DNA of 64,000 bases from Marchantia polymorpha subsp. ruderalis (lineage: Eukaryota > Streptophyta > Marchantiopsida > Marchantiales > Marchantiaceae), in contig AP031352.1 in assembly GCA_037833965.1 (NCBI GenBank), forward strand, positions 31,622,501-31,686,500. Direction: 5' to 3'. Positions within the stretch are counted from its first letter, which is position 1. The number at the start of each line of letters is the position of its first letter. The translations under genes were made by a program, and so were the position numbers. Positions 1-64,000 of the stretch are shown in pieces. Below the pieces are notes generated by a model. The model did no database searches, was not told the origin of the DNA, and was given only the letters and a program-made list of their open reading frames with translations.

Positions 1-808
1 GCTCACGGTAGAAGAACAAATCAACCATAACGTCCCATGGGCGAGTGGGAGTGATGGTTCCGCGCATCTGCAGGACCATCCTTGCCAAGAGCCAGAACAA
101 GCATCCGATACTGTGCTTACCCTTGTTGTTAGCGGGGATAGCAATGTCAACATGTCGCATGGGCGAGTCCGTGTCGCAGAAAGCAATTGTGGGAATGTTA
201 CCCAAGGCCGCTTCTCTGATGGGCTGCACGATTCGATAGGGTTTTCAAAAATTAGGTTTCTGACAAATTGACAAAATAAGCTCGCTCTAGTTGAGCGCTC
301 AGCCCATGACGGAATTGGTTTCTTACGCAATCCAGCCCAGATCGACAATTCCAACTTCCGAATAAACCCCTCACCAAATTCTCGAATTACTCCAAAAATC
401 AACACATTACGGAGGCCACGTGCTCACCTGGTGATCGGTTCTGGGATCAGTCAAAATCAACAAGCGAGGCTCGCTGAAGGTGTTCTGCAGCTGGTTGGTG
501 AAAGTTCCTGGAGTGTGGCGACCGGCGATGGCCTGAGCGCCGGTGTACTGGGCGAACTTAAGGACGGCCCTCTGTCCGTAAGGGCGAGCGGACTGCACGA
601 TGATGTCCTGTGGGTTCTCGATGGCCACAATGACGCGGGCAGCGAGCTGCAGCTTCTCCCAGGTCTTGCCCAAGTTGATGATGAAAATACCGTCAGTTCG
701 GCGGCGCCAGACGTACCGCTCCATCTGAAAGTCGCAATTCTTGGTGCCGAGATGCACATCGGCAGCGAGCATCATCTGCACATCTGCTTCTCTCTGAGAG
801 AGAACCAT
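1..808 (-). CDS. RPSA: 40S ribosomal protein SA (uS2), 5' part, runs off the left edge
   Basis: This encodes the cytosolic small-subunit protein uS2/RPSA. Exon 1 is 808-428 (127 codons) and exon 2 is 224-1, with a GT/AG intron at 427-225 in phase 0. The family signature is continuous: an N-terminal [19 protein letters not shown] stretch, then [42 protein letters not shown] and DPRTDHQ. Exon 2 resumes with [19 protein letters not shown] and reaches the [12 protein letters not shown] segment. I chose the ATG at 808 because it has A at -3 and G at +4 and lies just before the conserved block. An in-frame ATG at 895 would add 29 unconserved residues. The C-terminal tail lies outside the window. 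Identification is firm; only the exact start is open. Confidence 0.96.
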
Positions 809-991
809 CTTGCCGAATTTCGAAACCTGTCTGCTGCTGCAGAGCCAACCTTCCCTTCGTTCTTTGCTGCAACAGCACGGTCGATCAGCGAGCACGCAAA
901 AGGAGTCACAATTCGATTCTCTGCGAGTTTAGGGGTCGACGAGCTGAGCTCTCTCCTGCCCCGACCCGCACTTCTCACCCCGCTCCACCGC

Positions 992-1000
992 AAACCCTAA
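992..1000. promoter_or_regulatory. telo-box upstream of the ribosomal protein gene
   Basis: The sequence AAACCCTAA lies about 185 bp upstream of the RPSA start codon, inside a locally GC-rich stretch. Telo-boxes are a known element of plant ribosomal-protein promoters, usually acting with site II motifs. The match is exact; its function here is inferred from context. Confidence 0.6.
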
Positions 1001-1099
1001 TCGCCCCCGCACCTTCCCGCTGCCGTCGATCTCTGCCACCGTGGCGACTGACCTCGTTCCCATATATTCTTGTATTATTCCGAACCCTCGCCGCTTAGC

Positions 1100-4000
1100 T
1101 CTTCGACGCACGTTCTCCGCTTGCTGTACTCCAAATATTTTGCGGTGATCGCAGTTCTAAATAATCTCCTTGACTGCTTTGATTTAGCTGTGAAAATTTC
1201 TATTCTAATGACGTGATTTTGATACCTTCTACTGATTCTTACTTTCCACATATGACTTAGGCGTTTCTTTACAGCTGCGTTCTTGATGTACAAACAGAAA
1301 TTAACATTTTATCGATATCAAATCTTTTACGAGATCCCCATTATATTTGGTTCTTGTGATTTACATGTTTAAGAAATATTATTTGATATTGAACATGAGA
1401 GTAATTCCTCCATCAGTCCCGGCCGAAACTACCCTGGCATTTGTTAAGACTTCTTATTTTTACAGTCTCGACTATACTTTTCTATATCCAATGTTACAAG
1501 ATTTTTCATAAATTATATTATTTTTTTCCAATTATTTCCATGTCCGTACAATAGCAAAGAACACAATGGATTATGGACTTCTTCTTTGGGGATTCCGTTT
1601 AGAGTTTCATAACAACAAAGAATATGTGAAATAATTACTTCCAGGTCACTCACATCAATTTTAATCTCCATCTTAAAGTGTTTACGATGAAGGCGATGAA
1701 CCTAGGTATTTTATGTGTGCGGCCAATCATCGAATTGGTGAATGTACAGTATAAGTGAGGTAAACATATAAGACAATACAATATTTAGTTCCAGGCTGTT
1801 TCTATGAGGATAACTAGATTTTGAAGATGGAATGTATTGAAATTTCACGTTAAATTTGTTTTACAAATACACATAAAACCTTTAAAGATGTGTTCTCTTT
1901 CTTTTAAATCTCTTGAGAATTATATTTCAATCCACTTTCTACGAATAACTATTCTGTAATCGAAGAAGTTGCAATTCGATCGAAAAGCATGCGTCGTTCT
2001 TATTCTCAATCAAGACAAATGTTTATAAGTTCATTTCAAAAATGTGTATATACAATCTATGTACACATCATATACTAATGTGATACTAGAATATAACTTA
2101 TTTAAATTATTGATATTTTCGTGCATGGATAAAATTTAGATTTGAATAGTTTGTTTTGTATCTTGCGTGATGTGTTCTTTAAAATGTATCCACCTGAATT
2201 ATCCTTCAACACAAATATTTAAGAGTAAACTTTTTAATACATCTGGAGCGAACTTGAAGAAAGACACATTTTTACTATGGAATATAATTAATCCAAGTTA
2301 AGAGACTAGTGTAATATACTCGTCTTCTAACTAAACCGTATTCTATACTCTGCTAATGTGTGCATTAACAGTATCACAAACAACAAGGTAAAAATAAGGT
2401 GTTTATTGAAACTTGGTTATTTATGATTAAAATAGCACATTAGAATCTACCCAAAAAAAAATCTCCGTTGGGTTTCACAATAGAATCATCACTCGAAGAA
2501 TTGTTTTGAATGTTTTACTAATGTGTAAAAAATTCGCAATTTTCATGAGTGCAATTTTTGATGAAATTGTTTACATAATAACAAATATTTGAATTTCTTT
2601 TGAGAAATGCATCACATTTTCTTAGTGCTAACCTAATTAGCAGTAGTGCAAAATTGATACGAGTGTAGTGTAAAGTTAATAATGGAAGGAAATTAAATTA
2701 TTTTTCCAAATTCATCTAGCGTAGTTTACGCGAACATAGGTATTGTTTTTAGTGTGAAAAACAGTTGACAAGAAAAGTTCATCTAAGAGGTGAATTGAAC
2801 CGAGTACTCCAATCTCATCTATTTGGTTTATCTTGGATTGAGATTCAACCTAAAGTTTAGACAAATGGAATATGCTAGGAAAAAATGATTGAGTCTGTGT
2901 CCATTTTCGTTCACAGTACCTTAATTTCTTTTCAGATGACGTCTATCTGAACACTCATAGATTGACACCCTTTTTACACTCCTTGAGAAGCAATGTATCT
3001 TGCATTTTCCTTCATGGTGTCACTGAATGCTATACCACCGAAAGCTCAGATGGCATGCAATTCATCCTTGTACCCAATACTTTGCAGACCCATAGTGGGT
3101 GGGTACAAGGATACAACCACTGTTGTTACTCAAGTACCTTAGATCTTGAGGTTGAGCGTTGGGAGGTTCAGATTTGAATGTGGAGCCAAACCTTGTGTAC
3201 AGAACTGTGTTTAGGCTTTGAGCTCGGTCCAGGAGAACTTCAGCCAAAACCGAAGGAGGAAATGAGTTGGGGATAAGAAGGCCATCAGCTAATTTTCTCA
3301 AGTGACCTACACATCAAATAAATTTTTAATTTATTGAGAAGACAAGACCATATTTCTGCAACCCTAACCCTTTACCGCTCAAATCGTCAGAGGCTTAAGA
3401 AAGCCCGGTAAGTAAATCATCCATACTTGCTTTGCGAGAGAATCTGTTCAAAAAGCTTCTACAATGAGCTCAGCGCACTTTGTCCGAGGACTCATAGCTT
3501 GTAGGAGTATCGTCTTTTGGTACATATATGATGAATCATCATGAATGATTAAAAATAAAATATTAACAAGGAAGACGTAGGAGATGGTGGATTTCTAAGA
3601 CAATCTGTCAGTTTTACTATTTCGACGTGACTATTATTTGCCTGAGTATGCTGTGAACGAATGGATACACGGTTGCCCGTTGGATGATAATGCGTGCTTC
3701 TTCATGTCACTTTGGCGAGCTGTGAAAGGAAGATGTGGGGTTTACGGGTTTGCATACGTTGTGAATACGACGATGAAGTTCACTCCTGTAAGTCAGAATC
3801 CGTCACTCCTCAAGGTTCGAGAGAATCACTTCCCAGTAGTCACAAACTGCGACTGTACTTTATCTTTCTATATTGCTAGTCGATATTTCTTATTATCCGT
3901 GAGAGCTTCAGCGCGTGGATAACTAGGACGGAGACAACAGTGTCTCGACAGCGGCTCACTAGTCAAATCCTATCTTAGCGCTCCTCCTCCAGCAGTTCAG

Positions 4001-4632
4001 AATCCAAATTGCGGGACCCATAAAGATGTGACACATGAGTGGACCTAGAAGTCGACATTCTCGTACCAAATCAATGATTCAAAACTTTCCGCTGGCATCG
4101 ACATAGACCTCGTCACAATGGTTAAGGCGAGCTTTATAAGTAGGGTACATTCTCACACGGAGCAAAGAAGGATTGCCCATGACTAATTTCTGCCGTCCTT
4201 TTTACTTACAAGGTTTGTCAACTTACTCATCTTCAATACCGAAACAAAACTATAAAGTTGACCATGCGAATGGTTAACCTCCTCGTCTTCCTGTTTGATC
4301 AGGGACCAATGGTACATCTCTACTTGCCTTAGGCTTATCAACGTTTCGCCTCTCTCGACTTTACAAGGGATCCATGACCAGCTTTTGATTGCCAACGTGC
4401 GACATTTATGGTGCTCCTAGCATGTTGTTCTCTGGACATTAAATTCTTGCGTTCAAGTGTCCAGTCCTCAATATACAGGTTCCAGCGCTCTCGAAAGCAC
4501 AGATCTCGGAACTACATCTTGGCTGCGAGGATAGGAAGCTACGAACAGTGGAATACGCAGATGCACTGCACTTCTCGTGAGCAATGCTGACGTAATGTCA
4601 AAATCAAAAGGACAACACAAATACAAGCCCTT
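1100..4632. other. AT-rich intergenic region, no supported gene
   Basis: From about 1.1 to 2.9 kb the DNA is AT-rich and stop-dense on both strands. From 2.9 to 4.6 kb composition is more even, but the small open frames match no family I recognise. It separates the upstream flank of the RPSA gene from the 3' end of the SUMO protease gene. Confidence 0.6.
3064..3112. repeat. 12-bp perfect inverted repeat (hairpin)
   Basis: ATCCTTGTACCC at 3064-3075 is matched by its exact reverse complement at 3101-3112. The 25-nt spacer contains a second small palindrome, ACCCA-TAG-TGGGT. No coding feature explains it. Confidence 0.7.
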
Positions 4633-7600
4633 TCAGAGATCTGGTCTCTTTAGCTCCCAGTCATCGTCAATTTTCTTCACGTCCCCAAGTTCGACATAGA
4701 CTTGTAAACTTTCATCAGTTATAAAAAGCGGGGAGTTTGGCTCAGAATCGAACGCAGCCTTTTCACTCGATGCAGCGTTGGTTGGACGGCATGAAGTGGA
4801 ATCCCCGGGATATAATTCGTTGCTCATGTATCCACTCCTATGACCAAGTTCACTGCCATAGTGAGTTGGTTCATCTGGTGAGGGTGATGACTCGACACTC
4901 ACGTATTCTGTTGAAGACTGACCTGGAGAGTGAGCGTACTCTGGATGTTCTGTCGCTCTCTGAAGGATCTGCGTTTCCTCCGGCGCTATCCCCAAATTAT
5001 CGAAATCATTACCACAAACTTGCAAATAATCAATTGGCGAATCTGCAGAATGCTGATAACAAACAGCCATGTTCTGCAGAGAGGACGGCGAGTGTTAAGA
5101 AAATAATACGAAAAAATGTCATGCAGCAAACGTGGCCTTGTTTGGAGAGAAGTGCATCAAACAAGACACCGATACGCCAACCAGACATGAACCACCGCAA
5201 CATCAAGATCCAGATAATAGCAGGGTTGTACATTTTGGCTCCAAGTTGTCAGGCATAACCTCGATAGGTTCCTTGTTGCGGCTATCTTGAGCTCCACGTT
5301 CTTCGAACAATCTCTCGAGTATATCCAAAATCTCCTGCCTCAGCTGCGAAGCTTTGCTGGGTTTGAACCAGTTCCGCCCAAACTGCAGATGTCCAATATG
5401 CAGACAGTTAGCGATAGGTAGAACACAGATCGTGGTAATTCGAAGCAAGAACATGAGGTATAAGTGCACCTCCTTGTCAATAAACGACTCATAACGATCT
5501 AAGGCAACAGTGTCGTAACCGCTTCTAACTTCTAGCCTCCCCGTTTCATGTAATATTTGCGACTAGTGAAAGGAAAAGTTTGAACCCTGCAACTTTTATA
5601 TATAACATCATCCAATTTTCTGTCCTCTCCACTCCTACCCGATTGCTGCTCTCCAAATCATTTCGTGTGAACCTTGCAGGCGCTTCTTGTAGGAAACACT
5701 GTATGTAATGTAGAAGAAAGAGGCCGCAGTCAGACTCGTTATCTTGTTGCGGGACCTGACAGACATTGCCGCCCTCGAGTCAGCAACTACTCGACCATGA
5801 TTACGAAGTCAATACTTCCAAGGCTACCAAGTTCAGCCAAATACAGGTCGTTCACAGAAGCATTACGAACTCTGTCAGTCACCTGTTACGGTTTCCGATA
5901 TCGACTAAATATGATACAGAAACTTCAACAGAGAAAGTGGATAGCTTCATTGAGCTGCTTATAACCTCTTGTATAAGAAATCGGTTGACGAGTAAAAGGA
6001 GGTCTGACAGAACATTGACAAACCTTCCCAGTTGTAGAACACAGAGCGTAGAATGTGCATTTCTTCAGCAGAAGGAGAGACCGCAACCTACATTGAAAAG
6101 AAGTGTAGACACTAGCAAAGAACGACATATATCAACTTACCAGTACTTTCTTTGTGGTAAATTCCATTGAGATGCCTTGACGCGGGCCTCCATTCCCATC
6201 CTCTTCGGCTTGGTGAGCCCATTCGGTCACCATATACCTTAAGTCAAAGACAAAATCAAAACATTAGGGAAGACAACAACGGTCTAGAAAACAGAACCAG
6301 GACTTCTACGGGGCACCCAATATTCAAGCTGAATTAGCAGAAAGAGCTTTTCGGAGCTCTTTCTCCTTACAATTATGAAAAGAACAGTTTAATACACTAA
6401 TTGTTGCGTCAAGCAAGTCTGAGTGCCTGCAACAAGAGAGAATGTTCAGTTGCCGATCTACAAACTTGCTCAGGGCGTTGAAATACGAAAGGTGCAATGC
6501 AGTTTCTCTTGAACATTTCGGGAATATTGAGAGACTATATACGCTTGGGATTTTTTACGTGATGAGACTATGAGGCGTTACTCCAGCATTCTGCAGTGAG
6601 AACTTATTTTGCCAAATTGTCATTTGACCAAGATGCTTAAATTTGTACACAATTTCATTTTCAAATAATTTTCATTACTCTCATTTGAAGAAGTTTGATA
6701 CACATAGGAGTTAAACAAATAACAGAAATTCAGAAGTCACCAGACATCAGAGGTATCAATACAGGACAACAACAGCAAACCTATTCATAATCACTCTTTG
6801 GATAATCCATGGGTGTGGCAAACCGTCTAGGAGTACTTCACCCTCAAACCAAGACAGTTAACATATCCACATCTAGCGCCTTTACTTTGATCTGCTGTAA
6901 CCGTCTGTGACTTACATTTTCAACAACCTGAAAACGCCGGCACTCTTGTGGCCTGGATTCATGGAATCCAGATGGAGAATGCATCGTACCGAGTCGCTAT
7001 CGTCATTCTTTACACCAGGATGGCAGATGATAGCTAGACTCCAATGAAATCTGGGGAAGAAACCATGAGATCTTAGAACCCAGTCTGCTAGGACCGACGG
7101 ACTTACTTTTAATTCAACAGAAAATTCCACACATATAGAGAAGCCAGTATGAGATATATGAAATAAAGGTGTAGGTTCATCGAAAGATAGCTATAAAGTG
7201 GAAACTAGTGTAGATAGCACACAGCGCGGATAGACTACAAGGAAGAATGAGGACCACTTATATGGAAAAGAACGTATGAAGAACTAACTTGTCATGTATA
7301 GGAACAAAGAGATAATCTTTCTCGAACACGTTTGTCCCTTTGGTCCACTTCCTCAGCTTTGATAGATCAGCACCCTGTTTTTTGCTGTGCTGCTATTTGG
7401 ACGATGGCATCAAAGTATGCAGCAAGATTAAAATCCTGTTGTTACACTGGCAGTAGAACCTCAACTAACTTCTGAAAACTTTTAGACAAATAAATGAGCC
7501 GCCATCTTCCTCGCAAGCTTAAATGACAACCACAATCGAAATAGGTCATGGCGTTGAGTACAGAACATCTATGCATTCCGATCGCGTTTCTATATATGAA

Positions 7601-10600
7601 CTGCGTAGAACATAAAAAGTGCTCCTGAACATTCACCCAATCATCTTCTTATAAAGCTCTAAAACGGATATAAGTAACAGGGATCAAGACATATTGACCA
7701 AATATGTCTTGAAGCCTGTTCAAATTGCACATCAAATTCAAATTGCCTTCTACCTGTGTATTAGCAGTCTCAGAAAGCTTCTTATAAAAGAAACTGTTAA
7801 AGAAGTGAAACCTCTTCTTCTGTTCAGAACTCAAAAATTCTGGTCTCTGCATGTACCTATAACAACACACGCAGATTTGGTAAGAGACGACAGGAGGCCA
7901 AAGTGGGCTTGCAGATCAGAAAACGATCAGGAACAGGGCACAAGGTCACGTACTTAATGTAAAAATCGATGATAGTGTCATTAAGGAACTCCAGAGGTGC
8001 AAGCCGTCCAAGGTCTTGATATTCAACTTCCACCGCTTCAGGGTCTTCCTTAGATGGATAGGCCAGCTTAACATCTTCCATCCTACACAGTTTTGAAATA
8101 AAGGATCCATTTAAGACTATCCTTCGGGACAAAAACTTTACGACAAAGTTTTCAGTAACCGATTGATATCTGCGCAGATTCTCGCCGATGTACCGCTCTA
8201 TTTTTCGCAATTGAGGCTCTTCAACTAAGTCAAGAGAAGACAAAGTTATTCCGATCACATTCATCCCAGTCGATGGAGCGAATATTAAACAATCAGTTAC
8301 ACAATACCAACAAAAACTTCAAGCATAAATGTAACGTAAGCAGGTATTAGAGCTAGTTCCTGTCAAACAAAAGTGTCTGAAACAGCCTACCTGCGTCCAT
8401 TTGTACTACGAAGTGCACAGCCTTTTTGTTGATCTATATGCAAGGGCTGAAAAACAGCACTCATATCGCCTGTATCGTTGTCTTCCTCATCGGAAGAAAA
8501 AATTTCCACAACTGGACCCTGCCATAGAAGAATCGCAGTAAGGTAAGCAGGCAGTAATCCAATGAGCAGTACCTGAAATTCAGATAAACGATTTCCTTTC
8601 ATCTCGCAAGTTCATGAGAAAAAGGATCAGATACGTGGTCGAGGTCTCGATCAATTCTTACCGCAGGCTCTTCAGTGTTAGGACTATGCCGACGTCTTTT
8701 AGCACCATTAGACTGTTTAAGCGAGTCATCATCAGACGATTCAGAAGACTGAACAATACACAACAAGGAGTCTCAGCTCCGATATCCAAACAGATCTGAA
8801 CATAGTAAATAAGACTCAACTACCTAGACAATCGCAATTCCTGAGTTCGATGCAAATACTTTTCGATACTCCAATGAAGACTTCTACTTTCTCTAGGAAA
8901 AAGAAATAAGGTCCACATCTAACCACGATGACAATTTCTTCAGCCTCAAAATGAACGTAAGTGGTTACGCACGTTGCTTAACTGTCCATGTTTTGAGGAG
9001 TGCAAGAGGGAACCGTTGAGAGGAAAAAGCTTCCTGTAAAACAAGAATCCAAAATACCATCAAGGACCAGACCAAGCTCGCTGATCACTGTTCTAAGAAA
9101 CAACAATTTACAGCAATAACCACGAACCATGCAAAGCACAAGATAGCAATTTTGATTCCCTCCTAGAGCTTTTAGAACTTACTGGCTACAAGAAGGGCAG
9201 TATACTTCGCAGTCAACTCCTGTTCCGATAGAATGAAGATTGGTCGGGCTCACCATCCTATCGCATCCATTGCAGGGCTTTAACTGGCCAGATCGTTCCT
9301 GTCTAGAAGATGGTCCGGCTTGCTCACCGGAGTTAGCTCTGGTCTTATTCTTCACTCTATCATAGGAAGAGTCCTCAGCAATGGACGGGCGCTGCACAGG
9401 AGGTCCCTTCCCTCTGGCCGAATGGGGAAAATCGATTTCTTCACTGTACGGGGACCCACTGCTTGTACAGCCTCTATTTGCATTCTCATCTGTCTGGAAG
9501 GAACAAAGGTTGCTAGATAAGGCCACACTTCACTCACAACTACAGTTACTAGCCAGTCGCATGCGCAAGCATAGATGCAAAGAGGATGGGTAAAACGTCA
9601 GGTTTACAAGCATTGATCAAAGCCAGCATGAAGCGAGAAATTCATCTGCATGGCGAAACTTTGTACCTTTGATGATAACGTCTCCACCATCTTCTTAAGG
9701 GTGATTGCCCGTGTTCTGATGACTCTCCTCTCCGGCTCCTCAACAACTGGACATCCCCACTACTAAATCATTATTTGAAAAACAGAACCATTCCCCTACC
9801 TCCACTGGATTCAGTGCCTCCAAAAACAGCAAGCTGAATAACAAATACACAACACACTGCACGATAGTTGATGTTCAAAGCGAAAGGGGAAACACCAATA
9901 TTACCACCTCTAATGTCAACTAACTGAGTGATCTCTGCAGATAAACTGAAGTACGAACAAAGACACGTTTGAGAGTACGCACAGAAACGAGGTCTGGCTC
10001 AATCAAAGTGGACAATGTTTGCCATTCTACGCTAATATTAGGGGAATCACATACCTCCATTTGAGCCATGATGTTTTGAGGCAAGCTTTGTCTCAGGTGC
10101 TTTTGAAGGCGCTACCTGGAGAGACCCCAAGCAAATCAACAGGAGGAAAATGAGCACAAAATACTGAAGTTAGTAATTGACAACCAGACATACTGTGTTC
10201 ACATCATGGAAACCACACCCTCCAGACTACGTCTAATAAGGTCCTGAATCAGGACCATAAATCGTTGTCCTCGATTTCATCCCATCAGGACGAGTGCGTC
10301 AAGGTAACGTTTGAACAGTCTCTGAATTTCGACTTTCATGATGAGGAAGACATTCAATTATCGGCATTGGCAACGTTTAAGAGTGGTAGGATCACGTGGT
10401 CACGGACGTCAAAGCCTCCATCTAAATTGTGAGCATGAGTAAGAGGACTCATCACTGAAGGAAGCTCAATCAGAATATAGCAGCTGATGTTCATAGGGGC
10501 ACAACGAATAACGCATGAATTACAAGATATACCCACCAACTTAGATTTAAAATTCACATTCACTACATAGAAGCTCCATCGAATTCCTTGAGGTAGTAAC

Positions 10601-13600
10601 CTGATCAAACAAAACCAGCAGGGGACCATACAAGTCAGGTGTAGGAGAAGCTGAACTGCAAAGATAGTTGCACCATATGCCACCTCACCAATAACCCCGA
10701 CGTTTACTGAGTGCTGTATACACCAACTAAGGTTTGGTCACGTCAGGCGCAGGAAATAGTAACGCGCTCTAAAAGAAACTAGAGATAAGATTTGTGGGAT
10801 AAACAGAAAGAGCCCATTAAAACTTGGGACTTAGAAGCATTAAGTGGACTACAAGAAAAACAGGTGAAAGGGATGCTAATCGCAGAACTAATCTCTCCTT
10901 GCCCACTCTATACAAAACACAAGCGTTATACAACGAAAACCTCAGGACTTTGCCTGCCGGGGCACAAATCCGAAGCTCATCACCACAAAAACAAGAAGTT
11001 TGAGAACCACCCTGCTACTTCCACAATGTGTACATAACAGATTGCATGATCAACTGCAGGCCTTGGCATGCAGGGGAACCAAAGACATACCAACCCGAGG
11101 TGGTACGTTACACTGGTGTCAACTAAGTAGGTAATGGAAGAGAAACATGAAGACAAAACCCAAGGATAGAATACCGTGGCAGCTGAATAGATAAGAATAA
11201 TGCAGCATGATACACACAAAGATTAGTAAACCGAAGAGTCTATGTAAACAACCCCTCTCTGGAATAGTGTTTCGATTTTTGTGTCAAGATCAACAAGAAA
11301 ACTGTATATATTGCTGGTCAGTCAGTAACGCATTCAGGTCAAGAAATTATACATTGCCAGTGATCATTTCCTCAGACTGATGTGCTGACCACACCAGATT
11401 AAGCGTGGAAGTTTAATTAAGAGTGAGGAGTACTTCATAGAGAGTTTGACTTCGAAATCACTGCTCCGAATGTACCTGAGGGTTAGAATGAGTTTAAGCA
11501 ACGGCAAGTGCAAGAGACTCCATCAGAGTTGTCAGAGGAGAGACATCATCTGCAAGAGATCGATCTAATTAAAAGCTGCAGACTGAGTATCAAAGGACTA
11601 ATGAGAATTCTTGAAACATACATGCAAGCGTGATAAACTGATGTTGTCTAGAATGTGGCTCTCTTAGTTCTTTATAGACCTAGATTTCCAGTTGAAGAAC
11701 AGACTCGTGGCTGGCAAGTAGATGGAACAGCAGGTGTCAAAAGAGACGATCTGATTAGTACTCAGGGTTTCCGATTACAGACGCTCCCCGCTATATGGGT
11801 TGGGCGTACATGAGATCCTCGAACTCGAGACGGTTGATGAGTCTACCAGAAAGAAGTGTTCAGGAATGAAGAGCAACCCTTAGACGCAGTTCATTCGTGT
11901 GTGAACAAATAGAAATTAGCTAAGAAGCCGGTACAAATAGTTCCCATGGGAACCCCCGGAGGTCTTAGAAACAAAAGTACAGGTTATCCAGAAAGAAATT
12001 CAACCAGTTGGAGACACGAAACCCTCTCTGTGATGAGGAAAATTCTTAACTTATAACGCAAAAGAACCCATGAGATGAAATCGAAAACTTGCAGTGGTCG
12101 ATAAGAAAATTTCTTTGTACTGTAATATGTACTTTGTGGTATGGATAACACAGTACATTATCAACCTAAAGTGCCAGAAGACAGAAACCATCTCGACCAG
12201 CTCAAAATCTCAACGTAACTCAATATGTATATCGAATGGATGCAAATATCAAAATAATAACAAAGAGTTTAGAGTTTAGGGTTTAGTCAGTGATAGGGTG
12301 GAAGTGAATGGGAAAACTGAAAATGAAATCAAGTCCAGCTGTCGATATGACAGTCTTGAGAAATTACGCGGGCAGCACGGAAGTGCCAGTCCCACCAAGA
12401 AAGGCATCCGGTGACCATAAACAATATTTGAACAAAAAGCGTAAGTTCATCAAACAAGTTCATCAACCAAGTAATGAGAAGTTCTGAAGATATGACCGTC
12501 GTTGTGATGAGGGGCATTCTGAAATCTCTGGACGCAAATGAACCCGACGAGATGAAATAGAGAGCTTGCAGTGGTTGATGAAAAGAAATTACTCCTGCTT
12601 ATGTAAAGAAACATGAGTAAGAAGATCCCTGACTAGTTTTGCTATCCGCTGTTTGTGATAAGCAAGGTGTATTCATGTACAATATACAAAAGTCGAAGCA
12701 TGAGATGAGGAGCGGTATGCAAGATTCAGAATAATGGGGAGTACGTTAGATTCAAGAATGGATGACGATGCAGACGCCAGGAGAACTATCTTAGATCTAT
12801 ATAGAGAGTGTACGCAGAGGACGTTGGTGCAGAAGTGTAAAGAGGACACAACCCCTGTGTATAATTTCGTCACATGGAGCTCCTTTGACGTCATGACAGC
12901 AACATTTTAACACTACCTCAGCTGATGGCACCAAAAACATGATCGAAACTTTTGAGCCTTGCTTCAAAGCCCAAAACTCTTGCTCTTAAGCCAAACCTTT
13001 TGGTGCCAACAAACTCAGCAGATGGCAGAGCTAAAGAACAAACCCTTTGTTGGCGCCTGGAAGCTCAGAAAAGACATCGTGCATGGGACAAATTCCTATT
13101 TAGGAAACGATACTCTTCAATCTCAAATCTTTCTCCTACATCGAAATCAACAACGCTCGTTGTGTTGGATTTGCCATTTGAACGGTGAAACACAACAAGG
13201 CACAGACAAGTTACTCCGATTAAAGACAAACCGGGACAGACTCAACTCGTACGTCACCGGCGCTGCGCCAGGATAAAAATTGCTACGCTTTAAAGATCAG
13301 GAACCAATATAGTGAATATGAGAGAGGAGAGACTGCTAAGTAGGCTTACTTGTGGTTATGCATCCCAAAGTTGTCCTCATCCGCAAAGAGGGTGCTCCTA
13401 ACTGGTTCTTATGAACTCCCGTGAGTTTTAAGGAACATCAGCCAAGAAATGTACTAGTCAAATCCTTAATTTGACTCTGCTTCGAAACACCCACTATATT
13501 TCCCGAAAAGAAGGAGTAGCGAGATTATGACAACCTATTAGATGTGAGGTTCAGTATATATTCTTCGAATTCTCCAAAAGGGCAGTAATCTTAAAATCGA

Positions 13601-15717
13601 AATGATGTAGGCAACCGACGTCTGTCCAGACAACATGCTCAAGGTGGTGTACAATCTGCTAACCGGAGGAAAAAGAGACATGGCTGAGAAGGGTAACGCA
13701 GGCTCTTAATAATAAAAGGCGGTGTGCAGTAGGAATTCTACGGATTTGGTATATGAGTCTTGAAGTTTCCAATACTGAAAGCATATGGAGTTCTTTAGGT
13801 GATTAGCGGAGCTCGTGAATATCGCTGTCAACCTTTGTAAGGTAACGGGTTGTCGGGCGGCGGTAGCTGTTGTGGCGCTCAACAACGCTATCAGACCGTA
13901 CGTTGCTTCCCTCACCTTCTACAACAATTGCACGTAGAAATCCAAGGAGCCTGGACCTCGGCCCTAGATGTCCAGTATACAGTGCTCGCCATGTAATGGA
14001 TTGTACATGCCTGCAACTTTCTGTGTACTTCGAAGTTCCATACCTCTGAAGCGATTGAAGTCAACCACGCTGTGCATATGACACATTGACAACGTAACTT
14101 CAGAAACATCTCGTCTGTGATCAGACTTCGCATAAAAACTACATCCCGGGTTTCATTTGAAGCAATCAAGATATGTACACAAGTACATAACAGTGTTTTA
14201 ATTCAGCCACAACACAAAGATGACGATATTTCTTAACAGGTCGCGAAAGCTTCTGAAAGAAATCGAGGGGATCTGCTTCATCCGTGCAATTGACACTGCC
14301 TACCATGTCCCTGTCCGAGGGAGGACAAGTTAGTCAACTAACAGTAAATATCCGCTTGAACCGCCAAAAAGTGCAGGCCAAATCTCGATTGCATTGACAA
14401 TGGAACAACCAACAATTTCTCACGACGGCGGTTTATTTAGTTGAAGAAGAATGTAATATGGGATATTAAGAAGGTTGTTCAACGTAGAAATCTTCGAATT
14501 AGAAATCAATTTAGTACGACATGTTTTCGTGCAGGCAGTCAAGACAACGCTCACGTCACCCGTTGTAAAGAGAAATTTGGCAAGACGAGAGGACACATTC
14601 AGGTCGAAGTTATGTATGTGGCTGATGGGACCCGTCAGATAGAAACGGAGAAAACAAGGACCTAAAATCCAGTCAAACGACCAGGAGCAATAGATTGTGG
14701 AACAACCTGCTCTGACGGTCAGAAGGCTCGGCGACAGCCACCAGAGGGACGTTAATCTACCTACAAGGGGCGAGACAATAAATGCTCATCATTCCCTTGA
14801 CGTAGAAGTAGCCTTCCTTGTGTTTACATTCCGGAATTCGGTATTCGATCGTCTTCGGGGAAAATCTTAGCGTGTAATTTCTAATCTGATGAACGCAACT
14901 GACACACTGACGAGAACTATCTTCGAAACTCCAGACAACGGCATAATGTGGTCCACAACATTTGCTATAGTTCGCACTGAATTACTTGAGCATGTGAAGA
15001 GGTGCAGGTTTTGAATCTCTAAGCACGTGGACACGAAGAAAATCTCAGCCCACAGACGGTTCAAGCGACTGTAGCACCAGCAGGTAATGAGACAATGATC
15101 GGTTACTCTTAAAGCTACCAGTGTAACGCTTTGAGATTGTAGCTCGATACATAACCGAAGAAAACTTACACTTTTTCTTACCGACGAACACTCCTCCAGA
15201 GACTTCTTATCGGATCCCGGCAAGTATATCAACTGCATTGGACCATTCAATCTTGGACCCAAACAGACATTATCTCGCGCTGGCAAGCGTCTCCAGAGCT
15301 AATTTAAGAGGTCATGGTCAGACCACCAGTTCGATTTTACGTGAGTTTCGGGGCAAATACCTTCACTACTGCTTGCTTCTCGTCAGCTTTAGCCTTCTTC
15401 TGTGAAACCTCGTGTCTTTTCTTCTCGATGTTCCTAATCCTCAGCTCCTGCTCAAACTCAAACAGTGACTTGCGAAGAGAGTTTCCTTTGTCGGGCAAGT
15501 GCAACGAAACGAGATGGGTTTTAAACCGCTTGATTTTGTCTTCGAGCTCATGTTGTGGCATTTTCTTATGCTTACGCTCAGCTGGAGGAAGCTCTTCAAA
15601 ATCATCATCAACTACAAATTCGAGCTGCGGAGGCTCTTCATCTACGTCCAAGTTGTCTACGAGCCTCATATCCAAAGGCTTGTTGCCATTGCCTCTACCA
15701 ATTCCGGCGTTCGCCAT
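4633..15717 (-). CDS. SUMO protease, OTS/ULP1D class (peptidase family C48)
   Basis: A cysteine protease expected to mature SUMO or remove it from substrates in the nucleus. Phased exons, 5' to 3': 15717-15361, 15232-15182, 10115-10055, 9817-9800, 9746-9667, 9493-9183, 9033-8973, 8748-8662, 8518-8391, 8169-7954, 7856-7754, 7374-7289, 7050-6916, 6237-6141, 5755-5639, 5382-5232, 5042-4633. Together they give 822 codons without a stop. The N-terminus carries the class marker LPDKG followed by a helical charged segment, as in Arabidopsis OTS1. The catalytic domain starts near residue 395. It has the family motifs FLNDTIIDFYIK, FFNSFFYKKLS, PIHDKFHWSL (His about 522), LHLDS (Asp about 548) and PQQDNESDCG (Cys about 607), then NWFKPSKAS. 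The 135-residue tail is acidic and Ser-rich. Catalytic exons are certain; exons 2-4 and the join from exon 1 to exon 3 are less so, and other small exons may lie in the 10.1-15.2 kb gap. Confidence 0.9.
10116..15181 (-). other. large presumed intron of the SUMO protease gene
   Basis: About 5 kb between the second and third modelled exons shows no recognisable protein family on either strand. Other introns of this gene are mostly 60-600 nt, so this gap is unusually long. It holds a short telomere-like stretch (TTTAGAGTTTAGGGTTTAG) near 12268-12286. It could hide unrecognised small exons. Confidence 0.4.
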
Positions 15718-18292
15718 CGAGAACCGTCCGAGAGTCCAATGCGCGCTTCCACGCACACGCTGGCACTAGCCCAAAAGCTATTCATACAACAAGACCGAAA
15801 TCGTCTGTACAACCGGGGCCGCAGAATTTCCGCCTCCCTGCCCTAATCAAGAAAAAATCGCCGCTGTAGTTCTGGCTGCACCGGCTCTCCACACCACCTG
15901 CACCTGCACCTCCCCCTTCCCACACCCCAATCCTCCTCCGCTTCATAATCCTCCCTCCCGACTCACTTACTTCTCCCTTCTTCCTCCGAGCACTTCCTCG
16001 TTGCGCCAACTCGCTGCTCACACTATTCTCACGCAAATGTCTGTCGTTCAGACGACGGAGAAAGCAAGCGCATGACCAAACTCATCGACGGTCCGATTTG
16101 CAGCACCGATGTTGGCTGCCCCTGCTGCTGCTGGACCAGACTCCCCATCGCATTCCGACGAGAGGATCCGCCCTCCCAGTGTTCGTTCTTCTACTCATGT
16201 AAAGCCCTCAGGCGCACACGCCCCCTGGATTCGTCGTCCTCGACGGCGTCTGCGCACATGTCTGCCCTGAAACTGCCATGACCGCTCCCGTCCTTCTTCT
16301 GGCTGCTTCCAGGCACCGGTGGGTAGCTCGAGCCCGGAACCACCGTACCCTCCGCTCCCCTCCCGCTGCAGTTACCGGTCGGCCGCTGGCTGTGCGAGAG
16401 TTGTCTGTAGCGGACAGTAAAAGCGATCCCTCTGCGACGAGTCCCGTGACGGTTGACCTTTTCTTTCACGACTCGACGATGTTCTTTGCGCTCGGGTCCC
16501 ACGGGGATCCCCACTCCTCGATCGACGCCCTCCGCGATCCAATGATGCCCACCCGCCGCCCCCACTCCTCCGCTCCTCCTCTCCCGACGCGGTGAGCCGC
16601 GCAGTTCAAATTCCACTTTCCCGGCCTCCTGCGCCGGGCCGAAAGCGCGGACGAGGCATTCGAACGAGGCCCGTCTCGAATCTCCACCACGTCAGAAACT
16701 CGCGCAAGTTCGAAATCCCTCCGGACTCGCCTTTGAATTGGCGGCTCGGTTCGGACTCCCGGGGCCTCGCACCCAAAACCTTCACCTACGTTCCAACGAA
16801 GGTAGATGGACCGTTGTCAATTCAAATTCGTTATCAATCACCTGAGAATCGCGGGTGCCGTACGGGTCATGAGCGAGCCACTCAGAGTGGCTGAAGGGCT
16901 TGTAACAGAAAAAGTCATCTTCGAGCTAAAATGGAAGATTTCGGTTTCTGCTTGGAAGTGATTTGATTATTGTCCGGAATTAGGTAGTAAAGTCCATCTT
17001 ATTATTTTGCAAATGATTTTGCTTCATTCGTGACTGTGGGACATATTCCAGCCATTGGGCGCGCCTGCATGGGCAATTTGGAACGGCCCAAAGTAGTTTG
17101 GCCACGTGAGAGAATGTCCATGTGTCGAGATTGATGACCTCGACGCTTGGCGGTCGCGCGACCCCGAGCTCTTCAGACGCCGGTCGCATGGACGCCGTCA
17201 GAATCGTCCGTCCGTGGAGGAAGCGGCGCGACGAGAGCCATGAGGACGAGGAGGAGGAGGAGACCGGCGCCGTTCACGGCCGGCGAACTCTCGGCCGGTA
17301 AAAGTTCCGAAAGGGTCATGAACAACGACCGGCCAGCGAGAGGAGGCCCGCAACGGGACAGGACGGCATGGAGCGGGGAGCGCTGCTGCGGCGTTGGCGG
17401 GCCTCACCACGGCGCTCTGACGCAGCGAGGGGGATGAGATGCAATTATGAAATCCTAGCTCGACATTCCGCTGCCCCGATAGCGAAGCGTGAGCTGAATC
17501 CGTATGCGGATTGCGGTGCGACGAATCTCTCTGCCTTCACTTTCACTCCTGCGCAGCTTGTTTTCCCACCTGCCTGCCTGCTGGCTCTGTGTCTCTCTCA
17601 GGTGGCAACGAGGCGACATTGCTCTCGCTCTGTTCTGTTCTGCCCTCGCGTTAGTTGGTCGGTTCGGTCCGTCAGGAGTTGCGACTCGGGTGCGTCTGTC
17701 GCTCTGTCTGGCTGCCTGCTTGTCTCTTGATTGTGCAGTCGACGGGTCGAGTTGACTGGATTTTGTGATTCGTGATGTGACAATTCAGCTGGCTTTCCAG
17801 CGGCGTCTCTCCGTGGGATTGGGATTGGTATCAGGATTGCAAGCGTGTCGTGCAGTGACGCATGACGCTGATGTATGGGATCCGAAGGTGGTCAGTAGCC
17901 TACTTGTTGAACTGTGCAATGTCCTGCTTGTTCTTCGTATTTGGCGGCGATTTATCCGTTTCGGATCTATGGCAGCTTGTGATTGGGCTCCGAGAGTTTT
18001 GTGAGAGTCAACTGTGGATGAGGCGAGCTTTTCGAATGACCGGGGGAAACGGTGAGGATCAGCTTCTCACGTCGTCGTCGGAGTCTTGGGGCCTTGGAGC
18101 TAATAATTGTTGGTTGTGTTGTGGCATCCGAGCAGGTTGCGTGCGTCTCTGCGCTGTGGATAGACGCAAGCTGGGATCTGAGGACGACTGTATCTTCGGT
18201 GGATTGTAGAATTGAGGGGTCCGAACAAATTTTCCTCAACAGCAGGAGCAGTCTTGGACCGTAGGCCTGGGAGGGTTGTATATTACCTTCTG
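15718..18292. promoter_or_regulatory. divergent promoter region between the SUMO protease and RimP-like genes
   Basis: The two genes point away from each other across about 2.6 kb. The middle part, about 15.9-17.4 kb, is strikingly GC-rich, and 17.5-17.7 kb is rich in CT runs typical of plant transcription starts. The overlapping open frames here on both strands look like by-products of high GC. No TATA box stands out. The exact start sites are not visible. Confidence 0.5.
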
Positions 18293-21200
18293 ATGCAAGG
18301 ATCTTTCGCGCTACCCCAGCGCCTTTCGCAGCAGTCCCTGACTGTCGTGCACTCTTCCAGAAGCTTTGCTCCTGAGCTGGGTGGTGCATTTCGCATTTGT
18401 CAGTTGCAACCTTTTCTCGATTGCAACGCAGTAGGAGACCACGACCGTCGGTACTTTCCGAGCGGGAGAATTGCATCTTCGAAAGTCACTGATATAGTGA
18501 ATGAGTTCTACCCCGGTAGCCGCGTAAGGGGGCGGGGTTTATCGCTTGCGGATTACGCAGGGTTCAGAAGGATGAGGGGAAAATTGTTTGCAAGTCTTGC
18601 TTCTTGTTCTTACCCCACTTCCATGAGTCCGTCTGTTTCACACCGGGTTATCTCGATTAACGGGCAGACTCTGGATCACAGCTCATGGAAAAGCTTAGTA
18701 TCGGGGATTCCTGGGCCCTTCCGACACAATCCTGCCCTTCCATGGTACAGCGTTCCGTCTGGGGCTCTCAGAGGATTGAAGACTAAACAGTTTGGATCCA
18801 TTTCCAGTAAAAAAACAGGGCAGGATGTATTGGCAAGAGATAGTGACAAAGGTTCGGAGAAGAAGTGGTATCCTAAGAACGCCACGTTGGAGAAAGATTC
18901 AATTGCGGCTCTATACAGCTCGGACAGCGACAGTGGTGATGAAATGGAGAAGAATGAGAAGCTTTATGGCAAAGCCGATACAGGTTTTGATTATGATTCT
19001 GGTAGTGAGAGCGATGACGACGAAGAAGACACGAAGAAACAGAAGAATCAAAAGAAGATGAGAGATATGGAGGAGGAGGATTCTGAAAGTGACAGTGACG
19101 ACGATGAGAGGGAGCTAAAGATGTCGAAGAAGAACAAGATGAAGGAGAAGGTAGAAGTGATAGGAATGTGCGAGGAGCATTCTGAGAGTGACAGCGACGA
19201 CGAGGAGGAGTTGAAGAAGAAGAAGAGTATGTCTAAGGGGACGGTAGAAGTAGTCGGAATGTGTGAGGAGGATTCAGACAGTGACAGTGAAGATGATGAA
19301 GAGAAGGAAATGAGGAAGAAGATGAAGGCCGATGAGAAGGAACTAAAGAAGCAGGCTAAGAAAGAGAAGAAGGAATTGAAAGCAATGAAGAAATTGGAGG
19401 AAGATACTGACGTCGAGGATAGAGATAAGAAGAAGAAGCGAGCTGGCAAATCTCATGAAGATTCCCGGATTTTCGAAAGCAATCATGAGCACGATTCTTC
19501 GTTCTCGAAGGGCAAGGTACAAGTAGCAGAGATGGAAGAGCGAGATTCAAGCTCTGATAGTGAGCATGATGGAGACGTGGATGATATCGTCGAAGTGGTT
19601 TCTGATACCCTGAATGTGGATGAATTGGAAGAGGAGGAATTCGAGCTGGTCGGAGACGATGATCTAGTTGAAGGTACGATGCAATGAAGTAATTTCAGCA
19701 AATGTCTCTGAAATTGGTTGATAAGCCCTCTTAGACCATGCTGTGATGCTTTTTTTGTGGATTTGATTTTTTGATCTATCCGATAGCTAAAGAAAGTCCA
19801 GCTTCAGACCTTTTTTCCACTAACATGCCGCGTTCACCTTGCCCAAGAGTCCGATTCCTACAAGTCCTCAAATCACGAGTTACGTTGCGACTTGTATGTA
19901 GCGTTCTAGACTTTTCGGGACCGACAGGTTATATAACTTGTTCACGTGATATTTTTTAGCAGCAGTGTTAGACTGTAGTTCAAGAAGCACTTATAGACTT
20001 TCTGATTCGCTTGTGACTAACTTTGGACAGAGGCAGAGAACGAAATCGAAGATTACTTTGAAGAATTTGAGGACGAAGATCTAGATGACGACTTTTGGGA
20101 GGAAGAGGAAGGAGAAGCTAAGGTACTCTGATCTCCTTTCTATCCTCTGCTTTGTTCTTCCTGGTTTGAGGAAGAAAGTGAAAGCTATGAACCTCCATTG
20201 GCATCCGTGGTGTAAGGATGATGGGAATCATCTCAAGCTCATGTATACTTCCATGTATATACGATCTCTGTTTTTATGTTTTGCGTAGAAGCTGGATTTG
20301 CATTATCTTACCAAGTACATGCGTAGTGATTTGGATCAAGTAAACTTGAAAATGAGTAGCTTACCAAGAAATGCAAATCACTGGTATCCTAAATGTTTAT
20401 CTTCAGGTTGGTGATGGCGGAGACGGAGGAGGAGTAGTACTTGGTGAGACTCAGTGGGGAAGTAAAGCCTTAGAGTTAGCCGAGGAAGTGGTGAGAGAGA
20501 TGGGAACGGACTTTTCCATTTTCGCCTTCAAAGCATCTACAGATGGCCTCGTACGAGTTCGTCTTGACAAGCTTTCTGATCAGTAAGTTCTGGATATCTG
20601 GCACACTAAACTATGTTCTGATTTTCATCGTTGCAAGATCTTGTGACTTTGAGCGTAGAACTGGAAATTGAGATGAAATTGTGAAAACTGCTTTCTCTTA
20701 TCTGAAGTTGCTGACAAGTATGAAGGCTTGTGAAGCCTGAACATATGTTGTTAGGGGGTTTTACCTTGTTGTGGTAAAACTTCATCTGTTTATCTGTCAC
20801 CTAAAAGTTTGTCTTATGTGTCCTGCGTATTGTCCTTTACCTTCTTCAACTGGATCGCTCTTTATTCTCTTGCCCTCTTTTGCAAACAATTAGAGTCGAC
20901 CCACGCGCTTGTAGCAGAATGGTACGAGCATTTAAGATAGTGAGAACGATATCTGGAGTTGAGAGTAGGTCTCAGTCGATAATGGCCCGCAATGTTATTG
21001 ATTCTCGTTCCTTACACGGTATGTAAAAATGTTGCTGAGAGGTGTAAAAGACGTATATTTATCTGTCTGAAGGGCTCAATATGAAGCATGCTTCCATCTC
21101 AGGATGGATGAAGTAAACTGCTGTACCTCTTCTGCTCTAAAGGTCTAGAAACTCACACGCTACTGGCGGCCACTCACCATCCACTCCAACTTTGAATCTA

Positions 21201-22029
21201 GTGGTGATTTTGATTCAACCTTCTTTGTTCTGTCTTTGAGTAAAGCCATTTGGGGCCATCCAATCGACAGAATATATGGAGCTGACGAGATCGGGGTTCT
21301 TCATTGGATTGATTTGACGTTATTTATTCAAATCTTGTAGATACGGCTCTCCTACGATGACTGACATAGAGAAGTTCTCAAGAAAGTACAGCGAGGTGTT
21401 GGACAATTCGGGACTCATTCCACAAAGTGTGGCTGTGGAGGTATGGTTCTTTCTTCGTTTCTGTTACAGAGTAAAACTAAAGTTGTCCTGTATCAGCTTG
21501 CAAGCAGTACTCTAGCTTATGGTATGTCGGTCGTTTCTGTTATGGATAGATTGACGAAAGCTTTTACTAAACTTAGGACTTACATAGCATACTGTTGCAA
21601 CAGTATTGTACAATAGAGAAGATTGATCAACAAGTTGTTGAAGCTCACTGATTGTGCTGCTATATTACCATTTGAGTGTCTGGTCAGTAAGTTTTTCTGA
21701 AGATCATTACTCCCTTCTACTTCGGTCAGGTTTCGTCCCCAGGCGCAGAGCGAATGGTAAAAGTTCCAGATGATTTGGAACGGTTCAAGCAGTTGCCTAT
21801 GTATGTACAATACTTGGAAGGCGAAAGTGTTAGTGAGGAAAAGGATGGTGTCCTGGAGCTGGAATCTCTAGACCCCGAATCTGGGATGACGGTCTGGAAA
21901 CTTGCTAATGTGAAGTTCAATCGAGAGCAGTCAGGGAAGGGTCGCCCGTTTAATAGCAAGCAGAGGAAGTGGAGAGCCCATGTTCCCGTGAATGCCCTCA
22001 AGTTAGTTAGACTTCACCTAGATGTGTAG
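18293..22029 (+). CDS. RimP-like ribosome maturation protein (UPF0090/DUF150) with acidic repeat N-terminal half
   Basis: Five exons, 18293-19673, 20031-20122, 20407-20582, 21341-21440 and 21730-22029, join in phase to 682 aa. The last 170 or so residues are the RimP fold: an ALELAEEVVREMG start, a central VRVRLDKL strand, the TDIEKFSRKYSEVLD helix and the hallmark EVSSPG (about 582-587), then an Lsm-like C-terminal segment ending LVRLHLDV. Bacterial RimP helps assemble the 30S subunit, and plants have organellar homologues. The first 60 or so residues are rich in Ser and Arg with few acidic residues, which fits a chloroplast or mitochondrial transit peptide. Residues about 215-490 are highly charged, with repeated SDSDDD/KKK blocks. 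I took the ATG at 18293 because it opens the transit-like stretch; the frame is open a little further upstream. Family assignment is strong, targeting is inferred. Confidence 0.88.
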
Positions 22030-24332
22030 TATTATCCTTCAAAATATAAGCAAGATGTAGATATCTCTCTCGAGCATAGATGTAAGTATCTTGTTTCGAA
22101 GTACCATGTTGGACGTTTATGTGTTACAAAGTAACTAGATTGAGTTTCTTTCACAAGGTATGTACGGCTCTCAGTAGTATTCAAAATCTAATAGACGTGA
22201 GTGGTCTTTCAAGTATCTTAGTCCATTGTATTGTTAATTATCTCGGCTATCCATGTCCATTCTGATCGGTCGTGGACTGAAATTTACGCCTTTTTAACTT
22301 CTAAGTTGTCAACTATACTTTTCTTGTAAACATGTCTTGTCTCGTCGTCTAGAATATTCTAGACTTGGCGTATCGATCCGATCTGTTCATTTGCTGTGGA
22401 GACATAGATTGCGTTTGTCACCTCTTGTAACAGTTGCTCGCCTATTTTGGAGTTTTGAAGATCACACTGGTCTTGGATGTGAAGATGCCTCATCTACCGA
22501 AACAGTTGAAGGTTGTTGGCGAGGTGTCGACTTCAGAGAATCTTTTCTTCCATATATTTAGTCGTTTCGCTGAGCTATTTCTATGAGCTGCTTCAGATGT
22601 ACAGGATGTGGAAGCTCGCTGTGTCTGTTAGATTTCTATACGATAATGACTCGTTTGAATCGCGATTGTGTTTCTGAGACAATAAACAGGCCGTTTCTAT
22701 CTTGTGAGGCGGAGTTCAGTTCTGAAGATTTGACAGGAAATAACAATGTTGAATACGTGTCGTCGTGCACTCTATAGCTCCATTAGTGTTTGTGAGATTT
22801 TGCACATCCGTGGACCAAAATCACGCAGTTCTGCAATGATTTATGACGTTTGGAACTTTGCAGAGTTTGCTGGACATTGATCGAATTAATAAATCACTGT
22901 CTTGGTGACTAGGCACCTGCTGGGGATTGCATGGCCTTCCAGACGATGTGCATCCTATATTATTTCACTGTCCTCGAAGCTGTCCCCAGAAGCACCAACT
23001 TCCTTACTTCAGTTTGCAGTTTCTAGTTAGACGGCGGTAAGGAACCAATTTTCGACAGCTCAAATACAAGTATAGCAAGAGAAGACGATTTTCCTTCTTT
23101 TCACCAATACTCGAAACTGGAAGAAGCCAAAAATCTACACGGTTTACATACTGGGCAATCACTCTCATTCTACTGCATATAAACTCAACCAACGCTTACA
23201 CTTGGTTGGAAACTTATCGTCCAAAAGCTTCGTCTCTATTGCTGTTAGGAAAATTGCGTTAGTACGTGGGGATAATATCGTCATAGACCAGGTGCTCGAG
23301 AATCTGGGAAAGTTTTGGAGGGTCTGTAACAGAGTTGTTTGTCATCAAGACCAACGAGTGAGTGAGATGAAGCCGGGCCACTTAAATGAACCTGGCCCCA
23401 CGTCCAACCGCTAACATTACCTACTTGATTTTTATTTCCTTTCGACTTTAGACCTGAGGATCTGCTCGGGTCTGTTCCTTGCTATTTATCTATTCATGCG
23501 CCGATCCATCATTAAGAGCAAGTCTCAGCATCAGGATTATGGCCAACACGAGTGGCGAGGGGAACCGGATAAGGTCATATCATTTTCATTCTGGATGCGA
23601 AGCCAGTATATCATTCTGTAGAACTACTAACTGGGCGCATGTGTCAACTTGAGCGATGATGCTAACTTAGGGCCTAAGCAACGATTGGCCTCCGACAGCT
23701 TTTAATGCTCGCAGCGTTGTGTGAGTAAAGTGCTTCCTTCATTTTAACCTTGTGAGGAGGGCAAGGAACAAGCGAAAAAGTCGTGGCTCGAGATTCAACC
23801 TTCAGGTTAGGAATGTGAAGATTGGTCACCTACTGTCAGATGCCGGAGCCGATGAGCTCAGTAAGCGGACAGTAAATGATAATTTCTTCGCGACAAAAGG
23901 ACCACTGTCAAAATCTCGAACGTGCAAAAAATCTCAGATCCGGTTTATTGTGTGCGCAGAGCCTTGTCCGTCCTGCAAGAAAAGCTCCAGATAGATGAAA
24001 GCCACTCCCTTCGATCTTTCAAGGAGCACATGCACTCTGCTCTTCTCGATGTATGCGAATTCTCCCAAATGCAAGCCCCAGCTTTCCCTCCTTGGACTAA
24101 CTTCCCACTTCTTACCACTCCCGATTCTGCAAGAATCAGCAGCCTGAAAAAATCCCATCTGATGGAAACTATTTTGCAGATCAACTCCTTTCCTCGTTAC
24201 GGGAAATTGATCCAGAAAGCATGCCAAAAAGTGAATTGAGGTCACGGGGATTGAGGTCCTTTCGATTCCTCCGTATATTCAATCAACATATTACTTCATG
24301 TTTTAGTATCTCTTCAAGTCATCCGGTTCTTC

Positions 24333-24360
24333 AATTGAGCATAATTTTTAATGCTCAATT
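24333..24360. repeat. 10-bp perfect hairpin
   Basis: AATTGAGCAT at 24333-24342 faces its exact reverse complement at 24351-24360 across an 8-nt AT loop. Origin unknown. Confidence 0.65.
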
Positions 24361-25637
24361 TAGTGCTTTTTACTGGAGTTGATGGAAGTTTATCTGAAGA
24401 AAATACAATTTTCAGAAGTCCAACATAGGTTTTGTCTCGTTATAATATAGTGAAACGTCAATATATAATAAAGCGTATCCTAAAGGCCTCGATTAAAAAG
24501 TAACGATGCTTCTTATTAAAAGAAAATAAAAGAACTTTACAAGATGAGAGTATTTAGCGATGGAAACTGCAGCTCTTTATAAATAAACATTGAATTAAAT
24601 TATTCAGATGGATACTACACTTTTGAAAAAAAAAACTAGAATTATGGATTTAGAATAAATAAACTCCACCCTAAGTACTTACATGACCGCCACGTGTCCT
24701 GTTCTGCAGTTATAGCGATTAGTGATCTCCGCCAAGTAGGTATACACAGACGAAAGGGACGGAATTGTACACACTTCCTCTGACCATCCGGCTCCATTTC
24801 ACCTGGTGCCTACATTGGGGCTACTTACGATGTTGGGGTCGACCGTCCGTAGTTAAATGCTTACCGAGTACGAAGAAGAATAACCTTAGGGATAGGAGGA
24901 CCCCATCAACAGTACGTAGCTACCACATGTCCAAATTGACTCGAACTCTCGTCGTAGTGCACATTTGTGGCGACATTGTGCTACCAATTACAACGTAAAG
25001 CCTTCCCTGCTGTCCCTTTCGCCTTCGCCATTGTCACCGTCAATTTACATTGAGACCCTTTTCTTCAGCAGACTTGGACCATCAATTGTACGGCCACATC
25101 ATGCATCACCAACATAGGAAACGGGGCTTCTGTACACGACACGACTCTGTCAGAAACCAGTTACATAGTTTTTACAAGTGGATGGACTCAGTACGTATTC
25201 GATTTCATAGAGTGAATGAGTTAATGGGTTGCTTCGCTATGGGACTTTTGAAATGCCATTGTCTTTCGTGAACCCTAACCAGCAACTCCGTCGGCAATAG
25301 ACAATCGCCATATTTTTATTGAGATGATATTATAGAACCATCGATACTATTCTGTCACTCTTTTTAAGTCAAAGTAAAACAAATTGGTTAAGGACGACAT
25401 CAGGTCAAGTACCTGAGTATCGAATGAAATTCCAAGAAAAAATTTTTCAAACATAATCGAAACCGAATCGTATCAATTTCTGCTACAGTTCTAAATAACT
25501 ACTTTCAGTATTTTGTATCGAGCGACCGAGGACGTACACAAGGCATTTAAACACATGCGGGGAGAAGTATATGGCCATACAGAATTGCCTAACGTATCGC
25601 TATATAATTATTAAATACCAGGATTACGATTAACACT

Positions 25638-26013
25638 AAATTATGATCAATATTGTACTCTTTTATGGTCACTCTCCCTAAGTCAACAATTGAATGGTTC
25701 TATATACAATTGGCATATATCATTGAGATGACATTATATCAATGCAAAATTTTTCTTTAAAATCGAAGTCTCAGAACCCATAACTTCGGTTTGCACCAAA
25801 ACCTTTTGTATTCCACCAGATATTTGAAGTAGTAAACCTACTTCAGTATATGAAGAGCAAAATAGTGTACCATAAAACATAGACTTGGATTATACAAATT
25901 AATTTTGCATTGATATAATTTCATCTCAACAATATATAGTGTTGAAAGCACCATTAATGTTTTGACATAGGGAGAGTGACTCTAAAGGAGTACAGTATTG
26001 ATCATAAATTATT
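25638..26013. repeat. imperfect long inverted repeat, MITE or foldback-like
   Basis: The left arm 25638-25751 and right arm 25901-26013 are reverse complements with scattered mismatches. Shared blocks include ATGATCAATA, GTCACTCTCCCTA, GAGATGA and TATATCAATGCAAAATT. The spacer is about 150 nt. A rearranged third copy of the GAGATGATATTATA and GTCACTC...AAGTCAA blocks lies at about 25317-25371. There is no coding capacity, so a non-autonomous DNA transposon is the best guess. Confidence 0.6.
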
Positions 26014-26534
26014 ACCAGGCCTCTCTATATAGGGCGTATGTTCCATATCTCAACAAAATAAGGATAATTCTCAAATCGAAATACGGAATATAGGGAACTT
26101 GATAGTTTTGGCCGAATATTGACCTAAACTCTAATGTTTTCGGCTGAATTTGTCGGCAATGTTATACACCTTCGAGAGAAATGGGTGTTATCTTTGATCT
26201 CTGAATATACTTTCCCATTTTAGCATGGAGAAATCACTCTGCCCACCATTGAAGTGTTCGAAAATTGTCAAACTAATCTTACGAAAAACTCCATGAGTTG
26301 AAGAAATCTTTTCTTACAACCTGGAATCAGAGTTTCCGGTCAACAGATTTTTGTGAACCGAGAACATCAATTTCGTAATGTTATGGGTTCACTATTTTAT
26401 CTATTTATTTTTGTTTCCAAGAAAGTTTGAGACTATCTTGATACTTTAGAACTAGTTAGAAACTTTACAAGTTACTGAGGTAACAAGGAAACAAAATACT
26501 AGAACTTGCTTGGTTGACCTCATCAGATGTCGCT

Positions 26535-26763
26535 GCAAAGTTTTAGTCGAGTACTCAGTTAGTTTGTTCAGTAAAGTCACCGAGATGAACAAAGAAATTG
26601 TCACAAACGATCACAGCAAAGATTTAGCTGAATATTTACGATTGTTTCTCTAATAAAATCACCTAGATCAACAAAGATATTGTCAAAAACGGTCACTCCA
26701 AAATTTTAGTTGAGTGACTCCTTTAGCTTCTCCTTTAGTAAAGAAACCTAGACAACAAAGACT
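26535..26763. repeat. degenerate tandem repeat, about 82-bp period, three copies
   Basis: Units begin at about 26535, 26616 and 26698 with the shared pattern (g/c)CAAA(g/a)(a/t)TTTAGT. Later in each unit come AGTAAAGTCACC-like and GATCAACAAAGA-like blocks. The last unit is cut short. Confidence 0.6.
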
Positions 26764-27488
26764 TTTTGTTATAAATACATAATTTTTTGAAAAAAAAATA
26801 TGGCACTTTGGCCCTCAAGTTCCGTATTTGCCGTATTTAGAGAGTCCTGATTATTAGTCATCATAATCTTGGTATCAAATACTTGTGAGTACAATATACA
26901 AGGATACATTAGTCAAATCCGTATAGCCATACATTTCTACGTGCATGTGCTTAATTGTCTCATTAAGAGGGAAAAAATTTCATGTGTTTAAATGTATTTA
27001 AATGATGACATTTTTTGTATTTTCCAAAACAATTACTTGATGTTACCACTCTGGAATGCAACACACTTTCTAGCATACAACACAATTCATTTTACCGCAT
27101 GGAACACCTCCAACGGACTTGCAAACCATCATCATCCATATTCCAATACAAGTTCTAGTTTAGGTACAACCCACTTGACAAAACAACATCCATTGAGTGT
27201 CCCTGACCTTACAAGCAAACAAAGTCATGTCTAATAGAGCTCTTGAAACGCAAGCAAAGTTTTGTGAGTGTGAATTCAAAACTTTTATAACCCAGAAATC
27301 ATCCACAATCGCAATTTCTTGAGATCAAAGAGCTTTTGAAGTGAAATCTACGGACAAAGCAACGGGCTCACAATTTTGATAACGGAAATGAGCTTCCAAA
27401 CTATCATAACAACATAAGGAGGAGGAGGGAAGTATAGATGTGTTTGTTTTTTATTGAAAAAAATATGGACAAAAAAATATTGAAAAAT

Positions 27489-27519
27489 GTCTTAAATAAA
27501 GACGGTTTTTATTTAAGAC
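27489..27519. repeat. 12-bp perfect hairpin in AT-rich DNA
   Basis: GTCTTAAATAAA at 27489-27500 pairs with TTTATTTAAGAC at 27508-27519 over a 7-nt loop. Pairing continues outward imperfectly (aaaatg against cgcatttt). Confidence 0.65.
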
Positions 27520-28126
27520 GCATTTTATCCGTTTTATAGTTATGTGATATATGTCATGAGCAAATTATCCTGCCATACTAGTAACAACAGAGTGCGTATA
27601 GTGATCACAATAGAAGAGATGAGTTTTCATATTTGACAAAGTCATAAAGACAGAGGATTTGCAATGCTTGCATTACGCCCTAACAACCTTAAACTTGGAA
27701 TCAGACAGAAGCTCGCCGAAGTGATTCCAGTGAGATACTTTCTTGCCACATGTTTAGCCATTATCACTCGATCACGAGGATGCATTTGTCAAATGACTCA
27801 AATGAAAAGCATTTCCAGATTTTAAGCAGCTGCTGGACCGCGCATGGTGCAAGATATATGTATATATATATATAAAACAAGTTTTAAACGTATGAAAACA
27901 TGCAAAATTCCGCAGTTTGATTTCAAATGTATTCATAGAGAGGAGACAAAGAACGCGACTTGAACTTCAGTTTATTAGTGGTCCAAAGAAAATAAATTTC
28001 CATGCAATGCAAAGTATTCAATATGTATATCATCTTGAACAAACATACTCATCCACTGGTTCAACATGTGTTATCTCAAGTTGGGCATAAGTGTTTTCAC
28101 GGGAACACTTTAGCCCACGCCCCCTA

Positions 28127-28829
28127 AATTCTGGGATTCAACTACAAAATCCCAGAATTAACGGAAATTAAAACTTCCGGCGTCCATAAATTAAGTATGC
28201 CGTCAATATCATAGTCCATAGTCAATCACGGTGCTGAGAAACGGGGAATGGACGTTATAAGACGTGTCGAAGTAAGAGCTGAGTTTTTACGAAGAAGAAT
28301 CTGAAATTGATTTCTGTTTTGCAAATATTGCTTACTGTGCATGAAGCTTTATGATCTAATTCCCATGAACTTCTTACCGGATATCACTGTCTATACATCC
28401 TGCATCTAAGACTATATTCCACTGGTTATTATCTTTTACATTTTTTGCCTGTTGAAGATTTCTCATCAATCACCAACCATTGTTGCTGTAATCCATATGT
28501 CCTCAAAAGGGTGTAGCATACACCACTTGCGTCTAGAAGTTTGCTCCTTTCTTGCAGTATTGATTTGCGCACTCTTGAACATGTGCAGTCACATTGGCTC
28601 GATAATACAATCTCATTTGAAGAATTCCAAGTGTACTTCACAATTGTTTCATGGCACTGAGGGCTCGTGGTTTATACATATTCAGCTTCTAACACTCAAA
28701 CTCTGTCATATATCTCAGAGACAATTTATCGAAGTCACATTTAGACCATCATCGAGTAATAAAGTGCGTTTCTCAAAAAATCCCAGAATTAACAAAATTA
28801 AGAAGAAAATAATCCATAATTTAAGCTAA
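28127..28829. repeat. hairpin plus a pair of direct repeats about 630 bp apart
   Basis: AATTCTGGGATT at 28127-28138 pairs with 28148-28159. The stretch 28146-28198 recurs as a diverged direct copy at about 28777-28829; both contain AATCCCAGAATTAAC and, later, TCCATAA and TTAAG. The DNA between them shows no known gene. The arrangement suggests the ends of a small inserted element. Confidence 0.5.
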
Positions 28830-30779
28830 TTTTGGTAATTATGGGAATTCCCGGGCCTGCTTTAGCCTCATGGCATAAGTACTCTCGTACTCTCACACGA
28901 GGGGCAGGTCCTTATCCCACACTATAGCAGTCAACTATCGCATTACACTAATTCGTATTGGAACATGGATGACCGGTGGGCTGCAGGGCGTCCGATGTTC
29001 TATCGGGTATAAATTATACTCGAGTATTATGTATACCCCAAGGTACCTTGATCATTTTATAAGAAAGTAAAAATGAAATTTTATTACTGTAAAGATGTTA
29101 TTAGAGTTGTATTAGTGCCAACTTATTCCAATAAATGTCATGCAATGAAAACACCACACTGACTTTGCATCTTAGATTTCAAGAATAATCAATAGCTATG
29201 GTAATTCGCAATTTCGCATAAGGCTCTCCCGAGATCCAACATACCGTTTTCTGGAAAAGAATGTTTATCAATATAGGAGTAGAGCTCCTTAGGTACACAC
29301 ATTTTCTTGTAATCAACTATCTGATAGTAACGATACAATCACTGTTCATTCATGATATATGTTTCCTGACAAACTAACAAGACACACGATCACTACCAAG
29401 TGGGTGAGAAAGACTTAATACACACGGAAGCAAAAGGCATGAGAACAACCCAGGTAACACTGTTACGAAATGCAATGAATTCAAGCGTATATACTATGTC
29501 CTGCACATATTCTGTTGTCAGGCTCAACATCCCTACAACTTCCTGCTTTTCTACATGCTATTCTTCTTTGCCCCAGTATACTCTTTAAAGATGAGGGGTA
29601 CTTGATACCCAACGCGGTTTTGATTACATAGTCGTCCGCACGACGATAGGCTGCCAACTCTGTACTCTGTAGGACATTCATACATCTACCTTCAGTGTAG
29701 TGTATGGAGTATATCCATTTTAACAGATTTGGTCGCTTTGAATGATAGTTTCAGATAATCACGCTGCTTTGGAAAATCGAGCGTGATTGGTTGAATTTTC
29801 AAAGGTGATCTGCTGGCCTGTGAAAAATGCTTAATCCCAGATCCCTTTCCACTAATTCAGAACGTCACAATTAGTCTTTCCAGATATTCAGGTAGAGCCT
29901 TGGAGAATGAGAACTCCATCCTTTTCTATGAGGATGTGGAGGCTTTTATAGATGTTATTTATGATCCGGATTTGATCAACTGAGTTGCTGAGAGTATGAG
30001 ATGGGCGTGTGGTAAGTAGAAATGTACTGTCAATGTCTGAAAGAGAGTCATCTCATCAGATCTCCTCCTTGCTTCTTAACATCCTAATTTCAAATGCTGC
30101 ATTCCTGCTTCCTTAATATTAGAAGCAGTGGAATAAGTTTTTAAAGATAATATGGGAAACTCCATAAATCCCTTCGAGAAATGAAATCAAAGGGGTTAAA
30201 GAAGGTCAAGGCTCATCCTTATTTCAAGGAATTACTCGGTGCCCCTGCCAGTTAAGAAATGGATCCCACTTGAGAAACTACCATTTGATCCGACCTCGAT
30301 CGACCACGAAAATCATTGAACACTCAGAGTTGACAAGGATGGCAAGTTGTATAGCAGTCGGAGCAACGTTCCACTGTTGCTATTGCATCCACACTTCGAC
30401 AAGTCACGCTCTACTTTTCCATCATGAAGAAGGTAAAAGCAGATGTGCGCTGATTTTGCAGTGAGCATCACTATGACACGAAGAAATCTTAATCTCTGAT
30501 GAAGGAGAAAAGTTACAAACAATCAATTGAATAAAATGGGGCGGGGCCAGGAGTGAAATTCCAAAAAGGTGGAGATAAATTATATTATTAGATGTGGTGA
30601 AATATGTGAGAGATTAACTACGATGGGGAATCCGAAAGACCTGGAATTACCGCAGTCTATTTACAGTTCGAGATGGAATGGATTCCTGTTATAGACGGAC
30701 GGAGCGAGGCGAAAAGCGCTGGGAGCCCGGTGTGCAGGACCCGTCGAGCGATCTCCGTCCACAGATCTGCGTATGGGCA

Positions 30780-30900
30780 GACGGACGGAGCACGTGGAAT
30801 GGGCGAGTAGCGTCGCTGGTCGCTCTCGTTCGCTCTTCCTCTCGCTCGCTCGCTCTTCTCTCTCTCTCTCTCTTGCTCGCGACCGAACGAAGTTTGATGT
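30780..30900 (+). promoter_or_regulatory. CT-rich core promoter-like region of the fusion gene
   Basis: Dense CTCGCTCGCT and (CT)n tracts lie about 1.8 kb upstream of the coding start, similar to the CTCGCTCGCT tract before the SCYL1 paralogue near 40.87 kb. Pyrimidine patches of this kind mark many plant transcription starts. Assignment is by position and by the shared motif. Confidence 0.4.
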
Positions 30901-32039
30901 CCAGGGGAGCCTGGGGCCTCAGGGACGCTGTTGTTTAGTTCGTTCGTCGCCAATCTTCTGCTGGCGTGCACTCCTCCGCGTCAATTGCCTGCCATCTGGG
31001 CTCCGCACTGCACCGCACTCTCGCGTGGGGCTTAGATTGGGTCGATGGGCTTCTTCCTTCGTCATTGACACTGCACTGCACTGCGCTGCGCTTGACTCAC
31101 CTCCTCTGGCTCGTCTCCCCTCTCCGTTCACGAGTCGTTCTATCCACTCATTGATTTGGCACGGTTGCTGCTGCTGCTGCTCGATTGATTGATTGGCTGA
31201 TTGATTGATTCCCCTGGGGTTGGTGTGATTCCTCTGCATGTTTCTTTCCTGGTCTGGTGTGCCGTAGGATGTTCTAGTGGTCGGATTTGGTCCGAGTTGA
31301 GTCAGATTGCGGGGACTAGTAGCATTCATTCTTCTTTTCCTTGCCGTCTGATTAGCGGTGGTTTTCTAGAACACGCTATTTGGAGATTAGAATTTCGACA
31401 TCAGGGCCGAAATTCGAGACGATTTGTCGTTTGGAATAGTTTCCCCTTCTAGGAATGGGAGTTGGGGAGGTTTGGCGGTGGTTTGTGGGGCGATGAGTCT
31501 CGGCTGGGTTTCTCCGACCAGAGTGTTCGATTTCTGAATTGGGCAGAAGAACCGTGTATAATTGTCGTGTGAGAGTATGCGGCAGTGGTGTAGTGAACTC
31601 GATACGAGGCTCCTACAACAAGGACGGAAGACGCAGCTGTAGTTATAATTCTGTCCCAGGCGCTTGTGAGTCAAGCTCTTAGAGATCTTGCGCCTTCACT
31701 ATGTCCTGCCCCTCTCCCGTCCTTTTTACCCTTGCCTTTCGGATAATCTTGCTCCGTCGTCGCGTCAACCAGAGTTGAGTTTATTTCTTGACAGCGGCTT
31801 CGATGAATCGGATAGAACCAGAATCTTGACGGTGTCTGGATTGTTGTCACCAAATCTTGGTCAATGAGACCTTGTGCAATTTCCTCGTTAGAAGATGGAA
31901 ATTCGTTAAGGCTCTGAATCCTTGTTGGCTAGAATTTCAAGACAGCTACTGGTTCAACAAGCTCACCTTCTTCTAGCTGGCTGGATTATCGCCCACGTCT
32001 TGCTACGCTTAAGTTCTTCTGTCTCCGTTTCGACTTCAG

Positions 32040-32561
32040 GTGAGTTCGTCTCCTCACAATGCATCATGGTTCTTGCGTAGTGTGTTCCGATGCACGCGGA
32101 GCTCTGTAATCCTTAGTTACACGTGGGTTAGTTCGTTGTCATTTTGTGCGGCCACTGCAATTAGTCGGATGTTTCTCGTTCCTTTTCTGTTCTTCGTCTT
32201 ATGCTCTGAAGCTCGCGTCAATCACGAGGTTTGCGCTAATCATTGTGTCGAGAAGTAATTGTGTTGATTGCCTGACCGGGCAAGGTGTCTCACGGGTGTC
32301 GGTTATGCTTCCCTTTACTCATGGCTCGGATTGGTAACTATTTACGCGTTAGCTATACACGGTAGTGAATCATGTTTTAAATCGTCGTCAGCCTCTCCGG
32401 CGGAGGGCTTGTTAGCCGTCCTCGTTTGTTCGCAGGGTGAATATTGAGACTCGAACGTACATGCTATTCGAGCCGCCAGAATTTTATCATGTCTAGAAGT
32501 AACTTGTTCTGGAGTGTAGGTACTTTCTTTGAATGATCATGGATTCTGTTGTGAATCGCAG
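32040..32561 (+). other. probable 5'-UTR intron of the fusion gene
   Basis: A strong donor (CAG/GTGAGT) at 32040 and an acceptor (TCGCAG/GGG) at 32561 bracket this stretch. The exon that follows starts GGGAGTAGATCAGTG, which matches the 5'-UTR of the SCYL1 paralogue at 41096-41111. That match supports a shared mRNA leader just downstream of the acceptor. Confidence 0.5.
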
Positions 32562-32622
32562 GGGAGTAGATCAGTGCAAACAGGGAGAAGAATCAAGCGG
32601 TCATTTTCGAACATCGTCAACA

Positions 32623-35600
32623 ATGTTGAAGTTTTTGAAGAATGTGGTGGGATCGGCAGGCGGTATCAAGGATCTGCCTTACGTTATCGGAGAGCCTTAT
32701 TCCTCTGCATGGGGCTCCTGGACCCACTATCGCGGCACTTCCAAGGTTAGTCTTCTTGTTCCTGACGTCCCTGTTCCACGAAAATGAGATATGAGTTTGG
32801 GTTGGAGCTTATTTTCTGGCTTTAAGAGTGATTGAAACGGGAGACGACTTGAGTCAGAATGCAGGGCTGGAAAAGCGTTGACGACAACGTTATTCATTCT
32901 TTCTTCGTTTCACATCTGTGTGGACCTTCACCTTTTGTTTCCTCGAATTCACACAAGTGAGCCTCAAGTTGTTACAATGAAGACTGTTTACGCCCTAGAT
33001 CTCATTCTGATGGAGCAAATCTGTTTCGTCGAAGTTCAATTGGCTTTAAATGAATATATATTTTGTTCTGTGTAGCCCGAAGTTTCTGGTATAAGGTCAG
33101 GATTCAGAAGGTGTGATCTTACGTCTTGTTTTTTAAGGTTGCGGTACTTGCGCGCTAATTGATCCCCCGTTTTAAGCTATCGTTCGCATACATGATGTCT
33201 CTCGAACCGAAATGGTGACATGCGAGGTTGTGGTTTGTGGTTATGGCTGATTGTCTAGACGTTATGAGAATTTTCTTGGACAATCAGTAGACAATTCGGC
33301 CTCGTAAAGGTTTCTCGATTTTGTTGTAACTTCAAGGGAATGCTTTTACAATTTTCCGTGAAGGACTTGCTTACTTCGCTGGCCTTGAGGGGTCATTTGG
33401 ATTCTCTGTCAATATTTGTCGTGGATTCCTTATGAAATCTGTGGAATGGTTCCAAATTCGCTTGCTTTTTCTGAATGCACGTTTGAGTTTCAAGGACTCG
33501 GGACGTGACGTACATTGTGTACACTTTCAATCCTTGTATAGCCATATTCTGAGTTGGTATATCATCTGTATGCCTTCAACAGGAAGACAATTCTCCAGTG
33601 TCGATCTTTTCGATGGTTGCAAACGACGCTGAAGATGGCCGATTGGCTGCCGCGCGGATCGGGGCGAAAAGGCTTCGTGCGGTGAGTGTCATCATATTTT
33701 TTCTTGCTCACTTCACTTACTTAGTTAAATCGACCTGATGAACTACCTGTAACTCTACGAGGCAGTGAACCTTCTCTATGACTTCGCAGTCAGAGAGAGA
33801 GTTTCTACATGGATTTATAGGTGAGTCGCTCTTTGGAGATTGATGACATGTCTACGCAGAACGTCTTACCTTCCTATTAATCATTGTACATATGAATATA
33901 GCTGAGCCCTTCTTGTTTACAGATTCGGCATCCCAACATCTTAGAGTTTCTTCACAGCACTGAAACGGAGACGGTGGTTGAAGGCGGTGTTATCAAAACA
34001 ACTATTTATATCGTTACAGAACCGGTCATGCCCCTCGCTGAGAAGATAAAGGAGCTCAACTTCAAAGGAAACCAGCGGTATCCAAATCTGAACTTGTCAC
34101 GTTTGTACATTGCTTGGAGAATCTAGGTTGGCTTGGCTTCTAATGTGTGGTGCATATGTGTTGAGGCTGCTCAGTCGTAGAATGTGGAACAGGACTCATA
34201 GCTTGATAATCTGGGCCATTCTTTAGCGTCCTCGTTGGACATTGGAGCTCTAAGCGATGATAATGTGTTTGCAGTAATGAGTTTTATGGCTGGGGTCTTC
34301 GTCAAATCACGAAGGCGATAACGTACCTCCATAGCGAGTGCGCGCTTGTATGTTTCGCAACCATCTAATTTCTCGTATTTAAACATGTTTAGAAGCATTG
34401 TTGCCTCATCCTCTGACTTCTAAAGCTTACCATGAAGAACAGTCTATGGTACGATTTGAACTCTTTTCTTCCTTGTAAGGGTTCAATTCTACAGTGCAGA
34501 TCATGCCTCATCTTACCACACCTTTTCTGTATGTGGTGTTTGATACACGTGCATTTCGTTGTTTTGAAATGTCAGGTTCATGGGAATGTCTGTGTGGATG
34601 CCGTGGTGGTTACCCGGTCACTAAACTGGAAACTACACGCTTTTGATGCGTTATCTGAGATTGATGGAGCCAACTCAGCTGCTTCTAGCCCTATGCTGGT
34701 AGGCTTCCACTTTAGTTATGCTGAGGAGCGATTGTTGGTATGTTGTGTATGCTATCAAGCCAGAAAACCAGGTTGACATGACTGGAATGTCTTGCCGACT
34801 GTACTGTGTGACATTTCTAGCTAGGTTCATGACCATCTTCCTACCATATTTTGTTTTAGAGGTGTTGAAAGAGTTGTTCTTGCCAGTGTAGGCACAACGG
34901 GTTGGTGAAGTTTGTATAATAAGGGTAATGTTGTGGCTCTTTTAGCAGCAATACGAGTGGTTGGTGAGTCCTCAGTACAAGCCTCAAGAACCTGCGAAGG
35001 CTAACTGGGCTACAATTCGAAGGTCATCACCTTGGGCAATTGAATCGTGGGGTCTTGGTACGCTTGGAACAAATCCACCCCTCATGAAGTTTGTAGGCTA
35101 TCAATCCGTTGGAATTTTCGAGAGCGATGATGGTTGTTCTAGAGTATGATACGTTTTGTTAAACTTTTGCTCGCCTCCTCGACTTTGCAGGTTGCTTGAT
35201 TTATGAAATGTTCTCTGGATCGAAGTTGACAAAGACTGAGGACCTTCGCAACACTGAATCCATCCCTAAGGTGGTTTAATTCCTGTAAGCTTGCATATGT
35301 ACTAGTAATGTGGAATCAGGGCCAATCGCTTTTGAAAGTACGCATGAACTCATTTGATCGGTTATGAATTTGGTGTATGGGGCGTCTGTGCTGCATATTG
35401 CAGAAGATACACTCTTCCTTTACTTGATTGCCGTGTCCGTTGTATCCTTCAGTGTTTCTGCTGATGTTGAACATGTCTTTTATATACTAATCTCGCTTGT
35501 TTACTCTCCAATTGGTTTCCCTTTGTATTGAACGGCAGTAAATTTGACTGTAATGGAGAGCAAGCAATTTATCGGAAGCCCATCTTCTAATATATAGCAA

Positions 35601-37123
35601 ATAGATATCAAGTAGGAAAATGCCATCCTTCTTACGGATTCCGTGCTCCATACTGAACTTAGTTTTCTTTCTCCAACGTTTCAGGCATTGCTTCCTGCCT
35701 ACAATAATCTTCTAGCGGCTGCCCCTGAACGAAGATTGGACCCAGCAAGGGCAATAGAAAGTAGTGGTGAGTTACTTCATGATCGTAGCCTGAGAAAGAA
35801 CTTTTCAAAATCAAAGATGGCCATGGGAATTACAGACTGAGCTTCTGTATCTTAATGTCCTCCTTCAAACATTATCCTTTAGCTATGTTGAGCCTCCCCA
35901 TGGACTGATGAACTTTGCTGGCATTGCACGTGTATGCAGAATTTTTTAAGGATAAGCATGATTCCGGTCAGTTCATGGCCATGGGAAAGGAACATGTGGG
36001 TGCTATCAATCTGGAGGAACGTCAGGAAGTCGAACGTGTCGTAAGGAGGAGAACAGAGGAATCTGGAAGCGAGTTGATTCCCTGCCTTCCAGACGAAGTT
36101 GCTCTTTTGTGTCTCGCTCGTGTGCCTCGCGCTTCGCACCACGTGCTTAGTGCCGTGTGTCTAAGCTGGTATAACCTTCTGCATGACAAGGTGTTTTATG
36201 ACGTAAGGCAGGAGCTTGCGGTGGCAGAGGAGTGGTTGTTTTTGTGGACTCAAGATGCAGACCGATGCAATGTTTGGCACGGGTTTGATCCTGCCACGAA
36301 CAAATGGTTTCAGTTGCCACATCTTCCGAATGAACATAGGACTGCGGGGAGTTCCGCTTCTGCCGTGGTCGATGGCAAGCTCTTTGTTATTGGAGGCCAG
36401 CTCAGTTCTGGTTGTGCGTGTAACTTCGTCTCCTACTTTGACATGCGACATTACTGCTGGAAACAGGCTGCCCATTTGAATGTTGCACGCGCTAAATGCA
36501 TGGCTGGAGTTATCGGCAACCAGTTATATGTTGTGGGGGGTTTCACTGAGCGTGATCAAAATGCAGGAGCGACAGCTGAGGCTTATGATCCGGTGACCAA
36601 TAAGTGGAGGCTCATTTCCAGTATGAAAATCCCCATGGAGCTTTATGACAGTGCAGTTCTCGGTGACAAGTTCTATGTCGTGAACTCGTCCAGTGAGAAT
36701 CTAGTGGGGTTGGTGTATGATCCACAGAAAGATGAATGGGTGGATATGGCCAATGGGCTCAACACAGGTTGGCAATCCAAAACAGCGGCCTTGAATGGCA
36801 AGCTGTATGCTGTAGGTGATTCTCACTCTTCTGAGGGAAAGAATGAGATCTCCGTCTACAATGCTGCTAAGGATGTTTGGGAATCCATCAAAGGAGTTCT
36901 GGATGACACGGCCCCAGTGCTGTCTTGGGGTCCCGAGCTTGTTAGTCTTGGTGGACGTCTTTGTATCGTTGGTACGAGCAGTAAGGCCCACGTCGCTGTG
37001 GTGGATATCAACGAAACTTCCAAACCATCCGTTGCAACCCTCACCTACTATGAGGATATCACGAAGAAAATTCAGTTTGCTGAGCCTCTGCCCAGAGGAG
37101 CTTGCCAAGTTCTCGCGCTGTGA
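32623..37123 (+). CDS. SCYL1-like pseudokinase fused to an F-box/Kelch protein
   Basis: Nine exons: 32623-32745, 33583-33681, 33923-34077, 34275-34347, 34576-34698, 34949-35057, 35191-35270, 35685-35766 and 35940-37123. All phases agree, giving 675 aa with no stop. Residues 1-281 are the SCYL1-type kinase-like domain (GEPYSSAWGSW, RHPNILEFLHSTE, TEPVMPLAEKIKEL, VHGNVCVDAVV, SPWAIESWGLG). HGN replaces the catalytic HRD and no DFG is seen, so it is a pseudokinase. Exon 9 opens with EFFKDK....QFM, echoing EFFQNK.....QFM of the paralogue at 44557. It then reads into an F-box (about 327-370, LIPCLPDEVALLCLARVPR) and five Kelch-like blades (near 430, 478, 527, 571 and 623). F-box/Kelch proteins are substrate receptors of SCF ubiquitin ligases; SCYL1 works in Golgi-ER/COPI traffic in animals. 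One open question is whether the Kelch part also starts independently at the ATG at 35975. Confidence 0.82.
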
Positions 37124-40100
37124 CACATTCAAGTGCCTGCATTTCAGTACAATCGTCGATTGGAACGCCTTTTGGAGCTTTCGAGTTCATCCATCCTTTC
37201 TTATCCAATTTTGCCTCGACAAGATGCCGTCATTAGGGTGTTATTGCTGTGCCTGTCGTCTGTCTGCACTTCACCATGCTGCAAGCACACACCACCCGGC
37301 ACTGATACCGTACTGCCATGAGTCTGGAGTAGTGGCACTGTCTCTTGCAAGGCACAGACTATTTTCTGGTTGTTGATCCCAGCGTTGAAAGAAGACTTTT
37401 GGAAAAGCCGAGGGATCTTGTCGAAATTATTTTCAATGGTGGCGGTGGTACTAGACATAAAAGGAGTATTCTTTCGCGGATCCACTCTTGGTTCGAAGGA
37501 CGAACAGTGGAGAAGTTGGTTTCGAGGAGAAGGTTCTGACGTATCTAGTCGCAGAACTGGTATTGCGGGCTCAACTGCTGCATGTAGATAATCAGGAGGT
37601 GATTTCTGAAGGATAGTGAGTCCTAATTTACTGCTCGGAGAAGTTGCGTTGAAAGACTTAAAAACTCGCAATGGTGCAGGATGACTTTTGGAGGTGTCAT
37701 CAGTTTCACTCACACTCCGGTCTCCGTCTTTGTAGACTGTAAAGCTTTTTTCGTTTCGCTCATCGAAAATCGTAGCTTCGATTATTTCGCCAGAATGGAC
37801 TTGAGTAAATACTCAGACCCGTGCTATGCTTCCACACCGTTAGCATTTGTCCGCAGAAGACTCGGACTCGTGATAGCATTGAGTCATTGATTATGAACTC
37901 TTTGAGGATTGTAACTCGTGGCCAACCTTAGCTGTAGATTCAGCCGGGTACATGACGAGACCTCAACCTTTTATTATTCTGCTTCTTGAAGATGGTTCCT
38001 CATTAGCAGGTATCTTCGATTTTCTTGCCAGTCCGGCAGACGTGTACAGTTGGTCCATAGAAGACACGATCCTTCGTGATGGCTTGTCGTTCCGAGTGCT
38101 CTTTCAGCACACTCAGGTTTCATGGTCCCGATTTGGCGCCGAGTACATGTGTCGTTGAAGAGCAGCCTTTAAAGCCGTGTCTAGTCAAATGTCAGTAGTT
38201 TCTAGAGTAGCTTGGAATGGACGTACTTTTTTCTGGCTCATGGTACCTCTTCTTCGACCTTGTGATGTAACAACATTGGTCATAACGGTCAGAGATTAGG
38301 ATTAGATTTACCAACGATCTTTAGTGTAGTACTCAAGAAAGCGTATTCGTAGGAGAGGCAAACGGCGATGGGAAGCAGGCACGGAGTTTCCCGACAAAGC
38401 TTTTTGTCAGTGCGAGTTGGCCGGGCTGGCCAGCCATGAGTAGAACACAAAGCAGTGGAAGTAAAAGGCCGTAGCTTTCATTGTCCATGGTCAAAGATCT
38501 ACGATCAACATCGCCAGACAGTCACCTCACAAGGTCATGAGTTCTTGATGTAAAAACTTGATGTAAAATTGAAATTCCCCGATGAAAAGGTGAGGTTATT
38601 ACTATCTTATGGTTCACGAACTGATGTGTTTTCTTGTCTTCGACATTCGGTTGATTTTGGAATTCCTCGTTCTACACTTAAGGTAAGCAAACGGTAATGT
38701 TCACGAGTTTCCATAACACATCCAATCGTTGCATGACTTTGAAAGACTGGTCGTCGTGTATGCAGGGCCTCGCTTAATTTCAACTGACCTGATCACTGGG
38801 CGATGATGTGCCAACCCGGCAGTGAGTCGTAATACTTATCGTGATTTGGCCTCAAGCCCAATTATACAAATACTGATTTGAGTACATCTAATGGTATCGC
38901 TGTTGCTTTGGTGAGTTTACTACTCTAGTTCACAATACTGGATGTCTGCGGGAGACACATTATGTAAGCGATTCCAGATGGATATACTGCGTATGAACAT
39001 TTTTGATCGCCTTCTGCTTCCTGAGATCAAAGACGTGTCATTATCATAGCTTAGAAGTGCTAACGAAATTGAACTGCGGCTGTTGTAGACTCGTATGACT
39101 GTCCGTCGCTAGAATTTCTTCTCATTGCTCAACGACAAAGCAGGGACGACGGGTCGCTCTTAGAAAAATTTGCTGGCCGTGTTGAAGGAAAAATACCAGT
39201 CTTTGATTGACAGCGGTAACGAAGAATGCTGAATTTATTATGACATGTTTTGATCCTCAACTTCAAAGGCAGGCTTATCGTTGTATGGGTTACCTCCTAG
39301 TACTAATTTGCACTGCTCGCATCTGATCAGAGAATGATTTGCGAACGAAAATTAGACTGCGAACACCTGCGCCGTATTATTGTAGCGAATACTCTGAAAC
39401 GAAGAACCAGACGTCGTCCGGCTGCGAATCGGCGGATCCGCCCAGACGCTGGGGTAACCGGGGCTCCGACGTCCGCGGGCTGCGGAACCCGCGAACCACG
39501 TGTGAGCAGTCAGAACTGGGTCCCACCTAGTCCGCGCGAAAGTCTCTCGGGAGTCCAGACGGAATCTACAGAAAAGCGCGCACTTTTACCGGCGGTGTCC
39601 GGTGACGAGCTCGACTCGCCCCGAAGACTGTGGGTTCCAATCTTTGTGGATTTTGTCGCAATTTTCATTTGCCAATTTGTTTTATGCCGCATCGGGCCCC
39701 ACAGCCCGATGCGACGGTGCGCAATCTTTGACATCGCCGGTATGAAAATGGCGAAATTGCTCTCACTTGACTTCTTGCAAATCCCGGAGCCCAGTGGAGG
39801 AGTCCACGAGCCCCATCGTTGAGGGCTTTCTCTCCCAAGTGTGCTTGCAAAATCTGCGGTAGTTGTAGAAGTTTCGGTACGGTAATCACCCGCAAGACTG
39901 CCCGCCATTAATAGAAACTGTGCGCCATTTCGCAATATGTTCGGCTCGCGACTAGCCATTTGTAGTAAGAAGATTCGGGCACGTTGGTCGGATGTCAGCG
40001 TGACGCACCATCTGGGCTCCAGAGCCTTCTCGGGCTTCGGTGGAGGAATGAAGCTAGAAAGCAGCCACAGATCAGCTCGAAAGGCAGTCCCTGCCCTTCA

Positions 40101-40800
40101 CTTATGTACAGAATTGTGGTCTGGAATTTCCTCTCTCATATAGAATCAAAAGGTGTGCGAGATCTGGAGCGTCTTGTTGATGCCTCTGCCCAACACCACC
40201 GCGGATCTCTTCGGGCAGGGAAACGATGATGCTCAACTCTCTCAAAATCTCTCGTGCTGTACATGACTCTCCTCGTCTCTTGTCACCTTTGCTTTTGGTC
40301 CTAATTGTTTAGTTTATTAGTGGCATCATTCTTCCCAATCATTTCATTTGTGTCATGCGAATTCCTCCTCGATGAGTATACGCAAACAGATGCGCAGCGT
40401 CGGCGACGAGGTTCAGCCATGCTCTTGGAATAGCATCGATACTCATGATCCGTATCGAAAATCCGAATATAAATTATTTCAAATAAGCGTATCACTGTAA
40501 GAGTCTCTTCCCTCTGGACATGCGCACGGAAAATTTCGGTCAATTTTCGGGGCTGAAGCGCAGGAAAAAACACTGCGCATACCCCTCCTCCTTTCGATCC
40601 GCACTTTGCGATGAATGGAAAGCGACTATTCCAGGACACCTCAGTCCGAAAGAGGCACACAAAGGGAGGGTACGGAAACTGATAAGGCGGATGGGATGCT
40701 TCGTTTCCTGAACGCAGTCAGCGCCGCGAAGTCCACTTTTCCTGTAAGTCAAGTCTGGGCCCTCCCTCAGGCCGGATGTCCGTGGATTTACTTCCGCCTA
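37124..40800. other. intergenic region between the two SCYL1-related genes
   Basis: No known protein family is visible on either strand. A minus-strand open frame of 170 codons (37713-37201) and GC-rich frames at 39.3-39.9 kb look like chance frames. The first part is probably the 3'-UTR of the fusion gene. Confidence 0.5.
39688..39713. repeat. 10-bp GC-rich hairpin
   Basis: CGCATCGGGC at 39688-39697 pairs exactly with GCCCGATGCG at 39704-39713 over the loop CCCACA. It stands alone, without a following T-tract. Confidence 0.65.
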
Positions 40801-40849
40801 AGGGAGGGCCTTGACGTCGGGGTCCTTAGGCTATGGGGGACTCCCTCCC

Positions 40850-41179
40850 TCGCTCCCCCCCCCCCCCCCCTCGCTCGCTCCCGTCTGCAAGCTGCCGCTG
40901 CTGCCTGCCATCGCTCTGGCTCGCGGCATTCGTCGACGTTCGAGCTCTCTTTCTGTCTCGTCGGGGACGGAAGGGAAGGGAAGCGAAGCGGAGGAGGAGG
41001 AGGAAGGCAGGGCAGAGGACCACGAGAGGAGAGCGCGAGCGAACGAGGAAGGGAAGTGCGTGAGCGAGGGATGGATCGCGGTGCGGATCGTAGAGGGGAA
41101 GTAGATCAGTGATAGAGAGAAAAATTGGAGGTGAGCGGAGCGGGTTCGAGGAGCAGCAACAGCAGCAGCAGCAGCAGCG
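40850..41179 (+). promoter_or_regulatory. promoter and 5'-UTR of the SCYL1 paralogue
   Basis: A run of 16 C (40855-40870) is followed by CTCGCTCGCT and a purine-rich leader. An imperfect CAG repeat (41153-41178) then ends right at the ATG. GGAAGTAGATCAGTG at 41097-41111 is shared with the leader of the fusion gene, so the duplication included non-coding 5' sequence. The transcription start itself is not visible. Confidence 0.5.
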
Positions 41180-44100
41180 ATGTTGAAGTTTTTGAAGGGG
41201 GTTGTGGGATCGGGAGGTGGAATCAAGGATCTGCCCTACAATATCGGAGAGCCTTACTCCACTGCATGGGGCTCCTGGACTCACTACCGCGGCACTTCCA
41301 AGGTCAGTATCGCTGCCGACTTCGTTGGATTTTTTCTTCCTGTGCCTGTTTGCAGGAAAAAGGAACCAGTCTGACGATGAGATCTGGCCAGTGAGGGTCG
41401 GCGAAGGTGCTGATTTATCATGTCGAGGATAAGAGTTTGGGAGAAAGTTTGGGCTGGCTAGAGAGTTGGATCGGTATTTAGGGCTGGACATAGTATTGAA
41501 ATGCACGGGGTGTTGACTCTCAGGTATGAAATGTCCACGGAGCTACTGTATAGCTGGCGTTTAGCCACATTCCGCATATACCATATATTTCATCTGGTTT
41601 TAGCCACTCTCCGGTAAAGGTTCGAGCGGTGTATTCAAGATCCCAAATTCTGGATTTGCGAAGGCCTGGTACATGGTTGCAGGATATAATTTTGAACTTC
41701 TGAAGCTGAAAATATGAAGCTCGAATGTTCAGTGTCTAAATTATAATTGTGGATCCACAATGTGGAGAAATTATACAAGTTCACACTCTTATGTCCTCCG
41801 CAAAGCCTATGCCTGACTTACATAAGAAGTTTATTTTCCACTGGTCTCTACACGAGGGTTAAAATGTGTTGACACTTCAAGTTACCCTCCCGTTTCCTGT
41901 GACGAAATTGATTTTCCAGTTGCTGCTTGTCGCAACACTGGCAAGCTAAGAATCTACACTGTCTACTTGAGTACACCCACATTCTATGTTAGAAAGGATC
42001 CGGATCACGGTTGAAAGGCTACTGAATAGATATTTTGGTGTTGATTATGTAATAGTCTTGCTCGCAACCTCTGAGTCTTCACTGTGGACGCTCTCTGCTC
42101 TGAATAAATGACCATATTGTGGAGATAAAGTTTTTTTTGTGTAAATAATCTGTTCTCGTGGAACTCAGAGTAGGCCACACGTGAAGGATCAGCAGGTAAG
42201 AAGGTCTTCTATCATAGAAATCGATGAGCTGAATCTGTAAAATCATCTTCTGGAATTAACCTGAGGTTTTCTCTCGAATTTTCTCCATCAGGACGACAAT
42301 GCACCAGTATCAATATTTTCTCTTGTTGGGACCAGTCCACAGGATGGACGGCTTGCTGCAGCGCGAAATGGTGCTAAAAGGCTTCGCACTGTAAGACTGT
42401 TCCATGCCGGCCTTCTTTTTCCAAATCTGAATGAAATGTTTAGGCACATAGATCTGTCTGTGTTTGTTGACAAACCGTGAATACTCCATAACTCTCACAC
42501 AGTGAAATGCTTTTACACAGGTTCGGCACCCCAATATTTTATCTTACCTTCACAGTACAGAAGCCGAAGCTATGGAGGGGGGTGTTGCGAAGCCAACCAT
42601 ATATGTTGTCACAGAACCCGTTATGCCCCTAGCGGAGAAAATCAAGGAGCTCAACTTGAAAGGAACACAACGGTATGAAAATGCATTCAAACGATGCATT
42701 TCCATTTGCAGGATGCATCGTCTTCTTGTTACGCAGTGTCACAGCTTAGCCAAGGTGTGGTGTATATAGCTCAAGGCTGTGACAGGAAACTACCAACGAG
42801 TACATATTAAAAAACACAATGTGAATCTTTTTGAAGCCTGCACCTCTTAGGATTTTTCCAATTTGAATCAGATGCAAGTCGGGGAATATGAAAACTTCAG
42901 TCGATAGTAATTGATCAAACTCGGTTCCAATTTGTGAACTCTGACACAAGGTGCATTATTGCAGAGATGAATTTTATGCGTGGGGTCTTCATCAAATTAC
43001 AAAAGCAGTCAGTTTTCTTAATAATGACTGCAAGCTGGTACGATTTTTACCACTGTATATTCTTGGAATTTTTACGCATGCACTTCTTGTTTTTTGTTGA
43101 TTATGTATGAGGTATCCATTTAGAGCAAAGTATTATAGTTTTGCAGTCTGCAAAGCATGGACAGAGTTTCACTTTCCATAGATTTGGGAACCATCTATTA
43201 TAATTCTTCTTGAGAGATTAGCATTTATGAAATATACAGCTTATGCCACACAAGCATGATCTCCTCGGACTTATATTTAAAGATACAAACTTCTGTTCTC
43301 TTCAACATCTCAGGTCCATGGGAATGTGTGTGTGGATGCTGTGGTTGTTACTCCAACCCTCGATTGGAAGCTGCATGCATTTGATGTCTTGTCTGAGTTT
43401 GATGGAGGCAACCCAGCAGCTTCGGGCCCTATGTTGGTAAGTCCCTCAATATTGAAACTAGTTGGGGAATTCTTGCCTACAGTAAAATGGTATTAGGAAT
43501 CGCAGATAGAACAGTATACTACTTTCAGAAATCCCTTAGTATCATATTGAATCTTGAAAATTCCATGTAATTGTGGATTCATTTATCAGTCACGAGGAAT
43601 ATGCTGACCTGTTGGTCCTTCAATTGACATTTCTAGGTCGAGTGGCTCAGCTTGAGTTGTAGAGGGCCTGCAGCTCACGTGCTTTTCAAACGTGTTGTGA
43701 ATTTTGCAGCAATACGAATTTTTGGTCAGTCCCCAGTACAAATCCCAGGAACTTGCAAAAACCGACTGGTCTACCATTAGAAAATCTTCACCTTGGGCAA
43801 CTGACTCATGGGGTCTTGGTATGTTTGATCTATTCACCATGTTGTTGATGTTGCATGATACCATGTCTGTTGATTTGCTATCGTGATCGACCTCTGTTTG
43901 TTTCCATGATGGGAAGTTGGAGAGGTTTTCATCATCTTCTGCCCGTTGTGTCGACCTTGTAGGTTGCTTGATATATGAACTCTTTCTTGGGTCGAAGCTG
44001 ACAAAGACAGAGGACCTTCGCAACACCGCATCCATCCCTAAGGTGGTTCAATTCCTGTAAGCTTTGATTTTGAAACTTTGGTCCATTTAATGAGTCTTGA

Positions 44101-47100
44101 GACTCATTGCTTGGATTTTGTGTTTTTGGCTTGTCATATGCAAACTCCAGGGTGCATATACCATAACTTTTTTGCTTGATCCATTATGGGTCATTCTAAT
44201 GTGCATCAACCGAATACAAGTAAGTCCACGTTGAAGATGTTATTTGTCCAAAGGAACTGACGTAAAGCTCCATTACTCTGCCTTTCCAGACTTTACTTCC
44301 AGATTATCAAAGACTGTTAGGGTCTATTCCGTCACGGAGGATGAACCCCTCAAAGCTGGTAGAAAACAGTGGTGAGTTTCTTCAGAGACTCCCATATGAC
44401 ACAATCCCCTGGAAGTAATCAGGTGTATAGGAATGTGATCAACGAGGTCTTTCTGATTATCATGAGGAGGCTGTTACTTTTTGTACAGTATAAATTTTCT
44501 TGTCAATGAGCCGAAGGTGAAGGCTGAAGGATTGATTCACTTTGTTGTGACTACAGAGTTTTTCCAAAATAAGCTGGTGGAAACTATCCAGTTCATGGAA
44601 GTTCTTAATCTCAAAGATAGTGTGGAGAAAGACTCTTTCTTCAGGAAACTTTCCACTCTGGTTGAACAACTACCACGAGAGATTGTCTTGAAGAAGGTGA
44701 GGGTCTTATGTGCTTTACATCTGCTTCCGTTGTGATCTCAACAGAGTTTCCCTATGGATATGTGCAACTTGTAGGAGATGAGATCATGCCGTGTACTTTG
44801 ATGTGTATTTTATATTCAACAGCTTCAAGCTATCAAACCTGCCAAGTCTTTACCAGTTCAAACTTGTGAAATATCCTGGAAGATTGAGATTTGATGAGAA
44901 TATGGTGGTTTGATTACAGTTGTTGCCTCTTCTCGCGTCTGCACTAGAATTTGGTTCTGCAGCTGCGCCAGCTTTGAATCCCTTGCTAAAGATGGGATCC
45001 TGGCTTGGTCAGGATGATTTCAATAACAAGGTACTATCTTATTCTGGTCTTTGGTGTACACATCAATTTATTTCATATTGTGGATCCATTGCGTTTGGGG
45101 ATGGTCAAGTCAGTAGTGACGTCATTCATATTCTACATCTCGCAGTTATGTAATGTTGAGAACCAGCCCATTCAAGGACCTATAATTATGTTACTTGTGA
45201 ACACATCACATGGGCAGTAATTCTGTGATGCAGAAGATTAAGTGAAAACGATTCAGTTCTTTTTGCGGTATAATCCATGATTATAATTTTGATCCCTGTT
45301 TATTTTGGCAGGTGTTACCAACTGTCATCAGACTTTTTGCCTCCAGTGACAGGGCCATTAGGGTTGGTTTATTACAACATATAGAGAGTTTTGGAAATGG
45401 TCTGTCGACCCAGGTTGTTGACGAGCAGGTGAGTTTGGTTCGGTTGAGCCTTTCCCGCCCATGCGTTGTCCTGTTTAAATTGTGATGTTAAGGTTGAACT
45501 TTTCGGCGGACAGAGTTGCGAGAATGTCCTCAGGTACGATCAAATAGTCTCGATTGTCTTTGCTTAATCTTCGTTGCCTTCAGGTTTTTTGTAGAACATA
45601 GTGATTCAAATATATCATAAGGCCCTACATACTGATTTCGAAATGCTTTGAAAAACTTGTGGTTTAAAAAAATAAAAACAAATTTGTTTCTTGTTGTAGG
45701 TTTTCCCACATGTTGCCACTGGCTTCTCAGATTCTTCAGCGTTTCTACGTGAGCTCACTCTCAAATCAATGTTGACGCTTGCTCCGAAGGTATGTCCATA
45801 TGGGTCATTAAATAGCAAGTACATAAAACACTCAATAAAGAGGAGAGACTGTCAGCAAGAACTTCAGGAGTGAGTGTATACTCTGAATAAACATGGAGAG
45901 GAAACCCACTCTATGCTTTTGCTAAGCCCTGCCCACACTATATTGATGACATGTGGAAATTTTCAACTTGGCACTAAACTTTTCACGTGTTTCCTTTTTG
46001 TGTTATTCTGATTACTGCAGCTGTCTCAGCGAACGATTACTGGATCTCTTCTGAAGTATCTCTCGAAACTTCAGGTGGGCGTTCATCTAGTCAAATATTT
46101 TACGTACTTTTATTAAAGATCTCGATCCGTGATAGCAACTGTGCTTGAATTCACTTTTCAACTATGACATGCAATTTAGGTAGGAGAAGTCAACTTGTTA
46201 AGAAAGAGTGCAAAGGAGAAGGTGAAAAGGATAGGGCCATGCCTTTAGAACCTTGAGGATTGTATCCCAGCTTTTTCCTTGACTTGTCTTTGATATTCGT
46301 TCAGGTTGATGAAGAGCCCGCCATCCGAACAAATACCACCATTTTACTGGGCAATATTGCTGGCCATCTCAACGATGCAGTAAGTGTTGAGTCTACCAAC
46401 TTTCTGTTTCACATTAAAGAAATGAGGTAACTCTTTATAGCTGTAGGCTGTTTGGTCTTAAGGTAAATCATGGAGGTAACTTAGTACAAGTATTCAGTTT
46501 AGTGCTTGCTATTCATGACAGTGGACATTTTCTCTATTACTTGTTTAAGATAGCAGCAGCATATTGTCCAGTTTATTTTTTTGAGACAGTTACAGTATAT
46601 TCATGGATTTTACCCAGTCATGTTTGCAAAGAAATTTAAAGTTATGATACATTCTTTGAATGGAACGCAGACAAGGAAGCGAGTGCTGATTAATGCATTT
46701 ACGGTGCGTGCCCTGCGTGATGGATTCGCTCCTGCGAGAGGAGCAGGTAAAGTACCGCAGTTTCTTCACACATTGGGTTGACTCTTCAGGTTCCTAACAC
46801 CAATTTATAGGTGATTCATAACAAAGAGCACAACTTAAAAAATGCTTTTACCAACTTACACTGTTTTGACATTGTGTGCTTGAAGGAATCATGGCACTCA
46901 CTGCAACTATGGAATTTTACGACGCAACAGAAATAGCAACACGTATACTACCCCACCTCGTCATATTGACAGTTGATGGTGACAGGTACTTGCGAACATT
47001 CTTATGAACGAAATACTTTTGTTTACTCTTTCTTTGTCTTGGTTGATGTTCTATTTTCGTCTTACAACATAGGGGATCAATCACTTATGATCCATCTAAA

Positions 47101-48875
47101 TATGTTCTATGCTTGTATTTGATTGATCTTTTAGTGTTTTTCGCTTAGGTAGTATTTTTTGGCTAATTAATGCTGCACTCGTCTGGCAGTGATGTGAGGA
47201 CAAAAGCCTTTCAGGCAACAGAATCTTTCTTGCAAAGTATCAAGCTCCAAGTTGATAAGGTATGTTTACAGCTGGCTTTTTTGGCCGAGTTTACAGTCGC
47301 GACTTGAATGAAATTATTACTTACGCAGGCTATGAACATGGCCGCATGGTATTTTACCGGGGAGCTTATTAACTTGCACATTTTTTAACAGATGCATACA
47401 GGAGGAGATAGCATGACTAATCTAGCGTCCGCTGCTGGATTAAGTGCTAATTCTGGACTTTTAGGGTAAGCTTCAGTATAATGTGCAGAGTTTTACTCCC
47501 TACCCTCCACGACTCCTCACATTTTCTCGTCATGCTACGCCTGTCCATATTCCATCATCAATTCTCTATCGTCAAGTTGAAAATTATTTCACGTTCTCTT
47601 TAAGAAGGTTGCTATGCAAGATGTTTGAAGTATAGGCACTGTTTGCTGAAGATGTTATATACAGTTTTCCTCTTTATATACTATACCATCCAGTACGAAA
47701 AGCTTCGCAATCGCTTGATGCTCGAGTGATGTTCGACTACTGTCTACATTGTGAAGGGTGGACCATAATGCTGAAATGTTGATTATCTTTCAGATGGGCA
47801 GTAAGCTCCCTAACGACAACCAAAGCAAAAACAGAAATTGGCACTCCTGCCACTACTCAACCTCTGGAAACCACCTCAACGGCCAAGATCTCAAGTAACT
47901 CTGGTATGTTTCTAGTATTTCCTCTTCAAGTTTGCCAAAAGAGGTTTAGAACCTTGTGCCCCTCTAGGTCAGGGTTGAGGAAGTTGAAGGATTCAGTGAC
48001 TTGGATTTATGAACTGCTACAATGATTGCCATGACTGTGATCACGAGTGAAAACACTTCATTGCCCTGAGTATTGTCAAACGAAACTGCTTTTACAGCAA
48101 CATCAGTCTCCGAGAGACCTCCACCACCTCCAGTCTCTGTGTACACTTCGTCCTACCAACCCGAAGCTCCGGCCGTTGCATCTCCTACGTCAGATGGATG
48201 GGGGGACATCAGAGAGAACGGGAACGGGAACGGTGATGATGACGACGCCGACGGTTGGGGAGACATGGGATTATTGGAGGAACCCTCGCTAGCAAGAATA
48301 CAAGCAGCGCAGCAGAGACCGGTGGCTGCGCCGAAACCGCAGATGTCCACCACCAACACATATACTGTAAAATCAAGTAAGCTCTTCTGTAACCTTCTGT
48401 GTGATCAAGGAAGCCAAGGGGTCGGACATGCAGTCGATTCAACCACGAAACCTATTTGTGATCGCTTTGTTAACTCAGAGGCAAATAGACGTTTCGCAAT
48501 CGAAGCAAGGACTGACGGGATTGAACTGTCGCAGGTGTGGATACCACACGAACGAGTGTCTCTAGCAAGAGTTATGCCGAAACTCGAAAAGCGGATGACG
48601 ACGACGATCCGTGGGCTGCCATCGCCGCCCCTGCTCCTTCGAGCACCGCGAGACCTCTGAGCTCGGCTTCGAGCGCGTCGGGTGGGAGGGGCTCGTCTGC
48701 TCCACGGGTAAGACCGGCCGGCCAACATGTGTCGTTAGGCCAACATGTATCTTTAGAAAAAGCTCTGGGAGGAGGATCGGAGGCGAGCAGTGCTGGGCGT
48801 GGTAGAGGTAGGGGTAGATCGGCACCCATGAAATTGGGGGCTCAACGCGTAACTCGGCCTTCCGAGAACTTGTAA
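41180..48875 (+). CDS. SCYL1-like N-terminal kinase-like protein, full length
   Basis: Exons: 41180-41302, 42292-42390, 42521-42672, 42965-43037, 43314-43436, 43710-43818, 43963-44042, 44290-44371, 44557-44696, 44920-45030, 45312-45428, 45700-45789, 46021-46074, 46305-46379, 46671-46746, 46886-46985, 47190-47259, 47392-47465, 47794-47903, 48098-48376 and 48535-48875. They give 825 aa in phase, close to Arabidopsis At2g40730. Residues 1-280 form a pseudokinase (HGN for HRD). Residues about 280-570 form HEAT-type repeats (DSVEKDSFFRKL, LEFGSAAAPAL, DRAIRVGLLQH, DEEPAIRTNTTILLGNIA, RKRVLINAFTVRAL). The tail is Pro/Ser-rich with two DGWGD motifs and a DDDDDPWAA motif. Animal SCYL1 binds COPI and acts in Golgi-ER retrieval, so a similar cytoplasmic role is inferred. 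The first eight exons match the upstream fusion gene in phase, and seven of the eight match in length (exon 3 differs by one codon). Confidence 0.95.
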
Positions 48876-48936
48876 AAGCAGTAGATATATTCTCTGTATT
48901 AGTCTTAGTATAGGCATTTGATTCTGCCCGCCTCCA

Positions 48937-48942
48937 AATAAA
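48937..48942 (+). terminator. poly(A) signal of the SCYL1 gene
   Basis: AATAAA lies 62 nt after the stop codon in an AT-rich 3' flank, a plausible near-upstream polyadenylation element. Confidence 0.5.
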
Positions 48943-50419
48943 GGTTGAGCAATTTTTATTACGAACCTACCCAATCCCTCTTACGGCCGTGATGTAGAAA
49001 GCAACCAGTCTGGTACCTTTTGTCATCTATCAAGCGACGCGCTGCGGATGAAGAAGCCGGGCCGGTGTCGTCGACGTAATCCATAGATTGATTCCACGAA
49101 ACGTCAAACCATTCGAATCGTAGTAACATTCTCCAAATTCAAGGAAGCTTAATGCTGCTGGCTAGTTTATCTGTGTTCTCATTCTTATGCCTCGCGTGTT
49201 GGTCTCTCTGGTACATTATGCTCATCATCGAGCGGTCAAGAATTCTGCTCTTTGAGCACTTCTGAATGCTTTGGGAGACCGTCGAGACCGATCAGTTTTG
49301 CAAATTGATTTTTCAAATGCGGCAAGTTTAGGTTGACTGTTTCAACTTCATTTCGCATGTCCAAGCTTTCCTCTACAACACCATGTGTTACAAAACAGTC
49401 GAGGTCGTATGTATAATCAAAGATCCATGTTGTGAATATTGCCGCAGAATCTCGTCTGAGCGCTGCTAGAATAGTTTGAGTGAAGACCTCTTTGATTTTA
49501 ACTTAAGCCTCACTGGCATGGTGGATATATATTTTCCATGTTCATCGTACTAAATCACGATTTTGTACCGTCGGGAATGTTTAGCAGAACAAGCAGCTCA
49601 AAATTCGCCGACAGCACAGGATTTACATTTCCGATCCTGGTGGAAGGTCAAAATTTTGTCATTAAGCTCATTGAACCATCATTCTTGGCGGGCTCCAAGT
49701 TTACTGAGCAGTAGAAAGCCTTCTACACAGATCGAAATACCAGTCTGTTCACGAAGTAGGATCAGAGTGCGAACCTTTTATGTTACGAACAAGTTTTGTC
49801 GTAAATTTCCTATGGATAGATGCCATGTGTGCCAGCTGGAATTTGCACTTCCATGGGCACTGACGGAATTGCGAAAGACGGCTTAATGTCTTTGACGACT
49901 CAATATGTCTCTATGAATCTAAGAAGATCCTTGCAATGGACAACTGTGCGTATTTCATATCATGTATTGAAATCTGGGAATTTATTGAGACATACTTCGG
50001 AAATCATTAGACGCAATGACTCGCAGATTATAGGTGCCTAGTACAGTTTCTGGGCGGCAGCTCTAATCTGGAAGGAGAGGTTCAAACCCTTTTAGACAGT
50101 ATGAGTATGAATCGACGCGTTCTCACATCCCGAAATTAGTGTCAAAAGGACGGTCAACATTCATAAAAGAAACAAGTATGAGCTAGTCATGTGTGCACAT
50201 GAATAGCTCATGACCAACCACCTGTCAAAGATGATTTGACTGTCAAGTCGAATCTAATTGCACAGCGATGAAGATGATGATTGTTCAAGGTCCTAGCAAT
50301 AAAAAGTGAAGCCAAATTGCTGATATGTCCAAAACTTGGTGTAAAACTTCCGTAACAGATTGCAACATCAAAATCACAGGACGTAACGTCGAGAAGCTGA
50401 AACAGGGAGCGTGGAAGAA
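48943..50419. other. intergenic stretch, nothing recognised
   Basis: This lies between two convergent genes. Only short open frames without family features were seen. Confidence 0.5.
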
Positions 50420-50641
50420 TTGTTGTAATTTGGCCCGGGAACGAGTTGTTTCCCAAGCTCAAACGCTTTTCATCGATAAATGAATGGACATGTACAGAAA
50501 AGCAAATCTCTAAGAGATGGACGAGCGAGCCTAAGAGAGTCGTTGTAATTACAATTTTTGGAATGGGAACGAGCTGTTTCCCAAGCACAAACGCTTTTCA
50601 CCAATGAGTGAATGGATATGTACAGGAAAGCGAATCTCTAG
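50420..50641. repeat. tandem direct repeat overlapping the 3' end of the TANGO2-like gene
   Basis: A copy at 50420-50514 is repeated at about 50540-50641. Shared blocks include GTTGTAATT, GGGAACGAG, TGTTTCCCAAGC, CAAACGCTTTTCA and ATGTACAG. The right copy ends at the stop codon of the minus-strand gene, so both copies lie in its presumed 3'-UTR. Confidence 0.75.
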
Positions 50642-51534
50642 GCACAGTCCTCGAGAGGAAATCGAAGCAATGTGTCCTTCCAAACGCCACCTTCCAAGCT
50701 CCTCTCGAAGAAAGACACGGTTCCGTCCGTCCGGATTCCAATCACAGACATGCTTCGAGTGCCATAAGCTCTGTCGAAAAGAGCCGTATCCACAAATATG
50801 GAGCCCACGTCACGCTCCATCGCCTCAGTGCATCCAGTTTCCGCCGTCTGCACGGACACATCGTCGGGCTTGGTCCGATCGTGCAGGACCTGCTCGACGA
50901 TCAGCTCATTCGGAAGATCGTCGCCCTCCTCGGCAGATGCAGATGCCGAGGACGACGAGAGGGCGGACAGAACAGCCTCGAGCTTGCGCTTGCCCCTCTC
51001 CATTTTCCACCACTTGCTGTCCTTGCCGCCATTGCTGAGCGAGTGGAAGCCCGGGCGCAGCAAGTGCACGACGGCCTTGGCTCCTTCGGGTCGATTCGAG
51101 AGGAAGGCCATCTCGCGGCGGCGCACGTCGGCCACGATCAGGTTGAAGCCGTTGTAGTCGTCGGCGGCCCGCGCCACCTCCTCGAGGTAATCCGCAGGGC
51201 CCTTGGCGCTCCTGAGGAAGAGCGTCGGCAGCGCCCCGCGGCTCGTAACGTCCGTGCGCTCGGTGCCGCGGCCCGTCAAGAACTTCGCCTCCCGAACGTT
51301 CGTCAGAAACGCCAGCCGCCCGCTCTTCGTCATTCCCAGCCACGTCCCTCCGCCGCTCACATCTCTCCCGCCCACGATGCTCGAGCTCGTCGGGCCATCG
51401 CCCTCTGGCTCTTCTTCGTCGTCGTCCCAGCAGTGGAGTGCGAGCGTGGGCCGAGAATGGAACTCGTCCCTGTTGACCGCCAGCACCAGCCAGAACCCCG
51501 GGTGCTCATCCAGCGCCCAGAACGAGATACACAT
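50638..51534 (-). CDS. TANGO2-like protein (NRDE family)
   Basis: A single-exon gene of 298 aa. It begins MCISFWAL and carries the family hallmark NRDEF at residues 21-25, then GGRD, GGGTWLG (61-67) and FLTNVRE, followed later by YNGFNL and LSNG. This is the NRDE/TANGO2 superfamily. In animals TANGO2 loss disturbs Golgi organisation and heme or lipid metabolism; its biochemistry is not settled. Length fits the family (about 270-300 aa). The coding sequence is GC-rich, unlike its flanks, and has no introns, unlike its neighbours. An Asp/Glu-rich insert (36-46) and a Ser/Ala-rich insert (192-204) look like lineage-specific loops. The start at 51534 is the only one giving the conserved MCI N-terminus. 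Confidence 0.93.
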   Translation of the reverse strand: MCISFWALDEHPGFWLVLAVNRDEFHSRPTLALHCWDDDEEEPEGDGPTSSSIVGGRDVSGGGTWLGMTKSGRLAFLTNVREAKFLTGRGTERTDVTSRGALPTLFLRSAKGPADYLEEVARAADDYNGFNLIVADVRRREMAFLSNRPEGAKAVVHLLRPGFHSLSNGGKDSKWWKMERGKRKLEAVLSALSSSSASASAEEGDDLPNELIVEQVLHDRTKPDDVSVQTAETGCTEAMERDVGSIFVDTALFDRAYGTRSMSVIGIRTDGTVSFFERSLEGGVWKDTLLRFPLEDCA

Positions 51535-52340
51535 CCTTCGCTATCTTTCGCAGCCGCGACGATTTCTTCAATCCTATTTTGTTTCGATCTCGCCTCTTCA
51601 ATTGAGGTGATAAGGTATGTACTGCTCATCTCAATCCCGTTCCCATCCATTCCGTGTTATTAAGTTGCGTTCTAGTCCCCGTGACAGCTTGCTTTGTAGT
51701 CATGTTGTTGCGTCAGTGTTTGGGGAGTCCAATCTGGCGTGAAGCTGAACACATCATTCTGCTCGTGTAGAGGAGAGCAGATTTATAGGTTTATATGGTA
51801 ATTCTTGCTGCTGATGCTTGTAACTGGAGCAATGCTTACATTATGACCTGTCCGTCGTCCTACACCGGTCGCTGAAAGATCGGAAGAATCGAAGTCCGAA
51901 TCTTCAAATGTGGACTTGGTCGAGGCCGTAGTCTTGTGTCATGAGCCTGTGGCAAGTCTCACAATGGCTGAAGACAGTTGTGCCCCTGTCTACTACTGTA
52001 CACTTCCGCCACGCAACTAGTGGAGTAGTGGACCTGATCTTGTCAAACGGGAATGGTCAGCCAAAGCAAGTTGCCGTAACCGATCGAAATCCTTCCACGG
52101 ATGGATTGGCTTGATTCGTGATGGTTTGTCGATGGTAGATGTAAATCGCAAGTTCCTGCTGGTTGGAATTGACCGAAATTTCTAACGTAATAAATCACGG
52201 TTTTATGACGGAACGATATAAGCTCATGCGTTCTTGTACTGATAGTAGAGAGAATTTCAACCTGAACCTAAATATCTATGAGCTACAATGTCATCCCGCG
52301 ACCTTATCCACTGGAAGCGGAACTGGTCAGATTAATTGTT
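51535..52340. other. upstream flank of the TANGO2-like gene, nothing recognised
   Basis: Mixed-composition DNA that should contain the promoter and leader of the minus-strand gene. No further gene is supported. Confidence 0.45.
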
Positions 52341-54710
52341 TAACATTGTAACTAAAATGTAAATTTGATTTGTTGAGTTATTTTCAGCTTTAGTTTGGGA
52401 TAATTATCTTCAATTGGTTTTAATACAGCAGTTTTTTATTTCGTCTAATCTAAAATCTAATGAAACTTTTGAGTTATATTTACTAAAATTTTTTACTCAA
52501 CTTTTTACTATATTTAATTAGCAAAATAGCATGTGTAGATTTGTTAATGCAAACTTTGGAAGATTTTTGGCAAAATATTAATATCAATAATAGAGCTAGG
52601 AGATAGTAGTTTTCAGTCCAAAATGGATTAAGAAGAAACAATTTATGCACTGAGCAATGAGGTAATATTTTTCTATTAAAGAAATTTAAAATATGAAATC
52701 TAGATTTTGATTTTTGAAAATTTTAATTTTTAGTGAAATTAATTGAGATTAAAAGAATATATGTTAATAACCATCTTTCACGCTAAAGTTATAATCTTTC
52801 AAATGAATTTATTTATCTAAACATTATTTTTTATATTTGACATGAAATTTATTTCAAATATAAATTAAATCATAATAATTAATTTTTCCTTCTATATCAT
52901 TTTTAAAAGATAAAAATAATAATTTATAGATAAAGATTTAAAGAATGTATGTTATGATATTTTCAATTTTGCATCAAAATTTATATTTTAAAGTACTATG
53001 GACATTATCATTATTATATTAAATTTTTTTAAATTATATTTCTCTACTAAGTGAAATGATATTTTTTAAATTATATATATATAGTTTAATTTTGTGTATT
53101 CAAGATGATAGACAATTGTTTTAAAAATATATTCTATATTCATAAATGAACAATGTTTAATATGGTTATTCATATAATATATATATTATAAAAAATTTAA
53201 TAATCTGTTTAAATTATTAGTTGAATAAAATAATTAAATCATTTAGATATAATTTGTCTGGTTAGGTATAGATAAACCAATCTACGATATATAGTTTCAA
53301 ATATAAGAATAATAATAATAATTTAAATATAAATATGTAATTAAAAAATTTTATTTAATTTTAAAATGTTATTTGATTAAGAAATATAATAATATTATTT
53401 AAATTTCTTTTAATCTGATTTAGTGAGAAATAAAATTTTGAGAGGCGTCAAGCTCTTAAATAGCATATATTCATTTCAACTAAAAAACAAGTAAAGTTCA
53501 AAATAAACCAATAATATGTTATTATGAGATAATATGTTATTGGAGAGCTTCAAACTTCTCAAAGTTAGCTTTGGTCATTATATCAATTTTCGATTTAATT
53601 TCATTAATAAATTTTAAATCAAATTTAACATTTGAGCAAAAATTTTATTTCAAATTTGAATTTTAATGTAAGAAAAAATGATCATGTTCAATCATAATTC
53701 TCAAAAAAAATTTAAATTAAACATACTTTTTAAAAAATTTGTAATTATTTAAAATCATAAATAAAATTATCATGATTAACTTTTAAAATTATTTCTATTT
53801 ACAATTTATGAATACAAATTTTATATTTATCCTCATACCAAAATTTCAATACGTAGTTGTAATAAAAGATTCTAATATTTCAAAAAAATAATTTTACATA
53901 CTTGTGATCAATCATATCAAAGAATCGTATTTTTTATCTTCTGATGTTATAAGTAGAGTTACTCATTTTCTAAATTAAAAATAAGACATTATTTAAAAAT
54001 AATTTTTTTTTAACTATTTTTACATCTAAATGCATAAAAAAGTAATAGGTAATCATCTGAATGCATTCACATTTTTGAATTTAAATAATCATTATATTTG
54101 ATTTGCAATTGTTGAATCAGTATTCTCATATTGTGAACAAAGTTCAAGCTCACTTGAACTTCATCAATAATTACTTAAATATAGATTATGGTTTTCATTT
54201 GATTTATTTCTTCAATTTCTGATGGATTCTCATAATATTAATCAAGTTAAATAATATAAATTTTTTTTATTCAACTTCATTTATCATCCAAAAAGTCAAA
54301 TATTTAATACATATCTTTGATGTTATTTGATATCATTACATCTAAACTCAAAGTTTTTTCAAATTTTGCTTGCTTCAGTCCGTTTGTATTATTGGCCAAC
54401 ATCATAAATAGAATAGTAGGTTTTTTGTGTCAATCTACAATCCATTTCTTAATGTAAAAATGCTCTCACATAGTTTGATCCATATTTTTCATAAACTATT
54501 CTTCTCTATCGAACCTTCAACTCTAAAATATATCCAAAAATACTTTAAAATAGTCTCATACAAAAATTTACATATATTTTTCTAGTTAATAGATTTGAAA
54601 ATTATAGTTTCTATCCACTTTATAAAATAATCATTAACTATTACAATAAAATTATTTTTCCAAGTAATAAAATCAAAATACTTGAAACATATAAATTTTG
54701 ATTTCTCAGA
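52341..54710 (-). mobile_element. heavily decayed Ty3/gypsy retrotransposon, integrase remnant
   Basis: An extremely AT-rich block with very few CpG. On the minus strand, 54663-54531 still reads like a gypsy integrase core (an FIVIVNDYFIKWIE segment, where intact elements have a VxxDYFTKWxE pattern, then KFLYETI). Near 54425-54395 there is a trace of the TEASNK-like motif that follows the integrase catalytic core. Stops and frameshifts interrupt it throughout. The segment left of 54.4 kb would be its 3' end, but LTRs are not recognisable. A short foldback (about 53436-53556) lies inside. Confidence 0.65.
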
Positions 54711-54837
54711 ACTTAGGCGGATCTATGGAAGTATGAAGGCAGCACTTCCAATACTAGCAACTGCAAACCAATACAGGAGTTCTTTTCGCAAGCGGACAAC
54801 AAATACTTTGAGGATAGATCGATAGGAGGGATGATAG

Positions 54838-55302
54838 AAATATAACAAGTCACAGGGCATAACGAAAGTTGGAGGTCCCGTTGCCGGAACTACTGAGGAG
54901 AAAGCGTGTCAACTTCCTGCAGTATCTTCTCGGACGAGTAGACCCAAGACACGGGTGTTAGTGACAACTGGAAGTTTACTTGCTCTTGAGTCTGCCATTC
55001 GGGATATGATTCTTTCTTCGTGGAGCGGACACACGGCAAAGTCCGTCGAACTTTTGCATGAGGTCATTGCGAGTTGTGCCGCATCCCTAAGCGTCGTTTC
55101 TGATGAATTGTTCCGGAAAGTTGATTGGACAAGTAGTTGTCATGGAGATTGTCCTTGTCCAGTAGGGGGACAAAAGACTTCGGAGGTTTTGTATGCGCTC
55201 AACAGAGAAATATGTCTGTGTCAACTAACGAAGGCAGTCCGGAAATTGACAACTCAATCAAGTGAAGATTCATACGATTTATCCAAAACTTGGGGAGTTT
55301 GA
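54838..55302 (+). CDS. open frame of unknown function, possibly an exon or gene remnant
   Basis: An open stretch of 154 codons lies in a GC-normal island between two AT-rich retroelement blocks. It starts without a clear ATG and ends TAG..WGV-stop. The protein is Ser-, Leu- and Cys-containing, with a CHGDCPCP patch about 100 residues in. I recognise no family. A CTCAG acceptor-like site precedes the island at about 54709, so the frame might be an internal or last exon of a broken gene. It could also be chance. Confidence 0.25.
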   Translation, partial: KYNKSQGITKVGGPVAGTTEEKACQLPAVSSRTSRPKTRVLVTTGSLLALESAIRDMILSSWSGHTAKSVELLHEVIASCAASLSVVSDELFRKVDWTSSCHGDCPCPVGGQKTSEVLYALNREICLCQLTKAVRKLTTQSSEDSYDLSKTWGV

Positions 55303-56700
55303 ATTGCTCTACCTCAAGGTCAGGGCCGAGCTCCAGAAGTCTACTGTATTTGAAGTTGTAAGTTATCAATTCACCTATTTCTCTTGAGCAATTTGTGTAA
55401 GATACACGGATTGAATTTGGGCCTTACTATCTATGTCTGCTTGAATATGAGGAGGTATACTTCAACTCCATCTTTGTGAGAGCCAACTCTCCATAAGTGC
55501 ATGCTTCAGATAGTTAAACCATGCCGCAGGCCATATTTCTGGTTCCTTTTAATTCACTTCCCTTTCCGGATAGCATGTCTTATTTGTTTAGAGTTCTTCC
55601 TTCAGGATTCATACGTTGCAACAGGAACCTTATTATTGTTACTCTGGTGGTATTGTTCCTTGAATATGGTGGCGACATAGACTGAAAGTTGTCCGAAGTT
55701 ACCCATAGTTGGGTGTGCCTTGGTTTAGGAGCAATTGTAACATCCGCATTGTTTCAGGTACGAAATTTCAAACTAAAGCTACTACGAAAAATGGAGCGTT
55801 GAAGTAGGCGAATGAGCTGAAGATACACACGGTACCATGCTTTGGGGTTCAACCTTAAAGGAAGTATTATATATGCGTCCAAATCAGTAGCTTTTGATCT
55901 CTTTCATGTTGATGAGCACTCACTCACTACCTTAATTCTTTTCTGCAGTTACCGTGTGTAGTATGAATGGGCTTGGAGTACCAATCGCAGAGCGCTTTGT
56001 CTTTCACTTTGTCTTCGTCTTTGCCCAGCACCCGTGTGAGCGAAGTTGGGTATCGTGAGAGAGGGAAATGTGGTACTGAAAGGAAGCTCGATTCAAACAT
56101 ACGCGTATAAGAAACCTGCAGTTTCTAGGTCGTTTAGTGCTCTCGTCTTGCTAGGTAGCAAGGGCATTTGGAAATGCTGGGGACCTGGCAGTCCATGGCA
56201 AGCAATTTTTTATGTCTTGATGCAATCACTCCGGAAATTTTTCTTGTAAGAAATTCAACAGAAATTGAGTAAAATTTCACACAGTGTGTAATTGGTACTT
56301 GTTTGAATTATCTTGGCTGCCTTGATCCACCCCTCTTTTTCAGACCTACTAAGCAAAGCTTGTCTTGATTGGTAAAGATACGATTGTACATAAATTGAGT
56401 AATTTTGCCCTGGCCCTCCACCATGAGACGCTTGCACCCAGCTTCCAAGCTGTCTACGTGCTTGAAAGCAGAGCGTAACCAAGTCAATCGACGCGTCCTT
56501 CTTTCCTCCAAGTTTTGTTCATACTGAACACGTCGTAAATCTTTCTGGCCTGTTTTGTACATCTTTCTGCCGCCTGTTTAAGAAGCGATGATATGGCGAG
56601 CGAGTCATGCGAATGATTCATCGTCCGATGAGCATTTGGTACCAACAGATTGCAGTCAACCTTGAATCTCTAGCTTGAAGTCTTCATTTCCAAATTTGCT
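55303..56700. other. GC-normal island without recognised genes
   Basis: Only small frames are seen (for example 56046-56249 plus and 56562-56308 minus). The composition is like genic DNA, in sharp contrast to the AT-rich blocks on both sides. Confidence 0.4.
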
Positions 56701-57116
56701 ACCCGTCTATCGAAGTTGGCTTTTATCGAAATGATCAATATGTACTATTAAAATGTCTCCTTGGGCAACAAAATAGTAATATCATTTACAACAAAAACAT
56801 CTAATTAGCTTCTATGGCTACAAAGTTTGACCAAAGAAATGTATATGGGAGAGACGAAATTTTTAGATGTTAAATTCAAAGTTCATAATGCTTATATAGT
56901 ATTCCATCTTCTATTTAAATGTTTAATAACATATAGCTTTAATTTTAAAGATAAATGAAAAATCAATCTAAAATAGGTTCATTTTAATCTGATATTTGTG
57001 TAACATTTTTTGATAGTTTTGATTCTCATTGTGATACTAACAAGCACAAAATCATGAAATTTGATATTAATGTATGCTATTTGAATAAAACCATTAACAG
57101 AACAAAAACAAAATAC

Positions 57117-57144
57117 TACAAGTATTTTGTACAAAATACTTGTA
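57117..57144. repeat. 28-nt perfect palindrome
   Basis: The stretch is self-complementary without a loop, centred on GTAC (core AAGTATTTTGTACAAAATAC plus flanking bases). It lies in AT-rich transposon-derived DNA. Confidence 0.8.
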
Positions 57145-57606
57145 ATTTAGCCGTAACTAGAATCATAAACTGATGTATGTGGTTCAGCTCCATATCATTC
57201 TACTTTCATGGTCTAGATAGAAGCTTCATAAAACCAATAATGATACATCAAGTCTCCTTAACCAACGTCTTGACGATACATCTCTCCATCAAGTGTACAT
57301 GTGAGACTAAAGCTCATCATAATGCTAAGTAACCCAATTCTTATTATAGTACAAGGCTAGTGAAACCTAACATGATATCGATTACAACCAACCCTAACTA
57401 GAGGCCAAGCCTAACTATGGTTAACAAAACTTGGATTGATCTTACAAATTTTTACTGAATCCAAGTCTTGGAGTAGCCAGTTTCTACTACCTATATATAT
57501 AGTTTCAATGGGAATTTCTAGAAGGTAAAACTAAATCATTGTTTTTCTTCTTTGAATGAGGGTTAACTTAAATTAAATCGTAGCTCACAATATGTCACAG
57601 AGAAAC

Positions 57607-57628
57607 TATATATATATATATATATATA
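57607..57628. repeat. (TA)11 microsatellite
   Basis: An uninterrupted TA dinucleotide run. Confidence 0.9.
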
Positions 57629-57739
57629 AACTATCATGTAATCTAACTCACTAATGCAAAATTTGCAAAGTTGTACGGTGTTGTGAAAACTTATCAAAAG
57701 GAAAGATTTTGGTAAAATGATCAACCGGTTTTGTTATCT

Positions 57740-57990
57740 ATGTTATAAAATGATCTTGAAGTCTATGTGCTTCATCCTACTATCTATCACTTGATGCTTA
57801 ACAAGGTGAAACGCGTTCTAACTATCACAATGAAGATTGACATCCTATTGCAACAATCTCATCTTAATGATAAGTTTATACAACCATATTGATTTCTTTT
57901 TTGATTTTGCTGCAACATATTCAGATTGTATAGATGACAAAGAAATGCACTTTTGAAATTCTTTATTTTTTGTAGGATGATTTTAAACAA
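57740..57990 (-). mobile_element. decayed Ty1/copia RNase H remnant
   Basis: On the minus strand the RNase H end of a copia polyprotein can be followed. A segment like ISLSSIQSEYVAAKSKK is followed by SIWLYKLI, then LHCDS and MKHIDFK, matching the conserved LSTTEAEY, LHCDNQSA and TKHIDV regions of intact elements. Several stops interrupt it. The block is AT-rich. No LTR could be paired with it. Confidence 0.7.
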
Positions 57991-58126
57991 TTTGAATTGC
58001 TTCACATGCATAATGCCCGCGAAGGAAAGTCTTGTGAGGTTGGTGCGGGAGTCATTTTTTTTCCAAATCAATAATGGAAAAGTCCCTTTCAACCGAAGTC
58101 GTATTTAGAAACATGTTACAGATATA

Positions 58127-58450
58127 ATATGAAAGACAAAAAAATAAATGAAAGATATGAAATATACTTGATAAACTCTGTTTCAGCCAAGAAGAGACGC
58201 ACAATTTTCAAAACAAACATACTATAGAAGTGATATGAAAGAAATAAAATATACAAGATATGTGAAATTTATATGAATACTTCTAATCTAGTCAAGAAAA
58301 GACTCACAATGATCGCAACAAACGTGCTATAGAATTGATATGAAAGAAAAAAAGTGAAAAAGTGCATGAAATGTACTTGGAAAGTTCTGTTCCGGCCAAG
58401 AAAATATTCATATTGATCAAAACAAACATTCTTAGAAGAATTATGAAAGG
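58127..58450. repeat. minisatellite, about 105-bp period, three copies
   Basis: ATATGAAAG-type starts at about 58127, 58233, 58338 and 58440. Each unit also contains a GCCAAGAA-like (or GTCAAGAA) block and an AAACAAAC(a/g)T block. Copies are diverged. Confidence 0.65.
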
Positions 58451-59234
58451 AATGAAGTAGAATTTTTTTTTATTTGATTATATCATCCTTGAAAGTAAAT
58501 AAATTAGTTGACAAGAACATGTGAGTAATGCATATGTTTGTTAGATAAAAATTGAATGTGTTCGTTGAAAGCAACTTATCAATAACATGTGTGATTGTTA
58601 AGGCTATTAGCCATATCATCAATACACTGAAAGTGAAATGAATGATGAAAACAAGATTTTATCTTTTTTTACTTGTTGGATAATCTATATAAGAAAAAGT
58701 TGAACCATTTTGGATATTTTTCATATTCAAAATTGATTTTTTATTATTGAATAAAGTACTTTTTTAATTTTATTATTTTTTATCAACCATTTCTTAATTT
58801 TTGATGATCAACTTTCAACATTTTGAAGATAATACTGATTGGTTGGTAAATTTGTTTGATTGTAGTACATGCTTTCACAATAATGACACATGAAATACAA
58901 TATGTATTTGTATATGTGACATAGATTTCAACTTGTATGATCCTTATCAACACGTTTCAATGAATACAACTCTGTAAATGCAGTAACATAATTATTATAT
59001 GATAATTTCAGAAGAGTCATAAGAATATTTTACTCTTATTGCTCTTTTAATGTGAAAGTTCATAGCATATTGTAAAATATATAAGATTAATTGTAAAAGA
59101 AATGATGATTTTGTGAAACTTCATTAGCTCTTTTTTTTTAATATCAATTCAAGAGTGATAGATTGTTAACATTGTTAAATTTGTCGTGAGAAAATAATCA
59201 AACTGTTCTAAAATGTTCAAAAAGAATAAATAAT

Positions 59235-60515
59235 TTAATTTATGACTAAGACATTGCTTAATCCATGATTCACAACAAAATGCATCAATATACAAATATG
59301 CAAATTATGAAACTGTCACTCTTATTCTAGTTGGTATGATATGAACCATATTGCTAAATTTGTTTACAAAAAACACAACTGAATCTAACAAATATCTTGC
59401 AAACTCACATACATTATTCATGATGATATATTCATATTGTTATTTTGACATATGAAGAAATTTTAGTTAAACTATTAGTTTTTTATTACTTGCTTTTTTT
59501 TTCTTTTTTTTGACAAGCTACGCAACTTCAAAGACAATAATCCACATTCTCTTGTACTTTGGATCAATTATACACTTGTTTGCTTTTTAAAATCTTTTTC
59601 ATTTTCACGTGTTATGCAACAACATTATCATAATGATTCGATACAATCATTATGCATAACACTTGTCGTTGAAAAATCTATATATGTTATATGTGAAATG
59701 TCAAATCTTGAGCAATTTTCTCTTTCAATTTGTAATGGTCTCATGATAATTTCAACCTCCTTTGTTACATGTAATATCTAACTCTCATGAATTCATTTGA
59801 AAATTTCACTTTTGCAACATGCGTATGAAAGCATCCACAAGTTGTTTTTTGCTCTTCACTAACACAATCTTCATATTGAAATGCTATGTCATTATGTTCA
59901 TTTCATTTTTTAGTTAAAAGTCATGTTTGAGTCTCTAAATACATCAATGATTTATGATTAATCTTCATCACAAATTTTTATTGTTATAGTATTTTTTTTC
60001 TAGGTTTTGTTCGCAACACAATGATTGGTTTTTTTGTTACATTGTGTAATACAGCCATTTAGCTACAATCAACTTTTTAGAAAATTTAGCAACCAAATAT
60101 AGATGTCACGGTAGACAATCAAAACTTTGACAAATCTATTATAAAAGAAAGATGAGTCATAGAAAATTTTTAAGCTAACATTGATTCTAAAGTGCTATTG
60201 ATTTTTGAATGAGATTTATTTTTTCAATTTTCAATTGGATTTTTTTCCTTAAAATCCTATGATCCAAGTAATCTATTTCTAAATTGGCAAATTTACATTT
60301 TTCAACTTTGTCATATGATTCATTTTCTTTCATGTAGTTTCAAGAAATAGATGAAGTACTTCTTGTATATGATGCATATGATTACTCAAAATTTTGTCGT
60401 ACACAAAGTTATCATGTAGAAAAACAAAAATAGACTTGTCTAAATCTATACAAATAATATTGTTTATCAATTCCATGAATATAGTTGGTTCATTAGTGAC
60501 TTTATTAGACAACAC
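59235..60515 (-). mobile_element. decayed Ty3/gypsy polyprotein: reverse transcriptase and integrase
   Basis: Read on the minus strand in the expected order. RT fragment 60515-60330: NEPTIFMELIN, then LDKSIFVFLHDNFVYDK in place of the FIDDILVYSK-type active site, so one catalytic Asp is lost. RT continues at about 60310-60230 with KLKKCKF and IDYLDH, like the KCEF...YLGH motif. Integrase zinc-binding end at about 59561-59508 (VQENVDYCL-stop-SCVACQK). Integrase core at about 59400-59310 (FFVNKFSNMVHIIPT) and near 59290-59235 (NHGLSNVLV, matching the HGLP.xIVSD motif). Stops and frameshifts throughout make it inactive. Confidence 0.8.
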
Positions 60516-60672
60516 TAAATATTCAAAGTAATTATGCCTAGTATAAAAAGCGTGAATCTTGTGAATATCTTCATCTGCAGTTTAAATATGATTGTAGCCG
60601 TTTCCAAAATTGAATTATTGAATCTAAAATTGATCAAACAAGTCATTCATACAAGGTAATTAATATATTTTT

Positions 60673-60933
60673 TGGTTGAGAGTAACTCTGGTTAAGGAGT
60701 TAATTGAGTTTAACCGCATATGTAGCTATTTTTAGCATAAAGTGGTTGCTTACCTTGGGTATATATACCCTATGGGTGATAAGAAGTTTCTCACTTCAAG
60801 TAGTAAACTCTTGAATGTATTCCTCCGTGGACGTAGGCCCTTAGGGTGAACCACGCTATATGTGTGTCTCCTGTGTTTATAGTGTTGTTGGTTTGCTCAG
60901 TCTTAGGTTTACCGTAAGAATTGGTATCAGAGC
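60673..60933 (+). mobile_element. Ty1/copia LTR with tRNA-iMet primer binding site
   Basis: The stretch TGGTATCAGAGC at 60922-60933 is the canonical plant primer binding site complementary to the 3' end of initiator Met tRNA. The 250 or so bases before it look like an LTR. There is a TATA region inside a 14-nt palindrome (GGGTATATATACCC, 60757-60770), then the GTGGACGTAGGC...GAACCACG stretch typical of copia R/U5. The left border near 60673 is approximate. Coding sequence to the right is replaced by the hAT element from about 60.99 kb. Confidence 0.75.
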
Positions 60934-62847
60934 GAGTTTCGATTCGGTGCTTGTGTCAGAGTGTTTTTCATGAACGACTTTCTAACACGTAGTGGCGGAG
61001 CCAAGGGGGGATGGGCAGGAGGGGTGTATCCCCACCCCCCCATCCCTCTAAAGCAAACCCTACCCCTGAAAACGCGGGACCGAAAAACCACACGTGCAAA
61101 GCCAGATCACCTTACCATTCTTTCTCTCTAGAGAAAAAACCAGGTCCATGACAATCAAACTGTTTCTTCGATTGAAGATACTCATACATGCAGGCTTCGT
61201 AAGAGCACTTCGTGTCTCTCTGCGTCTGTTTGATCATTTTGTTTCATTCAATATCCTCATTCCGGCAAGCTTCGTAGGAACGCAAATGATATTTGCAGAG
61301 TCCGCGGAGAGCAAGGGTTTTTTTTCGCCGGCGAGTTAGTCACGACGGCAATCAGCATCCACAAACGATCTGTTTGTAAGTTAGAGTTTCACGTTGAACT
61401 GTTTGTAAGTTAGATCAATTTGTAATCGATTTTCCAACTCTCATTAGAAAGAACTGAGAATGATGGTTTTACTAAAAAGAAGTCTAGACATGTTCAATCG
61501 ATTTAGGTAGATGAACCGAATGCAAGTAAATGATAAAATCAGAGATTTTTTTGACTTGGAGTGCTTCCCTTGCACATCAGCATGTGCAAGGTCTGAGTAT
61601 GTCGAAGTATAGTTTGCTGTTCGATGCATGTCTTACGCTCCTTCTTTGTGGACACAACTTCTGGTTTATCTAATCACTAGACCAAGCTTTAATCGGACCA
61701 GATTCAATTGGATTGTCTTCATTCCACGTTGGTTATAGATCCTCGCTCTACGTGCAATACTTCTGATTTATTTTTGCAATCTGTAGTTCTTTTTAGGGCT
61801 TCAATGCATTAGCACACGAGGTGATTTCAGTCATATTTTCTTGCCGCTCGTATTGAAAACTAATACCATATACGTGGTTGAATTTGAGATGTTATATCTC
61901 ACATAGTATCTTCATTTTCCATTTGATTTCTTGTTTACGTTTATTACAAGATAGCTTTTTTTCAATTACAATACATTGTAAATAACAAAAGTATGGCGTT
62001 GTCTGCTTTATGTTTTCTTGTCTAGAATAAGCTGTTCCTTTCGTCACTTGTTCCAGGCTTCATGCATTCTTATCTCTTTGTCCTTCTCGTAACATTATGT
62101 GTTCTTCTTGCGCAACATCTAACATTCTTAATCTAAGCGTCCATCGTCTATGCTGAAGAATTTGTTGGTGGTTGGCGTTCTGTCTCTGTCAACTCCTGAG
62201 GGCTTGTGGTCAACACATGCCTTTGACTAGACGAAAGCAATCAAAAACAAGTGTTTTAATTCCGAAACGTCCTCATTACCATAATCACCTGAGTATGATG
62301 ATTCAAGATTACTCGTTCTCATCAATAGTCAATACTCGTATTTAGACTACATCCTGTACTACGTATTAACGCTCACTTGGACGTTCTTCCTCCTTTGATA
62401 CGTGGAAGTGACAATAGTCAAAACAGAAAATCGACAATTTGGATCTCCTCCTCTCGTGGTTTCACGGTTTGTCATTACCAGACCTCCTCGGATCCGGAGT
62501 GGAGTCTAACTGCCAGTATGGAGCTAGTGGAATGAGCGAGACTTATTTGACATCTCAACTTTGTATACAAAACTAGTGTTTGGTGGGTAAGGAAAAAAGC
62601 CAAAAAAAACAGTGGATTGCGTCGTTGGTAGAGTGTAGATCCACGTTCATTCCATGATCTAATGGTATCTGAAAAGAGAACTTGGACATATGAAAAGCGG
62701 AATTGATCTCAGCTGAATTGTGGACATGACATGGACGACGGGATGTCAGGCGTAGGTTTGTCGTAGATGTATCAGGGAAAGAGGCTTTGTTGAAGACCAT
62801 CCATCGATCCAAGTACGAACCATTGCTGAAGACCTCCATCAATCCAG

Positions 62848-63102
62848 GTCTGTGCCTGTCAACTCCTTATCTCAGAAGGTTCAGTCAATTGTCTCAGTGT
62901 ATCTTATATTATGTATGATGTAAATTTTTCCATATCCTTTGATTTAGTAGTTCAGGATTTTGACTTTTGCCTCGGTCTGTCCCTGTCAACTCCTTATTCT
63001 CCGGAAGGTTCAGACAATCGTCTTAGTGTACCTTATACTATGTATAATGTAAAAATTCCATATACTTTGATTTAGTCGTTCAGGATTTCAACTTTTGACT
63101 CG
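62848..63102. repeat. tandem duplication, two copies of about 127 bp
   Basis: Unit 1 is 62848-62974 and unit 2 is 62975-63102, directly adjacent and highly similar. Each starts GTCTGT(g/c)CCTGTCAACTCC and ends with a GACTTTTG(c/a)CTCG-like sequence. The start of a third unit (GTCCGTT) follows. It lies inside the hAT element. Confidence 0.8.
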
Positions 63103-63587
63103 GTCCGTTAAAAATTACATTGCAATTTAATGGTCAACATTATTTATATTCTTCTAATTTGAATATTTTTCTGATCTCAAAGGAGTATGTAGACCTCTTA
63201 AACATACTTCAAACATAGTAAACAGTATATGTATTGTTCCCTACGTCTAATTCAAAAGTTTCATGTACACTTAAAAGAACTTAAAGAACCATTTGTTAGA
63301 TTCATTCTTGTACAGTTTCTCAAAGAGTAAAGGTGTGCATCTGAGATATGGTAGAGTTAGTTTCCGTGATTTTTTTGAACGTAGTCTATTCTCGTTCATC
63401 AAGTTAATAGTGTCTTCTTTTCCTTGATCTTGACACTTTCTGTATCTTATGCAAAAAGTCTGACGCTTGTGTTTTCTGTGTTTGGATTGTTTTGTGGTTG
63501 GAAAAGTCAAGTTCGTCACTCTCAACGATGTTAATATCTCTTGCATCAAAACGTCAGTGTACAGAGGTTCTGTTAGTGGCCACGTTG

Positions 63588-64000
63588 GAGCGGGATCCAG
63601 GTCTAAGACCAACCATTTCTTCCTACCCAACCTCTAAGAAGGATAGAATTCGGAAAGTTTATATATCTAAAGGGTCATTTCAACCACAACTGTCAATATA
63701 TCCTTTTGTAAAACAAGGTGGTAGATTTTGTTGTTTTTGTTTTCAATGGTTTGCTTTGCATATTTGGCTTGCATACAACCTTGCAAAGGATGTAGTGTAT
63801 TGCTATCCTTGTTATTTATTTGCGCAGGATGCGCAGGCTTCAAGACAATTTGTAAGTGAAGGTGTTACAAGCTAAAACAAAGTTAAGAGAAAAGTTTGTA
63901 AATTGGAAAAACATGTGGGTAAATACACTTCAGCTCACTCTTTGCGCTTTATTGCTTGGAATTCATTACCAAACCAGCGTTCTTCAATTGAAGCCACACT
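63588..64000 (+). pseudogene. hAT transposase, N-terminal TTF-type zinc-finger part, interrupted
   Basis: The frame reads ERDPGLRPTISSYP, then IRKVYISKGSFQPQLSIYPF, RRFCCFCFQWF-like and VVYCYPCYLFAQ, which is the N-terminal TTF zinc-finger domain of ZMYM1-like hAT transposases. A TAA at 63873-63875 stands where intact proteins have a Trp after the TS residues. The same frame then carries on with family-like sequence (LEKHVGKYTSAHS) to the window edge. The copy is therefore broken by one nonsense codon, at least in the visible part. No convincing ATG is seen upstream. Confidence 0.7.

Follow-up and report, generated by a model that had tools for sequence, protein, structure and literature searches.

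On the forward strand of the window (the whole 64 000-nucleotide stretch of DNA analysed here), eight exons of a SCYL1-type pseudokinase run in frame into a ninth that encodes an F-box and a Kelch propeller. This is probably an old chimeric gene that arose by tandem DNA duplication, and its product is most likely an SCF substrate receptor. A spliced fusion mRNA is predicted from the gene anatomy. We infer that the gene is transcribed and translated and that its product assembles into an SCF complex and binds a substrate; the course of the duplication is likewise a reconstruction.

Structure and domains of the fusion gene

Nine exons and eight introns were assembled for the fusion gene, as proposed in an earlier note, in which eight SCYL1-like exons were spliced in phase to a ninth; GT-AG borders are present in 8/8 introns, and the phases are consistent. 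The frame, given there as 676 codons, is indeed open throughout (2028 nt; 675 residues and a stop codon). It is also open 5′ of 32623, up to an ATG at 32533 (30 extra codons); the start codon at 32623 is favoured because it is the same start as in gene 2, a full-length SCYL1 gene downstream. Neither the tRNA scan nor the Rfam scan, at gathering scores, matched anything in the window.

The Pfam domains of the fusion protein are, from the N-terminus to the C-terminus, a SCYL1-type pseudokinase (Pkinase, residues 36–247, 37.0 bits, E 3.1e-9, above cut-off), an F-box (PF00646, residues 328–368, 26.2 bits against a cut-off of 20.5, E 7e-6), and a Kelch propeller (Kelch_FKB95, residues 404–627, 93.1 bits, E 3e-26, above cut-off; Kelch_1, 86.9 bits). 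Even with E values up to 10 allowed, the Pfam matches in the 675 residues included neither HEAT nor any PAS/LOV family, and the protein ends in CQVLAL. At the expected catalytic lysine, HRD, and DFG sites of the pseudokinase, the sequence reads VSIF, HGN, and AFD instead; by eye these residues appear replaced, and the domain is judged on this inspection to be catalytically dead.

The F-box/Kelch module occupies 35975–37123 of exon 9 (35940–37123), with its stop codon at 37121–37123. At E up to 0.001, its ORF had 97 matches among the PDB sequences; the 60 listed are kelch-like proteins, SAKe designs (designed Kelch propellers), and an NS1A-binding protein. Assignment of the Kelch propeller is sequence-based, an AlphaFold2 single-sequence model of this ORF having been discarded (mean pLDDT 48.7). 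Fusion residues 1–319 had no phmmer match in PDB at E up to 0.001. Exon 9 had no megablast match to plasmids, a search that is uninformative for this locus.

Tandem parentage and the fusion point

The pseudokinase half is an old partial tandem copy of SCYL1. The full SCYL1 parent, gene 2 (41180–48875, forward strand; 21 exons, 825 aa), is present beside the chimera, 4 kb 3′ of it, and starts 8.6 kb beyond the fusion gene start. Fusion exons 1–8 match gene 2 exon by exon in the same phases, and seven of the eight have identical lengths (the remaining one is 155 vs 152 nt). Nucleotide identity between the two copies is 59–89 % per exon: exon 1 (32623–32745), 109/123; exon 2 (33583–33681), 67/99; exon 3 (33923–34077), 113/155 columns; exon 4 (34275–34347), 49/73; exon 5 (34576–34698), 97/123; exon 6 (34949–35057), 85/109; exon 7 (35191–35270), 69/80; and exon 8, the end of the pseudokinase (35685–35766), 48/82. 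At the protein level, 210 of 280 residues are identical (75 %). The homology extends into the 5′ leader of the fusion gene (32540–32622), of which 32540–32593 aligns locally with 41072–41125 in the gene 2 leader (score 44, equalled in 0/10 000 shuffles); blastn missed this match. When the 241 Mb assembly was searched for SCYL1-like sequences at E up to 10 (17 candidates, 15 reported), 15/15 reported matches fell in the fusion gene or gene 2. The whole gene 2 protein matches Pkinase at 32.9 bits and HEAT at 27.7 bits, each above cut-off, with all individual HEAT repeats below it. Its C-terminus is RPSENL and, like that of the fusion, is without an RKLD motif.

The breakpoint lies inside an exon, at or just past 35978. 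The first 39 nt of exon 9 (35940–35978) can be aligned to the opening 42 nt of exon 9 in SCYL1 (44557–44598) with 26 of 42 columns identical, and 0/20 000 shuffles were as good. An anchored scan took in 3959 AG sites across the window, leaving out the two acceptors themselves; just one site scored as well, and it lies two bases further along this same exon of gene 2. Unanchored tests of the carry-over are weaker (92/5000 shuffles for protein, 141/10 000 for DNA). Exon 9, described in the earlier note as F-box and Kelch, does encode both domains but begins with about 13 SCYL1 exon 9 codons. Exon 8, which adjoins the junction, is the least conserved exon, and this counts against the explanation preferred here. 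Homology to SCYL1 as far as the F-box was also considered and is unsupported, since after QFM 352/5000 and 2411/5000 shuffles were as good.

The position of the junction bears on whether the locus has one product or two. It is possible, though unlikely, that translation of the F-box/Kelch protein begins at an ATG of its own, on a short transcript driven by a cryptic promoter within or upstream of intron 8, with the SCYL1 exons serving only as a leader or encoding a truncated protein. Two in-frame ATGs (35975 and 35981) do stand at the end of the SCYL1 homology, the second in a good start context by eye (GCCATGG), and nine of the ten best other Kelch matches start at residues 25–33 of the F-box/Kelch ORF, the remaining one at 9. 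However, intron 8 (35767–35939) occupies the SCYL1 intron 8 position and is still close in length to its counterpart in gene 2 (173 vs 185 nt), therefore hardly any foreign 5′ DNA, and hardly any separate Kelch promoter, would fit. Selection on the pseudokinase exons, considered below, would also be needless for a mere leader. Gene anatomy thus argues for the earlier note's single gene: with the shared exons, the exon 9 carry-over, the lack of promoter room, and the selection on the pseudokinase, a single chimeric gene is a well-supported reading.

On the other side of the chimera, the second supposed parent may be represented by a 271 nt remnant alone (13809–14079), the decayed 3′ end of another copy of the F-box/Kelch gene, 18.5 kb 5′ of the fusion and in the same orientation. 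Neither this remnant nor gene 2 is mentioned in the earlier note. The remnant is 62 % identical to the Kelch gene over 219 columns (blastn, E 5e-11), aligns locally to 36935–37204 (0/1000 shuffles as good), and covers the surroundings of the stop codon together with some of the 3′ untranslated region. An in-frame stop inside its tblastn match breaks the frame. The best other match to the Kelch half in the assembly is 34 % identical. When the assembly was searched at the DNA level with E up to 10, only the locus itself was listed; as the 62 % remnant was also missed, this search excludes near copies only. Recent insertion of a Kelch retrocopy into SCYL1 is unlikely, given the 34 % best match and the 3′ untranslated homology of the remnant.

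The simplest origin would be a single head-to-tail duplication that took in two neighbours, the Kelch gene followed by SCYL1, with its ends at the Kelch gene start and inside SCYL1 exon 9. This would have carried the promoter, leader, exons 1–8, and about 13 exon 9 codons of the second SCYL1 copy in frame into the F-box/Kelch gene and left a whole SCYL1 gene in place downstream of the chimera; the upstream Kelch copy would then have decayed. The case for this course is evenly balanced. The spacers are 18.5 kb long in the upstream copy vs 3.9 kb downstream, and show no homology beyond the leader (by local alignment) and the Kelch 3′ end in blastn comparison. Of this difference, no more than about 1.6 kb can be put down to two dispersed repeats, and an ORF in the long spacer (18182–19687) has no counterpart in the short one. 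Such unequal, non-homologous spacers are a poor fit to a neighbour-pair tandem duplication.

Selection on the pseudokinase half

Over exons 1–8 (280 codons), the fusion and gene 2 differ with pS 0.57 and pN 0.14, giving a dN/dS of 0.14, a rough estimate as dS between the copies (1.08, about 1.1) is near saturation and the comparison is pairwise, without an outgroup. Even with all replacements assigned to the fusion branch, the ratio is still about 0.28 (0.153/half of 1.08). The pseudokinase half has therefore been retained by purifying selection. This estimate covers that half only, since the closest relative of the Kelch half in the genome is too far for dN/dS.

It is accordingly very unlikely that the locus is a decaying chimeric pseudogene, open by chance. 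Partial copies are frequently dead, and no canonical poly(A) signal follows soon after the stop codon: AATAAA and ATTAAA are absent from 37124–37900, where there is TGTAA at 37738 only, while gene 2 has AATAAA at 48937. Against this, dN/dS is low (0.14) at a dS of about 1.1, the frame stayed stop-free in 0/5000 simulations of a neutral branch with 0.41 changes per site, and GT-AG is intact in all of the introns.

Splicing of fusion exons 1–8 past the Kelch exon to gene 2 exon 9, to give a hybrid SCYL1 as well, is slightly more improbable still; the phase at the end of exon 8 is that at the start of gene 2 exon 9, but an 8.8 kb intron spanning the gene 2 promoter would be required, and the open Kelch frame would be left unexplained. 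Least probable is an assembly error joining unrelated pieces, as the window is without any N, SCYL1 homology lies on either side of intron 8 with the junction in frame, and the copies are too diverged for collapse.

Proposed function and comparison with known systems

On the basis of its F-box and Kelch domains, the chimeric product would act as an SCF substrate receptor, so that this part of the earlier claim is retained as a prediction. The F-box would dock on SKP1-cullin and the Kelch propeller would bind the substrate. The apparently dead SCYL1 kinase domain may be a recruiting or sensing module, placed like LOV in ZTL/FKF1, that probably binds SCYL1's own partners. The fuller proposal is tentative and falls somewhat short of an even chance: the product would be an SCF receptor, kept for a long time in a plant, with a SCYL1 pseudokinase in place of a sensory domain; this receptor would bind SCYL1 partners, hand them or Kelch-bound substrates to the ligase, and stand in for its lost F-box/Kelch parent. 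Within the SCF-receptor reading, the pseudokinase may alternatively sense a ligand instead of binding SCYL1 partners.

Comparison with mammalian SCYL1 narrows the suggestions made before. In mammals, the COPI/coatomer-binding motif RKLD-COO- is placed at the extreme C-terminus (PMC2832016), the HEAT repeats are credited with self-association (PMC2832016, PMC6328613), and GORAB is the partner of the kinase-like domain (PMC6328613). The idea that an E3 ligase is brought to COPI/Golgi clients is weakly supported, the HEAT repeats and C-terminal tail being gone from the fusion. What the fusion retains is the kinase-like domain, the part that binds GORAB in mammals, and the proposal is therefore better recast as one of partner recruitment.

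If this is true, the gene is a natural, long-kept targeting module built from a pseudokinase on an E3 substrate receptor, with a parental history partly readable within one DNA stretch. It would offer a direct test of the SCYL1 kinase-like domain alone, without HEAT repeats and coat binding, and a test case for the origin of sensor-F-box-Kelch proteins. No description of a SCYL-F-box-Kelch protein was found among the best-ranked matches in the open-access literature (titles and abstract openings).

The fusion shares features with several known systems. Its exons 1–8 and kinase-like domain are homologous to those of SCYL1/SCY1-like pseudokinases, although an F-box and Kelch propeller stand where SCYL1 has HEAT repeats and a C-terminal tail. 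It resembles plant F-box/Kelch (FBK) proteins in having an F-box followed by Kelch repeats, including Kelch_FKB95, but has a pseudokinase of about 280 residues before the F-box. The LOV/F-box/Kelch proteins ZTL, FKF1, and LKP2 (PMC7968664) also have an N-terminal sensing or binding domain, then an F-box, then Kelch; the fusion has a pseudokinase in place of LOV, and the likeness is in the order of the domains. Like other chimeric genes formed by tandem duplication, it takes its 5′ end from one gene and its 3′ part from a neighbouring one, but it is old (dS about 1.1), belongs to a plant, and has just a remnant of one supposed parent. A precedent for SCYL-related fusions, with another partner and in another lineage, comes from the fungus Aspergillus felis, in which Ataxin-2 is part of a chimera that includes an ARM-like/CIK-related part (PMC12898128).

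Structure of the fusion gene and its tandem sister

On the plus strand, the gene at 32623-37123 can be placed as nine exons separated by eight GT-AG introns, with a 2028-nt frame encoding 675 residues and a stop. Pfam matches above the curated cut-offs identify a Pkinase domain (residues 36-247), an F-box (residues 328-368), and a Kelch domain of the FKB95 type (residues 404-627). These exons, introns, and matches agree with the earlier note, which read a SCYL1-type pseudokinase, an F-box, and a Kelch propeller in one open frame; its 676 codons are borne out, the count including the stop. Counting against the fusion, no AATAAA or ATTAAA was found after the Kelch stop within 37124-37900. The gene structure is real and is better supported than was known at that first reading; the hybrid protein is its predicted and likely product.

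A tandem sister was overlooked in the earlier note. The window corresponds to C3:31622501-31686500 of an assembly of nine contigs (241.5 Mb). When the whole assembly was searched with the pseudokinase half, 17 candidates were scored and all 15 matches fell inside the window. Eight of them belong to the fusion and the other seven to a second gene, at 41180-48875 (+). This full-length SCYL1 gene can be spliced from 21 exons to give a protein of 825 residues that has a kinase-like domain; scored as a whole, the protein also passes the HEAT cut-off. Across exons 1-8 the two genes have identical phases and, in seven of the eight, equal lengths; DNA identity per exon ranges from 59 % in exon 8 up to 89 %, and 210 out of 280 residues are identical. 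Intron 6 is the only intron inside a blastn match (34941-35292 and 43702-44064, 73 %), and 54 nt of the leader align outside the coding part (score 44; none of 10000 shuffles as good). Adjoining the full-length gene, a 300-aa ORF at 50638-51540 (-) matches Pfam TANGO2 almost from end to end (3.2e-63), making neighbours of two Golgi-related gene names.

Fusion point and constraint

In the fusion, intron 8 is 173 nt long and is the counterpart of the 185 nt intron 8 of the full gene; as its size is retained, little of the Kelch gene's 5′ DNA was carried over. Exon 9 starts alike in both, EFFKDKHDSGQFM in the fusion and EFFQNKLVETIQFM in the full gene. With both ends anchored, 26 of 42 DNA columns match (none of 20000 shuffles as good), and among the 3959 AG sites in the window, leaving out the two acceptors themselves, one reaches this score, in the same exon of the full gene two bases on. 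Unanchored, looser tests are weaker (92 of 5000 and 141 of 10000 shuffles as good). SCYL1 homology is not demonstrable past the residues QFM (352 and 2411 of 5000 shuffles as good). The break is therefore placed within exon 9, beyond the kinase-like domain, with the frame carried on.

Compared over 280 codons, the two genes give a pS of 0.57 and a pN of 0.14, with dS at 1.08 and dN at 0.153; the dN/dS ratio of 0.14 is rough, being an average over the gene pair at high dS without an outgroup. Changes at codon positions 1, 2, and 3 number 51, 37, and 132 (294 codons). A fusion branch under no constraint from the duplication onward would by itself show a dN of about 0.5. None of 5000 neutral-branch simulations remained free of stops. 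The pseudokinase half has therefore been maintained as a protein during most of its existence. For the Kelch half, which has no near relative for dN/dS, its length, Pfam scores, and lack of stops speak for constraint.

Kelch parent and origin of the chimera

Searching the assembly for Kelch relatives with an E limit of 0.001 gave 47 matches, including the locus itself and several pieces per gene; the best other match is 34 % identical (C4:8476562). Six places within 370 kb (C9:18433017-18799717) match largely the same part of the query at 27-28 % identity, with TGA inside five of the six best; judged by their matches to the query, these resemble the decayed products of local amplification from another Kelch gene. 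A DNA search of the assembly found only the locus itself and missed the remnant described below, thus it excludes near copies only.

This remnant, at 13809-14079 (+), has the same orientation as the fusion and precedes it. It aligns with 36935-37204, a segment made up of the final 62 codons with their stop and some 80 nt of the 3′ UTR; blastn gives 62 % identity across 219 columns (E 5e-11), and in local alignment none of 1000 shuffles is as good. In its first 41 codons there are 13, 12, and 18 differences at the three codon positions, of 40 each, and its frame holds a stop; on this sequence evidence it is a dead remnant.

An ancestral pair, Kelch gene then SCYL1, may have been duplicated once in tandem. 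This would leave the order Kelch parent, SCYL1(5′)::Kelch, full SCYL1, with the remnant at the parent's place. In Drosophila, tandem duplications whose ends disregard gene boundaries are a documented source of chimeric genes (PMC5460883). Two observations count against the simplest single duplication: the spacers differ (18.5 kb upstream and 3.9 kb downstream), and no further homology was found between them. Dispersed repeats, probably transposable elements, at about 26.0-26.85 kb (at least 25 copies, 66-84 % identity) and 28.1-28.9 kb (at least 15 copies, 79-93 %), these counts being lower bounds from 39 of 335 candidates scored, cover just 1.6 kb or so of the difference. A single duplication also leaves unexplained the 501-codon open frame at 18182-19687 (+). 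Such an origin is about equally likely to be right or wrong, and the case for the chimera stands apart from it.

The 501-codon frame is, by eye, rich in acidic residues and lysine, has a 93-nt internal repeat (19073-19322) and matches no Pfam family at E ≤ 0.01, and about 620 of its bases have an 84 % copy on C7. A long imperfect palindrome lies at 25637-26011 (69 % over 399 columns).

Proposed working and known systems

In F-box/Kelch proteins generally, the F-box docks to SKP1-cullin and the Kelch propeller binds substrate; those of the fusion would do likewise. In mammalian SCYL1, the kinase-like domain is reported to bind GORAB, the HEAT repeats are credited with self-association, and the C-terminal tail is given as the site of coatomer binding (PMC6328613, PMC2832016). 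The fusion, in contrast, retains the kinase-like domain without the HEAT repeats and tail. Since only the GORAB-binding type of domain is kept, the pseudokinase would more likely be a partner-recruiting or sensing module than a means of COPI targeting.

Among the papers listed in literature searches, none has a title or abstract opening that describes the SCYL1-pseudokinase/F-box/Kelch architecture. A rice SCYL2 protein is described as a kinase domain, HEAT repeats, and a C-terminal fragment (PMC11054224). The parts of the fusion stand in the same order as those of ZTL, of which it is reported that the N-terminal LOV and the Kelch domains can bind each other, a contact proposed to place LOV-held substrates near the E2 (PMC7968664). 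The fusion is a variant on two known things, the F-box/Kelch receptor and the chimeric gene arising by tandem duplication.
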